This document shows positions 1 to 64,000 of a DNA stretch of 64,000 nt, piece by piece. The notes beneath the pieces are model-generated. The model was not told the DNA's origin, searched no databases, and worked only from the letters and a program-made list of their open reading frames with translations. This stretch comes from Neoroseomonas eburnea (lineage in GTDB: Bacteria > Pseudomonadota > Alphaproteobacteria > Acetobacterales > Acetobacteraceae), in contig NZ_JAAEDL010000002.1 in assembly GCF_018129005.1 (NCBI RefSeq), positions 1 through 64,000 of the forward strand. The letters run 5' to 3'. The position numbers and the translations under genes were made by a program. Numbering within the stretch: the stretch's first letter is position 1; every line of letters begins with the position of its first letter.

Positions 1-174
1 CAACAGGCCGGACACATGACCGCAGGCAACCCGCTGCATCAGATTGCCATCCACCGCCCTTGAAGCCCGGGGGCCATCCACACATGCTATGTTGCGGCGG
101 TCTGGATCACATCATGATCCTGCTGATCGGCGGGCCGGGCGCCTGCTCGGATCGCCTCCCGGCGCATATGATTC

Positions 175-204
175 TTGCCAATTTTTGCCAAGCCGGAGTA
201 TTGT
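175..204 (+). promoter_or_regulatory. Candidate promoter/operator of the parDE operon
   Basis: TTGCCA (175-180) and TATTGT (199-204) are 18 bases apart, a plausible -35/-10 pair. TTGCCA is repeated at 185-190, so the two copies could form a direct-repeat operator for the ParD antitoxin, which usually represses its own operon. The predicted transcription start falls close to the ATG at 212, so the mRNA may be nearly leaderless. This is inferred from sequence only. Confidence 0.4.
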
Positions 205-211
205 CTCGGCC

Positions 212-448
212 ATGACCACCATGAACGTTTCCCTGCCGGATGGGCTGAAATCCTTCGTGGATGAGCAGGTCGCCACGCGCGGCTACAGCACTAGCAGCGA
301 GTATGTCCGCGAACTGATCCGCAAGGACCAGGAGCGCGAGCGCCTGCGAGGCCTGTTGCTGGATGGCGCCGCCTCGGCCCCGACGGCGCCCGCGGATGAC
401 GCCTATTTCAACGCGCTCCGCCGCCGCGTTCGCCAACCGCGGGCGTGA
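212..448 (+). CDS. parD: Type II antitoxin, ParD family (ribbon-helix-helix)
   Basis: This 78-residue protein has the ParD/CopG pattern. An N-terminal strand (NVSLPDGLKSFVDEQV) is followed by GYSTSSEYVRELIRKD, the ribbon-helix-helix DNA-binding fold, and then a disordered Ala/Pro/Asp-rich tail that normally wraps the toxin. The reading frame extends upstream to 44, but that part is low-complexity and unlike the family, so the ATG at 212 is chosen; a second ATG lies at 221. Its stop overlaps the toxin start by 4 bases (GTGA), indicating translational coupling. In this family the antitoxin neutralises ParE and autorepresses the operon. Confidence 0.85.
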   Translation: MTTMNVSLPDGLKSFVDEQVATRGYSTSSEYVRELIRKDQERERLRGLLLDGAASAPTAPADDAYFNALRRRVRQPRA

Positions 449-774
449 CCGCCAAGCCGGTCATTCCGCGGGAGGCCGCACAGCGGGACATCGACCAAGC
501 CACCGCCCACTACGCGGCGGAGGCGGGCGAGCCGGTCGCGTTGGCCTTCATTGACGCGTTGGAGCAGGCCTTCCGGCGGATCGCGCAGCATCCGGCGGTG
601 GGCTCGCCACGCTTTGCCTTCGAGCTGCGGCTGGAAGGCCTCCGCGCCTGGCCGCTGCGGCGCTACCCGTATCTGGTGTTCTACGTCGAGCGGGAGGACC
701 ACCTCGACGTCTGGCGTGTGCTGCATGCGCAGCGCGACATTCCAGCCTGGATGCAGGAGCCCGAAGGGCTGTAG
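445..774 (+). CDS. parE: Type II toxin, RelE/ParE superfamily
   Basis: The 109-residue product matches the ParE length and layout: an N-terminal helical hairpin (AAQRDIDQATAHYAAEAGEPVALAFIDALEQAF), a conserved HPAVGSPR turn, and C-terminal strands RRYPYLVFYVEREDHLDVWRVLH. Characterised ParE toxins mainly inhibit DNA gyrase, while RelE relatives cut mRNA; the sequence alone does not decide between them. It starts with GTG inside the antitoxin stop. The pair may stabilise the mobile DNA that follows. It is convergent with the methyltransferase gene ending at 783. Confidence 0.85.
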   Translation: MTAKPVIPREAAQRDIDQATAHYAAEAGEPVALAFIDALEQAFRRIAQHPAVGSPRFAFELRLEGLRAWPLRRYPYLVFYVEREDHLDVWRVLHAQRDIPAWMQEPEGL

Positions 775-782
775 CTCCTGGT

Positions 783-2051
783 CTACCCTGATCCAGGACC
801 ACAGTATGGCCTGGCGTTGTCGTCGCGTGCCGCGGCGACATCGGCAAAGATGCGATCATCGCCTTCCAGCACGGCGGCCTCGCCGGTTGTCTCCTGCCAG
901 CGCCGCACGATGACATCGGCATAGGCGGGATCGATCTCCAACAGCACGGCGCGCCGCCCCGTGCGCTCCGCCGCGATCATGGTGGTGCCCGACCCGCCGA
1001 AGCAGTCCAGCACCGTGTCGCGCGGCTTGCTGCTGTTGCGAATGGCGCGCTCGACCAGCGCCACCGGCTTCATGGTCGGATGCAGGTCGTTCCGAGCCGG
1101 CTTGTCGAAGTGCCAGACATTCCCCTGGTCGCGCGCGCCGCACCAGTAGTGCTGCGCGCCGGCCTTCCAGCCGTAGAGCATCGCCTCGAACTGCTGATGG
1201 TAATCGGCGCGGCCGAGGGCGAAGGTGTTCTTTGCCCAGATGATCGTGCTCGACCACTTCCCGCCGGCCTCCTGCCAGACGCGGTGCAGCGTCGGCCATT
1301 CGGAGGAGGACATGCAGACGTAGCAGGCGCCCTTCGTGACCGAGAGCAGGTTGGCCAGTGCAGGGCGGAGGAACTCGGGAAAGCCACCGCCGAGCGCATC
1401 ATTGGCGATCGTCATCTTGGCGGCGGTACCGCCCTCATAGGCCACATTGTAGGGTGGATCGACGAAGCCCATGTCGGCCAGGTGGCCGGCGCCGAGGGCG
1501 CGCTGCACGTCGGCCAGCTTCGTCGCGTCGCCGCAGAGCAGCCGATGGTCGCCGCACCGCCAGAGGTCGCCGGTGCGGCTCACCGGCACCACCGGCGGCG
1601 GCGGGGCGGCGTCGGCATCATCGCCGAGCCCCGCGTCGGCAGCCGCCAGCAGCCGGTCGAGCTCCATGCCGGAGAAGCCGAGCACGTCCAGGTCGACCAC
1701 CGCCTCGTCTCGGATGCGAGCGATCTCGGCGGCCAGCAGCGCTTCGTCCCAGCCGGAGTTCAGGGCGATCTGATTGTCGGCCAGGCGCAGGGCTCGCGCC
1801 TGCGCGGGAGAGAGGTGGCCGAGCCGCAGCACCGGCACGGAGGCGAGCCCGAGCTGCTTCGCCGCCATGACGCGGCCATGGCCGGCGATCAGCACGCCCT
1901 CGGCATCGACCAGCACCGGGTTTACGAAACCGAATTCGGCGATGGAGGCGGCGATCTGCGCCACCTGCGCCGGGGAATGCGTGCGCGCGTTCTCGGCGTA
2001 GGGGACCAGCGCTGCAACCGGCAGAGTCGAGACGACAAGGTCAGGCTGCAT
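783..2051 (-). CDS. ParB-domain DNA methyltransferase (N4/N6 type)
   Basis: The 422-residue protein has two parts. Residues about 5-115 are a ParB/Spo0J N-terminal-like domain (VPYAENARTHSPAQVAQI, LIAGHGRVMAAKQLG). Residues about 175-400 are an amino-methyltransferase domain with the catalytic motif DPPYNVAYEGG followed later by the SAM-binding motif FGGSGTT, the beta-class order. It should transfer a methyl group from S-adenosylmethionine to adenine N6 or cytosine N4. Such orphan enzymes are frequent in prophages, where they may protect phage DNA. No restriction partner is adjacent. The ATG at 2051 overlaps the stop of the upstream paralogue by 11 bases; an in-frame ATG at 2087 is less likely. 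Confidence 0.85.
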   Translation of the reverse strand: MQPDLVVSTLPVAALVPYAENARTHSPAQVAQIAASIAEFGFVNPVLVDAEGVLIAGHGRVMAAKQLGLASVPVLRLGHLSPAQARALRLADNQIALNSGWDEALLAAEIARIRDEAVVDLDVLGFSGMELDRLLAAADAGLGDDADAAPPPPVVPVSRTGDLWRCGDHRLLCGDATKLADVQRALGAGHLADMGFVDPPYNVAYEGGTAAKMTIANDALGGGFPEFLRPALANLLSVTKGACYVCMSSSEWPTLHRVWQEAGGKWSSTIIWAKNTFALGRADYHQQFEAMLYGWKAGAQHYWCGARDQGNVWHFDKPARNDLHPTMKPVALVERAIRNSSKPRDTVLDCFGGSGTTMIAAERTGRRAVLLEIDPAYADVIVRRWQETTGEAAVLEGDDRIFADVAAARDDNARPYCGPGSG

Positions 2052-3510
2052 CGGCGGTGACCTCCGTCCGCGCCGCGGCCACGGCATCGTAATCGCGGCC
2101 GTCGTCCACCAGCGTCACCGGCAGGTCGGGATGCAGTATCCGCCAGCGGGCGATCGCCAGATCCACATACGCAGGCGCCAGTTCGATGGCGCGCACGCGG
2201 CGGCCGGTGCGCTGGCCAGCAAGGATGGTGGTGCCGCTGCCGCCGAAGGGCTCGAACACGACCTCGCCCTCATCGGTGTAGGTCCGCATCAGGAACTCGG
2301 GCAGCACCACGGGGAACACCGCGGGGTGCTCCGTCTCGATGCCGCGGCCCTTGTGGCGGGTCAGGCGCAGCACGTTGTCGGGGATCCGGAAGTCCTGCAC
2401 CGGCAGGCCGGCGTGCTGGTACTCGGAGATCGTGCCATCGGCTGCGCGCAGCCCGCTGCCCTTGTTCGGCGTGCCGGCCCATTTGCAGGGCACGATCTTG
2501 TTCGCCTGACGGGCCTGGCGGTTGAAGTGGAAGACCAGCTCGAAGGCGGGGGCGAGGCGGCCGTTCCAGTCGCCCGGCAGGCCGGGCCCCTGGTCCCACG
2601 TGTACAGCCCGAAGCGGCGCCAGCCGCGGGCACGCATCCAGTCGAGCCAGCCAGCCCAATAGGGCTGCCATTCATTGTCGCGATGGATCAGCCCGAGGTT
2701 CACCAGCACCTGACCGTCCGGCCGCATGGCCGCGTCGAGATGCTGGAACACACCCTGCATCAGGGCATCCCAATCGGTACCGCCGCCGGTCGTGTAGTCC
2801 CGCTGGTTGCCGTAGGGCGGGGAGGTGAACAGCAGCGCCGCACGGTCGTCGCCCATCACGCGCGCCACGGTGGCGGCGTCCGTGCTGTCGCCGCAGAGCA
2901 GGCGATGGTCGCCCAACAGCCAGAGGTCGCCGGGACGCGTGACGGCCCGGCGCGGCGGCTCCGGTTCGGCGTCAGCGGGATCCTCCGCCGGCCCTTCATC
3001 CGTCACCGCCGCCCCAGACCCGCCGCCCCCCTCGGCGGGATCCGCGGACGGAGCCTCGGGCGCGTCGCCGTCGGACACGGCATCTCCAGCCGCCACGAGG
3101 ATGTCCGCGAGCTCATCCGCCGAAAAGCCGAGCGCGCCGAGGTCGATGTCCGGCACCGCCTGCACCGCGGCTAGCGCATCGCGCAGCAGCGCCTGGTCCC
3201 AGGTCGCATTCTCCGCGATGCGATTGTCGGCGAGCCGCAGCGCCTCCTTCTGCGCTGCGGACAGGTGCCGCAGTACGATCACCGGCACCTTGGCCATGCC
3301 GAGCGCGGACGCCGCCTCGAGGCGACCATGGCCGGCGATCAGCACGCCCGCCTCGTCCACCAGCAGCGGGTTAGTGAAGCCGAAGGCCAGCATGCTGGCC
3401 TTGATCTGCTCGAGCTGCGCGGCGCTGTGGATGCGCGCGTTGCCGGCATGCGGGCGCAGCTCCGCCACCGGGCGCAGCAGGATCTTCGCCGCCATCCAGG
3501 GGAGCGTCAT
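2041..3510 (-). CDS. ParB-domain DNA methyltransferase, second paralogue
   Basis: This protein (489 residues from the ATG at 3510) has the same fused design as its downstream neighbour. The ParB-like domain carries RPHAGNARIHSAAQLEQI and LIAGHGRLEAASALG. An acidic, Pro/Ala-rich linker follows (about residues 150-200). The methyltransferase domain has SPPYGNQRDYTTGGG (motif IV) and FEPFGGSGTTILAGQRTGR (motif I). The SPPY form is common among N4-cytosine enzymes but is not diagnostic. The frame stays open to 3756, but the upstream 82 residues are Arg-rich and unlike the family. Four GGTTTGCAG repeats lie just upstream. It probably heads a two-gene operon. Confidence 0.8.
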   Translation of the reverse strand: MTLPWMAAKILLRPVAELRPHAGNARIHSAAQLEQIKASMLAFGFTNPLLVDEAGVLIAGHGRLEAASALGMAKVPVIVLRHLSAAQKEALRLADNRIAENATWDQALLRDALAAVQAVPDIDLGALGFSADELADILVAAGDAVSDGDAPEAPSADPAEGGGGSGAAVTDEGPAEDPADAEPEPPRRAVTRPGDLWLLGDHRLLCGDSTDAATVARVMGDDRAALLFTSPPYGNQRDYTTGGGTDWDALMQGVFQHLDAAMRPDGQVLVNLGLIHRDNEWQPYWAGWLDWMRARGWRRFGLYTWDQGPGLPGDWNGRLAPAFELVFHFNRQARQANKIVPCKWAGTPNKGSGLRAADGTISEYQHAGLPVQDFRIPDNVLRLTRHKGRGIETEHPAVFPVVLPEFLMRTYTDEGEVVFEPFGGSGTTILAGQRTGRRVRAIELAPAYVDLAIARWRILHPDLPVTLVDDGRDYDAVAAARTEVTADAA

Positions 3511-3843
3511 GATGCCGTCCGGTTTGCAGGTGGTTTGCAGGGCCGCGGTGCGGCGTCGGTTTGCAGCTAACGATCTGAAGCCGCGCGGAAAGGCTGCAAA
3601 CCGCAACCCATATTTCCGGCCTGGCGCTAGCGATCTTGCGCGCTTCCGCCCCCCGCATATGCCGGGCCCGGGAAGGACCCTGCGGCTCGCGAGCCACTGT
3701 CTCGATGGAGCGACGCTGTGGCTGGCGAGCCGCGGTGCAGAAGGCTGCACCCGCAATTCGTCATCGTGGGGAGAGTCTACGAGATGCGGATTCCGCTCCG
3801 CCAGCGGGTGAATTGTAACAGCGCGCTCAGCCCGCTCTGCACC
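3511..3843. other. Repeat-rich spacer without a supported gene
   Basis: Besides the GGTTTGCAG repeats, this 333-base gap holds the palindrome GGCTCGCGAGCC (3684-3695) and the hairpin GGTGCAG-AAGG-CTGCACC (3734-3751). Open frames here are low-complexity and resemble no family. The gap lies between two minus-strand genes, so it should contain the methyltransferase promoter and possibly the end of the XRE gene transcript. Confidence 0.5.
3521..3602. repeat. Four copies of GGTTTGCAG upstream of the methyltransferase operon
   Basis: GGTTTGCAG occurs at 3521-3529, 3532-3540 and 3558-3566, with an inverted copy at 3594-3602. All lie within 100 bases of the methyltransferase start at 3510, where an operator or a small iteron array would be expected. 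The binding protein is unknown; the ParB-like domain encoded next door is one candidate. Confidence 0.6.
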
Positions 3844-4083
3844 CTACGCAGAGGTCTGGAGCAGCACGCCACGCCGGCTCTTCTCTGGTGCGAACACGAC
3901 ACCTCCGCGCTCGAAGAAACGTTGGAGCGCGGCAAGGGTGATCGCCGGCAGCATGGTGTGGCCCGCCTCGAACATCCCCAGGTCCATCACAGGAATGCGC
4001 GCGACGAACGCCACCTCAGCCGTGTCCAGATCCAGCAGCGCGCGTGCCTCGCGGCACAGCAGCGGCGTCAGGACAGGTTCCAT
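3844..4083 (-). CDS. Small XRE-type helix-turn-helix regulator
   Basis: The 79-residue product is a single HTH domain of the short XRE type common in alphaproteobacteria. LLCREARALLDLDTAEVAFVARIP forms the first helices, DLGMFEAGHTMLPAITLAALQRFFERGGVVFAPE the rest, and RRGVLL the C-terminal strand. Such proteins bind DNA as dimers. Its place among minus-strand phage-like genes suggests local control. No ligand domain is present. A GGGAGG sequence precedes the ATG. Confidence 0.7.
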   Translation of the reverse strand: MEPVLTPLLCREARALLDLDTAEVAFVARIPVMDLGMFEAGHTMLPAITLAALQRFFERGGVVFAPEKSRRGVLLQTSA

Positions 4084-4112
4084 ACCGACCGCGACCTCCC
4101 TCGTGCCCGATA

Positions 4113-4424
4113 TCAGCCCTTCGCAGCCTTGCGCTTGGCCTTCTTCAGCCCGCCGAGCGCAGCCGCCTTCAGCGCGGGGCTCGCCTTGAACTTCACCGTC
4201 GCGCCCGCCTTCACGGCGACCTTCTCGCCCGTGCGCGGATTCAGCGCCGTCCGCTTGGCCGTCTCACGCACAGCGAAGGAGCCGAAGTCGGGGATGGTGA
4301 ACCGCCCGCTGCTGACGATCTCGGCGCGGATCGCCTCGATGATGTCTCCCGCCAGCTTCGCGGAAGCGACGCCTGACAGCTCCGACGATTTCGCAATCAC
4401 ATCGGTCAGGAACTTCTTCGACAT
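4113..4424 (-). CDS. HU/IHF-family DNA-binding protein
   Basis: The 103-residue protein carries HU hallmarks: helical SKKFLTDVIAKSSELSGV, then RFTIPDFGSFAVRETAKRT and NPRTGEKVAV, the DNA-embracing arm region. A Lys/Ala-rich tail (KKAKRKAAKG) extends past the usual 90 residues. HU proteins bend DNA and assist replication initiation, recombination and repression. Location within a replication block suggests an element-encoded HU, not the housekeeping copy. The ATG at 4424 is chosen because the family begins at MSKK; 11 upstream in-frame residues are not conserved. Confidence 0.85.
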   Translation of the reverse strand: MSKKFLTDVIAKSSELSGVASAKLAGDIIEAIRAEIVSSGRFTIPDFGSFAVRETAKRTALNPRTGEKVAVKAGATVKFKASPALKAAALGGLKKAKRKAAKG

Positions 4425-4499
4425 AGACTGGCATCTCCCTGAATGCTCTCCCGCCATAGCGGAGCCTACGCGGCCTGTCAGCCATCCAGCACTCGGTGG

Positions 4500-4835
4500 T
4501 TACAGCGCCTCGCGCGCCCGCTGCACCGCATCCCGCGTAGCGACCAGCGCGGCCAGGGCGATGCCCGCCTGCTTCACCGCGGCGGCTTCGTCGGGATCGA
4601 CGTAGGACACCTGCTCCTCGGCATCGACGACACCGGAGGCCAGTTGCTCGTGCAACTCGTCGAGCCGGGTCTTGACGTCAGCCGGATCCGCATCCGCCTC
4701 ACCAAGCCATTCGCCGACGATGATCTCGACCTCGCGGGCCATGCGGGTGGGCTGGACCCCACGCGCCGCCATGGTCTGCAGACGCACCAGCGCCGCATCG
4801 AGAGGGCGCATCGCCGCCCGCTGCCGTGCTGCCAT
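4500..4835 (-). CDS. Hypothetical prophage-type protein
   Basis: I do not recognise this 111-residue protein. It is predicted to be mostly helical (MRPLDAALVRLQTMAARG, VKTRLDELHEQLASGV, AAAVKQAGIALAALVATRDAVQRAREAL) with an acidic middle. No catalytic motif or membrane segment is visible. AAGGAGGA about 6 bases before the ATG at 4835 supports this start over the in-frame codon at 4871. It is divergent from the gene at 4910, with a LexA-type box between them. Confidence 0.6.
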   Translation of the reverse strand: MAARQRAAMRPLDAALVRLQTMAARGVQPTRMAREVEIIVGEWLGEADADPADVKTRLDELHEQLASGVVDAEEQVSYVDPDEAAAVKQAGIALAALVATRDAVQRAREAL

Positions 4836-4871
4836 GACTGTCCTCCTTCGTGAGCACGGATTCTCTATCAT

Positions 4872-4886
4872 GTTCTTGTATTGTTC
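4872..4886. promoter_or_regulatory. LexA (SOS) box, alphaproteobacterial type
   Basis: GTTC (4872-4875), seven bases, then GTTC (4883-4886) is an exact match to GTTC-N7-GTTC, the LexA operator known from alphaproteobacteria. It lies in the 74-base space between divergent genes starting at 4835 and 4910, where it could repress both until DNA damage. The match is direct observation; SOS control is inferred. Confidence 0.6.
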
Positions 4887-4909
4887 TCATAGGGGCGATA
4901 TGGGTCCGC

Positions 4910-5116
4910 ATGCCCGATGGCGAGCCGCCCCGCCTCCCTCCGCCGTGGCTGAGCGTCTCGACGCTGGCCGCCGCGCGGGCTGCGCGGCGACCTCCCGATC
5001 CCTTCACCAGGGTCGACACCAGCAAGGCGGTGCACGACGCCATCCTTGCCCATCATCCGGCCCTGCCATTCACGCTGATCGGCGAGGCCGCCGCCTTCGT
5101 GCTCGGCATGGAGTGA
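4910..5116 (+). CDS. Small hypothetical protein, candidate SOS-regulated gene
   Basis: A 68-residue product of unknown function. It has a Pro-rich start (MPDGEPPRLPPPWLSVSTLAAARAA) and a compact C-terminal half (DTSKAVHDAILAHHPALPFTLIGEAAAFVLGME). It is the only plus-strand gene inside an otherwise minus-strand block and directly follows the LexA-type box. The frame is open upstream to 4850, but that part overlaps the operator, so the ATG at 4910 is preferred. No signal peptide or catalytic motif is evident. Confidence 0.5.
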   Translation: MPDGEPPRLPPPWLSVSTLAAARAARRPPDPFTRVDTSKAVHDAILAHHPALPFTLIGEAAAFVLGME

Positions 5117-5120
5117 CCGG

Positions 5121-5675
5121 TCAGGCGGCCCGCTGCCGCGGCACGAGGCCGTAGACCACCGCCAGCACGCCGAGCGCCGCCACCAACATGCCCTGGGCCT
5201 GCGCATGCCCAACGCTCCGCCCGCCCCAGCCCTGACGCAGCGCCCATTCGCGCACGGAGCATTCCAGTCCCACCACGTGCCAGGCGCAGGAACCGGCTGC
5301 GCTCTCGAAGCCGCCCAGCGCCACCATGGCATGCGCGACCTGCTCGCGTGCGGCGACCTGGCGATCAGTGAGGGAATCGCCAGAACCGCCGGGAATGCGG
5401 ATCAGTGGCATAGCGCGCAGCTGATCCAGGGCCGCGACGCGGAACTGTCGGCGGAACACGGCGCCGGCGTCGTGCATCTCCTGCGTAATAGTGCCGTTGG
5501 CGAGCATCTGGCCGAGGGTGTCGACCGTGCGGCGGTGCACCACCGGCAGGCCAGTCTCGGGATCCGCCTCGCGCATCGGCTCTCCCACCGGGCCATGCTG
5601 CAGCCGCCACTTCGAGGGCATGGCCAGATCCTCGCCCTTGGGCTTCGCGGCCCTCGTCCTGCGCTTACCGGCCAT
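5121..5675 (-). CDS. Hypothetical phage-type protein, possible DNA-binding
   Basis: This 184-residue product has a basic N terminus (MAGKRRTRAAKPKGEDL), a central part (VVHRRTVDTLGQMLANGTITQEMHDAGAVFRRQFRVAALDQL) and a C-terminal part (AWHVVGLECSVREWALRQGW) that looks like a helix-turn-helix segment. The pattern is familiar from small proteins in alphaproteobacterial prophage early regions, but I assign no activity. The ATG at 5675 overlaps the upstream gene's end by 11 bases. The frame continues to 5882, but that part is covered by the neighbouring gene. Confidence 0.6.
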   Translation of the reverse strand: MAGKRRTRAAKPKGEDLAMPSKWRLQHGPVGEPMREADPETGLPVVHRRTVDTLGQMLANGTITQEMHDAGAVFRRQFRVAALDQLRAMPLIRIPGGSGDSLTDRQVAAREQVAHAMVALGGFESAAGSCAWHVVGLECSVREWALRQGWGGRSVGHAQAQGMLVAALGVLAVVYGLVPRQRAA

Positions 5676-5895
5676 GGCTGTTCTCCCCGTTGCGTCGGCC
5701 CCAGCGCCGGTTGGCTTCGTTGGTGATCGCCTGGCGCAGCCAGGGATCCGGGACGTCGTCCACAGGAATGGCGGCGACGCCGTGCCGATGCCACGCGGCG
5801 GCGCGCATGGCGTTGACCTCGGTGTCGTTCGTCGGGCTGCGCGTGCCGCGGTTGAGGCAGGAGCGGGGCGCCAGCGGTGCACCGTGCATGCTCAT
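5665..5895 (-). CDS. Small conserved phage-type protein
   Basis: The 76-residue protein has a core AWHRHGVAAIPVDDVPDPWLRQAITNEANRRWGRR. I have no functional assignment. Its ATG at 5895 overlaps the stop of the resolvase-like gene by 4 bases (ATGA), and its end overlaps the next gene by 11 bases, so the three genes are probably translated in series. The core contains a Trp/Arg-rich amphipathic segment but no metal-binding or catalytic motif. Confidence 0.6.
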   Translation of the reverse strand: MSMHGAPLAPRSCLNRGTRSPTNDTEVNAMRAAAWHRHGVAAIPVDDVPDPWLRQAITNEANRRWGRRNGENSHGR

Positions 5896-6437
5896 GCGCG
5901 GCCTCCCGTGGGCTCGGTCGCCCAGAGCAGCAGGGCAATGGCATCGGCCTCGTTGTCATCGGCAGGCAGAAAGCCGCGGGCTCGGATGGCCGCAATCATC
6001 GCCGCCTTGTCGGCATTGCCCTTGCCGGTGGCGTAGCGCTTGATCGTGCCGACCGGGACGCCCTCGTAGGGGACCTCGTGTTCCTCGCACCAGGCGGTCA
6101 GCGTGCCGAGGAAGCCGCCGTAGACATGGGCCGCGTCGGTGCCGGCGTGGCGGCGCACCTCCTCGAAGACCAGGCGGCGAATGCCGTGGGCGCGCACGGC
6201 GATCTCGACCAGCCAGTCGGTGAAGCGGAGATAGCGCATGCCGCCCCCCTCGAAGCGGCCGGGGCGGAAGGTCTGGGTGCCCGAGAGGATCGTGCTGTCG
6301 CCCATGCGCAGCGCCCAGCCCACGGTCGTGCCGAGATCGATGGCGAGGACAGTGTTCCCGGTCTGCCGCAGCGGCGGATCGATGTCGGGCGGCAGGCTTG
6401 CATTGGCGGTGGGCGCGGCGAGAGTCGTGAAAGCCAT
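5892..6437 (-). CDS. RuvC-like Holliday junction resolvase, phage type
   Basis: The 181-residue protein has the RNase H fold pattern of RuvC-family nucleases. LAIDLGTTVGWAL carries the first catalytic Asp (D34). LVFEEVRRH supplies the next acid, and ADDNEADAIALLLWA the last acidic pair. Such enzymes cut four-way junctions or branched replication intermediates using two metal ions. The ATG at 6437 follows CGGAGA and gives a family-like length; the frame extends to 6638 without conserved sequence. It probably acts with the primase-helicase, Cas4-like nuclease and Sak4-like ATPase encoded upstream. Confidence 0.75.
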   Translation of the reverse strand: MAFTTLAAPTANASLPPDIDPPLRQTGNTVLAIDLGTTVGWALRMGDSTILSGTQTFRPGRFEGGGMRYLRFTDWLVEIAVRAHGIRRLVFEEVRRHAGTDAAHVYGGFLGTLTAWCEEHEVPYEGVPVGTIKRYATGKGNADKAAMIAAIRARGFLPADDNEADAIALLLWATEPTGGRA

Positions 6438-6749
6438 GATGGTCTCCGAAAGGGGATGATCCTGGTGAGGGCGGCGACGGCGCGGTTCTTGGCGGAGCTC
6501 GCCGTCGCTGCCCGGCTGGGATGGATGGGATCGATCCAGGGGGAGGTGGATCGCGGCCCCGTGTCCTCCGGACGAGGTGTGGTGTGCGCGCGCCATTGAG
6601 GCGCGCACGCACACCCCCGTAGGGGGTGGATGAGGCACCTAACTCCTCCCACTGCGCCAACCCTCTGAATTTGCTCGCAAAAACAGGAGTTAGGAGGAGT
6701 GAGGGAGGAGTTAGGGACCTAACTCCTCCGCGGCGCCAAGACATTGATT
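6438..6749. other. Non-coding candidate replication-origin region
   Basis: No gene is supported here. On the plus strand it contains two adjacent hairpins: GCGCGCC-ATTGA-GGCGCGC (6588-6606) and a perfect CACCCCC-GTA-GGGGGTG (6612-6628). Decamer repeats follow (see 6638-6807). A relatively A/T-rich stretch (6666-6684) lies between decamers. Hairpins plus iterons beside a primase-helicase gene fit an origin or a control region. This is an inference. Confidence 0.45.
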
Positions 6750-6807
6750 TCATGGCGAAGTTTTCCGGGAGGAGTGAGGAGTTAGGCCTAACTCCTCAGG
6801 AGTTAGG
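6638..6807. repeat. Iteron-like cluster of AGGAGTTAGG
   Basis: AGGAGTTAGG occurs directly at 6685-6694, 6706-6715, 6777-6786 and 6798-6807, and inverted (CCTAACTCCT) at 6638-6647, 6718-6727 and 6787-6796. Variants AGGAGTGAGG lie at 6695-6704 and 6770-6779. Positions 6777-6796 form a perfect 20-base palindrome. The last copies lie inside the 3' end of the primase-helicase gene, so part of the cluster is also coding. Confidence 0.8.
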
Positions 6808-9077
6808 TCGTCCAAGACCCCTTCCGGGTAGACCCAGACCTCGGGGTTTTCGACGTCCAGCGCGTTGCCGGTCTGGGCGCATTTGAAGTGGCTGGGCAGC
6901 ACCGGCTGCGCCGTGTTGGTGATCTCGCCGGTGGTCGGATCGACGCTCTCGACGCCGCCCCCAAGGGTCATGCCCTCGACGCAGAGGTAGCCGAAGCGCG
7001 AGCGCACGGCGGGGAAGCCGAATGCGCTGCCGTCGCGGCGGAACTTCACGAATCCCTTGGTGGCGAGCACGCTCAAGCGTTCGCGGATGGTGTGCTTGCT
7101 ACCGAGGCCAGCCTTGTTCTCGAATGCCTCGGCGAACTGCATCATCGGGTACAGGCGCCCCTCGCTGGCCTCATCCAGCAGGATCCCGAGGATGACGTCG
7201 TGTTTGCGCAGACGCTCCGCATCGAGCTTGCGGCCGATCTCCTTGCGCACGAGCCGCTCGTCGCGGCGGTTGAGCTCGACCCAGCGCCCGGCGGCCTTGT
7301 CGATCAGCAGTGGTGAGAGCGCAGGCCCGTTGCGGAGCTCGACATGCAGTTCGCGCGGCGTCTCCTCCTCGTCCGGCCGGAACAGGATCATCCCCGAGGT
7401 GTAGAAGCCGCGCAGCGCGCTGGCGCCGGAAAGCGACAGGAAGGGATCGTCCTTGACCTGCTGCTTGCTCAGTTTCTTCGTATGGTGGGCGAGAATGATG
7501 CCGGCCTCGGGCGCGACCTGGTCGCGCAGCGCCTCGACGCGGCTCTGCAGGAAGAAAAGCATCGCCGCATTGTCGTTCTCGCCCTCGCCGCCCGGACCGC
7601 CATCGAAGAGATTGCGGATCGGGTCGATGCAGATCACGTCCGGCGGGGCGTCCGTGAAGGCCTGGCGGATAGCGGCGGCGACGAGGGGCACACCCTGCTC
7701 GTCGAGCAGCATGCGCAGCTTCGGGGTGACGACGAGGGTGTTCCGGGCACGGGCGACGACGTCGCGGTCGAGCCGGAGCTGCTGCAGACGCTCGCGCAGA
7801 TAGTGGTACTGGATCTCAGCCTGCAGATAGAAGACCCGCAGCGGCCGCGGCGCGGTGAAGCGCAGGAAGGGCGCGCCGGCAGCGGCGTGGACCAGCAGGC
7901 TGATCAGGAAGTCAGATTTTCCGACCTTTGGCGCGCCGCCGAGGACCAGCATGCCGCCCGGCGTGAGCACGCGCGGACCGATCAGGTCGTCCGGCATGGG
8001 CGAGGTGTCGTCGAGCAGCGCACCGAGGGTGTGGGCCGGGACGGCAGCGGGTGATGCGCCGTCGGCGCGCAGTAGCGGCGGCCCGTTGCGATCGACGTGG
8101 AGCGCCCAGAGCGCGTCGGCCTCGGCCTTGAGCCGATCGAGCGGCCAAGCCGGACGGAGACAGGCGGCGTTGTAGCCGCAGATGGCCTCCCAGCCTTGGT
8201 CGGGCGTCTGCCGCCCCTCATGCACCTGGCGGATGAAGTGGCCGATGGCGGCACTCGCGCCCTGGAAGCGCGTCCAACCGTCCTGCGCGCCCTCACGCAC
8301 TGGCGTGGTGAGGATGGCGTCGAGACCAGGCCGTTCGCCCTGGGGCGACGCCTGGTGGAGCGCATGCCCCGGCAGGTAGGGCATGGCGGCCACGGCTTCC
8401 GCGAACTCAGCCAGATCCACCTCCCGCTGCGGATCGTGCTGGCGGATGGCGACCACGCGCTCGACGCCGCCCTTACGATAGAGTGTGCCGGGGACACGGA
8501 TCGGCTGGTGGGCGGAGCGGAAATGCGGATCGCCGCCGACCTTCTCGGCCATCTCCCCGCGCAGGGCGCAGAGCCGGACGAGATCCTGCCCCTCGGCCGG
8601 TTCCGTCAGCCGCCACCAGGCATGCAGCTTGGCGGCACCCTCGGCCGTGCGGCCGCCGCTCTCCACCAGCAAGGTGGGTGCGCCGACATGCTGGATGAGA
8701 TGCGCGAGCTTCGCCTCGACGTCGCCAGTGTCGAGATCCACGACGACGGCCTGCATCTGCCGCACATGCTCAGCGCGGGCCTGGCCGTGCTCGGCCACCG
8801 TGCCGGGGATGACATAGACCGCCGTGCCCTCGCGTGCCGCCCAGGCGGCATAGGTGCCGAGCAGCTGCGCGGCGGAGGCATCCGCCAGGATCCAGATATT
8901 GTGCGGCCTGGTGTCGATCCCCTGGCCCTGGTCAACGAAGCCGCGGACCGGGATCAGCCCATCGCAATAGCCGAACACCACCTCGAGGAAGGTGGCGATG
9001 GCGCCGTGATTGATCGCCGCCCCGTCCTCCTCCCAGGGGAGGCTCGGCGCGTCGTTGAAATCGCCCCAGGCGCTCAT
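6750..9077 (-). CDS. Phage/plasmid-type primase-helicase (RepA-like ATPase)
   Basis: This 775-residue protein combines two domains. The N-terminal third looks like a RepB/archaeo-eukaryotic-type primase, with VVVDLDTGD near residue 110 and HQPIRVPGTLYRKGG further on. The middle is a RecA-fold helicase: GGAPKVGKSDFLISLLVHA (Walker A, about 378-386), VICIDPIRNLFDGG (Walker B) and ILAHHTKKL. It would unwind and prime DNA for the element's replication. The ATG at 9077 overlaps the nuclease stop by 4 bases (ATGA). The C terminus (DLTPEELGLTPHSSRKTSP) is encoded by the iteron-like decamers, suggesting gene and origin overlap. Confidence 0.75.
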   Translation of the reverse strand: MSAWGDFNDAPSLPWEEDGAAINHGAIATFLEVVFGYCDGLIPVRGFVDQGQGIDTRPHNIWILADASAAQLLGTYAAWAAREGTAVYVIPGTVAEHGQARAEHVRQMQAVVVDLDTGDVEAKLAHLIQHVGAPTLLVESGGRTAEGAAKLHAWWRLTEPAEGQDLVRLCALRGEMAEKVGGDPHFRSAHQPIRVPGTLYRKGGVERVVAIRQHDPQREVDLAEFAEAVAAMPYLPGHALHQASPQGERPGLDAILTTPVREGAQDGWTRFQGASAAIGHFIRQVHEGRQTPDQGWEAICGYNAACLRPAWPLDRLKAEADALWALHVDRNGPPLLRADGASPAAVPAHTLGALLDDTSPMPDDLIGPRVLTPGGMLVLGGAPKVGKSDFLISLLVHAAAGAPFLRFTAPRPLRVFYLQAEIQYHYLRERLQQLRLDRDVVARARNTLVVTPKLRMLLDEQGVPLVAAAIRQAFTDAPPDVICIDPIRNLFDGGPGGEGENDNAAMLFFLQSRVEALRDQVAPEAGIILAHHTKKLSKQQVKDDPFLSLSGASALRGFYTSGMILFRPDEEETPRELHVELRNGPALSPLLIDKAAGRWVELNRRDERLVRKEIGRKLDAERLRKHDVILGILLDEASEGRLYPMMQFAEAFENKAGLGSKHTIRERLSVLATKGFVKFRRDGSAFGFPAVRSRFGYLCVEGMTLGGGVESVDPTTGEITNTAQPVLPSHFKCAQTGNALDVENPEVWVYPEGVLDDLTPEELGLTPHSSRKTSP

Positions 9078-9841
9078 GCCGGCTGCGCCCAGCAGCGCTC
9101 GGCCCAAGGGCAGAAGCGGCATTCGTGGAAGTCGCGGCTGGTGGCAATCCGCGGCAGCAAGTCGCCGGCGTCGCAGGCCCTGAGCACCCGCACCGCGCGG
9201 TCCGACATGCGCTGCGCCAGCGCGGCGTCGAAGGGCACCAGCTCATGGTGCAGCTCGGCGGTATCCTTGTTGATGGCTGTGAACAGCGCGGGATGGTCGG
9301 CGGCGCCAGGGACGGCGGCATCCATATAGGCCTGGTAGACCGCGATCTGCGCTGCGTAGATCGGCTTGGCGATGGCGACGCCCTTGCTCGACGTCTCCCG
9401 CCATGCCTTGGCGTTCATGGTCTTACATTCCCACAGCGCGGGGAAGGCCAGGCCGGGGACCGCGGGCCCGCCGGCGAGGATGCCATCGACATGGCCGCGG
9501 ATGCGTCCGCCCGCGACCGCGAAGCCGAACTGCTCGCCATCCGGGCGGTTGCCGCGGCGGGTGTAGAGATCGAAGCCGGCGGCGCGCAGCCAATCGACCG
9601 CGACATCCTCCAGCGCGTGGCCGATGCCGAAGATGCGCAGGATCCGCCCGTCGAATTCCGCACCCTCATCCTTCGGGGCCTGCAGGAATTCGAACTGCAG
9701 GGCGCGCTCGCAGGCGTGGCCGAGACGGGAGCCGCCGAGATAGCTGCGTGGCGGGGTGGCTCCATTCCTCGCTACCAGCGCGGCGTCGATCGCGGCATTG
9801 ACGTGCAGCGCGGTCTGCCCGCGGCTGTTGAAGTCGAGCAT
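9074..9841 (-). CDS. Cas4/AddB-like PD-(D/E)XK exonuclease with predicted Fe-S cluster
   Basis: The 255-residue protein shows the PD-(D/E)XK core GHVDG (D119) and WECK (E138, K140). Four cysteines are placed as in Cas4 and AddB: C44 in GHACER, then C241, C244 and C250 in CRFCPWAERC, which would hold a 4Fe-4S cluster. Family members resect DNA ends. Beside a Sak4-like ATPase and an SSB-like gene, it is best read as the exonuclease of a phage recombination system, not a CRISPR component, since no cas1, cas2 or array is present. Confidence 0.8.
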   Translation of the reverse strand: MLDFNSRGQTALHVNAAIDAALVARNGATPPRSYLGGSRLGHACERALQFEFLQAPKDEGAEFDGRILRIFGIGHALEDVAVDWLRAAGFDLYTRRGNRPDGEQFGFAVAGGRIRGHVDGILAGGPAVPGLAFPALWECKTMNAKAWRETSSKGVAIAKPIYAAQIAVYQAYMDAAVPGAADHPALFTAINKDTAELHHELVPFDAALAQRMSDRAVRVLRACDAGDLLPRIATSRDFHECRFCPWAERCWAQPA

Positions 9842-10212
9842 CAGAGGGACAGCTCCTCGATGGTCTGGCCGCGGGCAATCGCCTGCATCGCCTCCTGGAA
9901 GGCGCCGACCGCAACCTCGATCAACGTCAGCACTTGCGGCCCGGTGAGGTCCTGGAGCCGCGTGCCCCAGCCGATCTCAGCCATGATCTCGCCCAGGGGG
10001 CGCAGCGCGGCCCGCATGGCGGCCTGCTCTTGCTCGGTGAGGTCAACCACGGCGGACGACCTCCCCGCCAGGCGTGACCAGAAAGTCTGGCAGGCGATGC
10101 AGCAGAAGCAGGCCGAGAGTCGCGGCGCACTGCGCCGTGACGGGTCGAACCAGCCAAAGCCATGCGCCGGGCGGGAGCAGACGGCGCAGGGCGATTCCGG
10201 CGCGCTGATCAT
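9841..10212 (-). CDS. Small cysteine-rich phage protein (possibly DUF6511-like)
   Basis: The 123-residue protein starts with a cysteine-rich part (CAVCSRPAHGFGWFDP, then CFCCIAC) likely to bind zinc. A helical part follows (LTEQEQAAMRAALRPLGEIMAEIGWG and a segment ending in EAMQAIARG). The arrangement resembles a small family seen in alphaproteobacterial prophages that I believe is DUF6511, but I cannot confirm the name. It shares a TGATG junction with the nuclease gene and lies 3 bases after the helicase stop, within one operon. Confidence 0.6.
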   Translation of the reverse strand: MISAPESPCAVCSRPAHGFGWFDPSRRSAPRLSACFCCIACQTFWSRLAGRSSAVVDLTEQEQAAMRAALRPLGEIMAEIGWGTRLQDLTGPQVLTLIEVAVGAFQEAMQAIARGQTIEELSL

Positions 10213-10215
10213 GGC

Positions 10216-11892
10216 TCATGCGGCCTGCCTCAGCGCCGCGGGCTGGGCGCTGCGCACGAGATGCTGAATGGCCTGGCGGTTGAACTTGAAGGTCAGCAGC
10301 GCCGAGGCCTGGTAGCGGGTCATGCCGAGATCGGCGCGGGCCGTAGGCGGCAAGTGCGCGAGCTGCCGCTCGGTCGGCGGCTCGCGGAGCCAGCGCCGGC
10401 TCTTATGGGCGCTCTCGTCGCTCTCGTGGGTGTTCAGCCAGTCGTCCGCTGCGGCAAGCGCCACCAGCCTCTCGCCGATGGACAGCAGGCGGGGCCGCTC
10501 CTCCTTGGCGCCGCCGACGGCGTGCCAGGCCCCGTCCAGAAAGAAGATGCCGGCCCAGCCGTTAAACCCATTGGCCAGCAGCGCCGCGTCGTCGCCGAAC
10601 AGATCGCACCACTGGAAGGCCGAGCGCCGGAGAAGATCGATTTCCGTCATGATGAAGTCGGAGATCGGCGCCGTGTCCCGGCCGCGGGGCTCGAAGGCAT
10701 GGCCGCAGATCGGGCACTCCATCACCGCGATCGGCACCTCGGCCTCGCAGGAGGGGCACGTCTTGGTGGGCGGCTCGCCCTCGCCGGGCCGGCTGTCGAG
10801 GTCGACGTCCTGCTCCAGGCAGCCATGGATCTGCGAGGAGGTGCCGAAGTCGAGCACGATGCAGTCGCGCTTGACGATACCAGGATGCTCGCTCGGATCG
10901 ACGGTGCGCAGCCCGCGCCCGACCATCTGGATCATGGTACATTTGAAGGAACTGGGCCGGAGCAGCACGACGCAGGAGGTGGGAGGATGGTCCCAGCCCT
11001 CGGTCAGCACCGCGACATTCACGACGATGCGCGCCTCGCCCTTTGCGTAGGCGGTCAAGACGGAGCGCCGTTCGCCCTCCGGCATGCCGCCGGTCACCAC
11101 GACGGTGGGGACGCCGGCGGCGTTGAAGGCGGCGGCGACATGCTCCGCATGGGCGACGGTGGAGCAGAAGGCGACGGTCTGGCGGTCACCGGCTTTCTCC
11201 TGCCAGTGCTTCACCACCGCATCGGTGACCGGCACGGTGTCCATGACGCGGGCGACCTCGCCCATGTCGAAATCATCGCCGCTGCGGCGCACGCTGCGCA
11301 GTTCGTCCTGCACACCGACGTCGATGATGAAGGTGCGGGGCGGCACCAGGTGGCCGGAGGCGATCAGCTCGCCGAGCCGGATCTGGTCGGCGACGTTGGA
11401 GAAGACGTGGCGCAGCCCGACCTTGTCGCCACGGTTCGGCGTGGCGGTGACGCCATAGATCCGGCAGTCCGGATTCCGCTGCAGTGCATGATCGATGATG
11501 CGGCGATAGCTGTCTGCGACGGCGTGATGGGCCTCGTCGATCACCAGCAGGTCCAGCGCCGGCATCGCGTCGAGGTTCGCCGCGCGCGTCAGCGTCGGCA
11601 CCATGGCAAAGGTGACCTGGCCGGCCCATGACTTCTGGCCCGCATCCACGACCGAGGTGGTGATGCCGGGATTCACGCGACGGAACTTCGTCAGGTTCTG
11701 CGCCGTCAGCTCATCGCGGTGCGCGAGGATCGCAGCCTTGGCGGCGCCGCCCTCGATGTGCTCGCCCACCGCCGCCGACAGCATGATCGTCTTTCCGGCA
11801 CCGGTCGGAGCGACGCCGAGGGTGTTGCCATGGGTGTCGAGCGCACGAAGGCTGCGCTCGACGAACTGCCTCTGGCGGGGGCGGAGCATCAT
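10216..11892 (-). CDS. DEAD/DEAH-box superfamily II helicase with zinc ribbon
   Basis: A 558-residue helicase. LRPRQRQFVERSLRAL is the Q-like N-terminal motif, APTGAGKT (28-35) Walker A, and VIDEAHH (DEAH at 119-122) Walker B. GVTATPNRGD, VNVAVLTEGWDHP and QMVGRGLR are the C-terminal helicase motifs. Near residues 376-394, CPSC and CPIC form a zinc ribbon. It resembles the helicase half of type I/III restriction and RecQ/RadD-like enzymes but lacks a nuclease domain. In this operon it probably remodels replication or recombination intermediates. Confidence 0.8.
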   Translation of the reverse strand: MMLRPRQRQFVERSLRALDTHGNTLGVAPTGAGKTIMLSAAVGEHIEGGAAKAAILAHRDELTAQNLTKFRRVNPGITTSVVDAGQKSWAGQVTFAMVPTLTRAANLDAMPALDLLVIDEAHHAVADSYRRIIDHALQRNPDCRIYGVTATPNRGDKVGLRHVFSNVADQIRLGELIASGHLVPPRTFIIDVGVQDELRSVRRSGDDFDMGEVARVMDTVPVTDAVVKHWQEKAGDRQTVAFCSTVAHAEHVAAAFNAAGVPTVVVTGGMPEGERRSVLTAYAKGEARIVVNVAVLTEGWDHPPTSCVVLLRPSSFKCTMIQMVGRGLRTVDPSEHPGIVKRDCIVLDFGTSSQIHGCLEQDVDLDSRPGEGEPPTKTCPSCEAEVPIAVMECPICGHAFEPRGRDTAPISDFIMTEIDLLRRSAFQWCDLFGDDAALLANGFNGWAGIFFLDGAWHAVGGAKEERPRLLSIGERLVALAAADDWLNTHESDESAHKSRRWLREPPTERQLAHLPPTARADLGMTRYQASALLTFKFNRQAIQHLVRSAQPAALRQAA

Positions 11893-11909
11893 GCGGTGGT
11901 GCTCCCCTC

Positions 11910-12575
11910 TCAGCGCGCCCAGGTGGGGCGCGGATCAGCAGAGGCGGCGGGCTGTTGCGCAGGCGCCGGGAAGGCACCCTGGTGCATTGCTGGTGGCGTG
12001 CTGGGCGGCTGCGGCGATGCGAGACCCTGCGGCGATCCGGCGTAGGCCGCCGAGGCCGCGTAGCCGCCGGGCGCGGTGTGTTGCCCGATCGCCTGGGCAT
12101 AGCCCCGGTGATCGGGCGTCACCGCGCCGCGGATCTCGTTCTTGGCCTCGCCGTTGGTGTCGGTGCCGTGATCAATGCGGGCGATGAATTCCAGCCCATC
12201 GAGATCCGCGAAGCCGCCGATGCGGCGCGCCGCTTGCGCCTGGGGCGAGACGTCCTTGTCGGAAATGCCGCGCGCCGAGTTCAGCATGCTGCGCACGAAG
12301 CTGCGGCCCATGTTGCCCCAGTCCGGACCCTTCGGGCTGTAGAGGCCGATCAGCGTGAAGATCTTGCGCTTGGCGTAGGGGCCCTCCAGCACGGTGAACT
12401 CGCCGTTGAGATAGACGGCGCCGGTGCTGCCGCGCGTAGCGAAACCGCCGGTCCAACCCTGGCTCGGATCGTCGAAACCGCCCGGGCGGATGGTGAGGCG
12501 GACCTTCGCCAGCGTCCCCTTGGGGATCAGGTTCGGGTTGGACTGGGCGTCGTTGTAGTCGTTCCAGGAAGCCAT
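11910..12575 (-). CDS. Phage protein, possible single-stranded DNA-binding partner
   Basis: The 221-residue protein opens with MASWNDYNDAQSNPNLIPKG and has a beta-rich core (LAKVRLTIRPGGFDDPSQGW, GAVYLNGEFTVLEGPYAKRK, LEFIARIDHG). A Gly/Ala/Pro/Gln-rich tail follows. A beta-barrel core with a disordered tail is the layout of SSB proteins. It lies directly downstream of a Sak4-like gene, whose known relatives need a cognate SSB. The homology is inferred from layout, not a recognised motif. AGGAGA precedes the ATG at 12575. Confidence 0.5.
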   Translation of the reverse strand: MASWNDYNDAQSNPNLIPKGTLAKVRLTIRPGGFDDPSQGWTGGFATRGSTGAVYLNGEFTVLEGPYAKRKIFTLIGLYSPKGPDWGNMGRSFVRSMLNSARGISDKDVSPQAQAARRIGGFADLDGLEFIARIDHGTDTNGEAKNEIRGAVTPDHRGYAQAIGQHTAPGGYAASAAYAGSPQGLASPQPPSTPPAMHQGAFPAPAQQPAASADPRPTWAR

Positions 12576-12591
12576 AAGGGATCTCCTCGGA

Positions 12592-13464
12592 TCAGGCGGT
12601 CGGGGTGTTGGCAGGCGCGGGCAGCGCGGGCGTCGGCGCCGGCAGTGCCAGGCGCTCAGCGATCGGACGGGCGGGGCCGCGGATCTTCGCGAAGAGCCGG
12701 CCAAGATGCGGCTCCTCGACCATGTCGAGCCGGCCGCTGCGGTCCTTGGCGGGGTATCCCCAAGGATTAAGCGTCTGGCACACGAGTGCGCGGCGGAGCT
12801 GGCCGTCCTCGCCCTTGATGGCGGCGAGCGTCAGCACCTCGTCGACGATGCCGGGCAGCTCCAGACCGGTCTTGCTGCCGTCGATCTGCGGCACGAAGAG
12901 CTTGCGATTGAAGTCGTCAACCTTCTCGTCGAGGATGCCCACGAAGATCACGTTCTTGCCGCGCGTGTGCTGCAACTGGGTCAGCCACGCGATCATCTCG
13001 CGGCCATGCAGCCCATAGGCGCCGCGCAGATCGGGCTTGCCGGTGCGTTCGGCGAAGGCCTCGGGCTGGCCGCGGCACCATTGCAGGCAGAGACGGCCGG
13101 CCACGGTGATGCTGTCGATGAACAGCGTCTCGTAGCGATCGAGCGAGGAGGGATCGCCGAACTTCGCGCAGACGCTGGTGTAGTGCGCCTGCGAGTAGGG
13201 CTGCTCGTCGCGCAGCGCCGGGTTCGGCCCGCCGATGAAGGCCGCGAGGTCGCGGCATTCCTCCCAGGTGCGCGGGCGGACCGTGTCGCCCGGCCATCCC
13301 TCGACGGCAAGGTCACCGGCCTCGAGGTCCCAGAAGAGCGTTGTCGTCGCCAGCAACGTCCACAGCAGACTGGTCTTGCCTTCGCCGCTGCGGCCGAAGA
13401 TCGCCACCTTGATCATCCGCTCGATGGCGAGCCGCTCATCAGCGGTGATGATGCGCAGCGCCAT
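12592..13464 (-). CDS. RecA-fold ATPase, Sak4-like phage recombinase
   Basis: The 290-residue protein has IKVAIFGRSGEGKTSLLWTL (Walker A, 24-32) and ETLFIDSIT (Walker B, 114-117), followed by a segment reading AWLTQLQHTRGKNVIFVGIL. This matches phage single-domain ATPases of the Sak4 group, which anneal or exchange single strands. The C terminus is Pro/Ala-rich. Neighbouring SSB-like, Cas4-like and RuvC-like genes fit a complete recombination set. It shares a TGATG junction with the upstream gene. Confidence 0.65.
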   Translation of the reverse strand: MALRIITADERLAIERMIKVAIFGRSGEGKTSLLWTLLATTTLFWDLEAGDLAVEGWPGDTVRPRTWEECRDLAAFIGGPNPALRDEQPYSQAHYTSVCAKFGDPSSLDRYETLFIDSITVAGRLCLQWCRGQPEAFAERTGKPDLRGAYGLHGREMIAWLTQLQHTRGKNVIFVGILDEKVDDFNRKLFVPQIDGSKTGLELPGIVDEVLTLAAIKGEDGQLRRALVCQTLNPWGYPAKDRSGRLDMVEEPHLGRLFAKIRGPARPIAERLALPAPTPALPAPANTPTA

Positions 13465-14000
13465 CAGGAGATCCCTCCGGTGAAGGGGATGGCGACGCCA
13501 CCGTCGCGCAGCTCGCGCTCGGTGCAGATCGTGAGCCGGTAGGTCGGCTTGCCGGTGCGCACCGTGCGCGCCGGCTCGAAGGCGCTACGGATGCGCTCCG
13601 GCCAGGCGGCATAGGCGCGCTCGCCGACCTTGAAGCTGACCTCGACATACTCATCGGGATCCTCGCCGCCGGCGCGGATCTGCTCAGCGAGCGCGGCCAG
13701 CCGTTGCTGGTCCCATTCGACCTTCTTTGGAAGGTCGGCGGTGACCTCGACGTTGCCGTCCTGGAAGCGGACGGTGCCGGTGTCTTTGCCGGCAGCGGCA
13801 CGTGCACCGATGGCGCGCTGCTCGTATCGCATGGCGATGGCGCCCTCGATCCAGTCCAGCGCGCGCTTCGCGTTGTCGAGGCGAGACCGCGCCTCCTCCT
13901 GCAACAGGGCGAGATGCTCGGCCGGCAGGTCGATCACCTGGCTGATCGGCAGCAGGCGCATGTCATCGAGAGTGGGGCAGTTACGGCGGGCGGCCTCCAT
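13464..14000 (-). CDS. Hypothetical phage protein, helical N terminus
   Basis: I do not recognise a named family for this 178-residue protein. Residues about 27-75 are helical and likely coiled-coil (EHLALLQEEARSRLDNAKRA). A beta-rich region follows (TGTVRFQDGNVEVTADLPKK), then YVEVSFKVGERAYAAWPERIRSAF and PTYRLTICTERE. The VEWDQQRLAALAEQIRAGG segment suggests DNA-element relatives. The ATG at 14000 overlaps the upstream stop by one base (TGATG) and the gene's own stop overlaps the Sak4-like start, so it belongs to that operon. Confidence 0.6.
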   Translation of the reverse strand: MEAARRNCPTLDDMRLLPISQVIDLPAEHLALLQEEARSRLDNAKRALDWIEGAIAMRYEQRAIGARAAAGKDTGTVRFQDGNVEVTADLPKKVEWDQQRLAALAEQIRAGGEDPDEYVEVSFKVGERAYAAWPERIRSAFEPARTVRTGKPTYRLTICTERELRDGGVAIPFTGGIS

Positions 14001-14383
14001 CACGCCGCCTCCCGGCCGAACAGATCGGCCAGCGCGCAGCCGGCGGCGCTGCGGGCGCTCAGGGGCCGTGGCCGGACGATCAGCAGATAGGCGCAGCGCC
14101 CTTCGGTGACGCGGCGCTGCACGAGATGGCCGAGACCAGCCTCCGCCATCGCCCAGACGCGCCGCGCGATGGCTTCGAGATCCTCGCGGCGCTCGGGCGG
14201 CAGCTCGGAGGCGACCTTGTCGCGATCGCGAGCGAGCAGGCCAATGTGGTAGACGATGGCATCGCCGGGCGTCGCGTCGGCAAAGCGATCGCACAGGCCG
14301 TTCTCCGTCATCACGACATCGAGCAGATCCTCAATGCTCGACATGAGTGCGGTCGACAGCAGTTCAGGGGATGTGAAGCGCAT
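14000..14383 (-). CDS. Hypothetical phage early protein
   Basis: A 127-residue mainly helical protein of unknown role. It contains SPELLSTALMSSIEDLLDVV, PGDAIVYHIGLLARDRDKVA and LEAIARRVWAMAEAGLGHLVQRR, and ends in a Leu/Ala-rich tail. No catalytic motif is visible. The ATG at 14383 follows a GGAG about 10 bases upstream; the frame remains open to 14452 but that part is not convincing. It is the first of the translationally coupled recombination genes. Confidence 0.55.
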   Translation of the reverse strand: MRFTSPELLSTALMSSIEDLLDVVMTENGLCDRFADATPGDAIVYHIGLLARDRDKVASELPPERREDLEAIARRVWAMAEAGLGHLVQRRVTEGRCAYLLIVRPRPLSARSAAGCALADLFGREAA

Positions 14384-14448
14384 CGTGTGGGGCTCCCTTC
14401 GACGCGTGGTGCTCACTTTGTTATTTACGGATCTGCGCGAAATCCTTC

Positions 14449-15033
14449 TCACGGCCCCGATCGCATCGGCGCCGTCGCACGCATGGGTGCTGCCGCCGCA
14501 GGACGCACGCCGAGCGCGCGAAGCCAGCAGCGCAGGTCGTGGAGCTCGCGATAGAAGGTGGCGGGAGAGACAGCGCCGGCGTCGCGCGCCGCTGCGACAT
14601 CACGGTGCAGGATGATCCGCCGCAGCAGCGCTCGCGGTGCCGGCGGCAGATCCTCGCCGACGCGCCCGAACGCGATGCCGATGTCGGGATCCGCCTGTGG
14701 CACCGCGAGCGAACTGCGGATGTCGGCAGCGAACTGGCCATCGAGGGACACGCACGCCGGCGGCGATGGCTGCCGCGCCCGATCGATGACGGCACGCCGC
14801 GCGAGCACCGCAACGAAGGTGGCCCAGGACGCCCGCGTGGCGTCGAAGCGCTGGCCCGCCTCAAGGATGACCAACAGGATGTCCTGGGTCAGGTCCTCCC
14901 GGTCCTCCCGGACCAGGCGACGCTGCCGGGCGAAACGCGCGGCGTGGAAGCGAGCCGCCGCCAGAGCCACGCGGACCTGACGTTCATCCCATTTTTCAGG
15001 AAGATGTGCCTGCGATTTCTGTTTCTCTCTCAT
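14449..15033 (-). CDS. Sigma-70-like regulatory protein, first gene of the early operon
   Basis: The 194-residue protein resembles a small sigma factor. Residues about 37-90 match region 2 (REDREDLTQDILLVILEAGQ, TFVAVLARRAVIDRAR). A C-terminal stretch (PPAPRALLRRIILHRDVAAA, SPATFYRELHDLRCWL) could be the region 4 helix-turn-helix. It might redirect RNA polymerase to element promoters, or be a sigma-fold DNA-binding protein. GGAAGGG precedes the ATG at 15033. It is divergent from the ImmA-type gene across a repeat-rich control region. Confidence 0.55.
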   Translation of the reverse strand: MREKQKSQAHLPEKWDERQVRVALAAARFHAARFARQRRLVREDREDLTQDILLVILEAGQRFDATRASWATFVAVLARRAVIDRARQPSPPACVSLDGQFAADIRSSLAVPQADPDIGIAFGRVGEDLPPAPRALLRRIILHRDVAAARDAGAVSPATFYRELHDLRCWLRALGVRPAAAAPMRATAPMRSGP

Positions 15034-15088
15034 CCCATGGCCCTTCCGGCTCGGTTGATTGCGATGAGCCGAGATCAGCGCCGCGGTC

Positions 15089-15236
15089 GGGGGTGCGGCT
15101 AGGGCAAGGGGGTGCGCAGGGGTGCGTTGAACGCCCCCGCCGATCATCGCACCCCATAACAACTCAATGCGTTAGCACTCCCCCTCAGTCACTTACGCAC
15201 CAGGGGGTGCGGGATCGCCGCGATCACCGCACCCCC
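15089..15236. repeat. Six GGGGTGCG-type repeats in the divergent control region
   Basis: GGGGTGCG cores occur at 15089-15098, 15108-15117, 15119-15128 and 15203-15212, with inverted copies at 15148-15155 and 15227-15236. The last two direct/inverted copies form a perfect 10-base inverted repeat around a 14-base centre. The array lies between the sigma-like gene and the ImmA/XRE genes, the natural place for the lysis/lysogeny-type operators. Which protein binds is not known. Confidence 0.65.
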
Positions 15237-15327
15237 TCCCGTCGCGACCGCTGGACACCTCCACGGACGGGAACATAAAGTGAACTTACCGTTGCCCGAC
15301 CATCTCTAAGCCAGGGACCTTGTTCCT

Positions 15328-16056
15328 ATGTCCATCGCGATCGCCTATCCCGCAGCCGCGGCGCTCAGCCCGCGCCAGGACGCGGCTGCCCCAGCCATTC
15401 GTACCGTCGCCGCCCAGGTTCGGCGCCAGATCCCGCGCGAGCCCGACAGCCTCTCGCTCACCCTTCCGGCACTGATCGACGCCTGTCGCGCGGTCGAGGT
15501 GAACGGGCAGCGCCTGTCTGTGTCCTGGGAACTGGGCCGCGCGCTGCGCGACGAGTTCGGCCACACGGTGCTCGGCCTCTGCGACATCGATGCGCACGAA
15601 CCGGGCTGGGCCTACATCGCGGTCAATGGACCAATGACAGCCAATCGCCCTGACCTGGCGCTGAGCACGGCGGCGCATGAGCTCGGCCATCTGCTGTTCG
15701 ACGTGCCGGCCGCGCTGGCCAGGGGAGACCAGCGCTATCACGCGGTGGCCAGTTCACCGCGGGCGCTCGAACGTCAGGGTCGCGGCGCTGAAGCCCGTGC
15801 CAACGAGTTCATGGGTGCCCTGCTGGCGCCGCCTCTGCCGCTGCACACCCGGCTGCTGGCCTATGCGCGCAGCGAGGGGCTGCGGCTTTGCCGCGGGCCG
15901 CACCAGGGCCGGCCGGCCAGTCCGATCGTCGCGGCCGGCAATCCGCCCGATGTCCTGGCCGGCGTGCTGGCGGCGCTGGCCGGCGATTTCGGTGTGTCCG
16001 AGCGGTTCATCGCCGTGCGCCTGTCGCGCTACGGCCTGCTGGAAGGAGGCGTGTGA
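15328..16056 (+). CDS. ImmA/IrrE-family metallo-endopeptidase
   Basis: The 242-residue protein has the zinc-protease signature LSTAAHELGHLLFD (H117, E118, H121) and a downstream EARANEFMGALLAPP helix typical of ImmA/IrrE proteins. ImmA-type proteases cut the repressor of their own mobile element, often after DNA damage. A short XRE gene follows with a one-base overlap (TGATG), the classic ImmA/ImmR arrangement. A regulator/anti-repressor pair is therefore likely, acting on the repeats at 15,089-15,236. Confidence 0.8.
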   Translation: MSIAIAYPAAAALSPRQDAAAPAIRTVAAQVRRQIPREPDSLSLTLPALIDACRAVEVNGQRLSVSWELGRALRDEFGHTVLGLCDIDAHEPGWAYIAVNGPMTANRPDLALSTAAHELGHLLFDVPAALARGDQRYHAVASSPRALERQGRGAEARANEFMGALLAPPLPLHTRLLAYARSEGLRLCRGPHQGRPASPIVAAGNPPDVLAGVLAALAGDFGVSERFIAVRLSRYGLLEGGV

Positions 16057-16337
16057 TGGCGTTTGGCGATGTGGTGCGCGCCCGGCGCACGGAACTCGCA
16101 ATCGGGCTCAACGATCTGGCCGAACGGATGGGGATCTCGCCCGGCTACTGGTCGCGGATCGAGCGCAACCTCGACAAGCCACCGAGCGACGAGGTGGTCC
16201 AGCGCGCTGCGGCGATCCTTGGCATTCCGCTCGACGCATTGTTCGTCGAGGCGGAGCGCCTGCCGCCCGACATGCGCAAGGACATGGGCCGCGTCGTGCT
16301 GGCCTATCGCCGCCTGCGCAGCATGCGTGCGGGCTGA
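16056..16337 (+). CDS. XRE-family transcriptional regulator (likely element repressor)
   Basis: A 93-residue protein with a clear HTH. VVRARRTELAIGLNDLAERMGISPGYWSRIERNLDKPPSDEVVQRAAAILGI is the canonical five-helix XRE domain, followed by a short dimerisation tail (LPPDMRKDMGRVVLAYRRLRSM). GGAAGGAGG lies just before its ATG at 16056. Paired with the ImmA-type protease, it is the probable target of that protease. Operator candidates are the upstream repeats. Confidence 0.85.
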   Translation: MAFGDVVRARRTELAIGLNDLAERMGISPGYWSRIERNLDKPPSDEVVQRAAAILGIPLDALFVEAERLPPDMRKDMGRVVLAYRRLRSMRAG

Positions 16338-16348
16338 CGGAGGTCGCG

Positions 16349-17020
16349 ATGGCAAACCCGCCGAAGAAGAAGGTCTTCTATCAGATCGACGAGGTGTGCG
16401 AGCGGCTCGGGCTGTCGCTGCTCGACATGTCGGTGTTGGTATCCGAGCGGAAGATCCAGCTCTGCACCGCCGTGGCTGGCCTGCTGGTGGAGGACGGCCA
16501 CCACGAGGTCGCGCTCGATGGCGATGCCGCGCCGATCCCTGATAGCCGCCTTCGTGTTCAGGGCCTCGTCGACCTGAAGCCTGACGATGCGTGGTTCGTT
16601 CTGCGGCATGGATCGCAGACGATATTCTGGCTGGCTGCCGAGCCGGGTTGCTATCGGCGCCTGGTCAGCACGAGCGAGGAAGACCGCGGCTACACCGTCA
16701 TCCGGGACGAGGTCGGCGTGCGCCACGAGGAACTCGCGCGTTTCGCGGCCGCCGAGGAAGCGCTGGATAGCAACGCGCTTGGCCCGAAGGCCGGAGGACG
16801 CAGCTCGCAGCCGATTTATGACTGGGATGCGGCTCGGCTCGAGGCGTGCCGGCTGATCTACTTCGAGGGCGTGCCCGACTCCTTCGGCGCCCTGATCCGG
16901 CATGTGCAGGGCTGGTTTGCCGAGAAGGGCGGCAGGGTGCCCGACGAGAGCACGATGAAACGTCGGCTGCGCGATGTCTGGGCCATCTTCGGGTCGGAGG
17001 CAAAGCGGAAGGCGGCGTGA
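16349..17020 (+). CDS. Hypothetical mobile-element regulator-like protein
   Basis: The 223-residue protein begins MANPPKKKVFYQIDEVCERLGLSLLDMSVLV, which looks like an excisionase/MerR-type winged-helix start. The middle is beta-rich (LKPDDAWFVLRHGSQTIFWL). The C terminus (VPDESTMKRRLRDVWAIFG) is typical of a group of phage proteins with a terminal helical motif. No function is established. It follows the XRE gene by 11 bases with GACGGAGG before the ATG, so it belongs to the same plus-strand operon. Confidence 0.6.
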   Translation: MANPPKKKVFYQIDEVCERLGLSLLDMSVLVSERKIQLCTAVAGLLVEDGHHEVALDGDAAPIPDSRLRVQGLVDLKPDDAWFVLRHGSQTIFWLAAEPGCYRRLVSTSEEDRGYTVIRDEVGVRHEELARFAAAEEALDSNALGPKAGGRSSQPIYDWDAARLEACRLIYFEGVPDSFGALIRHVQGWFAEKGGRVPDESTMKRRLRDVWAIFGSEAKRKAA

Positions 17021-17103
17021 TCGGGGTGCTTCGCGTGGTGCCGTGAGAACGGCACCACCCCAAATCCGTACATAACAGGCAGGACCATGCGTGTTGGATC
17101 GCG

Positions 17104-17307
17104 ATGCCCCTGCCGAACCCGACCAATCACCACCTCCCGCCCCACCTACGCGAGGTCTGCGACCTTCTCGCCCGCGGCCTGCTGCGGCTCCGCAGCCGCG
17201 CTGCCGAGGAAGCGGCGCGGGGTGCGGCGGACCGGGGAGAGCGGTTGCTACACTTCCCGGCCGCCCAGCGCCTGCATGCGAACCGGACCACCCGGAGAGA
17301 CGCATGA
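17104..17307 (+). CDS. Small conserved protein preceding DUF2924
   Basis: A 67-residue protein starting MPLPNPTNHHLPPHLREVCDLLARGLLRLRSRAAE. Similar small proteins often precede DUF2924 genes in alphaproteobacterial islands; their role is unknown. Its stop overlaps the next ATG by 4 bases (ATGA), supporting that it is real. It is rich in Arg and Ala and has no signal peptide or catalytic motif. Confidence 0.6.
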   Translation: MPLPNPTNHHLPPHLREVCDLLARGLLRLRSRAAEEAARGAADRGERLLHFPAAQRLHANRTTRRDA

Positions 17308-17810
17308 CGCGCGCCACGAAGCCCAAGCCCGCCACCCCGCCGGCGTTCGCCGCCCCCGCCATCCCGCCCGCCGACGTGCTCGGCCGGCTTGCCGCCCTGA
17401 AGACCGCCGCCACGCCGGCGCTGAAGCAGCAGTGGCGGGAGCTCTTCGGCACCGAGCCGCCGCCCTACAACCGGCGCTTCCTGGAAAGCCGGCTCGCCTA
17501 TCGGATCCAGGAACTGGCCTATGGCGGCCTGAAGCCGGAGACGCTGGCTCGGCTAGAGGCACTCGGCGAGCAACTCGATGGCGGGAAGATCGCTGTCCGC
17601 CGCATGCGCGGCGACGACAAGCCGATCACCGGCACGCAGCTGATCCGCGAGTACCAGGGCGTCGAGCACGTCGTGACCGTCACGCGCGACGGCTACGACT
17701 ATTGCGGGCGCCCTTACCAGTCGCTCTCCGCCATCGCCCGCGCCATCACCGGCACGCGGTGGAACGGGCGCGTGTTCTTCGGGCTGCGCCCGAGCCGGAG
17801 CGCGGCATGA
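17304..17810 (+). CDS. DUF2924 domain protein
   Basis: This 168-residue protein matches the DUF2924 pattern: LKQQWRELFGTEPPPYNRRFLESRLAYRIQELAYGGL in the N-terminal half, then a beta-rich C terminus ending in ITGTRWNGRVFFGL. DUF2924 genes usually sit directly before a serine recombinase gene, as here with a 4-base overlap. The C-terminal half resembles DNA-binding saddle-like domains. A role in assisting recombination is inferred from this constant pairing, not shown. Confidence 0.8.
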   Translation: MTRATKPKPATPPAFAAPAIPPADVLGRLAALKTAATPALKQQWRELFGTEPPPYNRRFLESRLAYRIQELAYGGLKPETLARLEALGEQLDGGKIAVRRMRGDDKPITGTQLIREYQGVEHVVTVTRDGYDYCGRPYQSLSAIARAITGTRWNGRVFFGLRPSRSAA

Positions 17811-19159
17811 AGCGCGTCGCGAAGCTGACCGGCGCAATGCCCGCGACCGTGCGGAAGCTCCGCTGCGCGGTCTACACCCGGAAGTCGAGCGAGGAAGGGC
17901 TCGACATGGAGTTCAACTCCCTCGACGCCCAGCGCGAAGCGTGTGAGGCGTTTATCGCCAGCCAGCGCGCGGAGGGCTGGGTGCTGGTGCGCGAGCGCTA
18001 CGACGACGGCGGCATCTCTGGCGGGACGTTGGAACGCCCCGCCTTGAAGCGCCTCGTCGCTGATATCCAGGAGGGGCTGGTGGATGTGGTGGTGGTCTAC
18101 AAGATCGATCGCTTGAGCCGCTCGCTGGTTGACTTCACCAAGCTCGTCGAGGTGTTCGATGCGAACAATGTTACGTTCGTGTCGGTCACGCAGAGCTTCA
18201 ACACGACGACCAGCATGGGCCGGCTGACGCTGAATATCCTGCTCAGCTTTGCGCAATTTGAAAGAGAGGTCATCGGCGAGCGCATCCGCGACAAGGTCGC
18301 GGCGTCGCGCAAGCGCGGCATGTGGATGGGCGGGTTCGTGCCGCTCGGCTACGACGTGCGCGAGCGGAAGCTGATGGTGAACGACGCCGAGGCCGCGCTA
18401 GTGCGGCGGATCTTCCAGGGCTTCGTCGAGACGGAGTCATGCACCAAGCTGGTGCAGGCGCTGCGCGCCGAGGGCGCCACCACGAAGCGGGGCCGGCCGC
18501 TGACGAAGAGCGACGTCTACCGGATCCTCAGCAACCGCGTGTACCTCGGCGAGGCGGTGCACAAGGGCACGGCCTATCCCGGCGAGCACGACGCCATCGT
18601 CACCCAGGCGCAGTGGGACGCGGTGCACGCCGTCCTGCAGGTCAGCCCGCGGGTGCGGGTCAACCGGACGCGGAACACCACCGCGCCGCTGCTACGCGGG
18701 CTGATCTATGACAGCGACGGTCGCGCCATGTCGCCGAGCCACAGCCGCGGGCGGGGCGGGCAGGTGTACCGCTACTATGTCAGCCAGGCGGTGCTGAAGG
18801 GCGGCGCGACGGAGCGGCCGGCCATCGCACGGCTGCCGGCCGGCGAGATCGAGGCGGCGGTGGTCGCCCAGGTCCGCGCGCTGCTGCGACAGCCCGAGAT
18901 GGTGGTCGGCACGTGGCGGGCGGCGCGCGCCACAGCGCCGGACGTGACGGAGCAGGAGGTGCTGTTGGCGCTGGAGCGGATCGAGCCGCTGTGGGACGAG
19001 TTGTTCCCCGCCGAACGGGCGCGCATCGTGCGGCTGCTGGTGGACCGGGTCGACGTCCGGGCGGAGGGCGCCGCGGTGCGGCTGCGGCTCGACGGGCTGG
19101 GCAGCCTGGTGCGGGACCTCGCTGCGCAGGCGCCCGAGGCCGGGAGGGCGGCGGCATGA
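17807..19159 (+). CDS. Large serine recombinase (resolvase/integrase family)
   Basis: The 450-residue protein has a resolvase catalytic domain: RCAVYTRKSSEE with the nucleophile at S27 (YxRxS), SLDAQREAC, and VVVYKIDRLSRSLVDF. RFERE-type motifs follow in SFAQFEREVIGERIRDK. A recombinase domain (RGMWMGGFVPLGYDV, SDVYRILSNRVYLGEAVHKG) continues to a C-terminal coiled-coil region. It should integrate or excise the element at short core sites. It is only modestly long for the large serine group, and the usual zinc-ribbon cysteines are absent from the LLRGLIYDSDG region. Confidence 0.85.
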   Translation: MKRVAKLTGAMPATVRKLRCAVYTRKSSEEGLDMEFNSLDAQREACEAFIASQRAEGWVLVRERYDDGGISGGTLERPALKRLVADIQEGLVDVVVVYKIDRLSRSLVDFTKLVEVFDANNVTFVSVTQSFNTTTSMGRLTLNILLSFAQFEREVIGERIRDKVAASRKRGMWMGGFVPLGYDVRERKLMVNDAEAALVRRIFQGFVETESCTKLVQALRAEGATTKRGRPLTKSDVYRILSNRVYLGEAVHKGTAYPGEHDAIVTQAQWDAVHAVLQVSPRVRVNRTRNTTAPLLRGLIYDSDGRAMSPSHSRGRGGQVYRYYVSQAVLKGGATERPAIARLPAGEIEAAVVAQVRALLRQPEMVVGTWRAARATAPDVTEQEVLLALERIEPLWDELFPAERARIVRLLVDRVDVRAEGAAVRLRLDGLGSLVRDLAAQAPEAGRAAA

Positions 19160-19566
19160 GCGAAGCGGCGGCGCAGACCCTCACCGTGCTGATCCCGCTC
19201 CGGGCGAAGCCGCGCGGCGGGCGGAAGGCGATGGTCACGCCCGGCGTGCTGGCGCTGGAGCGCCGGCAGGACATCACGCTGATCAAGGCGGTGGCCCGCG
19301 CGTTCCGGTGGCGGCGGATGCTGGAGTCCGGCCAGTTCACTACGATCAAGGAGCTCGCCGCGGCCGAGAGGATCAACTCGTCCTACGTTTCGCGGCTGCT
19401 GCGGCTGACACTGCTGGCGCCGGACATCGTTGAGGCGATCCTGGACGGGCGGCAGCCGGAGGAGATGACGCTACCGGCGCTGATGGAGCCGTTTCCGGTG
19501 GAGTGGGACCGGCAGGCGTGCTCGCCAGGGGAACGCTTGCGGCTCGCACGAGCGCCAGACGTCTGA
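19156..19566 (+). CDS. HTH protein accompanying the serine recombinase
   Basis: A 136-residue protein with FRWRRMLESGQFTTIKELAAAERINSSYVSRLLRLTLLAPDIVEAILDG, a helix-turn-helix block typical of the small gene downstream of DUF2924-linked recombinases. It may control the operon or help direct excision; this is inferred from the association. The ATG overlaps the recombinase stop by 4 bases. A truncated second copy of this gene lies at 20,528-20,917. Confidence 0.75.
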   Translation: MSEAAAQTLTVLIPLRAKPRGGRKAMVTPGVLALERRQDITLIKAVARAFRWRRMLESGQFTTIKELAAAERINSSYVSRLLRLTLLAPDIVEAILDGRQPEEMTLPALMEPFPVEWDRQACSPGERLRLARAPDV

Positions 19567-19820
19567 TTTTGGAGCAAAATGGTCAATCTTGCTCGATGGG
19601 TCCGGCAGGCACGGATGCAAACGGTCACGGCGAAAGAAGCTCGATCACGCGATCGCCTCCCAACCGGCCGCCTGCCGGCAGGGGGCCACAATGCGCATCG
19701 GTCACTTTCGGAAGCAAAGTAACAGTGGGGTTCGTCGCGTGCTTCAAAACCAAAGGCTGATGTTTCAGAGTCTTGTCTGACGGATGCAGCGAACGCGAAC
19801 CCAAGGTTTTTTGACCCGAC
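19567..19820. other. Lower-GC spacer after the recombinase operon
   Basis: No gene is convincing in these 254 bases. The composition is more A/T-rich than the surroundings (for example TTTTGGAGCAAAATGG near 19563, GGTTTTTT near 19805), suggesting imported DNA. A short frame starting at 19575 is present but resembles nothing I know. The promoter of the DUF2971-like gene should be here. Confidence 0.4.
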
Positions 19821-20513
19821 ATGGCCACACTCGACAAGCATATCCGCCGATATACCTCGATCTCAGCGGTCATCGATATCCTGCGGCGCCGGGAACTCCC
19901 ATTGCTCGATCCCCAGAATTGGGACGATCGTAACGACCGCTATTTCATGGCTCGTTACAAGGAGAAGAAGGCGCTCGGCGGTCTTTACGCGCTTTGCGCG
20001 GCGAGATGCGGCGAGACCTATCACCACTGGCGCGTGTTCACCGGCACCGCGGATGGGGCATGCATCGAGATCAAGCGAGCGCCGCTCGAGAAGGCCTTGA
20101 GTAAAATCCCGGGCGTGAGCTTCGCCGAGATGAGGTACCTGCTGCTGAACCATATAGATGCTCTTACGACGGCAGACTTGGACAGTCTGCCGTTTGTGAA
20201 GCGGATTGGCTTCGCCGCGGAGGAGGAATATCGAATCGTCTATGAGACGGACGACCCGCAGGGCGCGGCCTATAGCCTCGAGTTTCCCCTCGCATGGATC
20301 AGCAGGATATACCTCAATCCGTGGCTGCCCGACCCGCTTTACGAGTCGGTGAAGGAGACGCTCCGCGCGCTGCCAGACTGCGCCAAGCTCTCCATCGTCA
20401 AATCCCGGCTTATCGATAGCGCGCGCTGGAAGAATGCGGGCGATAGGGTTATCGGCAAGGGGACGCCGCAGAAGAAGCGTGCGCTCAAGGTCCCGAGCAG
20501 TTCGAAGTCATAG
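19821..20513 (+). CDS. DUF2971-like cargo protein
   Basis: The 230-residue protein shows the DUF2971 pattern: RYTSISAVIDILRRRELPLLDPQNWDDRNDRYFM near the start, LYALCAARCGETYHHWRVFTGTADGACIEIKRA in the middle and FAAEEEYRIVYETD later. Function is unknown. DUF2971 genes are common cargo in phages and defence islands, so a defence or toxin role is possible. Its codon use and GC are lower than its neighbours. It lies between an intact and a truncated copy of the same HTH gene, as expected for cargo exchanged downstream of a recombinase. Confidence 0.65.
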   Translation: MATLDKHIRRYTSISAVIDILRRRELPLLDPQNWDDRNDRYFMARYKEKKALGGLYALCAARCGETYHHWRVFTGTADGACIEIKRAPLEKALSKIPGVSFAEMRYLLLNHIDALTTADLDSLPFVKRIGFAAEEEYRIVYETDDPQGAAYSLEFPLAWISRIYLNPWLPDPLYESVKETLRALPDCAKLSIVKSRLIDSARWKNAGDRVIGKGTPQKKRALKVPSSSKS

Positions 20514-20527
20514 GGCTCGGACGGAGT

Positions 20528-20917
20528 GGCGCCCCACAGATCCTGACCATCCGCTTGCCGTTCGCGGCCCGGAAGCGGGGCAAAGGGAAGCTGGTGCTGA
20601 CGCCAAGCGGCATGGCGAACCGTGGCACCTCGGCCGCGGACACCACGCTGGTGAAGGCGATCGCGAGGGCGTTCCGATGGCGGCGAATGCTGGAGTCCGG
20701 GCGCTTCGGCACCATCAACGAGCTCGCCGCGGCCGAGAAGATCAACTCGTCCTACGTCTCGCGCGTGCTGCGGCTGACGCTGCTGGCGCCCGACCTCGTC
20801 GAGGCGATCTTGGACGGGCGGCAGCCGCAGGGGATGACCTTGCCGAGGTTGGTGGAGGACGTGGCGGTGGAGTGGCGCGATCATGCCGAGCGCGTCGACA
20901 TGCCACGAACGCGCTGA
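20528..20917 (+). pseudogene. Truncated second copy of the recombinase-linked HTH gene
   Basis: Translation from about 20528 gives ILTIRLPFAARKRGKGKLVL and then FRWRRMLESGRFGTINELAAAEKINSSYVSRVLRLTLLAPDLVEAILDGRQP, closely matching the intact copy at 19,156. It has no proper ATG start; only TTG at 20555 or an internal ATG at 20612 is available, and upstream the frame runs into the DUF2971-like gene. It is therefore read as a remnant of a related recombinase module. Its end overlaps the helicase gene on the other strand by 37 bases. Confidence 0.65.
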
Positions 20918-23900
20918 AAACTCTCGCCTTCCTCACCCGCCGCGAGCTCTGCAGCGTTGGGAAAAACAGGGCTGCCCGGGCTCCACAACTCAGTGGCGTC
21001 GGCGTGATCGTCATAGAAGGAGGGATCGGTCGTTACCCTCAACTCCGTTCGTCCTGGAAGCAGCAGCCCGTAGCTCTGGCCATCGAGACGCCGAACCTCT
21101 GTCCCGGGAGGTAGCAGCGCAGGATCGGAGATTACCCAGTCGAGGTCGTCCAGCGTGAGCGCCGGAACCGGACGCACGGGCTCTTCGAGGTCTGATGCCA
21201 CGGCAGTGTCGAGGTCGAAGCCCCCGCCCTCGGCCCGCGCCGCGTCGACTGCGCGCTCGACGTCCTCCACCGCCGCGCGTCCATCGCCCGTCAGCACTCG
21301 CTCGCCCAACAGGCGCGGCATACGCGCGAGGATGGGCTGCAACCCGCCCACTACGCTTTGGAACAGGCCGATGCGCCGCCTGAGCGCCATGTACACGTCG
21401 GCCTCTACCGTATCGGCGTAGTGAAGGTTGACGATGCGGATGCGCTCGAACCGCTGGCCGAGGCGATCAATGCGGCCGATCCGCTGCTCCACCCGCATCG
21501 GGTTCCACGGGCTGTCGTAGTTGATGAGGGCGCCGCAGAACTGAAAGTTCAGGCCCTCCGCCGCCGCGTCAGTGCAAAGCAAGATCTCGGCCGCGCCCTC
21601 GCGGAAGCGGCGCTTCACCTCGTCGCGTGAGATGACGCGCCACGTCCCGTCCTGCGACTGCACCTCGCCGCCCCGCCCGGAGAAGCACATGATCCGCGAG
21701 CCGCCGTCCGCCGACAGTTCACGCCGGAGCAAGTCCATCGTGTCGGTGAACCCGGTGAACACCATCACTTGCTCGAAGCCCTCAGCGCGAAGCGCGGCAA
21801 TCTCGGCGCGCAACTTTTGCAATTTGGTGTCCGGTGGCAGGCGACGGATCATGGCAAGCAGCCGCTCGATGTCCGACTTCTCCTCTAGCGCCAGCGCCTG
21901 CTTGGCGAGGCGCTCCGCCTCGTCCTCCTCGGGCGCGTCGGCCTCGTCCTCGTCCACCTCCTCGTCCAGTTCGGCGGCGAGCAGCGCCCCTGCCTTCGCC
22001 GGGTCCGCGATGGAGGCCATGTGCGCTTCCAAGGTGCAGCGGAGCGCGTGGAAGGACGAGGCGAGGCGACGGCGATAGATCGTCATCACGAAGCCGACTG
22101 CGCTCCGCTCCTGCGCGGTCGCACCGCGCGCAGCAACGGCGTTGTAGGTGGAGGAGATGTAGTCCTCCACGGCGTCGTAGATGATGCGCTCATCGGCCGA
22201 GAGTTCAATGAACTCGTCGCGCACATCGCGGTCCGCGATACGCGTCGAGAGTTTGCCCTGCTTATGGTAACGCCGGAGTAGGTCGCGGGTGTGGCGGCTC
22301 ACCAGCCGCGCCACCGGGCTGTTGCGCCGCATAAGCGCCACCGCCGCACGTCGCTGGTCGGCCTCCAACTGACGACGTGGGACGCTGGCAGGATCGCGGA
22401 GCGCCGCCAGCACCTTGCGGGCACGTAGCGCGCTGGTGAGCCCGAGCGACTGCAAGGCGGCGGGTTCCACCTCGCCAAAGGCACGCTCAGCCGCGCGGAA
22501 CAGCACCGCCATCCGATCTAGTGCCTCGTGGCTCGGATTGTCCTTCGCCGCGTCCTCGAAGAAGCGGAGGAACGCGCCCTCCGACCATTCGGGTGGCAGG
22601 CCGAGAAGTTGAAGCAGGTCCCAGACCTCCACGGGGTGAACCTGCATGGGTGTGGCCGTCAGCAGCACCAGCCCCTGCGTCCGCGCTCTCAACCCGCGCA
22701 TGAGCCTCAGCAGCGCGTTGGGTCCGCTCTCCTGCGCGCTGCCCGCGCCGCGCCGCCTCGCATGGTGCGCCTCGTCCAGCACGACGAGATCCCACGGGTC
22801 GGCGGCCTCCAACACCTCACGCTGGCGCTCTGTCCGGCGCAGCAGATGCGACGAGACGAGGACGAACGGCTCCTTGTGCCAATCGGCGCGGGACACGGCG
22901 CGCTCGTGGCCGCCCGCCATCGCCGGGCTCGGGAACCAGCACAACTTGCCACCGTCGTAGATTGGCCAGTTGAGGTTCAACTTCTCCCGCAACTCGATCT
23001 GCCACTGCTTGACCACCGCTTTCGGCGCCATCAGCAGGATGCGCTTCGCACGGCCAGCGAGCATGGCCTGACGCATCACCAGCCCGGCTTGAAGCGACTT
23101 GCCCAAGCCGACCTCATCCGCGATCAGGAGTCTCGGGGGCCAAGCCCGATACATGCGCTCGAAGGCACGGACCTGATGCGGCCAAGGTGTCACCGTGCTG
23201 GTCGCTTCTGCTACGCGCTCGCCACCGACCGGCTGAAGCGGCGCGCGTGCGATAGCCGCCCAGACACGCCGACGCCGATCTACCGGAGGGACCGCCACAG
23301 GAGCGGACTCTGGCTCTGGCGCTGCCACCGGCTCGGGCTTTGGCGTCGCCTGCTTCGTCTTTGCCGCCTTCATCGCGGCAGGCAGTTCACCGGGATCTGG
23401 CAGGAATCGCAGCAGGTCCTCGCGGGCCGCCTGCGGCACATCCACCACGAGCGCACGCTTCGCCTTGTCGGCCCACAATTTGGCGAAGTGCTCCTCCTCC
23501 AGCGCGACACGCGCCGGATCGCCCCACGAGGTGAAGACGTGCAGGCTCTCGAAATTCTGCGTCCACCCCGCCGCCGTCTCGTTGAGGCTGCCGCTGAAGG
23601 CGACCTTCTGACCGGTCTTGTCCTCCACGATCCCCGCCTTCTCGTGGAAGATGGCGGTCCCGGAGAGGGGCCTGCGATTGCTGTCGCAGGGCACCGCGAC
23701 TTTCACCTCCAGCCGCCCCTGTTCAACCAGCCACGCGAGGATCTCCAGACCCTGCCGCGCAGCGTCATCGCCGGGTTCGAGCGGTAGCGCCGTCAGGCGC
23801 CGCCCAACGGCTGTGCGCAGCGCCTCGCCCCTCTCAATGGCCGCTACTTCGTCCGGACCGAGCGTGCAGCCGACCACGAGGCGCATGGACCCGTTGTTCA

Positions 23901-24075
23901 GTGCCAGCCCTTCAATGCCGCGCGCGGCGAGCGCGAGGGCCGTTGCCGAGAAGTAGCCGGTGAGCCGGTCATACCGCTCAGCGCACGACAACAGCGGCAC
24001 GTAGAGGCCCGCCACAAGGTCGCCGTCCTCCGGCGTGTAGCGGAGCCTCCACTGGAAGTCCGAGAGGACCGGCAC
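20881..24075 (-). CDS. PLD-domain SNF2-family helicase, defence-associated
   Basis: A 1064-residue fusion. The N terminus is a phospholipase D-like nuclease domain with FHEKAGIVED and FSGSLNETAAGW (about residues 138-165); only one HxK motif is evident. The SNF2/RapA-type helicase has LLIADEVGLGKSLQAGLV (near 320), VLDEAHHARRRG (DEAH, near 430), LLTATPMQVHP and NYDSPWNPMRVEQRIGRIDR. An acidic stretch (EEVDEDEADAPEEDEAE) separates the helicase lobes. Similar helicases occur in DISARM-like loci. It lies 3 bases after the DUF1156 gene in the same operon. It probably translocates on DNA and cleaves it; the substrate is unknown. Confidence 0.75.
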   Translation of the reverse strand: MPVLSDFQWRLRYTPEDGDLVAGLYVPLLSCAERYDRLTGYFSATALALAARGIEGLALNNGSMRLVVGCTLGPDEVAAIERGEALRTAVGRRLTALPLEPGDDAARQGLEILAWLVEQGRLEVKVAVPCDSNRRPLSGTAIFHEKAGIVEDKTGQKVAFSGSLNETAAGWTQNFESLHVFTSWGDPARVALEEEHFAKLWADKAKRALVVDVPQAAREDLLRFLPDPGELPAAMKAAKTKQATPKPEPVAAPEPESAPVAVPPVDRRRRVWAAIARAPLQPVGGERVAEATSTVTPWPHQVRAFERMYRAWPPRLLIADEVGLGKSLQAGLVMRQAMLAGRAKRILLMAPKAVVKQWQIELREKLNLNWPIYDGGKLCWFPSPAMAGGHERAVSRADWHKEPFVLVSSHLLRRTERQREVLEAADPWDLVVLDEAHHARRRGAGSAQESGPNALLRLMRGLRARTQGLVLLTATPMQVHPVEVWDLLQLLGLPPEWSEGAFLRFFEDAAKDNPSHEALDRMAVLFRAAERAFGEVEPAALQSLGLTSALRARKVLAALRDPASVPRRQLEADQRRAAVALMRRNSPVARLVSRHTRDLLRRYHKQGKLSTRIADRDVRDEFIELSADERIIYDAVEDYISSTYNAVAARGATAQERSAVGFVMTIYRRRLASSFHALRCTLEAHMASIADPAKAGALLAAELDEEVDEDEADAPEEDEAERLAKQALALEEKSDIERLLAMIRRLPPDTKLQKLRAEIAALRAEGFEQVMVFTGFTDTMDLLRRELSADGGSRIMCFSGRGGEVQSQDGTWRVISRDEVKRRFREGAAEILLCTDAAAEGLNFQFCGALINYDSPWNPMRVEQRIGRIDRLGQRFERIRIVNLHYADTVEADVYMALRRRIGLFQSVVGGLQPILARMPRLLGERVLTGDGRAAVEDVERAVDAARAEGGGFDLDTAVASDLEEPVRPVPALTLDDLDWVISDPALLPPGTEVRRLDGQSYGLLLPGRTELRVTTDPSFYDDHADATELWSPGSPVFPNAAELAAGEEGESFQRVRGMSTRSA

Positions 24076-24078
24076 GGC

Positions 24079-27057
24079 TTATGCGGCCTCCTCCGCGAAC
24101 AGTTTCAACTGCTCGGGCTCAGGCACGCGGTCGGAGAGCGCGAGGCGGCGAAGGTTCTCCAGCGCCTCGAAGTCGCCCGCTGCCGCCGCAAGGTCGCCGT
24201 CGAGCGAGAGCCCAGAGAAGGTGCGCGAAGGCGGCAGCACCTCCAGCGCGTAGGTCAGAGCCTGCTGGAAGGCAGGGTCGGTCAGCAGGCCCGCGCGCTC
24301 GGCCATTTCCTTCGCTGCCGCCAGCGTCTTGGAACGGGCGGCGTTGGCAATGTGGTGCAGCGCATCCACCATCGCTCGTCCTCCGTCCGGCGAGCCGAGG
24401 GCGGCCTTGGCGGCGCGCTTCGCGCTGTCCCACAGGATGAGGTCGCTGCCCTTCTTCTCGGCCAGCGTGCCGACCACCTGCGCGTCGAGGTCCACTCCCA
24501 CCGCACGGGCAAGGCGCAAGCCTTCGTCGTAAGGGAACTGCGGAGCCTTGAAGGCGTCCCATGCGAGGACGAAGAAACTCGTCAGCGGATCAAGGGCGCC
24601 GGGTGCGGACTTCCGAGCCAATTGCTCCAACCGCCACTGCTTCACCTCGCGCCTCGCGGCATCGAGCGCGTCCTCAGGCGTCACGGCGTAGGGGTCGTAT
24701 TCCTCCTCGAACAGCGCAGTCTGGCGCAAGCGCTTCTTCGCCTCTGGCGTCGGGCGCGGCGTGCCGCGCTTTAAGGGCCAGTGGCGGGAGAACTCCTCCA
24801 AGGCGGGACCGAAGCAGGCGAGATAGAGATCGACGCCACCAATTCCTGCCTTCTGGAACTCCTCCACGCGGTGGCGCACGGCGCGAGCAACGAGGGGCTC
24901 CACATCCTCCCAATACTCCTGCGCGCTGTCTGCTGGCGCTGCCTCGCGCGGGCGACAGACAAGGAAGATGGTGCTGTTGGCCGCAGATCTATTCCGGATG
25001 TGCGTACTGCTCTCGGCCTCGGTGTTGATGGGCCACGAAGCGGTGATGACGAAGCCTGCCTCCATCAGCCCCTTGGTAAGGGCATCCCAAGCGCCAGTTG
25101 CCTTGTGGGTGAACATTAGCGTCATGATGCCGTTGGGCTTCAGGACGCGACGGCACTCCTCGAAGATCCGGGCCATGCGTTGCTGATAGTCCCGGCCCGC
25201 TAGCGCCTTCGCACCCTTTTGGCCGTCGAACTTGGCCGGGTTAGCGACAGCCTCGTTGTCCTTGTCGGTCAGGCGGCGGGTGAAGAGTTCAGGATAGACC
25301 TGCCCTGCGGTGCGCTTGAGCCAGACGTAGAAGAAGTCTGACAACTCCGCATACATGACGTTATCGTAATAAGGGGGGTCCATCACCACGATGTCTACGC
25401 TGCCGTCCACGACATGAAGGAGTTGGTCGGCGGAACTGCAGGTGACCGTGACGGGTGGATGCTTCACGGGTGTGCCGGCACCCAACAGCCCCCCATCGTT
25501 GACGGTGTCTGGACGAGCAAGTTCGACTAGTTCACCGATGCATTTCTCCACCTGACCGGTCACCCATTGGTAGCCGCTGCTGGTGATGGCGGGCGCCATC
25601 TCCGCAAAAGACCACCGAAGAGCAAAGTCATGTCTGGCGAAGGTATGGCCGATTGCCTGCTTCGATGCCTCCCACGTGCTGGCGCGGCTGCTGTAGTCGA
25701 GCATCTTATCGAGGCTGAAGGCCAAGTAGACGAACGCCGCTTTGGTTACGTCGTCCAGTCTTCCTGCTGCTCGATGTTCATCGAGCAATTCGCGGAATAC
25801 CTCAACGCCCGTTCCGTGGCCGAGGAGTTGGCGCGGGTTGAACAGATCGCGCCAACGCCGTATGCCGTATCGCATTGGCTCTGTCGTCTTATTGCCATCC
25901 GGCAGAGACTCGCCCGGAACGAAGTCCAGCGCTTCCCACTCGGGCATCTTCTCGGCCAAACGCGCGGCGATTTCGGCGCTGTTGTCGTCCTCCGGACGCG
26001 GGGCGCGGTAGCCGCGCTCCCACTTGTCGCGCCCTTTCTTGCCCGCCCTAGTCCGGGTTTCAATCCGGCGCTTGAACACGATGGCAAACAACTGTTCGCC
26101 CATCTCACCCTGCAGGGCCTGCGTCTTGATGCTGTCGCCCTCGATGACGCGCTTACAGTCTGGGTAGGGGCAAAGGCCATCTCCACCCGAGACGGTTCCC
26201 TCCGATTGCTGCTTTACATCTTCAACAATCTCGAAGGTGCACCGCCTGTCCGGGTCACCGGGGCCAGCACCGCAATGCGTCAGCAACCGAACGCCTGCGC
26301 CATCTTGGTCCAACCGCCAGTTAGGAGACAGCGGCACCAATCCTTCGCAATGGGGGCAGCGTATTGTGCGTGCCCAGAGATAGGCCAAGACCTGCGTATC
26401 TGTAGACTCTGAGGGATAAACGCCGCGAAGGCGGACCGTGGAGCGCCGGATGAAATCTGCCGCCAGCCGCTGGAACGCAGGCTGAAGTTCCGCGCCGTGG
26501 TTCAGCGGGAACTCCACCGTGGCCTTCTCCAACAGCGCGGCGACGGGATTCAAGTCGTTGGCTAAGGTCGAAAGCCCGAGCCGAACCGACTCGAATGGGA
26601 TAGCGCCACCTCCGGCAGTCGGATCAAGGGCCGTCAGTTCCGGCCCAACTCGATTCTCTCCAAACCAGCGACGATCCTCCGTGTCAGGGCACCAACTGAA
26701 CGCACGCGCGTAGCCGTAGGGGTTGAGGCCAAGGTTCTCGCCAGTGCGCTTTGCTGCATCAATCCTGCGGCGGACCGCTATCGGATCGCCGTGTATCCCG
26801 AGGGCTCGCAAGAAACTCTTCCGGCTTGCATCGGCTGGAAGGGCTGATGCGAGCAAGGCTGCGCGACTAGCAACAAGCGGCCTGCGTGCCCACCACACAT
26901 GAAGGTAATAAACTGGAGGAAGCGCCTGCAGCGAGCGCCGCTCCCGCGCGCTTTCCTCACCAAGCGCAGCGATGGGCAGCCACCGCTCGATCAGCCGAGT
27001 GTCGGAACTACTACCCGCCCGCGCCCCCGACGCCCCCTGCACTCCGTCCATTGTCAC
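24079..27057 (-). CDS. DUF1156-type DNA methyltransferase, defence-associated
   Basis: The 992-residue protein begins with the DUF1156 region ([19 protein letters not shown] at 21-39, [20 protein letters not shown] at 51-70). [19 protein letters not shown] (145-151) is the SAM-binding motif. [20 protein letters not shown], near residue 557, is the catalytic DPPY motif. It should methylate adenine N6 or cytosine N4. DUF1156 enzymes are found with DUF499 ATPases in predicted antiphage loci, where they probably mark self DNA. The frame starts with GTG at 27057; the ATG at 27051 is equally possible. It is divergent from the DUF499 gene. Confidence 0.8.
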
Positions 27058-27271
27058 CCCCGGTCCAAATCAGCCGCTCAGCGGCGGCCTGTTCTGGGAA
27101 CGCTATCACGGCTTTGGGTCTGGGCGCAGGAGGGCAGCGCCTCGGTCGCCGCGCCGCCAGACTACAGGGAGGCCCGGAGAACGGTCGGGCAGAGCACAGG
27201 GCCATCGGGCGCTAGTGTCCTCCGAGGCAGCCTGCCATTCTACAAGTAACCGGGACGACGAGCACCTCCAC
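27058..27271. promoter_or_regulatory. Divergent control region of the defence-like locus
   Basis: These 214 bases separate the two divergent halves of the locus and must contain promoters in both directions. I see no dominant palindrome or convincing -35/-10 pair. Open frames extend across it from the DUF499 side, but the coding pattern starts only at the ATG at 27272. Confidence 0.45.
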
Positions 27272-30200
27272 ATGACCAGCCCACTGCCGCCGACCATCTT
27301 CGACCTGTGCGAGCCGCGCGACGACGTGGCCAAGGGGACATCATCGGACGCTGACTTCGCGGCCAACCTCGCTCGCGTCCTGCGCGGCGGTTCGGAAGCA
27401 CCGAAGGAATATGCTGAGCCAGCACGTTTCTTTGCGAATACGTTTCCCACACGAGGCTTGAAGGACCTGCTTCGGAACGTCTGCGGGCGCCTCTCGGGCA
27501 ACGGTGGATCGGTCGCTGCCATCTTCCGCCTCGACACCACCTTCGGCGGCGGCAAGACGCACGGCCTGATCGCCCTCGTCCATGCGGCGCGGGGCATGCC
27601 CGGCGTGGCGAATCCAGAGGAGTTTGTGGACCCGGACCTGCTGCCCAAGGGCGAGGTCCGAATCGCCGCATTCGACGGGGAAAACGCCGACCCCGCCAAT
27701 GGCCGCCGCATGGCCCCGGACGTGCTGGCCTACACCCCGTGGGGCGAGATCGCTTACGCGCTGGCTGGGCGCGAGGGCTACGAGCGCGTCCGCCGCTCCG
27801 ACGAGACCGGGGTGGCGCCGGGGGCGGAGACGCTGGCCGAACTGTTCGGCGGCCAACCCGCCCTCATCCTCATGGATGAGTTGGCGATCTACCTGCGGAA
27901 GGTGGCGAACCGGCCGGGCGCGAAGGATCAACTGACGGCGTTTCTCACTGCGCTCTTCACCGCTGTGGAGTCCTCGCCAAAGGCCGCCCTCGTCTACACG
28001 CTGGCGGTCGGCAAGGACGGACGCGCGGGTGACGCCTATTCCGACGAGAATCAATTCGTGGCCGACCGCATGGCGGAGGCGATGAGCGTCTCGGCGCGCA
28101 AGGCCACGCTGCTCAACCCGACCGAGGACGACGAGACGGTGCAGGTGCTGCTGCGCCGCCTCTTCGCTCGCGTGGACCGGACGCGCGCGCCGGAGGTGGT
28201 GGCGGCCTACAAGGAAGCGTGGAGCAAGAATCGCGAGGCGCTGGCCATTGAGGCCGCGAAGCCGAAGACGCTGGAAGACTTCGCCGCCAGTTACCCGCTG
28301 CACCCGGAGGTGCTGGAGACGCTGACCGCGAAGACCGCGACGCTGGCTGACTTCCAGCGGGTTCGTGGCATGTTGCGCCTGCTCGGACGCGCGGTGCAGC
28401 GCCTTTGGCAGGAGAAGCCCGCCGACGCGCACGCCATCCATCTGCACCACATCGACCCCGGCTTTGAGCCGATCCGCATGGAGATCACCACGCGGCTCGG
28501 CCAGACCATGTATGTCCCCGCCATCCGGTCTGACGTGGCGGGTGAAGGCGGGACGCTCGCGCTGGGGCAGGAGATCGACGCGAAGAACCACAAGGGGCTG
28601 CCGCCCTTCGCCACCTACGTGGCGCGCACGATCCTGATGCACACGCTGGCCTTCAACGAGGCGCTGAAGGGCTTGTCGCCGGAGCGGCTGCGCTACGCGG
28701 TCATCGGCCCCGCTCTTGACCTCGCCTTCGTGGAGGAGGCGCGGAAGGCATTCGTCTCGCAGTCCGCCTACCTTGATGATCGGCCCGGTGTGCCGATGCG
28801 ATTCTTGGTGGAGGCGAACCTCACCCAGATCATCCGCCGCGAAGAGCAGAACGTTGATCCGGGTGAGGCCCGGTCGCAGTTGAACGACCTGATCAAGGGC
28901 ATCTTCAAGGGGCAGACCTTGGAGATGGTGCCCTTCCCCTCCGGACCGTGGGAGGTTCCGGACGAGGTGGGCGAAGGGAAGCCGCTGCTCGTGGTGATGT
29001 CACCCGACGCGGTCTCGGTCGGGGCGTTAGTGGAGGAGGTGCCCGAACTCATCGGGCGCATCTACGAACGGAAGGGCTCGGACGGCACGGCTTACCGGCT
29101 GCTGCGGAACAACGTGCTCTTCGTTGTGGCCGAAGACGGGCGCGTTGACGCGATGCGCGCCAAGATGACGCGCCGCCTCGCGCTGCGGGCTCTGAAGTCG
29201 CCTTCGCGGCTTGGGGAACTGGCGGAGCACCAGCAGGCCACGGTGCGCGAGCAAGAGGCGAAATCCGAGGCGGAGGTCGCCATCGCCGTTCAGCAATGCT
29301 TCCGACACATCTTCTTCCCGTCCAACCTCCGCATCGGCAGCAGCACCGTGTCGCTGGCGCATACGGCACTGGAGGTCCACGGTGCATCGGAGAAGCCCGG
29401 CGCGGGGCAGCAGCAGGTGGTTCGGCAGTTGCGCGAGGCACGGAAACTGCGGACGGCCGAAGACGAGCCAGACGCGCCCGCCTACGTCCGTGACCGGACG
29501 CCGCTGCGAAAGGGCCAGATCACCACGGCTGCGCTGCGCGAGCAGTTCAGGCAGGACGCCACGCTGCCGATGCTCGTTGGCGATGACGTTTTCGTTCGCG
29601 GCATCCGGCTCGGCGTGGATCGTGGCGAGTTCGTCTACAGGAAGGGTGACCTTCTCTACGGCAAGGGCGATCCGCACACGCCGATCTCTGTCGAGGAGGA
29701 GGCCGTCGTGTTCACGATGGCCTACGCGGTGGAGCACAACATCTGGCCGCGCGCCGAGAAGAAGGCGGCGCCCGGCGCGGAGGGGGCGACCGGCGGATCG
29801 TCGGGCAGCACGACCTTCACCCAGCCCGAGGGGAAGGGAGGAGGTGCCGCTGAGGGCGGAGGTGCGGCCCCAACGCTGGGCGAGGGTGGAGGCGGGACAA
29901 CGACCGCTCCGCCGCCTCAACACGAACTCCTGCACGCCGAAGGCGTGCTGAAGGAGGCCCTGAACCGAATCTTCGAGCAGGCGTCTGCACGCAAGGTCGC
30001 GGCCATCTCTCGGCTGACAGTGCGCGTATTTGAACCGGCGGATGGCTTCCGTCTGCTCGGCGTCGTCGGCGCCATCCGCAATGCCGAGATCCGCGCGAGC
30101 ATCAAGGGCGAATTCGAGACGGCGGCCGGAAGCACGGTCGTGGTCGGGTTCGAGGGGGTGCCTCAGGATGCCCTGCCGCTTCGGGACTTCCTCGACCCGC

Positions 30201-30364
30201 AATTGAAATTGGCGGCCGAGAAGGACGTCACCTTCGTCCTGAGTCTCGGCTACAAGGAGGGCTTGCCCACCTCAGGTGAGGCGCCCGTGAAACTGGTCGA
30301 ACAGTTGACGCGCTTCGTGACCGGAGCCGCCTATGTTGAGGCCACTGCCGAGCCGAAGCCATGA
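27272..30364 (+). CDS. DUF499-type ATPase, defence-associated
   Basis: A 1030-residue P-loop protein. IFDLCEPRDDVAKGTSSDADFAANL opens the DUF499 region, FRLDTTFGGGKTHGL (near 90-98) is Walker A, and ALILMDELAIYLRKV (near 200) is Walker B. A Gly-rich linker follows around residues 830-890 (for example GGSSGSTTFTQPEGKGGG), then a C-terminal alpha/beta domain. DUF499-related ATPases belong to the BrxC/PglY-like group of antiphage systems. Here it probably forms an ATP-driven complex with the DUF1156 methyltransferase and helicase. The ATG at 27272 is chosen because the family starts near TIFDLC; upstream in-frame residues lack similarity. Confidence 0.8.
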   Translation: MTSPLPPTIFDLCEPRDDVAKGTSSDADFAANLARVLRGGSEAPKEYAEPARFFANTFPTRGLKDLLRNVCGRLSGNGGSVAAIFRLDTTFGGGKTHGLIALVHAARGMPGVANPEEFVDPDLLPKGEVRIAAFDGENADPANGRRMAPDVLAYTPWGEIAYALAGREGYERVRRSDETGVAPGAETLAELFGGQPALILMDELAIYLRKVANRPGAKDQLTAFLTALFTAVESSPKAALVYTLAVGKDGRAGDAYSDENQFVADRMAEAMSVSARKATLLNPTEDDETVQVLLRRLFARVDRTRAPEVVAAYKEAWSKNREALAIEAAKPKTLEDFAASYPLHPEVLETLTAKTATLADFQRVRGMLRLLGRAVQRLWQEKPADAHAIHLHHIDPGFEPIRMEITTRLGQTMYVPAIRSDVAGEGGTLALGQEIDAKNHKGLPPFATYVARTILMHTLAFNEALKGLSPERLRYAVIGPALDLAFVEEARKAFVSQSAYLDDRPGVPMRFLVEANLTQIIRREEQNVDPGEARSQLNDLIKGIFKGQTLEMVPFPSGPWEVPDEVGEGKPLLVVMSPDAVSVGALVEEVPELIGRIYERKGSDGTAYRLLRNNVLFVVAEDGRVDAMRAKMTRRLALRALKSPSRLGELAEHQQATVREQEAKSEAEVAIAVQQCFRHIFFPSNLRIGSSTVSLAHTALEVHGASEKPGAGQQQVVRQLREARKLRTAEDEPDAPAYVRDRTPLRKGQITTAALREQFRQDATLPMLVGDDVFVRGIRLGVDRGEFVYRKGDLLYGKGDPHTPISVEEEAVVFTMAYAVEHNIWPRAEKKAAPGAEGATGGSSGSTTFTQPEGKGGGAAEGGGAAPTLGEGGGGTTTAPPPQHELLHAEGVLKEALNRIFEQASARKVAAISRLTVRVFEPADGFRLLGVVGAIRNAEIRASIKGEFETAAGSTVVVGFEGVPQDALPLRDFLDPQLKLAAEKDVTFVLSLGYKEGLPTSGEAPVKLVEQLTRFVTGAAYVEATAEPKP

Positions 30365-30843
30365 ACATCGCCCGCCTGCCCTCGCGCCAGCCGACTGAGC
30401 CCTCCTCCGCGCCACTCTACGAGGCGCGGATCGTCCGCCACGGCGCGGGCGATACCGAGATCGAGGTGTGGCAGTTGCCCTCCGCCGCGAGCCCGCAATT
30501 GGCCGCGCCGCGCCGCCTTGCCGGGCTTCGGGGTCGTAACCTCGACCTTGTGGAGCACCGGGTCCTGAAGTCGCTGGCGGCGGCCGGGGTGAAGTTCGCC
30601 CCGCTGGCGGGTCGGCGAGAGGCGCGGCCCTTAGGGGAGGACGCGGCGCTGCGGCTCGGCCTTCTGTTCCGGACCCTCGCCCCCATGCGGAACCGCGACT
30701 CCATGCGAGCTGTGGCGGAGGGTATCGAGGCGATGGGGCGCGAGGAGGCGGGCTACTGGCTCGGCATGGCCATGCACCGGCGGAACCCCCGCCGAGTCCT
30801 AACCGCCCTGCGCTACCTGATGACGGACCCAAGGCAGAAGTAG
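30361..30843 (+). CDS. Unrecognised 160-aa partner of the DUF499 ATPase
   Basis: The protein starts at an ATGA overlap with the DUF499 stop, so it is translated together with the ATPase. The N-terminal third is strand-rich (YEARIVRHGAGDTEIEVWQL). The rest is helical (NLDLVEHRVLKSLAAAG, AALRLGLLFRTLAPMRNRDSMRAVAEGIEAMGREEAGYWLGMAMH). There is no catalytic motif, Cys cluster or membrane segment. Its fixed position suggests a small structural or regulatory subunit of the defence complex. It could also be unrelated cargo, but the overlap argues against that. Confidence 0.6.
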   Translation: MNIARLPSRQPTEPSSAPLYEARIVRHGAGDTEIEVWQLPSAASPQLAAPRRLAGLRGRNLDLVEHRVLKSLAAAGVKFAPLAGRREARPLGEDAALRLGLLFRTLAPMRNRDSMRAVAEGIEAMGREEAGYWLGMAMHRRNPRRVLTALRYLMTDPRQK

Positions 30844-31173
30844 CCCAGTGACAATTGATCGAATGCGCCGCGGCCGACATGCGCGGTGCGTAGCGGCACT
30901 TTTCGGGGTGTTCGCGCACTAAGTACGGATTTCGGGCAAGTGGTGTTCGAACCAAAGCAAATCGCGACCACGCAGAAAGCCACGAACTACCTAACTTTTC
31001 AACTTCCGTACTAAATCGGCCAGGTCAACGGGCTCGGAGAGAACACGGCGCCGGAGAGCGATTTTCGGCCGTTTCCGCGTCAAGCCAGTCAACAGGTCTA
31101 CTCTGAAAACCCCAAGAAACCTGCCAGTCAGCGCGGCGGTCGATCTGTCGGAGAGCGGGACGCCCAATGGAAC
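30844..31173. other. Gene-free island edge next to tRNA-Ser
   Basis: No gene is supported in these 330 bases. The stretch 30,910-31,020 is relatively A/T-rich. AGTACGGA (30922-30929) and TCCGTACT (31005-31012) form a widely spaced 8-base inverted repeat. Frames running through it toward the tRNA are artefacts of the tRNA sequence. It borders the 3' end of the tRNA and so probably marks the island boundary. Confidence 0.5.
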
Positions 31174-31264
31174 TGGCGGACAGGGTGGGATTCGAACCCA
31201 CGATACGCTTTTGACGTATACGCACTTTCCAGGCGCGCGCCTTCGACCGCTCGGCCACCTGTCC
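31174..31264 (-). tRNA. tRNA-Ser (anticodon GGA)
   Basis: The reverse complement begins GGACAGGTGGCCGAGCGGTC and ends CACCCTGTCCGCCA with encoded CCA. The 7-base acceptor stem pairs perfectly (GGACAGG/CCTGTCC). The anticodon loop CTGGAAA gives GGA, reading UCC serine codons. A long variable arm, as in class II tRNAs, and a GGGTTCGAATCCC T-arm are present. Its 3' end points toward the mobile region. Confidence 0.95.
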
Positions 31265-31275
31265 GGAGGGCGCGG

Positions 31276-31304
31276 AACATAGTCAGGGTGCGGCCGCAGG
31301 GCAA
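31276..31304 (-). promoter_or_regulatory. Predicted promoter of tRNA-Ser
   Basis: On the minus strand, TTGCCC (31299-31304) and TATGTT (31276-31281) are 17 bases apart, and the tRNA starts 11 bases after the -10 box. The geometry fits a sigma-70 promoter. It overlaps the hairpin at 31,285-31,321. Confidence 0.5.
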
Positions 31305-31325
31305 CCCGTCGGCCGCACCCTTTTT
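31285..31325 (+). terminator. Strong hairpin with T-run between tRNA-Ser and the tctC-like gene
   Basis: AGGGTGCGGCCG (31285-31296) pairs perfectly with CGGCCGCACCCT (31310-31321) around a 13-base loop, followed by TTTTT on the plus strand. This reads as a rho-independent terminator for transcription moving rightward, out of the island. On the minus strand it lacks a T-run but may still help end the tctC-like transcript. Confidence 0.6.
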
Positions 31326-31329
31326 CACA

Positions 31330-32313
31330 TCAATCGGCGAACTGTCCCGCCGCCTGGATCAGCGGCCTCCACTTGGCGATTTCCGCCTGCCAGAACGCGC
31401 GATGGACCTCCGGCGTGGCGCGCGCAACCGCTACCGGCGCAGTGCCCAGGTCGGCGAATCGCCGGGCGATGCCCGGGTCCTCCAGCGCCTTCACCAGCGC
31501 CTGGTTCAGCCGCGCCACGATCGGCGCCGGCGTGCCGCGCGGGGCATAGAGTCCGTGCCACACGCTCACCTCGAAGCCCGGCAGGCCACCCTGGGCGGAG
31601 GTCGGCAGGTCGGGCAGCGCGGGGATGCGCTCGGGCGTCGTCACCGCGAAGGCGCGCACGGTGCCGGCGCGGATCTGCTCGGTCGTATTGGTGGTCTGGT
31701 CGCACATCACGTCCACCGTGCCGGCGACCAGGTCGTTCATCGCCGGCCCGGTGCCGCGATAGGGCACCGTGGTCATGCGCGTATCGACCGCCTTCATCAG
31801 CAGAAGACCGCAGAGATGGCTCGCCGCGCCGATACCCGCATTGGCGTAGTTCAGCCCCTCGCCGCGCTGGCGGATCAGCGCGACCAGTTCCTGCAGCGAA
31901 TTCGCCTCGATGTTGCGCCGCGCGATGAGCGTCATCGGCACCTCGGTCACCAGGCCGAGCGTCTCGAAGCCATTGACGGCGTCATAGGCGAGACGGCGAT
32001 AGAGCGTCGGGATCGTCGCCATGCCGATGTGGTGCAGCAGGACGGTGTGGCCATCCGGCCGCGCCAGGGCCGTACGCTGCGCGCCGAGCGTGCCGCCCGC
32101 GCCGCCCACATTCTCCACCACCACGGGCTGACCGAGATCGGCACTCATCGCCTGCGCGATCAGGCGCCCGACCGTGTCCGTCGGGCCACCCGCGGCAAAG
32201 GGGATGATCATGGTAACCGGGCGCGACGGGAAGGTGCCCTGCGCGAGGGCAGGCGCTCCGAGGCCGGCAATGGCGAGAGTCGCCGCAACGACGCGACGGG
32301 TGATCCTGGACAT
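31330..32313 (-). CDS. Bug/TctC-family periplasmic solute-binding protein
   Basis: The 327-residue protein has an N-terminal signal peptide (MSRITRRVVAATLAIAGLGAPALAQG) and the Bug-family core: FPSRPVTMIIPFAAGGPTDTVGRLIA, ENVGGAGGTLGA, and VPYRGTGPAMNDLVAGTVDVM. Bug proteins bind carboxylates or other small ligands in the periplasm and serve tripartite tricarboxylate transporters, though most have no linked transporter, as here. The ATG at 32313 is preferred because the signal peptide starts there. Such genes are strongly expanded in Roseomonas-type and Bordetella-type bacteria. The ligand cannot be predicted. Confidence 0.85.
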   Translation of the reverse strand: MSRITRRVVAATLAIAGLGAPALAQGTFPSRPVTMIIPFAAGGPTDTVGRLIAQAMSADLGQPVVVENVGGAGGTLGAQRTALARPDGHTVLLHHIGMATIPTLYRRLAYDAVNGFETLGLVTEVPMTLIARRNIEANSLQELVALIRQRGEGLNYANAGIGAASHLCGLLLMKAVDTRMTTVPYRGTGPAMNDLVAGTVDVMCDQTTNTTEQIRAGTVRAFAVTTPERIPALPDLPTSAQGGLPGFEVSVWHGLYAPRGTPAPIVARLNQALVKALEDPGIARRFADLGTAPVAVARATPEVHRAFWQAEIAKWRPLIQAAGQFAD

Positions 32314-32481
32314 GGCGCCCTCCTGGCTCGACGGACGCGACCGGTCCGCCCTTCGTTGTGATGACAAGTGATCCTGGGGGGCGATGGATCAAGCCAAGCC
32401 GAAGGTAAATTCACAGGAGCGTGAGAACAGCAAGAAAACGCCTGTATCGCGGCACGCCGGACGGAGCGGCAACCGCACGGC

Positions 32482-32503
32482 CCGCCGGCGAGGAGGCCGG
32501 CGG
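32482..32503 (-). terminator. GC hairpin downstream of lepA
   Basis: CCGCCGGC (32482-32489) and GCCGGCGG (32496-32503) form a perfect 8-base stem with a 6-base loop, starting 12 bases after the lepA stop. There is no T-run, so termination here may need Rho. Confidence is low. Confidence 0.35.
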
Positions 32504-32514
32504 CACCGGCCGCG

Positions 32515-34320
32515 TCAGGCGTCCATCTTGAGCGCGGCGATGAAGGCGCTCTGCGGAATCTCGACCTTGCCGAACTGGCGCATGCGCTTCTTGCCCTCCT
32601 TCTGCTTCTCGAGGAGCTTGCGCTTGCGGCTGATGTCGCCGCCGTAGCACTTGGCGGTGACGTCCTTCGACAGGGCGCCGATCGTCTCGCGGGCGATGAC
32701 GCGCCCGCCGATCGCCGCCTGGATGGGGATCTTGAAGAGCTGACGGGGGATCAGGTCCTTCAGCTTCTCGCAGATCTGCCGGCCGCGACGCTCGGCCTGG
32801 CTGCGATGGGCCATGAAGGACAGCGCATCCACCGGCTCGTTGTTCACCAGGATCGAGATCTTCACGAGATCCCCGTCCTCGTACCCGTCCATCTGGTAGT
32901 CGAAGGAGGCATAGCCGCGGCTGACGGATTTCAGCCGATCGTAGAAGTCGAAGACCACCTCATTCAGCGGCAGGCGATAGACCAGCATCGCGCGGGTGCC
33001 GACATAGGTCAGCTCCACCTGCTGCCCACGCCGCTCGTTGCACAGCGCCAGCACCGGGCCGAGATAATCGTCCGGCAGCATGATGGTCGCCTTGATCCAC
33101 GGCTCCTCGATGTGGTCGAGCACGCTGCCATCCGGCATGTCGGCCGGGTTGTGCAGTTCGAACATCTCGCCGTTCGTCTTGTGCACCTTGTAGACGACCG
33201 AGGGCGCGGTTGCGATCAGGTCGAGGTCGAATTCGCGCGACAGCCGTTCCTGGATGATCTCCAGATGCAGCAGCCCGAGGAAGCCGCAGCGGAAGCCGAA
33301 GCCCAGCGCCGCCGAGGTCTCCGTCTCGTAGTGGAAGGACGCGTCGTTCAGCCGCAGCTTGCCGAGCGATTCGCGCAGCTTCTCGAAATCATCGGCATCG
33401 ACGGGATAGAGGCCGCACCAAACCACGGGGATGGAGGGCTTGAAGCCCGGCAGCGGCTCGGCCGCCGGGTTGCGGTCGTCGGTGATGGTGTCGCCGACAT
33501 TGGTGTCGGCCACAGTCTTGATGGCGGCGGTGACATAGCCCATCTCGCCGGGCCCGAGGCTGTCGGTCGGCGTCAGCTTGGGCGAGAAGACGCCGACCTG
33601 CTCGATGGTGTGCACCGCGCCGTTCGACATCATGCGGATGCGCTGGCCCTTGCGCAGGAAGCCGTCCTTCACCCGCACCAGGATGATCACGCCGAGATAG
33701 GCGTCGTACCAGGAATCGACCAGCAGCGCCTTGGTGGTCGCAGCCGGATCGCCCTTGGGCGGCGGCAGGCGCTGCACGATCGCCTCCAGCACGCCCTCGA
33801 TGTTGAGCCCGGTCTTGGCGCTGATCTCGACCGCGTCGGAGGTGTCCAGCCCGATCACATCCTCGATCTGCTGCTTCACGCGGGCGGGCTCGGCGGCCGG
33901 CAGGTCGATCTTGTTGAGCACCGGCACGATCTCGTGCCCCGCGTCGATCGCCTGGTAGACATTGGCGAGCGTCTGCGCCTCGACCCCCTGGGAGGCATCG
34001 ACGACCAGCAGCGACCCCTCGCAGGCGGCGAGCGACCGCGAGACTTCGTAGGCGAAGTCCACATGGCCCGGCGTGTCCATCAGGTTGAGGACGTAGGTCC
34101 TGCCGTCCTTCGCCGGGTAGGTCAGGCGCACGGTCTGCGCCTTGATGGTGATGCCGCGCTCGCGCTCGATCTCCATGTTGTCAAGCACCTGCTCCTTCAT
34201 CTCGCGCGCGGTCAGCGCCCCGGTCTGCTGGATCAGGCGATCGGCGAGCGTGGACTTCCCATGGTCGATATGGGCGATGATGGAGAAATTGCGGATCAGT
34301 TCGAGCGGGGTGTCGGTCAT
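32515..34320 (-). CDS. lepA: Elongation factor 4 (LepA)
   Basis: The 601-residue protein is a complete LepA GTPase. [20 protein letters not shown] (G1, 16-24), [14 protein letters not shown] (switch I), [20 protein letters not shown] (G3) and [12 protein letters not shown] (G4) are all present. The LepA-specific C-terminal domain ends [24 protein letters not shown] followed by the typical [14 protein letters not shown]4 acts on ribosomes during initiation and stress. The ATG at 34320 matches the family start; 48 upstream in-frame residues are not conserved. The start codon overlaps that of the divergent patatin-like gene if 34319 is used there. Confidence 0.97.
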
Positions 34321-35797
34321 GGGAATCCAGTGGCGGCGAGGCAGTGGCGTGCCCGCATCTCTGCGGGGGGACATAGGGCAGACGGCCCGCAAGTCAAAGC
34401 GTCTTGGCGCCCTGGCGCTGGTCCTGGCCGTTCTGGGCTGTGCCGGCGCCGACCGGGGGATCAATCCGGCGCTGGCCCCCGGTGCCCGGAACGACGGCTA
34501 TGGCCTCGATGAGGTCAATGCCTCGGGCGGACGATCCGATGTGCTGATCTTCGTCGCCTTCTCGGGTGGAGGGAAGCGCTCGGCGGCCTTCGCCCATGGC
34601 GCGCTGCGCGGCATGCGGGAGGTGCCGGTCCATCTCGGGGGCCCGCCCTCCAACCTGCTGGCCGAGATCGACCAGATCGCGGGGGTCTCAGGCGGCAGTT
34701 TCACCGCGGCGCACTATGCGCTCTATGGCGAACGGTCCTTCCAGACCTTCCCCGGGGAGTTCCTCCACCGGGACATCGCCGCCTATGTCTGGGGCACCTA
34801 TCTCCTGCCCTGGCAATGGGGCTGGCTGGTGGATCCGGCCGTCGGGACCAATGACCGCATGACGGAGGTCTATGACGCCCTCATGTTCCGCGGCGCGACC
34901 TTCCGGGACCTGGTGGCGCGTCGCCGGCCCCGCCTGTCCATCAACGCAACCGACCTCGCCAGCGGATCGGCCTTTCCCTTCCTGCCCCACGCCTTCGACG
35001 TGATCTGTTCCGACCTGGCCCAGTTCTCGGTGGCGCGCGCGGTCGCGGCTTCGAACGGGTTTCCGCTGCTGTTCACGCCGATCACGCTGGCGAACCACCG
35101 CGGCCCGGATTGCACCGCGCCGCTGCCGGTCAATCTCTCGGTCATGCCGATGCTGGCGGAGTACAATCGCCGCCGGCTGCTCGAGATCGTCGGCCGCATG
35201 GCCGATCGCGACAGGACGCCTTGGATCCACCTGCTGGATGGCGGCATCTCGGACAATCTCGCCCTGCGGGTGACGCTGAACTTCGCCATCCTGGGCGGCG
35301 TCGACGTGCCGGATTTCGCCGCCCGCATCCGAATGGTGCGGCGCGTCCTGATGATCAGCGTGGATGGCCAGTCCGCGACCGATCCCGCCCTCTCCCGCCA
35401 GCGCATGGTCAACGGCCTGGTGCAGATCTTCGACGCCGTCTCGGGCGGGCAGATCGACAACTACAACCTCGAAACCCTCGCCGTGACGGCGGCCGAGGTG
35501 AACCGCATGGTGGACCGCCAGCGCGAGAACCGCTGCGGCCACGCCCCGGTCATCGACGGCTGGCCCTGCGACGACGTCGGGGGCCTGCTGGTACATGTCT
35601 CCCTGGCCGACCATCCGGACGCGGTGCTGCGGGACCGGCTGCGCCGGATCCCGACCGGCCTGACCCTGCCGCGCGACGATGTGGACCTGCTGGTGGCCGC
35701 CGGGGAAACGGTGATCCGCGGCAATCGGGAACTCGCCGCCTTCCTCGCCGGCGATCCCGCTACGGCGGCGGCGCGGCGCGCGCGGGGCCGGCGATGA
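34319..35797 (+). CDS. Patatin-like phospholipase, probable lipoprotein
   Basis: A patatin-family lipid acyl hydrolase of about 492 residues. From the ATG at 34319 it has a lipoprotein signal ([15 protein letters not shown], lipidated C41), the oxyanion-hole motif FSGGGKR (83-87), nucleophile S124 in GVSGGS and the catalytic Asp in LLDGGISDN. It is predicted to cleave acyl chains from membrane lipids on the periplasmic side. The start is uncertain: a GTG at 34349 is also possible. The gene is divergent from lepA and its 3' end overlaps the convergent MFS gene by 38 bases. Confidence 0.8.
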
Positions 35798-36971
35798 CGC
35801 GCGGCACCTCCAGCATCGGCGCCAGCCGCCACATGGCGACCGCGCCGAGCAGGGGTCCTATCCCCAGCAGCGCGAAGCCCGTACCCGGCCCCAGCGCCTG
35901 CATCGCGACCGGCAGCAGCCCGATGGTCCCGACGGTCAGCAGGAAGCCCAGCGAGGTCTGCACCGTGAGCATCGTCCCGACATAGTCCGGCGGCGAGAGG
36001 GTCACGACGCAGGCCGAGAACTGCGCGGAATCCGCCACCACCGTGAAGCCCCAGAGGAAGGCGAGCCCGAGCGCCAGCGCCGGCCAAGCGGAGGCCGGCC
36101 CGATCAGCACCGCGCAGCCGCCGGAGACGACCATGCAGAGCGCGGCGACCCTGGCACGGTTCCACCGGTCCGCCGCGATCCCCGCCAGCACGCAGCCCGC
36201 GGCCCCGGCCGCCAGCACCCCGAATACCCAGGCCCCCACATCCGGCCGCCCCAGCACGGAGGCCAGGAAGACCCCGATCCAGGCCCACATCGCATAGAGT
36301 TCCCACATGTGCCCCAGGTAGCCGAGGTTCGCGAGGCGCAGCCCCCTGTTCCGCCAGGCCTCCAGCGCCTGGCCCGGCCGGAAGGGCGGGCGCGCCCCGA
36401 GCAGCGGCCCGGGGCGGAAGGGCAGGATCAGCACGCCCCCCGCCGCCGCCAGCACCCCTGCCCCGGCATAGGCGCTGCGCCAGTCGAGCGAGCCGACCAG
36501 ATCCGGCAGCAGGTGCGGCAGGCCCGAGCCGAGCGTCACCGCCCCCACCACGATGCCGATCAGCAGCCCGAGGTCACCCCTCGCCCAGGACGCCGCCAGC
36601 TTCATGCCGACCGGATAGACGCCCGCCATCGCCGCGCCGGCGACGCAGCGCAGCACCAGCGCCGCCGCGCCGGCCGGCGCCACCTGCGTCTGCGCCAGCG
36701 TCGCGACGGCCGCGAGCAGCGCGCAGCCCAGGAACAGCCGCCGCGCATCCACCCGATCCGCCAGCGACAGCACGGCGCTGACCAGCGTGCCGGCGACGAA
36801 GCCGAGCTGCACGCAGGCCGTCAGCCAAGCCGCCCGCCCCGGCGAGATCAGCCCCTGCCCGATCAGCGACGGCACCGCCACGGTGCCGGCAAACCACACC
36901 GACAGCACCAGCACGATCGCCGCGGCCAGCAGCGCCAGGTTCAGGCGCTTGGCCGCGGCAGGCGCGTTCAT
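35760..36971 (-). CDS. Major facilitator superfamily transporter
   Basis: The 403-residue protein has about 12 predicted membrane helices (for example LNLALLAAAIVLVLSVWFAG near the N terminus). The loop LADRVDARRLFLG between helices 2 and 3 fits the MFS A-motif position, and ADRWNRARV occurs in the second half. Substrate is unknown; the layout is close to the cyanate/CynX-like group, but that is tentative. The ATG overlaps the pheT stop by 4 bases (ATGA), so it is probably co-transcribed with pheST. Confidence 0.75.
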   Translation of the reverse strand: MNAPAAAKRLNLALLAAAIVLVLSVWFAGTVAVPSLIGQGLISPGRAAWLTACVQLGFVAGTLVSAVLSLADRVDARRLFLGCALLAAVATLAQTQVAPAGAAALVLRCVAGAAMAGVYPVGMKLAASWARGDLGLLIGIVVGAVTLGSGLPHLLPDLVGSLDWRSAYAGAGVLAAAGGVLILPFRPGPLLGARPPFRPGQALEAWRNRGLRLANLGYLGHMWELYAMWAWIGVFLASVLGRPDVGAWVFGVLAAGAAGCVLAGIAADRWNRARVAALCMVVSGGCAVLIGPASAWPALALGLAFLWGFTVVADSAQFSACVVTLSPPDYVGTMLTVQTSLGFLLTVGTIGLLPVAMQALGPGTGFALLGIGPLLGAVAMWRLAPMLEVPRVIAGPARAAPPP

Positions 36972-39463
36972 GCCCGCAGCACCGCCCCCGTGGCCTTGGC
37001 CACCGCCGCCACCACGCGGTCGGCGATGGCCTCGATCTGCGTGTCGGTCAGCGTCGCCTCGCGCGGCTGGATGGTGACCTGGATGGCCAGGCTCTTCGCC
37101 CCGTCCGGCACGCCCTTGCCCTGGTAGAGGTCGAACAGCGCCACGTCGGTGATCAGCGCCTTGTCGGCGCCGCGCGCGGCGCGCAGCACGGCCTCGGCGG
37201 CGACCTTGTCCTCGACGATGAAGGCGAAGTCGCGCCGCAGCGGCTGGAAGGCCGGCAGGTCGGGCGCACCCTTCTTCCGGCGCTTGGGCTCGGGCACGGC
37301 GTCGAGGAACACCTCAAAGGCCACCGCCGGGCCCGGCAGGTCGAGCGCTTCCATCACCTTCGGGTGGATCTCCCCGAAGGTCGCCAGCACGGTCTTCGGC
37401 CCCTGCCGCACCACGCCGGAACGGCCCGGGTGGTAGAAGCGCGGCGCATCGGTCGTCACCTGCAGCGCCGCCATCGGCACGCCGAGCGCGACCAGCACCG
37501 CCAGCGCATCGCCCTTCGCGTCCATCGCATCCACGCCGCGCGCAGGGACATCCCAGTGGCGCGGCGTCGATCCATGCCGCACGCCGGCGGCCACCTGCGC
37601 CTGTCCGTCCGGCGTGATGTCGCGATATGCGGCGCCGAGTTCGGCCAGCGCCACATCGCCGAAGCCGCGCGCCGCGTTGCGCGCGGCCGCCAGCAGCAGG
37701 GAGGCAACCGGAGTGGGGCGCATCTGGTCGAGGTCGGCCGCGATCGGGTTGACCAGCCGCAGCGCCTCCGGCGTGGCGCCGAACAGCGCCGCGGTCTTCG
37801 TCTCCATGAAGGCAAAGGTCACGGTCTCGAGCATGCCCCGCGCGGCCAGCACGCGCCGCGCCAGCGCCGCCCGGGACTGCCTCGGCGTGAAGGCCGGCGG
37901 CGGGATGACGGCGAGCGCCGGCAGCGAGACCGCCGGCACCGCATCCAGCCCGCCGAGGCGCAGCACTTCCTCCACCAGGTCGGCTTCCGGCTCCACCGCC
38001 GCGCAGCCTTCGGCCGCCTTGGCCGCGCGGGCCGGGTCCAGCCCCTCGAACTGCGTCAGCGCGCCGCCGCCGGCACGGTAGGCGGACAGATCGGCCGCGA
38101 CATCGTTGCGCCAGGACGGCACGGCGACGGTGACGGAGGCCGCATCGCGCGCCTGCACCGCGAAGCCGAGGCGTTCCAGCCGCCCCACCGCCTCATCCGC
38201 CGGCAGGTCGAGGCCACCCAGGCCCGCCACGCGCTCGAAGCGCAGCGTCGCCGACCGCTTCCAGGCGGGCTCCGCACCGGCGGTGCTGATCTCGCTCGCC
38301 TCGCCGCCGCAGAGCTCGATGATCATGCGCGTCGCCGCCTCCAGCGCATCCGGCAGGAAGGCGGGGTCGAGGCCGCGTTCGAAGCGCGCGCGCGCATCGG
38401 TGCGCACGTCGTGGCGACGGCCCGACAGCGCGATCCGCACCGGGTCGAATAGCGCGCATTCGATGAAGCATTCGGTGGTGGTCTCGTCGCAACCCGAATG
38501 CGTGCCGCCGATGACGCCGCCGAGCGCCTCGGCCCCGGCCGCATCCGCGATCACGCCGTCCTCCGGCGTCAGCGCATAGTCCTTGCCGTTCAGCGCGGCG
38601 AGCGTCTCGCCCTCCCGCGCCATGCGCATGGTCAGGTCCGTGCCCTGCACCTTCGCCACGTCGAAGACGTGCAATGGGCGGCCAAGGTCGAAGGTGAAGA
38701 AATTGGTGATGTCGACGAGCGCGCTGATCGGCCGCAGGCCGATCGCCGTGAGGCGGTCCTGCAGCCATTTCGGGCTCGGCCCGTTCTTCACGCCGCGCAC
38801 GGCACGGCCGAGCACCCAGAGGCAGGCCCTCGGGTCCTCGATCTTCCAGTTCAATGGCGACTTGTAGGCCGGTGCCGCAGCCGGTGCCGACCACGGCTTC
38901 AGCCTGCCGAGGCCCGAGGCCGCCAGGTCCCGCGCGACGCCGCGCACGGACAGCGCATCGCCACGGTTCGGCGTGACGCTGATCTCGATGATCGGGTCGT
39001 CGAGCCCCGCCCACTTCACGTAGGATTCGCCGAGCGGCGCATCCGCAGGCAGGTCCACGATGCCGGAGTGATCGTCGCCGAGGCCCATCTCGCGGGCCGA
39101 CAGCATCATCGCTTCCGACTTCACGCCGCGGATCTCGCCGACCTTCAGCGTGACGCCGGTGCCGGGGACGTATTCGCCCGGCAGCGCCGCGACGCCCATC
39201 ATGCCCGTGCGCGCGTTCGGCGCGCCGCAGACAACGGACCGCTCGACGCCGTCACCCACATCCACGCGCAGGTGGCGCAGGCGGTCGGCATTGGGGTGCT
39301 GCACCGCCTCGATGACACGGGCGATGCGGAAGGATGCGAGGGCTGCGCCACGATCCTCGATGCCCTCGACCTCGAGGCCGATGGCGTTCAGGCGACGGGC
39401 GATCTCGTCGACGCCGGCATCGGTGTCGAGATGGTCGCGGAGCCAGGACAGGGTGAACTTCAT
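36968..39463 (-). CDS. pheT: Phenylalanine-tRNA ligase beta subunit
   Basis: The 831-residue protein shows all PheT regions. MKFTLSWLRDHLDTDAG opens domain B1, and FRIARVIEAVQHPNADRLRH is the tRNA-binding OB fold. IEISVTPNRGDALSVRGVARDLAA is in the B3/B4 editing region, and the C-terminal ferredoxin-like anticodon-binding domain ends in LTDTQIEAIADRVV. With PheS it forms the (alpha-beta)2 enzyme that charges tRNA-Phe and hydrolyses mischarged Tyr-tRNA. It is separated from pheS by a 201-base spacer of palindromes. Confidence 0.97.
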   Translation of the reverse strand: MKFTLSWLRDHLDTDAGVDEIARRLNAIGLEVEGIEDRGAALASFRIARVIEAVQHPNADRLRHLRVDVGDGVERSVVCGAPNARTGMMGVAALPGEYVPGTGVTLKVGEIRGVKSEAMMLSAREMGLGDDHSGIVDLPADAPLGESYVKWAGLDDPIIEISVTPNRGDALSVRGVARDLAASGLGRLKPWSAPAAAPAYKSPLNWKIEDPRACLWVLGRAVRGVKNGPSPKWLQDRLTAIGLRPISALVDITNFFTFDLGRPLHVFDVAKVQGTDLTMRMAREGETLAALNGKDYALTPEDGVIADAAGAEALGGVIGGTHSGCDETTTECFIECALFDPVRIALSGRRHDVRTDARARFERGLDPAFLPDALEAATRMIIELCGGEASEISTAGAEPAWKRSATLRFERVAGLGGLDLPADEAVGRLERLGFAVQARDAASVTVAVPSWRNDVAADLSAYRAGGGALTQFEGLDPARAAKAAEGCAAVEPEADLVEEVLRLGGLDAVPAVSLPALAVIPPPAFTPRQSRAALARRVLAARGMLETVTFAFMETKTAALFGATPEALRLVNPIAADLDQMRPTPVASLLLAAARNAARGFGDVALAELGAAYRDITPDGQAQVAAGVRHGSTPRHWDVPARGVDAMDAKGDALAVLVALGVPMAALQVTTDAPRFYHPGRSGVVRQGPKTVLATFGEIHPKVMEALDLPGPAVAFEVFLDAVPEPKRRKKGAPDLPAFQPLRRDFAFIVEDKVAAEAVLRAARGADKALITDVALFDLYQGKGVPDGAKSLAIQVTIQPREATLTDTQIEAIADRVVAAVAKATGAVLRA

Positions 39464-39664
39464 CGGGTCAGCCTCGCATCAAGGGTCCTGGAGGGGCCTT
39501 GCCCCTCCAGACCACCCCACCAAAGGCCGAAAGGCCTTCGGAAACCGTCACTTGGCACCGCCCCCGGCGGAACCGCCCAACGGCCAAAAATAGAACGGGG
39601 ATTCGGGAGAATACTTTCCCCCGACCGGAGGGGTTTGGGGAGGGCGGAGCTCTCCCCAGTCGCG
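39464..39664. repeat. Mosaic palindromic spacer (copy A) between pheS and pheT
   Basis: Contains CTGGAGGGGC-CTTG-CCCCTCCAG (around 39489-39512), CCAAAGGCCGAAAGGCCTTCGG (near 39521) and GGGGAGGGCGGAGCTCTCCCC (near 39637). Its reverse complement closely matches part of the spacer at 47,811-48,161. It lies inside a putative operon, so these hairpins would be transcribed. Confidence 0.7.
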
Positions 39665-40744
39665 TCAAACCCCCTCATGCAGCGTCGCCGGCGCCAAGGG
39701 ATCGGCGCCGTAGTGGCGCAGCCAGCGGACATCCGCCTCGTAGAACGGCCGCAGGTCGGGAATGCCGTGCTTGAGCATGGTGATGCGCTCGATGCCCATG
39801 CCGAAGGCGAAGCCCTGCCACTCGCGCGGGTCGATGCCGCAATTGGCCAGCACCTTCGGGTGGACCATGCCGGAGCCGAGGATTTCCAGCCAATCGCCGC
39901 CCTTGCCGAGCTCGCCGGTCTTGCGCGACCAGCCGATGTCGACCTCCATCGAGGGCTCGGTGAAGGGGAAGTAGGACGACCGGAAGCGCACAGGCAGGTC
40001 GGCGATGCCGAAGAAGGCGCGCAGGAAGTCGATCAGGCAGCCCTTGAGATGGCCGAGCGTGATGCCGCGGTCGATCACCAGCCCTTCGACCTGGTGGAAC
40101 ATCGGCGAATGCGTCGCGTCATGGTCGGCGCGGTAGGTGCGGCCCGGCACGATGACGCGGATCGGCGGTTCCTGCGCGATCATGGTGCGGATCTGCACCG
40201 GGGAGGTGTGGGTGCGCAGCACCGGGCGGCGGCCGTTCACCTCGGGCAGATAGAAGGTGTCGTGGTCCTGCCGCGCCGGGTGGTGGTCGGGGATGTTGAG
40301 CGCGCCGAAATTGAACCAGTCGCCCTCGATGTCCGGCCCCTCGGCGACCTTGAAGCCCATGGCGCCGAACAGGGCCGTCAGCTCTTCCATGGTCCGCGCG
40401 ATCGGGTGGATGCCGCCATCGGCCGCGGTGCCGGGCGCGAAGGGGCGCGGCGGCAGGGTCACGTCCAGGCGCTCGGCGGCGAGCCGGGCGTCCAGCGCGG
40501 CGGCGTCGAGCACCACGCGGCGGGCATCGATCGCGGCCTCGATCGCGGTCTTCAGCCGGTTGAGCGCGGCGCCGCGTTCCTTCCGCTGGTCCGCCGGCAC
40601 GGCGCCGAGTCCCTTGAGCAGCGCGGTCAGGCTGCCGGACTTGCCCATCACGCCGACGCGCACGGCGTCGAGGGCACGCAGGTCGGCGGCGGCGGCAAGC
40701 GCCGCCTCGGTCTCGGCCTGCAGGGAAGCGAGGTCGTCGGTCAT
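39665..40744 (-). CDS. pheS: Phenylalanine-tRNA ligase alpha subunit
   Basis: A complete 359-residue class II synthetase subunit. The N-terminal helical arm ([22 protein letters not shown]) precedes motif 1-3 elements: [47 protein letters not shown] and [11 protein letters not shown]. These residues bind ATP and phenylalanine. The ATG at 40744 starts at the family-typical position. A hairpin with an A/T-rich tail lies in the 106-base gap after rplT, possibly controlling expression. Confidence 0.97.
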
Positions 40745-40756
40745 GCACCCACTGTC

Positions 40757-40804
40757 CGGAAAAATGCGAAGGGCCGCGCCCCGGTCGTCCCGGGATGCGG
40801 CCCT
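40757..40804 (-). terminator. Terminator or attenuator between rplT and pheS
   Basis: On the minus strand, AGGGCCGC (at 40797-40804) pairs with GCGGCCCT (40770-40777) around a centre with an inner CCCGGG/CCGGGG stem, followed by TTCGCATTTTT. This is a rho-independent terminator shape after rplT. Because pheST follows directly and an upstream AACCCC/GGGGTT hairpin is present, partial read-through or attenuation is possible. No obvious Phe-rich leader peptide is seen. Confidence 0.55.
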
Positions 40805-40850
40805 CTGCTAAACGCTGAAACGACGCAGGGGAACCCCCGCGCCGAGGGGT

Positions 40851-41207
40851 TCAGGCCAGCTTCGCCTTCGCCTGCTCGACCAGCGCCGCGAAGGCCGCCG
40901 GTTCGTCGAAGGCCAGCGCCGCCATCACCTTGCGGTCCATCTCGATCCCCGCCGCCTTGATGCCGGCGATGAAGCGGGAATAGGTCAGGCCGTGCTCACG
41001 GACCGCGGCGTTGATACGCTGGATCCAGAGGCCGCGGAACTCGCGCTTCTTGTTGCGGCGGTCGCGGTAGGCATACTGCAGCGCCTTCTCGACGCGCTCG
41101 AGCGCGGGGCGATAGGCGGAACCGGAGCGGCCGACATACCCCTCGGCGAGCTTCAGGACCTTCTTGTGACGGGCGTGCTTGGTGACGCCGCGCTTGACAC
41201 GAGCCAT
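40851..41207 (-). CDS. rplT: 50S ribosomal protein L20
   Basis: The 118-residue protein is full length. It begins [20 protein letters not shown] and contains the conserved [23 protein letters not shown] and [21 protein letters not shown]20 binds 23S rRNA early in large-subunit assembly. It sits 15 bases after rpmI, in the standard order. In many bacteria infC precedes rpmI; here it does not. Confidence 0.98.
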
Positions 41208-41222
41208 GGTGCGTCCCCTTCC

Positions 41223-41429
41223 TTACCGATCCAGCCCGTAGGGCAGCCACTGCTTCACGGTATCCCCGTCCTGCTTGTCCAGGACGAACATGCCGCGATT
41301 CTGGCGCTTCATCTTGTTGGTCTTGGCCGTGAGCATGTGGCGCTTGTTGCCGGCGCCGGCCTTGACCTTGCCCGTGGCGGTCAGTCGGAAGCGCTTCTTC
41401 ACGCTCGACTTCGTCTTCATCTTGGACAT
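41223..41429 (-). CDS. rpmI: 50S ribosomal protein L35
   Basis: A 68-residue protein with the L35 signature [39 protein letters not shown] and a C-terminal LPYGLDR. The ATG at 41429 follows AAGGAGGG. The frame is open upstream to 41525, but the family always starts at MxKMKT. It is the first gene of rpmI-rplT and has a good promoter at 41,549-41,577. Confidence 0.97.
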
Positions 41430-41548
41430 TTGGCCCTCCTTGGGGTCGGCACGTCCCGCTTCGCTCCCGGAGGCCGGGGCCGCACCATGCGGCGGGGACG
41501 CGTGTTCCCGGCCGGGCATGTCCACGGGGCCACGACGCGGGAGGCGGG

Positions 41549-41577
41549 CGTATAGACCCCTGCCCTGCCCGCTGCAA
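41549..41577 (-). promoter_or_regulatory. Predicted sigma-70 promoter of rpmI-rplT
   Basis: On the minus strand TTGCAG (41572-41577) and TATACG (41549-41554) are separated by exactly 17 bases. The transcript would carry a leader of about 110 bases before rpmI, enough for a ribosomal-protein autoregulatory structure. Such a structure was not identified. Confidence 0.6.
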
Positions 41578-41620
41578 CCCCGGCCCGCCGCAACGGACCC
41601 TTTATCCTCCCTGGTGTCTG

Positions 41621-42241
41621 ATGGGCGCTTCCCCTGCCCGAGGCCCGCCCGTGCCGCCAGAGACCGCCGAGACGATCCGCGCCGCCCTCGCCCCCGACTT
41701 CGCCGCGCTGCGCGCCTTCATGGACCGCCGCATCGCCGAGCTCAGCGCGGAGGTCGCCGCCTCCGTCCAGCTCGCCGGCATGACCGAGGAGAACCTCGCC
41801 ACCCGCATCGCGGAGGTGCACAGCCAGATCGCCCGGCTGATCGCCATCCCGGCCTCCGGCGCCCGCAATTCGGGGCTGGAGCTGGAAGCCGTGGTGCAGG
41901 CCACGGAAGCCGCCGCCGAGACCATCCTCGAAGCCGCCGAGGCGATCCAGCGATGGTTGGATGACGGCGCCCAGGACACCGCCTCCATCGCCGCCCTGAC
42001 CGAGCGGGTGAATGCCATTTTCCAGGCCTGCTCCTTCCAGGACCTGACCGGCCAGCGCATCCGCCGCGCCATCCGCCAGTTGCAGCAGGTGGAAACCATG
42101 CTCGAAGGCCTGGTGCCCGGCACCGTGGCGCCGGACGTCCCCCGGCTGGAGGTGCGCGGCGCCGCCTCGACCGTGGCTGACCCGGTGGCGGCCGGTCCGG
42201 ACCTTGCCCAGGCCGAGATCGACCGGCTGCTGAACGGCTGA
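41621..42241 (+). CDS. cheZ: Chemotaxis protein CheZ (CheY-P phosphatase)
   Basis: The 206-residue protein has the CheZ helical hairpin and the signature [16 protein letters not shown], containing the catalytic pair equivalent to D143 and Q147 of E. coli CheZ (here D141 and Q145). A C-terminal [11 protein letters not shown] resembles the CheY-binding tail. CheZ dephosphorylates CheY-P and ends a tumbling signal, so the organism is probably motile. No other chemotaxis gene is adjacent; it is placed alone between rpmI and dapF. Confidence 0.85.
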
Positions 42242-42312
42242 ACGCCGCGCGGGGCAGTCCCGCGCGCGAAGCCCTTGGATCGTGGGGCCCGGCGAGGCAT
42301 ATCCGCTCCGTG

Positions 42313-43143
42313 ATGGTCCCCTTCCGCAAGATGCACGGCCTGGGCAACGACTTCGTCGTGCTCGACGCGCGCGCCGCCAAGCTGCCGGTCACCCCGGCGC
42401 GTGCCGCCGCCATCGCCGACCGGCATTTCGGCATCGGCTGCGACCAGTTCATCATCATGGAAAAGCCGCCCGCCGGCGCCGATGTCTTCATGCGCATCCG
42501 CAACCCCGACGGCTCGGAGGCGGGGGCCTGCGGCAATGCGACGCGCTGCATCGCCTCCCTGGTCGCGGAGGAACGCGGCGCCGACCGCGTGGTGGTGCGC
42601 ACCATCGCCGGCGACCTGCCGGTGGAACGCCTGCCCGGCGGCCTCTGGCGCGCCGACATGGGCCCGGCGCGGCTGCGCTGGGACGACGTGCCGCTGGCGC
42701 GCAAGGTGGATACGCTGCACCTGCCCCTCGCCCTCGGGCCGGTCTCGGACCCGGCGGCCTGCTCCATGGGCAATCCGCACGCGACCTTCTTCGTCGACGA
42801 CCTCGATGCCATCCCGGTGGCGGAACTCGGGCCGAAGCTCGAACACGACCCGATCTTCCCGGACCGGGCGAATATCGGCTTCGCGCAGGTGCTCTCGCCC
42901 GAGCACCTTCGGCTGGTGATCTGGGAACGCGGCGCGGGGCTGACGCTGGCCTGCGGCTCCGGCGCCTGCGCGGGCATCGTGAACGCGGTGCGCCGCGGCC
43001 TGACCGGCCGGCGGGCGACCGTCACCATGCCCGGCGGCGACCTGCAGATGGAATGGCGCCAGACCGACGGCCACGTGCTGATGACCGGTCCCGTCGCCAC
43101 CGCCTTCACCGGCACGCTCGACCTCGAGGCCTACGGGTCATGA
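42313..43143 (+). CDS. dapF: Diaminopimelate epimerase
   Basis: The 276-residue enzyme has both active-site cysteines: GSEAGACGNATRC (C73) and TLACGSGACAG. MVPFRKMHGLGNDFVVLDA opens the fold, and FGIGCDQ and SMGNPHATFFVDD bind substrate. It interconverts LL- and meso-diaminopimelate for lysine and peptidoglycan synthesis. A GTG codon directly precedes the chosen ATG. Its stop overlaps the mtaB start by 4 bases, the first gene of a dapF-mtaB-ftsY operon. Confidence 0.97.
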   Translation: MVPFRKMHGLGNDFVVLDARAAKLPVTPARAAAIADRHFGIGCDQFIIMEKPPAGADVFMRIRNPDGSEAGACGNATRCIASLVAEERGADRVVVRTIAGDLPVERLPGGLWRADMGPARLRWDDVPLARKVDTLHLPLALGPVSDPAACSMGNPHATFFVDDLDAIPVAELGPKLEHDPIFPDRANIGFAQVLSPEHLRLVIWERGAGLTLACGSGACAGIVNAVRRGLTGRRATVTMPGGDLQMEWRQTDGHVLMTGPVATAFTGTLDLEAYGS

Positions 43144-44480
43144 CCCCGGACGCCGAAGACCGCCGGGCACAGCAGGCCGCCGCAAACAACGGAAGCCTGG
43201 ATCATGCCGGTGCGTCCGTCAGCGTCCTCACCTTCGGCTGCCGCCTCAATACATACGAATCCGAGGCGATGCGCGACCTGGCGACGCGCGCCCTGGCGGG
43301 TAGCGCCGCGCAGGCCGGCCATGCCGGCGCCATCGTGGTGAACACCTGCGCCGTCACCGCCGAGGCCGAACGCCAGGCCCGCCAGGCGATCCGGAAGGCG
43401 CATCGCGACAACCCCGGCGCGCGCATCATCGTCACCGGCTGCGCCGCGCAGATCGCCCCGGAGAAGTGGGCCGCCATCCCCGGCGTGGAGCGCGTCATCG
43501 GCAATGCCGACAAGCTGAAGCCCGAGACCTGGGCGGCGCTCGACGCCCCCCCTGCCCCGGTCACCGACATCATGGCGGCGACCGAGACGGCGGCGCATCT
43601 GGTGACCGAATTCGCCGGCCGCGCCCGCGCCTTCGTCCAGGTGCAGCAGGGCTGCGACCATCGCTGCACCTTCTGCGTGATCCCCTTCGGCCGCGGTCCG
43701 TCGCGTTCCGTGCCGATCGGCGCGATCGTCGAACAGGTGCGCGCGCTCGTTGCCGCCGGCTACCGGGAAGTGGTGCTGACCGGGGTGGACATCACCTCCT
43801 ATGGGCCGGACCTGCCCGGAAAGCCGAGCCTCGGGCAGATGGTGCGGCGGCTGCTGGCCCTGGTGCCGGAATTGCCCCGGCTGCGGCTCTCCTCGCTCGA
43901 CCCCGTGGAGGTGGATGAGGACCTCTGGCGCCTGATCGCCGAGGAACCGCGCCTGATGCCGCATCTGCACCTGTCCCTGCAGCACGGCGCGGACCTGATC
44001 CTCAAGCGCATGAAGCGGCGGCACCTGCGCGCGGATGCGATCGCGCTGGCCGAACGCGCCCGCCGCCTGCGCCCGGACATGGTGTTCGGCGCCGACCTTA
44101 TCGCCGGCTTCCCGACCGAGACCGAGGCGCATTTCGCCGAAACGCTCGCGCTGGTGGAGGAGTGCGGCCTCTCCTTCCTGCACGTCTTCCCCTATTCGGA
44201 ACGGCCGGATACGCCGGCCGCGCGCATGCCGCAGCTTCCGGTGCCGCTGCGCAAGGAACGCGCCGCGCGTCTGCGGGAGGCCGGCGCCCGCGCCGCGGCG
44301 CGGCTGTTCACCGCGCGCATCGGCCAGGAGGAAGCGGTCCTGTTCGAGCACGCCGACCGCGGCCATACGGAACACTTCGCGCCCCTGCGCCTCGCGCGCG
44401 GCATGGCGAGCCCCGGTGAGATCCGCCGCCTGCGCGTGACCGGCGCCACCCCGGATGCCCTGCTGGCGGAGGCTGCCTGA
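43140..44480 (+). CDS. mtaB: tRNA t6A37 methylthiotransferase MtaB
   Basis: A 446-residue radical SAM methylthiotransferase. TFGCRLNTYESEAMRD, VVNTCAVTAEAERQARQAIRKA and VTGCAAQ carry three cysteines for the auxiliary cluster. GCDHRCTFCVIPFGRG holds the CxxxCxxC radical SAM cluster. A TRAM-like C terminus follows. It converts t6A to ms2t6A at position 37 of ANN-decoding tRNAs. It overlaps dapF (ATGA) and ftsY (TGATG), an arrangement common in alphaproteobacteria. Confidence 0.93.
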   Translation: MTPDAEDRRAQQAAANNGSLDHAGASVSVLTFGCRLNTYESEAMRDLATRALAGSAAQAGHAGAIVVNTCAVTAEAERQARQAIRKAHRDNPGARIIVTGCAAQIAPEKWAAIPGVERVIGNADKLKPETWAALDAPPAPVTDIMAATETAAHLVTEFAGRARAFVQVQQGCDHRCTFCVIPFGRGPSRSVPIGAIVEQVRALVAAGYREVVLTGVDITSYGPDLPGKPSLGQMVRRLLALVPELPRLRLSSLDPVEVDEDLWRLIAEEPRLMPHLHLSLQHGADLILKRMKRRHLRADAIALAERARRLRPDMVFGADLIAGFPTETEAHFAETLALVEECGLSFLHVFPYSERPDTPAARMPQLPVPLRKERAARLREAGARAAARLFTARIGQEEAVLFEHADRGHTEHFAPLRLARGMASPGEIRRLRVTGATPDALLAEAA

Positions 44481-45805
44481 TGGTGCTCAAGAGCCTGTTC
44501 AGCCGATTCCGTGGCGGCGACGCGGCGCAGGAGCCGCGCCCGCCCGAACTTCCCATCCCCGGCCCGCCCGAGGCGCCGCCTTCCGGCCCCGAGACCCCGG
44601 AGCCAGGCCCGGCCGAGACGCCGCCCTTCATCCCCGAGCCCACGCCCGAGCCGTTCCCGATCGAGATCCCGCCACCGACGGGTCTGGCGAGGGCCGACGG
44701 GCCAGCCCGGGCGGCCATCGCCGAAGCGGCAAGCCCGGCGGCCTTTCAGCCGGCGCCGGTCCCGACCCGCGCGGAGGCACCCCTGACGGTCGCGCAGGTG
44801 CCGGCGCCCCCGGTCGGCATGCAAGCCCCGCAGCGGCCGCCTGCCGACGCGCAGCCCGCCCCGGCGCCGCCGGAGAACGAAGGGCGCCAGGGCTGGTTCT
44901 CCCGCCTCAAGGCCGGGCTGGCGCGCTCCACGGCGAAGCTCACCGACAGCGTCACCGCGCTTTTCACCAAGCGGAAGCTGGACGATGAGGCGCTGGAGGA
45001 GCTCGAGGAGACGCTGATCGCCGCCGACCTCGGCGTGGCGGCGTCGCGGCGCATCGTCGAGGGCTTCCGCAGGACGCGCTTCGGCAAGGAAGTGACGGAC
45101 GAGGAGGTGAAGGCGACGCTCGCCGAGGAGATCGCCGCCATCCTCGCCCCCGTCGCGCAGCCGATGACCATCGAACCCGCCCGCGCTCCGCATGTCGTGC
45201 TGGTGGTGGGCGTGAACGGCACCGGCAAGACGACGACCATCGCCAAGCTCGGCCGCCAGTACCGCGACGCCGGGCTGAAGGCCGGCTTCGTCGCCGGCGA
45301 CACCTTCCGCGCCGCCGCCGTCGAGCAGCTCCAGGTCTGGGCCGAGCGCACCGGCGCGCGCTTCTTCCCGCCGGCCAAGCCGGGCGCCGACGCGGCGGGC
45401 CTCGCCTTCGACGCGCTGGGCACCGCGCGGGCCGAGGGCCTCGACGTGCTGCTGGTCGACACCGCCGGCCGCCTGCACAACAAGTCCGCGCTGATGGAGG
45501 AATTGCGGAAGGTCATCCGCGTCATCCGCCGCGTGGACGAGACCGCGCCGCATTCCGTGCTGCTGGTGCTCGATGCCACCACCGGCCAGAACGCGCTGCA
45601 GCAGGTCAAGGTGTTCAAGGAGATGGTGGACGTCTCCGGCCTCGCGGTGACCAAGCTGGACGGTTCCGCCAAGGGCGGCGTCGTGGTGGCGCTGGCGCAG
45701 GAATTCGGCCTGCCGGTGCATGTGGTCGGCGTCGGCGAGAAGGCCGAGGATCTGCGCCCCTTCGAAGCGCGCGACTTCGCGCGCGGGCTGCTGGGACTGG
45801 ACTGA
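44480..45805 (+). CDS. ftsY: Signal recognition particle receptor FtsY
   Basis: The 441-residue protein has a long, Pro/Glu-rich N terminus (about residues 15-130), an N domain (RKLDDEALEELEETLIAADLG) and a GTPase NG domain: VVGVNGTGKTTTIAKLGR (near 243-251), LVDTAGRLHNKSALMEELRK and VTKLDGSAKGGVVVAL. It docks SRP-ribosome complexes at the membrane for co-translational targeting. The Pro-rich extension replaces the acidic domain of E. coli FtsY. Confidence 0.96.
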   Translation: MVLKSLFSRFRGGDAAQEPRPPELPIPGPPEAPPSGPETPEPGPAETPPFIPEPTPEPFPIEIPPPTGLARADGPARAAIAEAASPAAFQPAPVPTRAEAPLTVAQVPAPPVGMQAPQRPPADAQPAPAPPENEGRQGWFSRLKAGLARSTAKLTDSVTALFTKRKLDDEALEELEETLIAADLGVAASRRIVEGFRRTRFGKEVTDEEVKATLAEEIAAILAPVAQPMTIEPARAPHVVLVVGVNGTGKTTTIAKLGRQYRDAGLKAGFVAGDTFRAAAVEQLQVWAERTGARFFPPAKPGADAAGLAFDALGTARAEGLDVLLVDTAGRLHNKSALMEELRKVIRVIRRVDETAPHSVLLVLDATTGQNALQQVKVFKEMVDVSGLAVTKLDGSAKGGVVVALAQEFGLPVHVVGVGEKAEDLRPFEARDFARGLLGLD

Positions 45806-45834
45806 CCCCGCCGCTTGGCGCCATCGTCCGCGCC

Positions 45835-46407
45835 ATGAAGAACAAGCCAGTCGCCCGCACCCCGATCCCCGACCTCGACACCCTGCCCGAGGATATCCGC
45901 TCGCGGATCCTGACGGTGCAGGAGAAGTCGGGCTTCATCCCGAACGTCTTCCTGATGCTCGCGCATCGCCCGGAGGAATTCCGCGCCTTCATGGCCTATC
46001 ACGACACGCTGATGGACAAGTCGGAAGGCCTGACCAAGGCGGAGCGCGAGATGATCGTGGTCGCCGTCTCGGCGCTGAACCAGTGCCAGTACTGCGTCGT
46101 CGCGCACGGGGCCATTCTGCGCATCCGCGCCAAGAACCCGCTGATCGCCGACCAGGTCGCCGCCAACTGGCGCAAGGCCGACATCACGCCGAAGCAGAAG
46201 GCGATGCTGGAATTCGCCGTCAAGGTGACGCTGCGCGCCAACGAGGTGAATGACGCCGACCATGACGCCCTGCGCCAGGCCGGTTTCGATGATGAGGCGA
46301 TCTGGGACATCGCCGCCATCGCCGCCTTCTTCGGCATGTCCAACCGGCTCGCGAACGTGACCAACCTGCGCCCGAATGACGAATTCTACGCCATGGGAAG
46401 GGGCTGA
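45835..46407 (+). CDS. AhpD-like peroxidase-related protein
   Basis: The 190-residue protein belongs to the carboxymuconolactone decarboxylase/AhpD fold. LTKAEREMIVVAVSALNQCQYCVVAHGAIL contains the CxxC-x3-H redox site. The length and second-half pattern (WRKADITPKQKAMLEFAVKVT) fit the uncharacterised peroxidase-related subgroup. Predicted to act as an alkylhydroperoxidase or disulfide redox protein in the cytoplasm. It lies 29 bases after ftsY and 6 before the creatininase gene, probably in one operon with the latter. Confidence 0.8.
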   Translation: MKNKPVARTPIPDLDTLPEDIRSRILTVQEKSGFIPNVFLMLAHRPEEFRAFMAYHDTLMDKSEGLTKAEREMIVVAVSALNQCQYCVVAHGAILRIRAKNPLIADQVAANWRKADITPKQKAMLEFAVKVTLRANEVNDADHDALRQAGFDDEAIWDIAAIAAFFGMSNRLANVTNLRPNDEFYAMGRG

Positions 46408-46413
46408 CGCCCG

Positions 46414-47211
46414 ATGACCGAAGTTCGCTGGGAACGGCTGACGGCGCCGGAGCTGCGCGCGCTCGCGGAACGCGACGCCGTGGTGGTGGTGCCGGTGGCG
46501 AGCATCGAACAGCACGGGCCGCACCTGCCGGTCTGGACCGACAGCTTCATCGGGCATTCGGTGTCCGTCCGCGCGTCGGAACTCTGCGCCGACCTGCCGG
46601 CGGTGGTGCTGCCGCCGATGTGGCTCGGCCTGTCCGAGCACCACTTCCCCTTCGGCGGCACGATCAGCGTCGACTACGCGACCTTCGCCGGCATCCTGCG
46701 CTGCATCGTGCGGTCGCTGCTGGCGGACGGCTTCTCCAAGGTGATGTTCTTCAACAGCCATGGCGGGAACAACGACCCGCTGGCCGTGGCGACGCGCGAA
46801 CTCGCGCATGAATTCGGCATCCCGGTGCTGACCACCAGCATCACCCGGGTGGCGCCGAAGGAGATCGCCGCCGCGCTGACCGCGCAGACCGGCATCCACC
46901 ACGCCTGCGAGGGCGAGACCAGCCTGTGGATGCATCTCGATCCGGGCCAGGTGCGCATGGAGGAGATCGCCAACTCCGTCTCGCCGGGGAATTTCGACGC
47001 CTCGAGCCAGGCGGTGACGCGCTTCTGGTCCTTCTCCGAACGCGCGCCGGTGACCGGCGTGCGCGGCGATGCCCGCGCGGCGACGCCGGAGAAGGGCCGC
47101 GCGATCTTCGAGGCGATGGCCGCCGGTCTCGCGCGGGAACTGCGCGACCCGGCAAGCTGGTCGAAGCCGGATGACGTGTGGCGGCGCGGGCGGGCGCAGG
47201 GCCCGCGGTGA
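46414..47211 (+). CDS. Creatininase-family amidohydrolase
   Basis: The 265-residue protein has the metal-binding motifs of the family: VPVASIEQHGPHLPVWTDSF (Glu, His and Asp ligands), SEHHFPFGGTISV, FFNSHGGNNDPL and ACEGETSLWMHL. Members hydrolyse cyclic amides, such as creatinine, or act in cofactor synthesis (MftE, FAPy deformylase). The specific substrate is not evident. It overlaps the next gene by a GTGA junction. Confidence 0.8.
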   Translation: MTEVRWERLTAPELRALAERDAVVVVPVASIEQHGPHLPVWTDSFIGHSVSVRASELCADLPAVVLPPMWLGLSEHHFPFGGTISVDYATFAGILRCIVRSLLADGFSKVMFFNSHGGNNDPLAVATRELAHEFGIPVLTTSITRVAPKEIAAALTAQTGIHHACEGETSLWMHLDPGQVRMEEIANSVSPGNFDASSQAVTRFWSFSERAPVTGVRGDARAATPEKGRAIFEAMAAGLARELRDPASWSKPDDVWRRGRAQGPR

Positions 47212-47810
47212 TCCCGCCCTATTTCGGCCAGTGGGAGTCGGCGGACTGCATCGCCGACATCATCACCGGAACGCTGAAGGCGGAGGAGGACCCGCTCTGG
47301 GCCGCCTCCGGCGCGAGGGATGCGGCGGAATACGCGGAATGGGCGGACCATCTCTGCGGCGTCGCCTGCCTGCGCATGGCGCTCGGCGCGCGCGGCATCG
47401 CACCGCCGCGCGCCTTCGACCTGGCGCGGGAACTCACCGGGCGCGGCGGCTACGTGGTGCGGCCGGACGGCTCCATCCGTGGCCTGATCTACGCCCCAGC
47501 CGCAACCTGGCTGCGCGAGGCGCACGGCATCGCCGCCGAGGTGCGCGTCGATGTGCCGGCGGAGGACATCCCATCGCTGCTCGCCGACCGGGGCATGTTC
47601 ATCGCCTCCGTGCACCCGGCGGTGCGGCGCCCCGAGACCGAACCTCCGGCGCGGGGCGGGCACCTGGTGCTGGTGTTCGGGACGGCGGAGGAGAAGCTGC
47701 GCTTCCACAACCCGTCGGGGCACGATGCGGCAAGCCAGACGGACGCGCGGCTGGCGGTGGATGCATTCGCGCGGTTCTACGCGGGGCGCGGGATCTGGCT
47801 GCCAGGCTGA
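47208..47810 (+). CDS. C39-like cysteine peptidase-fold protein
   Basis: A 200-residue protein starting with GTG at 47208 within the creatininase stop. WADHLCGVACLRMALGARG carries the probable nucleophile Cys. GGHLVLVFG supplies the His, and LRFHNPSGHD the Asn/Asp of a C39-like triad. These enzymes cut peptides or double-glycine leaders, but no ABC transporter or precursor is nearby, so the substrate is unknown. No signal peptide is visible. Coupling to the creatininase-family gene suggests a shared pathway. Confidence 0.6.
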   Translation: MIPPYFGQWESADCIADIITGTLKAEEDPLWAASGARDAAEYAEWADHLCGVACLRMALGARGIAPPRAFDLARELTGRGGYVVRPDGSIRGLIYAPAATWLREAHGIAAEVRVDVPAEDIPSLLADRGMFIASVHPAVRRPETEPPARGGHLVLVFGTAEEKLRFHNPSGHDAASQTDARLAVDAFARFYAGRGIWLPG

Positions 47811-48161
47811 CGGGAGGGGTGCCACCCCGAAGGGCGTCAACTTCTCACGCCGCCGTTCGGAGAGGGGCTCTGCCCCTGTTCGAACCTCACCCCGCCAGGG
47901 TGCGGGGCACCCTGGACCGGCCGGTACTTGGTGCCGGGCATGATGGCCGCGCCGGCGCGGGAAAGTGCGCTGCGGACACGACGCCCGGAAGGAAATCCGA
48001 CCTTCGAGCGTGGCGCTTCCTTGGTTGCCGCGGAATACCTGCTCTGCCCGACACCAGGTGATGGTTTCCAAAGGCCTTTCGGCCTTTGGTGGGGTGGCCC
48101 GGAGGGGCGACGCCCCTCCGGTGCGCTTGCCACCTTCCGGTGCCTCGCCCATCTCCTGCCC
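47811..48161. repeat. Mosaic palindromic spacer (copy B) before fdhD
   Basis: These 351 bases hold no supported gene. They contain GAGGGGCTCTGCCCC (near 47862), the pair GCCAGGGTGC/GCACCCTGG (near 47895), CCAAAGGCCTTTCGGCCTTTGG (48069-48090) and CCGGAGGGGCGACGCCCCTCCGG (48099-48121). The segment 48055-48121 aligns with the reverse complement of the pheS-pheT spacer. The fdhD promoter must also lie here. Confidence 0.7.
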
Positions 48162-49058
48162 ATGTCCGACCTTCTCCGCGTCAAGCCCGACCCCAGCGAC
48201 CCGCGCCTGACGCGTCGCGTCACCGGCGTGGACCACACCGGCGCGCCGATCGAGACCTCCGTCACGGTCGAGCGCCCGCTGACGCTGTTCCTCAACGGCC
48301 AGGAGATCGTCACCATGATGACGATCGGCGACCGGCCGGAGGATCTCGCCCTCGGCTACCTGCTGAACCAGGGCATGCTGAAGCAGGATGCGGTCGTCAC
48401 CGGCGTCGACTACGACGACGACCTCGGCGTCGTCATCGTGCGCACGCCGGAGCGGACCGACTTCGAGGAGAAGCTGCGCAAGAAGACGCTGACCTCCGGC
48501 TGCGCGCAGGGCACGGCCTTCGGCGACCTGATGGAGGGCTTCGCCCAGGTGCGCCTGCCGAAGACGGAGTTGCGCACCTCCTGGCTCTACCGCCTGCTGC
48601 ACCGCATCAACACGCTGCCGACGCTGTATCTGGAGGCCGGCGCGATCCATGGCTGCGCGCTCTGCCTGCGCGACCAGCCGGTCGTCTACATGGAGGATGT
48701 CGGCCGCCACAACGCGGTGGACAAGATCGCGGGCTGGATGTTCCGCGAGCGCGAAAGCCCCGGCGACAAGATCTTCTACACCACGGGTCGGCTGACCTCG
48801 GAGATGGTCATCAAGACCGTGCGCATGGGCATCCCGATCCTGGTGTCGCGTTCCGGCTTCACCGCCTGGGGTGTGGAACTGGCGAAGGAGGCCGGGCTGA
48901 CGCTGATCGGCCGCTGCAAGGGCAAGCGCTTCGTGGCGCTCTCGGGCGAGGAGCGCATCGTCTTCGATGCCGACCTGAACTACGTCGAGGAGGAGGCCGC
49001 CAAGCACTGGCGCAAGAACAGCGCCGAGGCGATGGCGGCGACCGACGATGCCGGCTGA
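48162..49058 (+). CDS. fdhD: Formate dehydrogenase accessory sulfurtransferase FdhD
   Basis: The 298-residue protein has FdhD motifs: [61 protein letters not shown] and [14 protein letters not shown]. FdhD passes sulfur from a cysteine desulfurase to the molybdenum cofactor, which formate dehydrogenase needs. The usual CxxC loop is reduced to one cysteine in [13 protein letters not shown]. The locus of FDH subunit and cofactor genes follows on the other strand. Confidence 0.9.
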
Positions 49059-49959
49059 GAGGCGGGGCGTCGCGCCGGAGGCGCGCGGGAGCGATCCAGC
49101 GGCGCCGGAGGCGCGCGGGAGCGATCCAACGGCGCCGCAGGCACGCCGGAGCGATCCAGCGGCGCCGGAGGCGCGCGGGATACGCGACACCACCGCATCG
49201 GACGGCGCGGATCGCGCCGGGACGCAGCGGGCGAGCGGAAGCCCCGACGGTATGCCGACGGCCCATGCGATGCCCGACGGAGCGGCGCAGGCGCGCGGAA
49301 CCCTGGGCTGCGTCCTCGCTGGCGGCCTGGCACGCCGCATGGGCGGCGGAGACAAGCCGCTGCGGACACTCGGCGGCAGACCGATGCTCGACCACGCGCT
49401 GGCGCGGCTCGCGCCGCAGGTCGCGGCGGTGGTGCTGAACGCGAACGGCGATCCGGCACGCTTCGCGTCCTATGGGCTGCCGGTGGTGGCAGATGGGTTG
49501 CCGGATTATCCGGGGCCGCTGGCGGGGATCCTTGCCGCGATGGACTGGGCGGCGGCGGAACGGCCCGACCTGCCCTGGATCGCTTCCGTGCCGGGGGATT
49601 CGCCCTTCATCCCGGACGATCTGGTGGCGCGGCTGCATGCGGCGCGGGAAGCGGCGAGCGTGCCGTTCGCCTGCGCCCGTTCGGGCGGCCAGACCCATCC
49701 GCCGGTCGGGTTGTGGCCGGTGGCGCTGCGGGAGGAACTGCGCGCCGCGCTGCTCGCCGGGGAACGCAAGATCGACCGCTGGACGGCCCGCCACGGCTGC
49801 ACCCATGCCGACTGGCCGGACAATCCCGTCGACCCCTTCTTCAACGCCAATGCGCCCGAAGACCTGGCAATCGCGGAGCGCCTGCTGCCCCTGTTGCAAA
49901 CCCCCCAACGCAGCGCCATAGACAAGGACAGTCGCGATTGCGGGGAGCGCCACGCATGA
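49048..49959 (+). CDS. mobA: Molybdenum cofactor guanylyltransferase MobA
   Basis: The catalytic part starts near residue 87 with [25 protein letters not shown], the GTP-binding signature. [33 protein letters not shown] and [11 protein letters not shown] follow. It attaches GMP to molybdopterin to make the dinucleotide cofactor used by DMSO-reductase-type enzymes such as FDH. The first 68 residues are an Arg/Pro/Ala-rich extension encoded by a 30-base tandem repeat. A start at 49252 (preceded by GGAAG) or 49270 would remove it. It overlaps fdhD by 11 bases. Confidence 0.85.
49072..49180 (+). repeat. 30-base tandem repeat, about 3.6 copies
   Basis: Units at 49072-49101, 49102-49131 and 49132-49161, with a partial fourth at 49162-49180, share GCGCCGGAGGCGCGCGGGAG and then CGATCCAgCG. 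Being a multiple of 3, they keep the frame and encode [10 protein letters not shown] repeats at the N terminus of the longest mobA frame. They may be non-coding DNA between fdhD and mobA. Confidence 0.8.
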
Positions 49960-50081
49960 AGGCCATCATCTCGGGCATCGTCATCGCCGCCATCGTCGCG
50001 GTCGGCGCGGCCTATGTCCTCGACACCAGGGTGCAGGAAACGGTCCAGGTCGCCTTCGCGACCGGCGGCGTACGGCTCTGA
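49956..50081 (+). CDS. Small single-pass membrane protein
   Basis: A 41-residue product starting at an ATGA overlap with the mobA stop. [20 protein letters not shown] is one hydrophobic membrane segment, and [21 protein letters not shown] faces one side. The tight coupling to mobA suggests it is translated. I know no function; association with the FDH membrane complex is speculation. Confidence 0.5.
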
Positions 50082-50084
50082 TCG

Positions 50085-50222
50085 GGTCGAGGGGGCGCTG
50101 CCCCCTCGAACTCCCCCGGCAGGGGACACGGCCCCCTGCACCCGCGGAAACGTGTCGTCAGGGCTTCCAAAGGCAACAAGCCTTTGGCAAGGAAAGTTCG
50201 AGTGGGGCAGAGCCCCTCTCAG
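50085..50222. repeat. Mosaic palindromic spacer (copy C) between convergent genes
   Basis: Contains CGAGGGGGCGCTGCCCCCTCG (50088-50108), GCAGGGGACACGGCCCCCTGC (50120-50140), CCAAAGGCAACAAGCCTTTGG (50167-50187) and GGGGCAGAGCCCC (50203-50215). The order and type of hairpins follow copies A and B, but sequence identity is lower. It separates the convergent ends of the small membrane gene and the DUF3592 gene, so it may also act as a bidirectional terminator. Confidence 0.65.
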
Positions 50223-50227
50223 GCCAG

Positions 50228-50584
50228 TCAGTTGAACAATTCCCTCACGCCGACCGCCAGCAGTACGGCCGTGAAGGCTAGGCTGACCACCATGCCGACG
50301 CCGCTCACCACCTCGACGCCGTGCGATGGCGCCTTGGGGTTGTAGACAATGGTCACCGGCATGGAGCCGATGGGAAACCCCCGATTCCTGCTGCCCACGG
50401 CCGGCGCGCTGACGGCACTGCCATCAGGCAGGCAGAAGTCGAAGCGGGATCCGCCGAGCCCCTTGTGCGTGACGGCGACAGCGCGCGTCCGGCGCCAGAA
50501 GATCCGGCGCAGGACGGAGCGCAGATCCCGGTACAGAAGCACAGCACCGATGCTGCAGATGACGATTCCGGAAGCGACGGCCAT
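50228..50584 (-). CDS. DUF3592-like membrane protein
   Basis: The 118-residue protein has an N-terminal hydrophobic segment (MAVASGIVICSIGAVLLYRD) and a C-terminal one (VGMVVSLAFTAVLLAVGV). Between them lies a beta-rich domain (RRTRAVAVTHKGLGGSRFDF, SMPVTIVYNPKAPSHGVEVV) like DUF3592. Function is unknown. Its ATG overlaps the moeA stop by one base (TGATG), making it the last gene of the moeA operon. Confidence 0.65.
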   Translation of the reverse strand: MAVASGIVICSIGAVLLYRDLRSVLRRIFWRRTRAVAVTHKGLGGSRFDFCLPDGSAVSAPAVGSRNRGFPIGSMPVTIVYNPKAPSHGVEVVSGVGMVVSLAFTAVLLAVGVRELFN

Positions 50585-51834
50585 CAGAGGATCCCGGCGA
50601 AGGGAAGCACGGTCACGCGCTCGCCGGGAGTGACCTGCGTCACGGCCTCGGGCAGTTCCGCAAAGCCCTGGGACTGGGTCAGCGAGGACAGCAGTCCCGC
50701 TCCTTCGCGCGCGAACTTCCGCGCGGTCGTCGTGCCATGCGCGGTCTCCAACGTGACGCGCACGTATTCCCGTCGCCCGGCCTTCTTGCGGTAGGCGAAA
50801 TCCGCCGTGGCGGCAAAACGCGGCAGGGCCTGGTCCGCCGCGCCGGCGAGGCGCAGCAGCAGCGGCCGCGCCAGATGCAGGAAGCACACCACCGCCGCCA
50901 CCGGATTGCCCGGCAGGCCCAGCACGGGCGTGCCCGCCACCACCCCCATCGCCGCCGGCCGGCCCGGCTTCACCGCAAGCCGCCAGAAGACCAGGCTGCC
51001 GCCGGCCTCGATCGCGGCGCGGACGTGGTCCTCCTCGCCGCCGGAGACGCCGCCGCTGGTCAGCAGCAGGTCGTGGTCGCGCGCGGCCGAAGCGAGCGCC
51101 GCCGCAGTGCGTGGCGCATCGTCGGGCAGGATGCCGAGGTCGGTCGCCTCGCACGGCAGGCCGGCCAGCAGCGCGAGCAGGGTGAAGCGGTTGCTGTCAT
51201 AGGTCTGCGCCGGGCCAAGACCCCCTCCCGGCTCGGCCAGTTCGTCGCCCGTCGAAAAGACGCCGATCCGCGGCAGCCGCCGCACGACAAGGCTGCGCTG
51301 CCCGAGCGCCGCCGCCATCCCGATCTCGGCCGGGCCTAGCCGCTGCCCGGCCCTCAGCGCCACCGCGCCGCGCTCCACGTCCTCGCCCGCCGGGCGGGCA
51401 TTGGCGCCGCGCCTGAGGCCCGCCAGGACGAGGATGGCGCTGCCCTCGCGCGTCACGTCCTCCTGCATCACGCAGGTGTCGGTGCCGGCCGGCATGGGTG
51501 CTCCGGTGAAGACGCGCACCGCCTCCCCGGCGCCGGCGGGGCGGGCCGGCGCATGGCCCGCGGCAACGCGGCCGGTCTCGAGCAGCCGCGTCGGAGCGCC
51601 CGGCGCCAGATCCTCATGACGGAGAGCCCAGCCATCCACGGCAGCATTCGCGAAGGGCGGCAGCGGCATGGGCGCCACCAGGTCATGCGCCAGCACGCGG
51701 CCACGGGCGGCGGTCAGCGGCACCTCCTCCTCGCCCACAGGTTCGGGAATGCGCGCGGCGATCAGCGCTTGCGCCTCCTCCACCGACATCAGCGCCCCGC
51801 CGAAGGCGAAGCAGTCGTCGCTGAGTTGGGCCAT
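50584..51834 (-). CDS. moeA: Molybdopterin molybdenumtransferase MoeA
   Basis: The 416-residue protein matches MoeA/Glp. PLPPFANAAVDGWAL and FTGAPMPAGTDTCVMQEDV form the substrate region; FSTGDELAEPG, LLTSGGVSGGEEDHV and GLPGNPVAAVVCFLH the molybdopterin-binding domain. It inserts molybdate into adenylated molybdopterin. It is encoded between mobB and the DUF3592 gene with one-base overlaps on both sides. The frame extends upstream to 51858, but 51834 matches the coupled TGATG start. Confidence 0.93.
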   Translation of the reverse strand: MAQLSDDCFAFGGALMSVEEAQALIAARIPEPVGEEEVPLTAARGRVLAHDLVAPMPLPPFANAAVDGWALRHEDLAPGAPTRLLETGRVAAGHAPARPAGAGEAVRVFTGAPMPAGTDTCVMQEDVTREGSAILVLAGLRRGANARPAGEDVERGAVALRAGQRLGPAEIGMAAALGQRSLVVRRLPRIGVFSTGDELAEPGGGLGPAQTYDSNRFTLLALLAGLPCEATDLGILPDDAPRTAAALASAARDHDLLLTSGGVSGGEEDHVRAAIEAGGSLVFWRLAVKPGRPAAMGVVAGTPVLGLPGNPVAAVVCFLHLARPLLLRLAGAADQALPRFAATADFAYRKKAGRREYVRVTLETAHGTTTARKFAREGAGLLSSLTQSQGFAELPEAVTQVTPGERVTVLPFAGIL

Positions 51835-52424
51835 CAGGCCTCCTGCCGCACCGCCCAATCGATCGCGGCGAGCGGGGCAGCGTGGGCGAGGACAATGTCC
51901 GCGATCGCCTCGACATCGTCGAGATGCGCCTGTGGCAGCTCATAGGGCGCCGGGATGTCGGAGGCGACGGCGACGATCCCCGGCATGTCCGGCCGCATCC
52001 ACGGCTTGCCGTTGGCCGCGCGGTGCACCTCGATCTTCGGATGGGCATCGCGCTTGTAGCCCTCGACGATCACCAGGTCCGCAGGGTCCATGCGCGCGAT
52101 CAGTTCCGGCAGCGTCGGCTCGCGCGCCGTACGGAGTTCCGTCATCAGTGCCCAGCGCGCACCGGAGGCGACCATCACCTGCTGCGCGCCGGCCTTGCGG
52201 TGTTCCCAGGAATCCTTGCCCGGCACGTCCACGTCGAAGCGGTGATGCGCGTGCTTCAGCGTGGAAACCGAAAGGCCCCGCCCGATCAGGCAGGGCAGCA
52301 GCCTGACCATCAGCGTGGTCTTGCCGGCCCCGCTCCAGCCGGCGAGGCCGATGATGCGCGTCACGTCGGCGTTTCCCTCAAAAGCGACGGGCGCAAGGCC
52401 TTCGCCATGCGCCCGCGCGTCCAT
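51834..52424 (-). CDS. mobB: Molybdopterin-guanine dinucleotide biosynthesis adaptor MobB
   Basis: A P-loop protein of up to 196 residues. RIIGLAGWSGAGKTTLMVRLLP is Walker A, followed by STLKHAHHRFDVDVPGKDSWEHRKAGA and LVIVEGYKRDAHPKIEVHR, the MobB signatures. It binds GTP and aids MobA, but is not essential in E. coli. The first 20 residues are not conserved; a GTG at 52364 (VTRIIGL) is a good alternative start. It is coupled to moeA and lies 20 bases after the FDH gamma gene. Confidence 0.9.
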   Translation of the reverse strand: MDARAHGEGLAPVAFEGNADVTRIIGLAGWSGAGKTTLMVRLLPCLIGRGLSVSTLKHAHHRFDVDVPGKDSWEHRKAGAQQVMVASGARWALMTELRTAREPTLPELIARMDPADLVIVEGYKRDAHPKIEVHRAANGKPWMRPDMPGIVAVASDIPAPYELPQAHLDDVEAIADIVLAHAAPLAAIDWAVRQEA

Positions 52425-52444
52425 ACCACCGGTGGGCCGCGGCG

Positions 52445-53437
52445 TCAGTCCGCGCCGGCGGCCTTGGCGCCGGTCGGCGGGCTGGCGGCACGGCCCTTCG
52501 CCAGTTCCTCCTCGACCCAGAGGTTGTGGTGCTGCTTGGCCCAGTTGAGGTCCACCTGGCCGGTGGTCATGGCCTCGACCGCGCCCTCCATCCCCATCGT
52601 GCCGATGTAGATATGCGCGAGCATCACCGCGATCATCAGCACCGCGACGATGCTGTGGATCATGTGGCTGAGCTGCATGCCGGCGATGTCGGTGAAGAAG
52701 AAGGGGAAGACCAGCATGTAGCCGGTAAAGGCCACCGCCGCGCCGCCGAGCACCGTGATCCAGAAGATGCCCTTCTGGCCCGCGTTGAAGCGCTCGCTAT
52801 CCGGATGCGCGTTGCCGACCAGCCCGCCGCCCGTCTTCAGCCAGCGGATGTCGGTGCCGTTCGGGATGTTGTCCTTGATCCAGAGCAGCAGCATGAAGAC
52901 GAGGCCGAGAGTGAAAGGGAAGGCCAGGAAGTTATGGGCCAGCTTCCCCCAGAGGCTGACTTCGGTGAACGCCTCGGGGCCAATCACAGGCAGCAGGACA
53001 TGCCGGCCGAAGGTGAGGTTGAGGCCCGAGAGCGCGAGGATGATGAAGCAGGACGCCACCATCCAGTGATTGACGCGCTCGAAGGCGTTGAAGCGCTGGA
53101 TGGTGCGGCCGGAAGGCCCGCCCTCGATCGGGATGCGGCCCTTCGCCACGCGGAAGACGACCAGCAGGGCGAGCATGCCCAGCACCGCGACACCGCCCAC
53201 CCAGGCCAGCGTCACATTGTGGAATTCACGCCATTCGCGCCCCTGCGGCTGGATCAGGTTGGCCGCGCGCTGGTCGGGGATGGTGATGCGGCCATGCACG
53301 GTCTCGCCGCGCAGCAAGGCCTGGATCGCCATCTCGTCGGCGACGGAAGGCGCCTGCGAGCTGCCCTGCGCGAATGCCGGCAGGCCCGCCACGCCAATGA
53401 ACAGCGCGGCGAGCAGGGCGAGGATGCGGATCTTCAT
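52445..53437 (-). CDS. Formate dehydrogenase gamma subunit (cytochrome b)
   Basis: The 330-residue membrane subunit has a signal-like N terminus (MKIRILALLAALFIGVAGLPAFAQ), an additional helix, and the cytochrome b core RFNAFERVNHWMVASCFIILALSGL, LWGKLAHNFLAFPFTLGLVFMLLL, and HMIHSIVAVLMIAVMLAHIYIG. These carry the histidines for two b hemes. It passes electrons from formate to quinone. Length and order fit FdhC/FdoI proteins of alphaproteobacteria. A short gap (11 bases) separates it from the beta subunit gene. Confidence 0.88.
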   Translation of the reverse strand: MKIRILALLAALFIGVAGLPAFAQGSSQAPSVADEMAIQALLRGETVHGRITIPDQRAANLIQPQGREWREFHNVTLAWVGGVAVLGMLALLVVFRVAKGRIPIEGGPSGRTIQRFNAFERVNHWMVASCFIILALSGLNLTFGRHVLLPVIGPEAFTEVSLWGKLAHNFLAFPFTLGLVFMLLLWIKDNIPNGTDIRWLKTGGGLVGNAHPDSERFNAGQKGIFWITVLGGAAVAFTGYMLVFPFFFTDIAGMQLSHMIHSIVAVLMIAVMLAHIYIGTMGMEGAVEAMTTGQVDLNWAKQHHNLWVEEELAKGRAASPPTGAKAAGAD

Positions 53438-53448
53438 CGCGGCGCTCC

Positions 53449-54045
53449 TCAGATCGCGACGGTTTCGCGGTAGGCGGTGCGCCAGCCCCAGGCGCCGGCG
53501 CCGTAACCGCGCCGCTGCACGCGCTCGCGGTAGATCTGGGCAATCACCTCCCCGTCGCCGGCGAGCAGCGCCTTGGTCGAGCACATCTCCGCGCAGAGCG
53601 GCAGCTTGCCCTCCGCGATGCGGTTGGCGCCGTACTGGATGTACTCGGCCCCGGTGTTGTCGGCCTGCGGGCCGCCGGCGCAATAGGTGCACTTGTCCAT
53701 CTTGCCCCGGCTGCCGAAGTTGCCGATGCGCGGATACTGCGGCGCGCCGAAGGGGCAGGCGTAGAAGCAGTAGCCGCAGCCGATGCACAGATCCTTGTCG
53801 TGCAGCACGATCGCATCCGCGGTCGTGTAGAAGCAGGACACCGGACAGACCGCCGCGCAGGGCGCGTCGGTGCAGTGCATGCAGGCCATCGAGACCGAGC
53901 GTTCGCCCGGCTTGCCGTCATTGATGGTGACGACGCGCCGGCGGTTGATGCCCCAGGGCACCTCGTGCTCGTTCTTGCACGCCGTGACGCAGGCGTTGCA
54001 CTCGATGCAGCGGTCGGAGTCGAGAAGGAACTTCATGCGGGCCAT
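53449..54045 (-). CDS. Formate dehydrogenase beta subunit (4 x 4Fe-4S)
   Basis: The 198-residue protein has four ferredoxin-type cysteine sets: C13/C16/C19/C23 in DRCIECNACVTACK, C55/C58/C63/C67 in ACMHCTDAPCAAVCP, C87/C90/C93/C97 in LCIGCGYCFYACPFG, and KCTYC with a later LCAEMC. They relay electrons from the catalytic subunit to the membrane cytochrome. It is shorter than E. coli FdoH because it lacks the C-terminal membrane anchor. The start may be 54045 or 54036. Confidence 0.92.
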   Translation of the reverse strand: MARMKFLLDSDRCIECNACVTACKNEHEVPWGINRRRVVTINDGKPGERSVSMACMHCTDAPCAAVCPVSCFYTTADAIVLHDKDLCIGCGYCFYACPFGAPQYPRIGNFGSRGKMDKCTYCAGGPQADNTGAEYIQYGANRIAEGKLPLCAEMCSTKALLAGDGEVIAQIYRERVQRRGYGAGAWGWRTAYRETVAI

Positions 54046-54060
54046 GTGTCGCGCCTCCTC

Positions 54061-56988
54061 TTACGCCGCGCGGATCTGGCAGAGGGTGACCTTCGTTTCC
54101 TGCATGAAGGTCACCGGGTCGTAGCCGTAGGTCGTCACCGCGTTGACGGATTCACCGAGCACGATCGGGTCGGTGCCCTGCGGGTATTTGCCTCGCTGGT
54201 CCTCCTGCATGAACCAGCCGGCGAAGTGGAAGGGCATCCAGGCGACGCCGGCGCCGACGCGCTCGGTCACCAGCGCCTTCACGCGCACCTGCTTGTCGCG
54301 CGGCATCTCCGGACCCTGCACCAGCACCCACTGGCCGTCGCGGACGTTGCGCGCCGCCGCGTCCTGCGGGTTGATCTCGATGAACATGTCCTGTTGCAGC
54401 TCGGCGAGCCAGCGGTTGGAGCGCGTCTCCTCGCCGCCGCCCTCGTATTCCACCAGGCGGCCGGAGGTGAGGATGATCGGGAAATTCGGCGCCACCTCGC
54501 GCGAGCGGTTCTGCACGCTCTGCCCGAGATGCGGCAGGCGGAAGCCGCGCCGGTCCGGCAGTGTCGGATACTGCGCGATCAGGTCGGTGCGCGGCGTGTA
54601 GATCGGCTCGCGATGCACCGGCACCGGATCGGGCAGGTTCCAGGCATTGGCGCGGGCCTTGGCGTTGCCGTAGGCCATCACGCCATGTTCCATGGTCACG
54701 CGGATGATGCCCATGGACAGGTCCGTGGCCCAGGAGGCCGTGCCGCCCTGGCGCTGGATGGAAGCCTTCTCCTCCGCCGTCAGCTCGGCATCCCAGCCGA
54801 GACGGGCCATCACCGCGGTGGTGAATTCCGGATAGCCGTCCGTCAGCTCGGAGCCTTTCGAGAAGGATCCTTCCGCCAGCAGCGAGACGCCGTTGCGCTC
54901 CACGCCGAAGCGCGCGCGGAAGGTGCCGCCGCCTTCCTTCACATGGAGGTTGGTGTTGTAGAGCACATGCGTGCCCGGATGCCGCCATTCCGGCTTGCCC
55001 CAGCACGGCCAGGGCAGGCCGTAGAAGTCGCCGCGGATCTCGGGCGGCGCGTCGTCCTTCGCGCGCAGCGTCACCAGGTCGAACTTGTCCTGGTGCTGCA
55101 TGTGCAGCTTCAGGCGTTCCGGCGACTGGCCGGTGTAGCCGGTGGAGATGGCGCCGCGGTTGATCTCGCGCAGGATGCTCTCCGAGGTCGGCGCGTTGTC
55201 CTTGATCTCGAAGCCCTGGAACATCTCCGCCTGCATGCGGAAGGGCATGTTGCGCTTCTGCGCCGCCGCGTCGATCGCGCCGGCGAGGCGATAGAGCGCC
55301 TCGTAGTCGTCCTTGCTCTCGAAGATCGGCTTCACGATCTGCGAGCCCCACTGCACCGAGCGGTTGGACGCGGTGCGGCTGCCGGAGGTCTCGAACTGCG
55401 TGCAGATCGGCAGCAGGTAGGTGTTCTCCCGCCGGTTCGCGAGCACGGCGAAGGTCGTCGGATGCGGGTCCGCGACCACCAGCAGATCCAGCTTCTCGAG
55501 CCCGCGCACGGCTTCTGGCATGCGCGTCACGGTGTTGCCGCCATGGCCGAAGACGACCATCGCCTTGAAGTTGTCGCGCTGCTGCACCTGATCGCGCGGC
55601 AGCGTCACCGCATCGAAGTAGCGCGTGGTCGGGATGCCCGGCGTCGTCATCATGGCCGGGCTGTCGAAGCGCGCGACGATGCTCTCATAGGAGACGCCCC
55701 AGACGCGCGACCAGTGCCTCCACGCATTCTCGTCCAGGCCGTAATAGGCCGGCAGCGTCGTGACATCGAGGCCGAAGTCGGTCGCGCCCTGCACGTTGCA
55801 GTGGCCACGGAAGATGTTCGCGCCCGTGCCCTCCTTGCCGACATTGCCGGTGGCGAGCAGCAGGATCGAATAGGCGCGGACATTCGCCGTGCCGACCGTC
55901 TTCTGCGTGGCGCCCATGCACCAGATCAGGGTGGAGGGCTTCTGCGTGGCGAACAGCTCGGCCACCTTGCGAAGCTGCGCGCCCGGCACGCCGGTGACGC
56001 GCTCGACCTCCTGCGGGTTCCATTTCGCGACCTCGGTGCGGACGTCGTCCATGCCGTAGACGCGCTGGCGGATGAACTCCTTGTCCTCCCAGCCATTCTC
56101 GAAGATGTGCCAGAGCAGGCCCCAGATGATGGGGATGTCCGTGCCCGGGCGGATGCGCACGTACTCGGTCGCGTGCGCCGCGGTGCGCGTGAAGCGCGGG
56201 TCGATGACGATCAGGTTGGCGCGGTTCATCTCCTTGCCGCTCAGCACGTGCTGCAGCGACACGGGATGTGCCTCCGCGGGATTCCCGCCCATGATGATCA
56301 TGGTCTTGGAATTGCGGATGTCGTTGTAGGAATTGGTTTGCGCGCCGTAGCCCCAGGTGTTGGCGACGCCGGCGACGGTGGTCGAATGGCAGATGCGCGC
56401 CTGATGGTCGACGTTGTTGGTGCCCCAGAAGGCCGCGAACTTGCGGTAGAGGTAGGCGCCCTCGTTCGAGAACTTGGCGCTGCCCAGCCAGAACACGCTG
56501 TCAGGGCCCGAAGCCTGGCGCACCGCCATCAGCTTGTCGCCGATCTCGGCCAGCGCGGCGTCCCAGGACATCCGCTGCCACTGTCCGTTCACCAGCTTCA
56601 TCGGGTACTTGATGCGCCGGTCGCCGTGCACGAGCTCGCGCACCGAAGCGCCCTTGGCGCAATGCGTGCCGCGGTTGATCGGGCTGTCCCAGGACGGTTC
56701 CTGCCCGACCCAGACGCCGTTCTGCACCTCGGCGGTCACGGTGCAGCCGACCGAGCAATGCGTGCAGACGTTCTTGATGCGCGTGATCGGCTGCGCGAAG
56801 TCGGTCGGCCCGGCGGCGGCCGGGCGCACCGTGGTCAGCGGAATGGCGCCGAGCGCGGAGAGACCGACGCCCGTCAGCCCCGCCTGCCTCAGGAAGGCGC
56901 GGCGGTCGAGACCGCCGGCGGAAAGCCCGGCATAGGCCGCGGCGAGACGCTGCTTGCCGGCACGGGCCTCGGAACGCTTGATCAGCAT
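54061..56988 (-). CDS. fdhA: Formate dehydrogenase catalytic alpha subunit
   Basis: The 975-residue molybdo/tungsto-enzyme has a twin-arginine signal (DRRAFLRQAGLTG, R29-R30), so it is exported folded to the periplasm. C75, C78, C82 and C110 hold the 4Fe-4S cluster. The metal ligand is cysteine (C200 in ARICHSTTVAGV), not selenocysteine. NPAEAHPVSLQHVLSGKE and later MGD-binding regions match FDH-N/FDH-O relatives. It oxidises formate to CO2. With the beta and gamma subunits it forms a quinone-reducing complex. Confidence 0.93.
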   Translation of the reverse strand: MLIKRSEARAGKQRLAAAYAGLSAGGLDRRAFLRQAGLTGVGLSALGAIPLTTVRPAAAGPTDFAQPITRIKNVCTHCSVGCTVTAEVQNGVWVGQEPSWDSPINRGTHCAKGASVRELVHGDRRIKYPMKLVNGQWQRMSWDAALAEIGDKLMAVRQASGPDSVFWLGSAKFSNEGAYLYRKFAAFWGTNNVDHQARICHSTTVAGVANTWGYGAQTNSYNDIRNSKTMIIMGGNPAEAHPVSLQHVLSGKEMNRANLIVIDPRFTRTAAHATEYVRIRPGTDIPIIWGLLWHIFENGWEDKEFIRQRVYGMDDVRTEVAKWNPQEVERVTGVPGAQLRKVAELFATQKPSTLIWCMGATQKTVGTANVRAYSILLLATGNVGKEGTGANIFRGHCNVQGATDFGLDVTTLPAYYGLDENAWRHWSRVWGVSYESIVARFDSPAMMTTPGIPTTRYFDAVTLPRDQVQQRDNFKAMVVFGHGGNTVTRMPEAVRGLEKLDLLVVADPHPTTFAVLANRRENTYLLPICTQFETSGSRTASNRSVQWGSQIVKPIFESKDDYEALYRLAGAIDAAAQKRNMPFRMQAEMFQGFEIKDNAPTSESILREINRGAISTGYTGQSPERLKLHMQHQDKFDLVTLRAKDDAPPEIRGDFYGLPWPCWGKPEWRHPGTHVLYNTNLHVKEGGGTFRARFGVERNGVSLLAEGSFSKGSELTDGYPEFTTAVMARLGWDAELTAEEKASIQRQGGTASWATDLSMGIIRVTMEHGVMAYGNAKARANAWNLPDPVPVHREPIYTPRTDLIAQYPTLPDRRGFRLPHLGQSVQNRSREVAPNFPIILTSGRLVEYEGGGEETRSNRWLAELQQDMFIEINPQDAAARNVRDGQWVLVQGPEMPRDKQVRVKALVTERVGAGVAWMPFHFAGWFMQEDQRGKYPQGTDPIVLGESVNAVTTYGYDPVTFMQETKVTLCQIRAA

Positions 56989-57013
56989 GGGGTTGCGCTC
57001 CCGTCGTCTTGCT

Positions 57014-57250
57014 TCAGCCGCCGTAGCGGTTGGTGCGGTAGAAGGCCTGCACGTCGGCGCTGTTCGGCTGGTAGCGCGCCTTCAGGCGGTCGGCCTCGTT
57101 CTCCTTGCGTGCGGCGCCGGGCGGCACGGCATCGGCCCGCACCGGGCCCGCCGCTTCCGCGACGCCCGCCGCGGCGGCACCACCGGCCGCGAGACCCAGC
57201 GCTTTCAGGAATCCACGACGTTCGGCCACTTCCCTCTCCCTCGTGCTCAT
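57014..57250 (-). CDS. Small Tat-signal protein of the formate dehydrogenase locus
   Basis: The 78-residue protein has a twin-arginine signal (ERRGFLKALGLAAGGAAAAG) and a short C-terminal part (RLKARYQPNSADVQAFYRTNRYG). This matches the known small 'formate dehydrogenase region Tat target' family (TIGR02811). Its role is unknown; it may be an extra subunit or assist assembly. It lies 25 bases upstream of fdhA and is probably co-transcribed. Confidence 0.8.
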   Translation of the reverse strand: MSTREREVAERRGFLKALGLAAGGAAAAGVAEAAGPVRADAVPPGAARKENEADRLKARYQPNSADVQAFYRTNRYGG

Positions 57251-57275
57251 CTCACACCACTCCCGCGGCCATGCC

Positions 57276-57878
57276 CTAGGCCGGCAGCCCCAGGGCCGCC
57301 TGCTCGATATCCATCGTCACACGCCCGAGCCGGCCGACGGCGCGGTAGAAGCGCGCCATCTCCGCCGCCTCGAGATCCGCGAAGAACCTGCCGGCCCACG
57401 GCCGCAGGTGCCTCTCGAAAAATGCCTCGGCCTCCGCCGCGCCGCCCTCGAAACTGCCGGAAAGCAGCCCGGCATAGACCTCGCATTCCGAGCCGGCATG
57501 ATCCTCGGGCTCGGAGACGCCGGAGGCGCGCTCGAGGCCGAGCCGGGCGAGGTCGCCGCGCAACTCGGCCAGTGGCCGGTCATGCAGGAATCCGGTGAGG
57601 TAGTAGGAGGCGAAGGGCAGCAGCTCGCCGCGCCCGAGGCCGATGAAGAGGTCGTGGAATTCGCGCTCGACCGACACCGAGTCGGCAACGGCGGCAGCCG
57701 CGGCGAGCGCGCCATAGGCCTCCCCGAGGGGGGTGCGGTCGCCGGGAAGGGTCCGCAAGCCGGCCAGCAAGCCGTCGTCGGGTGCCGCGACCAGCAACCG
57801 CCCCAGCAGGGCGAAAAGGCGCGCACGCTCGATCGTCTGCGGGTCAACCGCAATATCTGCGCCGTCCCGGGCGGGCAT
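57276..57878 (-). CDS. TorD/DmsD-family molybdoenzyme chaperone
   Basis: The 200-residue all-helical protein has TorD features: ERARLFALLGRLLVAAPD, EREFHDLFIGLGRGELLPFASYYLTGFLHDRPLAELRGDL and ECEVYAGLLSG. Such chaperones bind the twin-arginine signal of their enzyme and help cofactor insertion. The likely client is the FDH catalytic subunit encoded just downstream. The ATG at 57878 is chosen over a TTG at 57905 because GGGAGTGGGAGA lies upstream. Two palindromes precede the gene. Confidence 0.85.
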   Translation of the reverse strand: MPARDGADIAVDPQTIERARLFALLGRLLVAAPDDGLLAGLRTLPGDRTPLGEAYGALAAAAAVADSVSVEREFHDLFIGLGRGELLPFASYYLTGFLHDRPLAELRGDLARLGLERASGVSEPEDHAGSECEVYAGLLSGSFEGGAAEAEAFFERHLRPWAGRFFADLEAAEMARFYRAVGRLGRVTMDIEQAALGLPA

Positions 57879-57904
57879 GCCGTGCGTCGTCTCCCACTCC
57901 CTCA

Positions 57905-57990
57905 ATTCTTTACAAGAATACTATGGAAACGCATCGGGGGACAGCGAATTGGAACCATCGCCGGTTGTTGCGAATAATTCGCAACAACCG
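57905..57990. promoter_or_regulatory. Two perfect palindromes upstream of the fdh operon
   Basis: ATTCTT-TAC-AAGAAT lies at 57905-57919. A larger perfect inverted repeat, CGGTTGTTGCGAA (57962-57974)/TTCGCAACAACCG (57978-57990) with TAA between, starts 28 to 85 bases before the TorD-like gene. The larger one ends 4 bases from the stop of the DUF3306 gene. With no T-run on the minus strand it looks more like an operator than a terminator. It may bind a regulator of formate metabolism; none is encoded nearby. Confidence 0.6.
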
Positions 57991-57993
57991 CTC

Positions 57994-58593
57994 TCAACTT
58001 GGAAGGGCGGAGCCGTGACGCCGAGCGGCAGCGGGGGCCGGGGCAGGCGGCACCTCGGCCGGGGTCTCCATGGCGGCCGGGCAGGCCCCGACGGCCGGCG
58101 CGGCAGGCGCCGGGCCTTCCGCCTTCGCCGCGTCACCCTCTGCTTTCACCGCGTCACCCTCCGCTTTCACCGCGGCCAGGCGGGCGGCCTCCTCGTCGCG
58201 ATCGAGCCCGATCGCCTGGGCCAGCAGGCGCCTGACATCACCGCCGAGTTCCAAAGCGAAGCCGGGCACGCCATCCGGTGCGTTGAAATCCCAGGCGTAG
58301 TCCGCCGGGCCGACGAAATCGCGGATCGCCGGGTCGATCGCCCAGGCCTTGCGCAGCGCGGCGCGCTTGATCGCCTCCGGCACCTCCTTGCGTAGGAAGG
58401 CCGTGAAGTCGCTCTCGGCGGTGAGGTCCTCGATCGGCGGCAGGCTGGCGGGGTCGAATGCCGGCTCGACGGGTGGCGGAGGGGCAGCGGGCTCGGGGAC
58501 GGGAGGCTGCACCTCCGGTTCCGCGACCGGCAGGCCGGCCTCCGCCGCGCGCTTGCGGCGCGACCAGCGGGACAGGAAGCCTTCCTCGCTCAT
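57994..58593 (-). CDS. DUF3306 protein
   Basis: The 199-residue protein begins with the DUF3306 mark MSEEGFLSRWSRRKRAAEAG. A Pro-rich linker follows, then a conserved helical domain (LPPIEDLTAESDFTAFLRKE, AIKRAALRKAWAIDPAIRDFV). The C-terminal tail is low-complexity and contains a 7-residue repeat (AVKAEGD). Function is unknown; DUF3306 genes travel with formate dehydrogenase accessory genes. It overlaps DUF3305 by 4 bases. Confidence 0.8.
   Translation of the reverse strand: MSEEGFLSRWSRRKRAAEAGLPVAEPEVQPPVPEPAAPPPPVEPAFDPASLPPIEDLTAESDFTAFLRKEVPEAIKRAALRKAWAIDPAIRDFVGPADYAWDFNAPDGVPGFALELGGDVRRLLAQAIGLDRDEEAARLAAVKAEGDAVKAEGDAAKAEGPAPAAPAVGACPAAMETPAEVPPAPAPAAARRHGSALPS
58121..58177. repeat. 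21-base tandem repeat inside the DUF3306 gene
   Basis: Units at 58121-58141 and 58142-58162 plus a partial one at 58163-58177 share GCTTTCACCGCGTCACCCTC. They encode the VKAEGDA heptads of the tail, so they expand or contract without breaking the frame. The tail is probably a flexible linker. Confidence 0.75.
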
Positions 58594-59102
58594 GCCTCCT
58601 CCACCCGCGTCCGGCGGCCGAGCGAATCCGTATCGGCGCGGTCTCGCTTGCGCTTGTGGAATTCGCGCACCTGATGGTGCTCGGCGACGAAGGCTTCGAG
58701 CGTCGCGCGCAGCGCGGGCGGCATCGGCAGCGCCTCGAGCAGGTCGGCCCCCGATTCAGCGTAGAGCTGCGCCTCCCCCGCATCCACCGTCACGGCCTGC
58801 AGGGCGAAGCCGGGCGCGGCCTCGACCGGGCGCAGCACGACCCAGATGCGCGGCGGGTCCTGCTGCAGGTTGTGGATGTAGTTGTCGGTGTCGGTCGGGT
58901 GCAGCGCGACCTCGGCCGCGCCGGCGAAGAACAGGGTGCGGCCGGCTTCCTCCCGCAGCACGGTCCATGCGGCCACCGGCGGCGGGTCCTCGAGCACGTC
59001 GCGCGCGCTCCAGGCGAACTCGGCCCAGGGCGTCGCGCCGGGGCGGCGTTCCGCGACCACGCCGACGGGGATGCGGATGGTGCCCGGGACTTCCAGCGTC
59101 AT
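58590..59102 (-). CDS. DUF3305 protein
   Basis: A 170-residue protein with the DUF3305 pattern: IPVGVVAERRPGATPWAEFAWSA at the start, LHPTDTDNYIHNLQQDPPRIWVVLRP in the middle and LRATLEAFVAEHHQVREFHKRKRDR near the end. No function is known, but it constantly pairs with DUF3306 near formate dehydrogenase. It overlaps both neighbours by ATGA junctions. No cofactor-binding motif is evident, and it appears soluble. Confidence 0.8.
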   Translation of the reverse strand: MTLEVPGTIRIPVGVVAERRPGATPWAEFAWSARDVLEDPPPVAAWTVLREEAGRTLFFAGAAEVALHPTDTDNYIHNLQQDPPRIWVVLRPVEAAPGFALQAVTVDAGEAQLYAESGADLLEALPMPPALRATLEAFVAEHHQVREFHKRKRDRADTDSLGRRTRVEEA

Positions 59103-60139
59103 GCCGCTTCCTCCTTCGCCACCAGCGGCAGGCCGGAGACCAGGTTCTGCGGCTTCATGCGCACGCGACTGGCCGCATCCATCGCCAGCGCGAGGTAGAC
59201 CGGCCGGCCGGCGACGCGCGGCAGGACGCGCGAGGCATCGCGGAATTCCAGCACGCCGAGCCAGAGGATGCGCGCGAGCCGGTCCTGCTTCACCTTCTTC
59301 CCGTGCCAGAGGTCGTTGGCGACGGCCGTCGCCTCCGCATCCAGGCCGATGTGCCAGGTCCAGTTGGCATCCTCGATCACCGGCACCGGGCGGATCGCGA
59401 CCTCCTCGGCGAAGATGTGGCGGATGAAGCGTTCCAGCGCGCGCGCCAGGCCGTGCTGGCCGTCGCGCCCCTCGGCGATGTCGAGGGCGAAGTCGTGCGC
59501 GTCGGACCGGCCGGCGTAGAGATGGCCGTTCGCCTCGTTGAGCACGTCGAGCTCGACCTCGCGCGGCGGCGAGCCGGCCTCGACCAGCAACTGGCCGAGC
59601 GCACCGAAGCCGCCGTCGCGGCCGCGCATCTCGACCACTTCCTCGTCGGCGAGCAGCAGCGCGCCCTGGTGGATGGCGGCGCGCTGCGGGCGATAGAGCA
59701 ATTCGCCGGCGCGCAGCGCGAAGGGATCCCCCTCCCCTTCCAGCGCCGCGCGCGCGACGAGATGCGTCAGCATCTGCAGCAGGATCGGCGGCACGCCGGT
59801 CACGCCATCGCGGTAGAGCGCAAGCCAGGCGGCCTCCAGCGAGGGCTGCGCGGCGACGCGGTCGCGGAAGCGCAGGAAGTGGGCGAAATTCTCCCGCGCA
59901 TCGGCATCGGCCAGGGCTTCGATGCGCACCGGCGCCACCGCCTGCGACGGGTCCTCCATCAGCGCGGCGTGCAGCGCGCGTTCGGCGTCGCAGGCTTCCT
60001 CGGGCGGCAGCAATTCGGGCCGCGCGAGGAAGGCGCGCCAGAGATCCGGCGTCGCCGCCAGCCGCCCGTGCTCCACCACGTCGCAAAGGTGATGGCCCGA
60101 GGCGACCCAGAAATCGCCGGGAGAAAGCAGCCCGCTCAT
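59099..60139 (-). CDS. DUF6352-type protein of the FDH accessory operon
   Basis: The 346-residue protein begins MSGLLSPGDFWVASGHHLCDVVEHGRLAATPDLWRAFL and ends with VRMKPQNLVSGLPLV. It contains VLNEANGHLYAGRSDAHDFAL and ANDLWHGKKVKQDRL. I associate it with DUF6352, recalled from alphaproteobacterial FDH loci. No enzymatic motif is clear; several His and Asp residues could bind a metal. It is coupled to its neighbours on both sides by 4-base overlaps. Confidence 0.7.
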   Translation of the reverse strand: MSGLLSPGDFWVASGHHLCDVVEHGRLAATPDLWRAFLARPELLPPEEACDAERALHAALMEDPSQAVAPVRIEALADADARENFAHFLRFRDRVAAQPSLEAAWLALYRDGVTGVPPILLQMLTHLVARAALEGEGDPFALRAGELLYRPQRAAIHQGALLLADEEVVEMRGRDGGFGALGQLLVEAGSPPREVELDVLNEANGHLYAGRSDAHDFALDIAEGRDGQHGLARALERFIRHIFAEEVAIRPVPVIEDANWTWHIGLDAEATAVANDLWHGKKVKQDRLARILWLGVLEFRDASRVLPRVAGRPVYLALAMDAASRVRMKPQNLVSGLPLVAKEEAA

Positions 60140-60726
60140 CGCTTCGACCCCGATCGCTGCGGCTCGCCGACAGCCGGTTCCTCCGCCGCGCGGGCCATGC
60201 GCGCGAGATCCGGCCGGATCGGCTCTTCCGCCTCGCCCTCCACCGGGATGGCGGCGAAGACCGGCAGCGTCTGGAAGCTGCGGTGCTCCTTCGGCCGCTC
60301 GTGCAGGGTGCGGAAGCGCTCGCGCTGCTCGCCGCCCTCCAGGCTGCGCGCCAGCGCGACGAGCGTGCCGGGCGGGTGCTCGCAGAGGGATTCGGCGAAG
60401 GCGACCTCCTCCTCCGCCGCGGCGCGGGCGGCGGCCTCGTCCGGCGCGCCATAGGCCGCGCGCAGATGCGCGGCGAGCAGCGCGACCGCTTCGGACCGCT
60501 GCGCCGCCGTCGCCTCCGCCACCTCGACCAGCGTGGACCAGCCGAAGGAAGACAGGCCGAGGAAGCCCGCGCGGAAGGCCTGGCGGCGCTTGCCGGGCAT
60601 CTTCGCCGGATCCTCGTCCCAGAAGCAGAAGCCGCCGGGCACGGCCCATTCGCCGGGTTCTGCCGCGGCCGGGAAGACCAGCGCGTCCGATGGATCGAGC
60701 CGGAGGGTGCGCAGCAGCCGCGTCAT
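60136..60726 (-). CDS. DUF6505-type protein of the FDH accessory operon
   Basis: The 196-residue protein starts MTRLLRTLRLDPSDALVFPAAAEPGEWAVPGGFCFWDEDPAKM and includes GFLGLSSFGWSTLVEVAEAT. It appears soluble and helical in the second half. I link it to DUF6505 by its place and pattern; the name should be treated as tentative. It overlaps the lipoate-ligase-like gene and DUF6352 gene by 4 bases each, indicating one translation unit. No known function. Confidence 0.65.
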   Translation of the reverse strand: MTRLLRTLRLDPSDALVFPAAAEPGEWAVPGGFCFWDEDPAKMPGKRRQAFRAGFLGLSSFGWSTLVEVAEATAAQRSEAVALLAAHLRAAYGAPDEAAARAAAEEEVAFAESLCEHPPGTLVALARSLEGGEQRERFRTLHERPKEHRSFQTLPVFAAIPVEGEAEEPIRPDLARMARAAEEPAVGEPQRSGSKR

Positions 60727-61415
60727 GCCGCCACCGCCTCGGCGAGTGGCAGGCGCTGCTGCTGCTCACCGCGCTGCAGGATCAGGTCGCCGCTCGCCGG
60801 GTCGATGCCGCGCCTTGCGCCGCCACTCACCGCCGGATCGAGCCGCGCGAGATAGCGTTCCGCCACCACGCGGACGCCGCGCGCCTGCCAGTCCGCCAGC
60901 GTCGCCATCAGGTGGCGCGCCCAGGCGGCGGTCAGTTCGGCCGGGCTGGTGTCGTTGTAGCCTTCCTCGAACAGCGTGGTGCGGCCGGGGTCGCGCCCGG
61001 GCTCGGCATCCGCCACATCGGCGAAGCGGATCTCAATGCCGACCACCAGCCAGTCCGGCACCGCATCCTCCGCGCAGTCGGGCGGCGCGGCCAGCCGCGC
61101 GCCGCCGACCACGCCGCCATTCACGCGAATCGTCGCCGGCCAGTCGAAGGTCAGCGGCACCTCGGGCGGGCCGAAGGCGCCGGCGGCGTCGGCAAAGGCG
61201 CTCATCGCCGCCAGCAGCGCGGGGCGGGCGGCGGCGAGCGGCTGCTCGGGCTCGAGCACCACCGCCGCCTCGATCCGCGCCCAGGACCGCACCCAGGCGA
61301 GGCTTCCCGCGCCGTGTTCGGGCGCCATCGCCACCGCGCGCGCCATGGCGTCGCCACCCTCGCGCAGGGCGACGATCGGCGTGAACACGCTCGGCAGGTC
61401 GGGCAGGCCCTCCAT
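60723..61415 (-). CDS. Biotin/lipoate protein ligase-like protein
   Basis: The 230-residue protein matches the biotin/lipoate-protein ligase fold: VLEPEQPLAAARPALLAAMSAF, LTFDWPATIRVNGGVVGGARLA with the ligase-type NGGxxGG loop, and DWLVVGIEIRFADVAD. Enzymes of this fold attach biotin or lipoate to lysine. Here no acceptor protein is encoded, so the substrate is open. It is the first gene of the minus-strand accessory operon and lies 95 bases from the divergent ferredoxin gene. The ATG at 61415 gives the best family start. Confidence 0.7.
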   Translation of the reverse strand: MEGLPDLPSVFTPIVALREGGDAMARAVAMAPEHGAGSLAWVRSWARIEAAVVLEPEQPLAAARPALLAAMSAFADAAGAFGPPEVPLTFDWPATIRVNGGVVGGARLAAPPDCAEDAVPDWLVVGIEIRFADVADAEPGRDPGRTTLFEEGYNDTSPAELTAAWARHLMATLADWQARGVRVVAERYLARLDPAVSGGARRGIDPASGDLILQRGEQQQRLPLAEAVAA

Positions 61416-61510
61416 CACGGCGTCTCCGTCCCTCGCAACTCCGTCAATCGGGGCATATATGCGCCCGGCCCCGGACTTCACAGCGGGGCGCCTCGGGGGT
61501 TGTTCGGTCG

Positions 61511-63553
61511 ATGAGCGGAACGGACGGGCGCATTGCCCTGGTGTGCAGCTGCGAAGACACGATGCGCCTCGACGAGCGCGCGATCGCGCGCGGCTGCCGC
61601 GCAGAGCTCCGCACCGCCGAGCAGCTCTGCCAGGCGCAACTGGACCGCTTCATGGCGGCGCTCGCCACCGGCCGCCCGCTGACCGTCGCCTGCACCGCCC
61701 AGGCGCCGCTCTTCGCCCAGGAAGCCGAGGAGGCGCAGGCGGCGACGCCCACCTTCGTCAACATCCGCGAACACGCCGGCTGGTCGGACGAAGGCAAGGC
61801 CGCCGGGCCGAAGATGGCCGCACTGATCGCCGCCGCCGCCGAGCCGATGCCGCCGACGCCGCTGGTGCCGCTGGAAAGCCGCGGCGTCACGCTGGTGCTC
61901 GGCCGCGACGCGCGGGCGCTGGAGGTCGCCGCGCGGCTGCAGGACAAGCTCGACCTGACCGTGCTGCTGACCGGCACCGAGGATGTCACGCCGCCGCGCG
62001 CCGCGCCTTTCCCGGTGATGAAGGGCCGCGCCCGCGCCGCGACGGGATGGCTCGGCGCCTTCGAGGTGGCGGTGGATGGCGCCGCCATGCCGCGCCCCTC
62101 CTCCCGCGCGCGCTACGAATGGGGGCCGGGCAAGGATGGCGCGGTCAGCCGCGCCGACATCGTGCTGGACCTGACCGGCGGGACACCGCTGTTTCCGACG
62201 CATGAGCTCCGCCAGGGCTACCTGCGCGCCGACCCCGCCGATGCCGCAGCGGTGGAGCGCGCCATCGGGGCCGCCGGCGACCTGGTCGGCACCTTCGACA
62301 AGCCGCGCTTCGTCGCCTTCGACGCCGCGCTCTGCGCGCATGCGCGGAACAGGCGGACCGGGTGCACGCGCTGCCTCGACCTCTGCCCGACCGGCGCCAT
62401 CACGCCGGGCACCGGGCCGCAGAAGGACCAGGTCGTCATCAGCGCGGAGATCTGCGCCGGCTGCGGCGCCTGCGCCGCGGTCTGCCCGACCGGCGCCGCC
62501 ACCTACGCCCTGCCGCCGGCCGCCGCCTTGGCGCGGCGCATCCGCACGCTGCTGCTCGCCTATCGCGCGGCGGGCGGCGAGGCGCCCGTCCTGTTGTTCC
62601 ACGACGAGGCGCAGGGCGAGCCGATGCTCGACGCCCTCGGCCGCCACGGGGATGGCCTGCCGGCGCGCGTGCTGCCGCTGCGGGTGAACGAGCCGACGGC
62701 GCTGGACCTCTCGCTGCTCGCCGGCGCCTTCGCCTGGGGGGCGAGCGCGGTGCGCGTGCTGCTGCCGGGCAAACGCAGGCACGGCGCGGACGGCGTGTTC
62801 CGCAACATCGACTATGTGAACGCGGCGCTGGAGGGGATGGGCCTCGGCCACGCCACGCCGCGCGCGTCCGCGATCGAGACGGACGACCCCTTCACCTTGG
62901 GCGAGGCGCTCGCCGCCCTGCCCGACGCGCCCTTCGGCTTCGCGCCTTCCAGCCACCAGGCGATCGGCACGCCGCGGGAGATGGCGCTGCAGACGCTTCG
63001 CGCCCTGCGTGGCGCAGCGGGCGCCGAGGCGGCGACGGTGGCGATGCCGGCGCTGGCCCCCTTCGGCATCGCCAGGGTGGATGCCTCGGGCTGCACGCTC
63101 TGCCTCGCCTGCACCAGCGTCTGCCCGACCTCCGCCTTCTCCGCCAACCCGGAAACGCCGCAACTCCGCTTCCTGGAGGATGCCTGCGTGCAGTGCGGCC
63201 TCTGCGCCGCCACCTGCCCGGAGAAGGTCATCACGCTGGAACCGCGCCTGAACTTCGCCGCCGAAGCCGCAGCGCCCAAGGTGGTGAAGGAGGAGGAACC
63301 CGCCGCCTGCCCGCGCTGCGGCAAGCTGTTCGGGACGAAGGCTTCGATCGCGCGGGTCAGGGCGAAGCTCGCGGCGCACTGGATGTTCGCCGATGCGAAG
63401 AAGCTCGCGATCCTCGACCTCTGCGAGGATTGCCGGATCGCGGAAGCGACCGCGGGCGGGTTCGATCCCTATGCCGGGCCTGAAAGGCCGGTCGCCAAGA
63501 CCACCGAGGACTACCTGCGCGAGGCGGAGCGGGCGAAGCGGGAGGAGTCCTGA
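61511..63553 (+). CDS. Multi-cluster 4Fe-4S ferredoxin protein of the FDH locus
   Basis: The 680-residue protein has four ferredoxin-type sets: CTRCLDLCPTGA, CAGCGACAAVCPTGA, CTLCLACTSVCPTSA and CVQCGLCAATCPEKV. CPRCGKLFG and a later CEDC suggest an extra zinc or iron site near the C terminus. The N terminus (IALVCSCEDTMRLDE) holds another Cys pair. It is probably a soluble electron carrier or hub for the accessory proteins encoded divergently. Such proteins accompany formate dehydrogenase in alphaproteobacteria; the reaction is unknown. Confidence 0.8.
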   Translation: MSGTDGRIALVCSCEDTMRLDERAIARGCRAELRTAEQLCQAQLDRFMAALATGRPLTVACTAQAPLFAQEAEEAQAATPTFVNIREHAGWSDEGKAAGPKMAALIAAAAEPMPPTPLVPLESRGVTLVLGRDARALEVAARLQDKLDLTVLLTGTEDVTPPRAAPFPVMKGRARAATGWLGAFEVAVDGAAMPRPSSRARYEWGPGKDGAVSRADIVLDLTGGTPLFPTHELRQGYLRADPADAAAVERAIGAAGDLVGTFDKPRFVAFDAALCAHARNRRTGCTRCLDLCPTGAITPGTGPQKDQVVISAEICAGCGACAAVCPTGAATYALPPAAALARRIRTLLLAYRAAGGEAPVLLFHDEAQGEPMLDALGRHGDGLPARVLPLRVNEPTALDLSLLAGAFAWGASAVRVLLPGKRRHGADGVFRNIDYVNAALEGMGLGHATPRASAIETDDPFTLGEALAALPDAPFGFAPSSHQAIGTPREMALQTLRALRGAAGAEAATVAMPALAPFGIARVDASGCTLCLACTSVCPTSAFSANPETPQLRFLEDACVQCGLCAATCPEKVITLEPRLNFAAEAAAPKVVKEEEPAACPRCGKLFGTKASIARVRAKLAAHWMFADAKKLAILDLCEDCRIAEATAGGFDPYAGPERPVAKTTEDYLREAERAKREES

Positions 63554-63682
63554 TGCCGGCCAGCCTCGCGGCGGCCCCGGTATCGGCGTGTTTCGCGCGC
63601 GGCTGCCCCCCAGCCCCGCGCGACAGACCGCTGAACCCTGCCGATGAGGTCACCGGCAAGCCTCGGCGGCATGAGCCGGCTT

Positions 63683-63697
63683 TGGCACGTTTCCTGC
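63683..63697 (+). promoter_or_regulatory. Near-consensus sigma-54 promoter of the EF-hand gene
   Basis: TGGCACG (63683-63689), four bases, then CTGC (63694-63697) matches the sigma-54 consensus TGGCACG-N4-TTGC at all but one position. The invariant GG and GC are correctly spaced. Transcription would start near 63709, about 75 bases before the EF-hand start. The rest of the 229-base spacer after the ferredoxin gene shows no gene. Confidence 0.6.
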
Positions 63698-63782
63698 GCT
63701 GCCCCCCTCGCCCGCCCGGGCCGCATGGTCCGCAGGGGGCCGCGTCCGGCATCCTGCCGTGCGCGAACCGCAAGGGGGTAGC

Positions 63783-64000
63783 ATGCAGATCTCCTCAAGT
63801 GGCGGCAGCGCAGCCACCGCCATGATGCAACAGATGCGCGAACGCATGTTCGCGCGCGCCGATTCCGACGGAAGCGGCGGTCTATCGGTCGATGAGTTCA
63901 AGGCCATGGGGCCGCCGCCCGGGGGACCGCCCCCGGGTGGCCCCCCGCCGGGCGGTGCCGGCGCGGCAAGTTCTACCGAGGGCTCGGCGAATGCTGCCGC
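63783..64000 (+). CDS. EF-hand protein (partial, runs off the window)
   Basis: The visible 72 residues start MQISSSGGSAATAMMQQMRE and contain one canonical calcium-binding loop, DSDGSGGLSVDEF (positions 1, 3, 5, 9 and 12 suit calcium). A Pro/Gly-rich run (MGPPPGGPPPGG) and Ser/Ala-rich sequence follow. Further EF-hands may lie beyond the window. AAGGGGGT precedes the ATG. There is no classical signal peptide. It was missed as a long frame because it is truncated by the window end. Confidence 0.7.
   Translation, partial: MQISSSGGSAATAMMQQMRERMFARADSDGSGGLSVDEFKAMGPPPGGPPPGGPPPGGAGAASSTEGSANAA

Follow-up and report, generated by a model that had tools for sequence, protein, structure and literature searches.

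A four-gene DUF499–DUF7680 unit of Neoroseomonas eburnea, judged to be a third lineage beside Hma and the DUF3780 type of BREX-related systems

A 64,000-nucleotide stretch of DNA from Neoroseomonas eburnea (contig NZ_JAAEDL010000002.1, positions 1 to 64,000; hereafter the window) carries four genes that make up a real and widespread unit. We consider it likely that this unit is a restriction–modification-like system directed against viruses, within the BREX-related (BR) superfamily that centres on DUF499, and that it forms a DUF7680 lineage beside the DUF3780 lineage and Hma. The observations behind this reading are that the motifs are intact, the gene set is fixed and inherited together, the proteins are distant from the known types, the locus sits in a mobile island, and its relatives keep company with defence genes. 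As to mechanism, we infer that self DNA is marked and unmarked DNA is cut.

The original prediction had placed four genes at positions 20881-30843, in two tight pairs on opposite strands. An ORF check of the window bore this out: all four reading frames are open (Table 1), the methyltransferase and helicase genes are separated by 3 bases, and the DUF499 and DUF7680 genes overlap by 4 bases. The DUF499 start was taken to be ATG 27272, which yields the 214-base spacer; a longer ORF runs from 26972. A scan of 26950-27350 gave no sigma-70-like promoter, a result that says little because shuffled sequence is expected to give about none. The predicted family assignments were also recovered, with DUF1156, DUF499 and SNF2 above the Pfam cut-off and PLDc_2 just below it, and the predicted 160-residue partner is present and corresponds to Pfam DUF7680.

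Table 1. Features of the four-gene locus and its surroundings in the window
Feature	Position	Strand	Details
Large serine recombinase ORF	17087..19159	+	Pfam Resolvase, Recombinase; resolvase domain from residue 261; island end far from tRNA
HKD (phospholipase-D-like) nuclease domain fused to SNF2/SWI2 helicase	20881..24075	-	1064 aa, GTG start
HKD catalytic motif region	23581..23646	-	Helicase residues 144-165 (HEKAGIVED ... GSLN)
DUF1156-type DNA methyltransferase	24079..27057	-	992 aa; start GTG 27057 or ATG 27051
Spacer between divergent gene pairs	27058..27271		214 bases; local feature
DUF499 AAA+ ATPase	27272..30364	+	1030 aa; Walker A GGGKTH, Walker B LILMDE
DUF7680 protein	30361..30843	+	160 aa; PF24728 E 4e-42 (Pfam)
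Element end, DUF7680 to tRNA-Ser	30844..31173		Parts recur in relatives
tRNA-Ser (GGA)	31174..31264	-	Probable integration site of the island

The DUF499-centred BR systems were classified in 2026, with Hma as Type-1 and the combination of an HKD-helicase with DUF3780 as Type-2; in the available parts of that study, the HKD fusion is described solely for Type-2 helicases (PMC12839542). The helicase of the window matched SNF2-rel_dom (E 1e-15) and Helicase_C (E 3e-17) in Pfam, and the N-terminal HKD nuclease that distinguishes Type-2 is present by motif, with PLDc_2 sub-threshold at 25.2 bits against a Pfam cut-off of 27. In a motif alignment, the H and K of the HxK stretch and the GSxN residues were kept in 48/48 related helicases, and the HxK stretch fell opposite gaps in all 11 Hma-type helicases aligned. 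A Pfam scan found no C-terminal REase in the helicase. Among the PADLOC models, that of PbeA covered helicase residues 4-442 with 230 bits, a better fit than the 113 bits of the one DUF3780-type helicase tested; matches to DrmD models and to one model named DrmA (144 bits) lay below the best matches of the protein. The PbeA match would suit a system that blocks foreign DNA without cutting it, as PbeABCD reportedly does, with the HKD-SNF2 protein translocating and halting replication; for DndCDEA–PbeABCD, no sign of viral DNA cleavage is reported (PMC6459918). We regard this as improbable, however, since the conservation of the HKD residues in every one of the 48 helicases is hard to explain without catalysis, and annotation around the plasmid loci described below names no dnd gene.

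The methyltransferase matched Pfam DUF1156 (E 3e-13), with N6_N4_Mtase sub-threshold (24.7 bits, Pfam cut-off 26.7), and its DPPY motif was kept in 62/62 related methyltransferases. We take it to be COG1743-like. Its two cysteine pairs could form a Zn-ribbon; the second pair is missing from the 6 DUF3780-type rows sampled in the alignment. The ATPase matched Pfam DUF499 (E 9e-32) and its Walker motifs are conserved in relatives; DUF499 ATPases have been likened in the literature to ORC/Cdc6 proteins. A DUF499 ATPase, a DUF1156 N6-methyltransferase and an SNF2 helicase are thus found in one locus. Together they constitute the BR core. The BREX kinship and defence-like nature originally proposed are supported.

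The window proteins were compared with PADLOC models, as the original prediction had proposed, and matched the PLD_Helicase, DUF1156_MTase, DUF499 and Hma models far below the levels of reference loci, one such locus being used for each of Type-2 and Hma. For the helicase, methyltransferase and ATPase, the PLD_Helicase, DUF1156_MTase and DUF499 models gave 245, 154 and 132 bits, against 1232, 1297 and 1032 bits in the reference Type-2 locus. The HmaA, HmaB and HmaC models gave 177, 262 and 288 bits, against 2160, 1662 and 1433 bits in the reference Hma locus. HmaB and HmaC were the top PADLOC matches of the methyltransferase and the ATPase. Overall, the window scores were 5-12 times lower than those of the reference loci. 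The NCBIfam Type-2 equivalogs (NF042962-NF042964) likewise fell below their cut-offs by 3-6 fold (377/1100, 226/1000 and 195/1200 bits). Matches to all three Hma models might suggest an ordinary Hma (Type-1 BR) system, an explanation to which we give almost no credence: it is contradicted by these scores, by the HKD motif of the helicase and its lack of a detectable C-terminal REase, and by gene order, which is the reverse in 10 of the 11 Hma-type loci with all three genes.

The four genes had been predicted to belong together, and a comparison of neighbourhoods across genomes agreed. Genome loci were found via DUF7680 and 80 were kept, in which 12 named bacterial phyla are represented; a plasmid added Actinomycetota, and the system also occurs in haloarchaea. 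Homologues do not usually occur apart: DUF499 lay directly upstream of DUF7680 (gap of at most 600 bases) in 77/80 loci, and in all 69 loci with at least 3.3 kb of upstream sequence. Of 56 loci whose downstream sequence reaches at least 7 kb, 52 have a methyltransferase, which lies downstream in 49, overlaps in 1 and is on the divergent side in 2; none was found in the other four (L012, L044, L057 and L072). All four genes were recovered in 47/80 loci. Distances of the four proteins correlated with r 0.94-0.98 over 41 loci, and for each of the six pairs 0/999 permutations reached as high a value. The original prediction had also treated the divergence of the two pairs from one common control region as a feature of the system, and this did not hold up. 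A collinear DUF499-DUF7680-DUF1156-helicase order was seen in 45/47 complete genome loci; the remaining 2 are divergent, with about 2.3 kb between their gene pairs. Since only 3 of 48 complete loci have the divergent order, it is a local feature and not a system-wide one. Other genes, some of them Septu, often lie between DUF7680 and the methyltransferase in related loci. The four-gene set also occurs on plasmids of Aminobacter, Sinorhizobium, Nostoc, Leptolyngbya, Natrinema, Rhodococcus and Haloplanus.

The system sits in a serine-recombinase island beside tRNA-Ser, in keeping with the predicted island and its adjacent recombinase and tRNA. Relatives of the recombinase, with 67-87% identity, were found in three DUF7680 loci (L015, L020 and L025), and in relative L165 a tRNA-Ser (GGA) adjoins the same recombinase family. 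Parts of the element end (Table 1) recur beside tRNA-Ser in L015 and L165 and beside a partial tRNA-Ser-like stretch in L018. Among 10 stretches of relatives by the tRNA or a core gene, one of them just 658 bases long, blastn detected the recombinase in L165 only. No repeat of the 3' end of the tRNA-Ser, as expected of an att site, was found elsewhere in the window. This setting, the copies in IMG/VR contigs and those on plasmids, of which some are typed conjugative and others non-mobilizable, would be consistent with genes that mainly serve the mobile element carrying them by excluding rival plasmids or elements, phage defence being secondary. Several copies, however, are on contigs whose titles call them chromosomes, and some loci have the phage-defence system Septu embedded in them; we consider a primarily element-serving role unlikely.

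The small protein distinguishes this locus from its nearest known relative. A standalone DUF3780 gene is given for 98% of Type-2 taxa in the available parts of the classification (PMC12839542). In this genome, DUF3780 (PF12635) had no match and its slot holds DUF7680. Four strands and five helices were predicted for DUF7680 in an AlphaFold2 model (pLDDT 87.6, pTM 0.84), and the nine elements follow one another in the same order in the AlphaFold models of DUF7680 and DUF3780; the fold described for DUF3780 in the available text matches the order in both (PMC12839542). DUF7680 may, on the models, share the fold of DUF3780, whose place in the operon it takes. VIA-align gave best Z scores of 3.8 for DUF7680 and 3.6 for DUF3780. 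DUF7680 had no match at E <= 0.001 in the PDB or in BFVD (best 0.018), and against PDB sequences its best match was E 0.33; such an absence is no proof of a new fold. Pairwise hhalign comparisons of the DUF7680 and DUF3780 profiles were not significant with narrow or wide alignments (E 0.02-0.34). The untrimmed comparison scored 18.9 (reversed profile 14.4). After trimming, the real score was 15.4 and the reversed 13.8, with at least 15.4 reached in 21/200 column shuffles and 159/200 block shuffles. We do not claim sequence homology between the two proteins, because shuffles equal the real profile score. An EE-aromatic motif occurs in the fourth helix of both, and the same non-significant hhalign alignment lines up the helix motifs. 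No description of DUF7680 was found in the main texts of the literature searched; such loci may sit unnamed in the data sets of PMC12839542.

In the trees of the three core proteins, the label Hma-type denotes loci without DUF7680 and DUF3780, and the DUF499-only contigs L103 and L119 under it are not proven Hma; the label PglZ covers L102, with a weak PglZ match (E 0.02), and L124, placed by low scores alone. The absence of DUF7680 from Hma-type rows is no evidence, since the label is itself defined by that lack. In all three trees, the 5-6 DUF3780 rows formed a group of their own with support 100. The DUF7680 branch had an SH-aLRT of 62 in the helicase tree. The unconstrained DUF499 tree contained no single DUF7680 group; a tree with one was not rejected (p-AU 0.76), and neither was a tree placing DUF3780 beside the Hma type (p-AU 0.55). 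A mosaic origin, with the methyltransferase from Hma and the helicase from Type-2, was hinted at by raw scores and motifs and was dropped, because the unrooted trees need no conflict and the DUF3780 branch is merely longer. The locus might instead be a divergent Type-2 system in which DUF7680 is a DUF3780 that has evolved fast, and then it should not be named as a lineage of its own. It agrees with Type-2 in gene order, in the HKD-helicase and in the slot, and the common order of secondary-structure elements and the EE-aromatic motif point the same way. We nevertheless find this somewhat unlikely in view of the low PADLOC and equivalog scores, the missing DUF3780, a profile comparison not above shuffles and the separate, fully supported DUF3780 group in each core tree.

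Under the favoured reading, a restriction–modification-like system, the DUF1156 methyltransferase would, from its DPPY motif and family, put N6-methyladenine on host DNA, and the DUF499 ATPase would assemble on DNA and scan it. DUF7680, made in step with DUF499, may act as an adaptor or reader that links the scanner either with the mark or with the effector; its slot and fold suggest this, as does what has been proposed for DUF3780. The HKD-SNF2 protein, whose motifs are observed, would translocate on unmarked DNA and nick or cut it.

DUF7680 provides an added marker for a defence superfamily whose pieces have been noted from 2013 onwards and whose full classification came in 2026. For DUF7680 itself, a Pfam family without an assigned function, it offers a functional hypothesis. 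In a broader interpretation, for which we see the case as evenly balanced, the unit would be a fourth, undescribed BR type, marked by DUF7680 and spread over bacteria and haloarchaea, DUF7680 and DUF3780 would be structural counterparts in one family of small readers or licensing subunits gating the HKD-helicase nuclease, and the DUF7680-methyltransferase junction would be a docking site for defence systems like Septu. If the two small proteins belong to one fold family, comparing the lineages would show where in the small subunit the important parts lie, and would put to the test the proposal that this subunit reads methylation marks on DNA. The embedded Septu genes offer a natural case for asking if stacked defence systems cooperate.

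Of the kinship to BREX and DISARM that had been proposed, the BREX part stands; the DISARM link is limited to the SNF2 helicase superfamily shared with DrmD. The other three genes match no Drm model. PF09369 (formerly DUF1998), which we take to be the mark of DrmB, had no match in this genome, and neither had PglZ (PF08665), as predicted for both. PbeABCD, which is linked to phosphorothioation, resembles the system in the N-terminal 440 helicase residues and differs in its other partners and in the dnd genes, none of which is named beside the annotated plasmid loci. According to the available parts of PMC12839542, BREX type 3 has an ATPase, a methyltransferase and an SNF2 helicase homologous to the BR core, and Type-3 BR needs PglZ and mostly iSTAND too. 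The present system has in common with Type-3 BR the DUF499 and N6-methyltransferase core; it differs from both in lacking PglZ, and from BREX type 3 also in its HKD fusion. Hma shares the helicase, DUF1156 methyltransferase and DUF499 ATPase, but has a helicase-methyltransferase-ATPase order, no HKD and a C-terminal REase on its helicases, with 21% of Type-1 taxa without the fused REase in the portion of the classification available (PMC12839542). Type-2 is closest in plan, with four genes in the same order, an HKD-SNF2 fusion, a DUF1156 methyltransferase, a DUF499 ATPase and a small alpha+beta protein in second place; there, however, the small protein is DUF3780 instead of DUF7680, and all three core proteins here are far from the Type-2 models. 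Because the locus fits neither Hma nor Type-2, with low scores to both, DUF7680 in the DUF3780 slot and PglZ absent, we judge it a third lineage beside these two types as delimited in the available parts of PMC12839542: the separate type originally suggested, although one with known relatives.

The four ORFs of the original prediction are all present in the window (table). The small partner is likewise a genuine ORF but no orphan, since it belongs to Pfam family DUF7680. By motif reading, Walker A and Walker B are intact in the DUF499 ATPase, as are DPPY in the methyltransferase and both the helicase motifs and HxK...GSxN of the HKD domain in the SNF2 helicase. Because matches to PLDc_2 (helicase) and N6_N4_Mtase (methyltransferase) lie slightly below Pfam cut-offs, the predicted HKD-nuclease and methyltransferase activities rest on motif conservation.

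Features of the four-gene locus and its island boundaries
Feature	Coordinates	Strand	Remarks
Serine recombinase	17087-19159		Island's one boundary
SNF2/SWI2 helicase with N-terminal HKD (PLD-like) domain	20881-24075	minus	ORF, 1064 aa
DUF1156 methyltransferase	24079-27057	minus	ORF, 992 aa
DUF499 ATPase	27272-30364	plus	ORF, 1030 aa
DUF7680 protein	30361-30843	plus	ORF, 160 aa; Pfam PF24728, E 4e-42
tRNA-Ser	31174-31264		Island's other boundary

A DUF7680 alignment scanned against an 84,980-species genome collection gave 170 confirmed places, the best 80 of which were kept. At 77 of these 80 loci, a window-like DUF499 gene lies directly upstream of DUF7680 with a gap of no more than 600 bases (100 bases or less in 68 of the 77). 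At the remaining three (L012, L032 and L048) the contig starts about 100 bases or less from DUF7680, and DUF499 was present at every one of the 69 loci, among the best 80, whose upstream sequence reached 3.3 kb or more. The methyltransferase was recovered at 67, the helicase at 48 and the full set at 47 of the 80, counts affected by many contigs or fetched stretches ending too early. Where at least 7 kb was available downstream, the methyltransferase was found at 52 of 56 loci (49 downstream, one overlapping, two on the divergent side) and was missing from four (L012, L044, L057 and L072). Across 41 loci, including the window and plasmid loci, tree distances of the four proteins correlated pairwise at 0.94 to 0.98, and 0 of 999 permutations reached as high a value for each of the six protein pairs. 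The neighbourhood comparison thus bears out the prediction of one unit: homologues in DUF7680 loci do not mostly occur apart, and the four-gene set is real, coherent and widespread.

The best 80 of the 170 loci fall into Pseudomonadota (40), Acidobacteriota (17), Cyanobacteriota (5), Verrucomicrobiota (3) and others or unassigned (15), and annotated plasmids extend the set to Rhodococcus and to the haloarchaea Natrinema and Haloplanus. Samples of 299 genomes from the window's phylum contained DUF7680 in 4, DUF3780 in 1 and DUF499 in 25; all 4 DUF7680 genomes belong to the 25, the DUF499 match of one sampled genome (G291) being under the cut-off. IMG/VR contigs carry DUF3780 at 28 loci (L129-L156) and DUF7680 at six (L157-L162), of which three are four-gene loci, one has DUF7680 and the methyltransferase only, and two have none of the four genes by tblastn at 1e-8. 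At another locus (L028:7222-20410), DUF7680 and methyltransferase stretches apparently occur twice in tandem.

The gene order at DUF7680 loci is mostly DUF499-DUF7680-methyltransferase-HKD helicase. In L014, L015, L018 and L020, near relatives of the window locus, the genes run collinearly, from which we infer that the window's divergent layout arose by inversion of the DUF499-DUF7680 pair. Two more divergent loci (L053 and L075, Acidobacteriota) have about 2.3 kb separating the gene pairs. Given this spacing and the collinear kin, the shared 214-base region, originally described as a control region, is a local feature rather than a mark of the system.

The predicted island beside a recombinase and a tRNA was supported. 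L165 comes from another member of the window's family and carries a recombinase region with 85% DNA identity to the window's. There, a tRNA-Ser (GGA) stands some 6 kb away, with the same core gene next to follow, and the DNA separating recombinase and tRNA does not match the four genes. DUF7680 loci L015, L020 and L025 are accompanied by recombinases 67-87% identical to the window's. Starting at tRNA-Ser (CGA), L015 reads DUF499-DUF7680-(Septu)-methyltransferase-helicase-recombinase, its DUF499-DUF7680 pair oriented opposite to that of the window. The nearest named kin of the window locus are L012 (Acetobacteraceae) and L014 (Paracraurococcus), hinting at an Acetobacteraceae-like alphaproteobacterium as host.

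A small gene after the recombinase (19156-19566), HTH-like by eye and without a Pfam match, is duplicated at 20555-20917 (238-nt core repeat, 82% identical). The copies flank an ORF (19821-20513) that matches the candidate PDC-S31 of PADLOC and also DUF2971, the latter below cut-off; similar copies, likewise spaced apart, are present at L165. A block at 9000-16500 contains a DEAD helicase (10216-11892), an AAA_24 ATPase (12592-13464) and a sigma-like ORF (14449-15162). Stretches of it recur at 66-74% identity on two other contigs of the genome (C29 and C36) and in several relatives, and it may be a repeated module of phage or plasmid type.

At 44 of 65 loci (within L012-L091), an insert of more than 500 bases separates DUF7680 from the methyltransferase, making this interval a hot spot; inserts reach 9.7 kb, and any longer would exceed the fetched flank. 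The window locus has no such insert. Of the 143 insert ORFs, ten were scanned. One adjacent pair encodes the Septu proteins PtuA (404 bits) and PtuB (174 bits); the others carry HSP70, AAA-TPR, Schlafen-AlbA, kinase-ORC, M78-peptidase and HATPase domains, with far lower PADLOC scores (<=106 bits) or none. In 7 of the 44 inserts PtuA and PtuB each have a homologue, and the PADLOC paper describes frequent co-occurrence of Hma with Septu (PMC8565338). Beyond the families themselves, nothing in the genomic context hints more strongly at defence than this company. Two cyanobacterial plasmid loci carry a VapC-type toxin and a partner gene in the methyltransferase-helicase interval (L007:15474-16117, L010:20377-21056).

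Six DUF3780 loci have the order DUF499-DUF3780-methyltransferase-helicase; because this agrees with the order at DUF7680 loci, DUF7680 occupies the DUF3780 slot. Hma-type loci with all three genes read helicase-methyltransferase-DUF499 in 10 of 11 cases, the helicase being turned in L099. AlphaFold2 models of DUF7680 (36 sequences, pLDDT 87.6, pTM 0.84; E19-28 E31-39 E51-57 H58-74 E86-91 H93-106 H112-124 H127-139 H143-155) and of DUF3780 from the IMG/VR loci (22 sequences, pLDDT 83.6, pTM 0.77; E13-19 E26-35 E42-51 H52-72 E83-87 H89-102 H107-119 H122-136 H145-155 and a short last helix) contain nine elements in identical order and of similar lengths, in agreement with the four-stranded sheet and five helices described for DUF3780 (PMC12839542). 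In both families, helix four keeps an E-E-aromatic motif and helix five is A-L-R-like. An hhalign comparison of the two gave no significant score, shuffled controls scoring as high, and neither showed a clear PDB relative. The models suggest that the two likely have a common fold and that DUF7680 is probably the structural counterpart of DUF3780.

Read from the anatomy, methylation by the methyltransferase would mark self DNA, DUF499, an ATPase for which DNA looping has been proposed (PMC3710099), would scan DNA, DUF7680 would couple the scanner to mark or effector, and the HKD-SNF2 protein would translocate and cut unmarked DNA. Mechanistically, the chief alternative is that the system blocks DNA without cutting it, in the manner of PbeABCD, given that a PbeA match covers the helicase's N-terminal part. 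The set is very probably an antiviral restriction-like system.

In archaea, COG1743-DUF499-SNF2 modules fused to PD-(D/E)XK or PLDc nucleases have been described and predicted to be a restriction system (PMC7641849). DUF499 systems were later grouped as BREX-related: Type-1 (Hma), with a helicase mostly bearing a C-terminal REase, Type-2, with an HKD-helicase and a standalone DUF3780 gene, and Type-3, with PglZ and iSTAND (PMC12839542). The word DUF7680 is absent from the main text of that paper, and the literature searched did not mention it. As predicted, a search of the window's genome found no PglZ; DUF3780 was not found there either. A haloarchaeal plasmid locus (L102:9998-16018) with DUF499, a weak PglZ match (E 0.02) and a methyltransferase is perhaps Type-3. 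A Planktothrix plasmid locus (L103:1416-12958) with DUF499, a 194-aa unknown, a DUF1156 methyltransferase, an AAA ATPase and a NOV_C-SNF2 helicase is another member carrying an unassigned small gene.

With PADLOC models calibrated on one reference locus per type, HmaA/HmaB/HmaC gave 2160/1662/1433 bits at the Hma reference (L105) but 177/262/288 in the window, and PLD_Helicase/DUF1156_MTase/DUF499 gave 1232/1297/1032 at the Type-2 reference (L093) but 245/154/132 in the window. NCBI Type-2 equivalog models scored the window proteins at 377/226/195 bits, against cut-offs of 1100/1000/1200. The window set is therefore far from both types. H and K of the HKD domain are present in 48/48 DUF7680-type and 5/5 DUF3780-type helicases, whereas in 11/11 Hma-type helicases these residues align to gaps. 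In quick trees with long branches, where Hma-type denotes rows without DUF7680 and DUF3780, methyltransferases separated into 25 DUF7680 rows (SH-aLRT 94), 6 DUF3780 rows (100) and 14 Hma-type rows (99). Helicase groups separated as well, with only 62 for the DUF7680 branch, and the DUF499 tree split DUF7680 and DUF3780 rows jointly from the Hma type (98). A single DUF7680 group did not emerge from the quick DUF499 search, but a tree with one was 5.5 log units better (p-AU 0.76); a tree placing DUF3780 beside the Hma type was likewise not rejected (p-AU 0.55). We read the DUF7680 set as a third lineage with an architecture nearest to Type-2, which may or may not be its sister. The proposal of a separate type holds to this extent, but the set belongs within the known BREX-related systems and is not a new kind; what is most new here is DUF7680, which marks an unnamed lineage among them and probably corresponds in structure to DUF3780.
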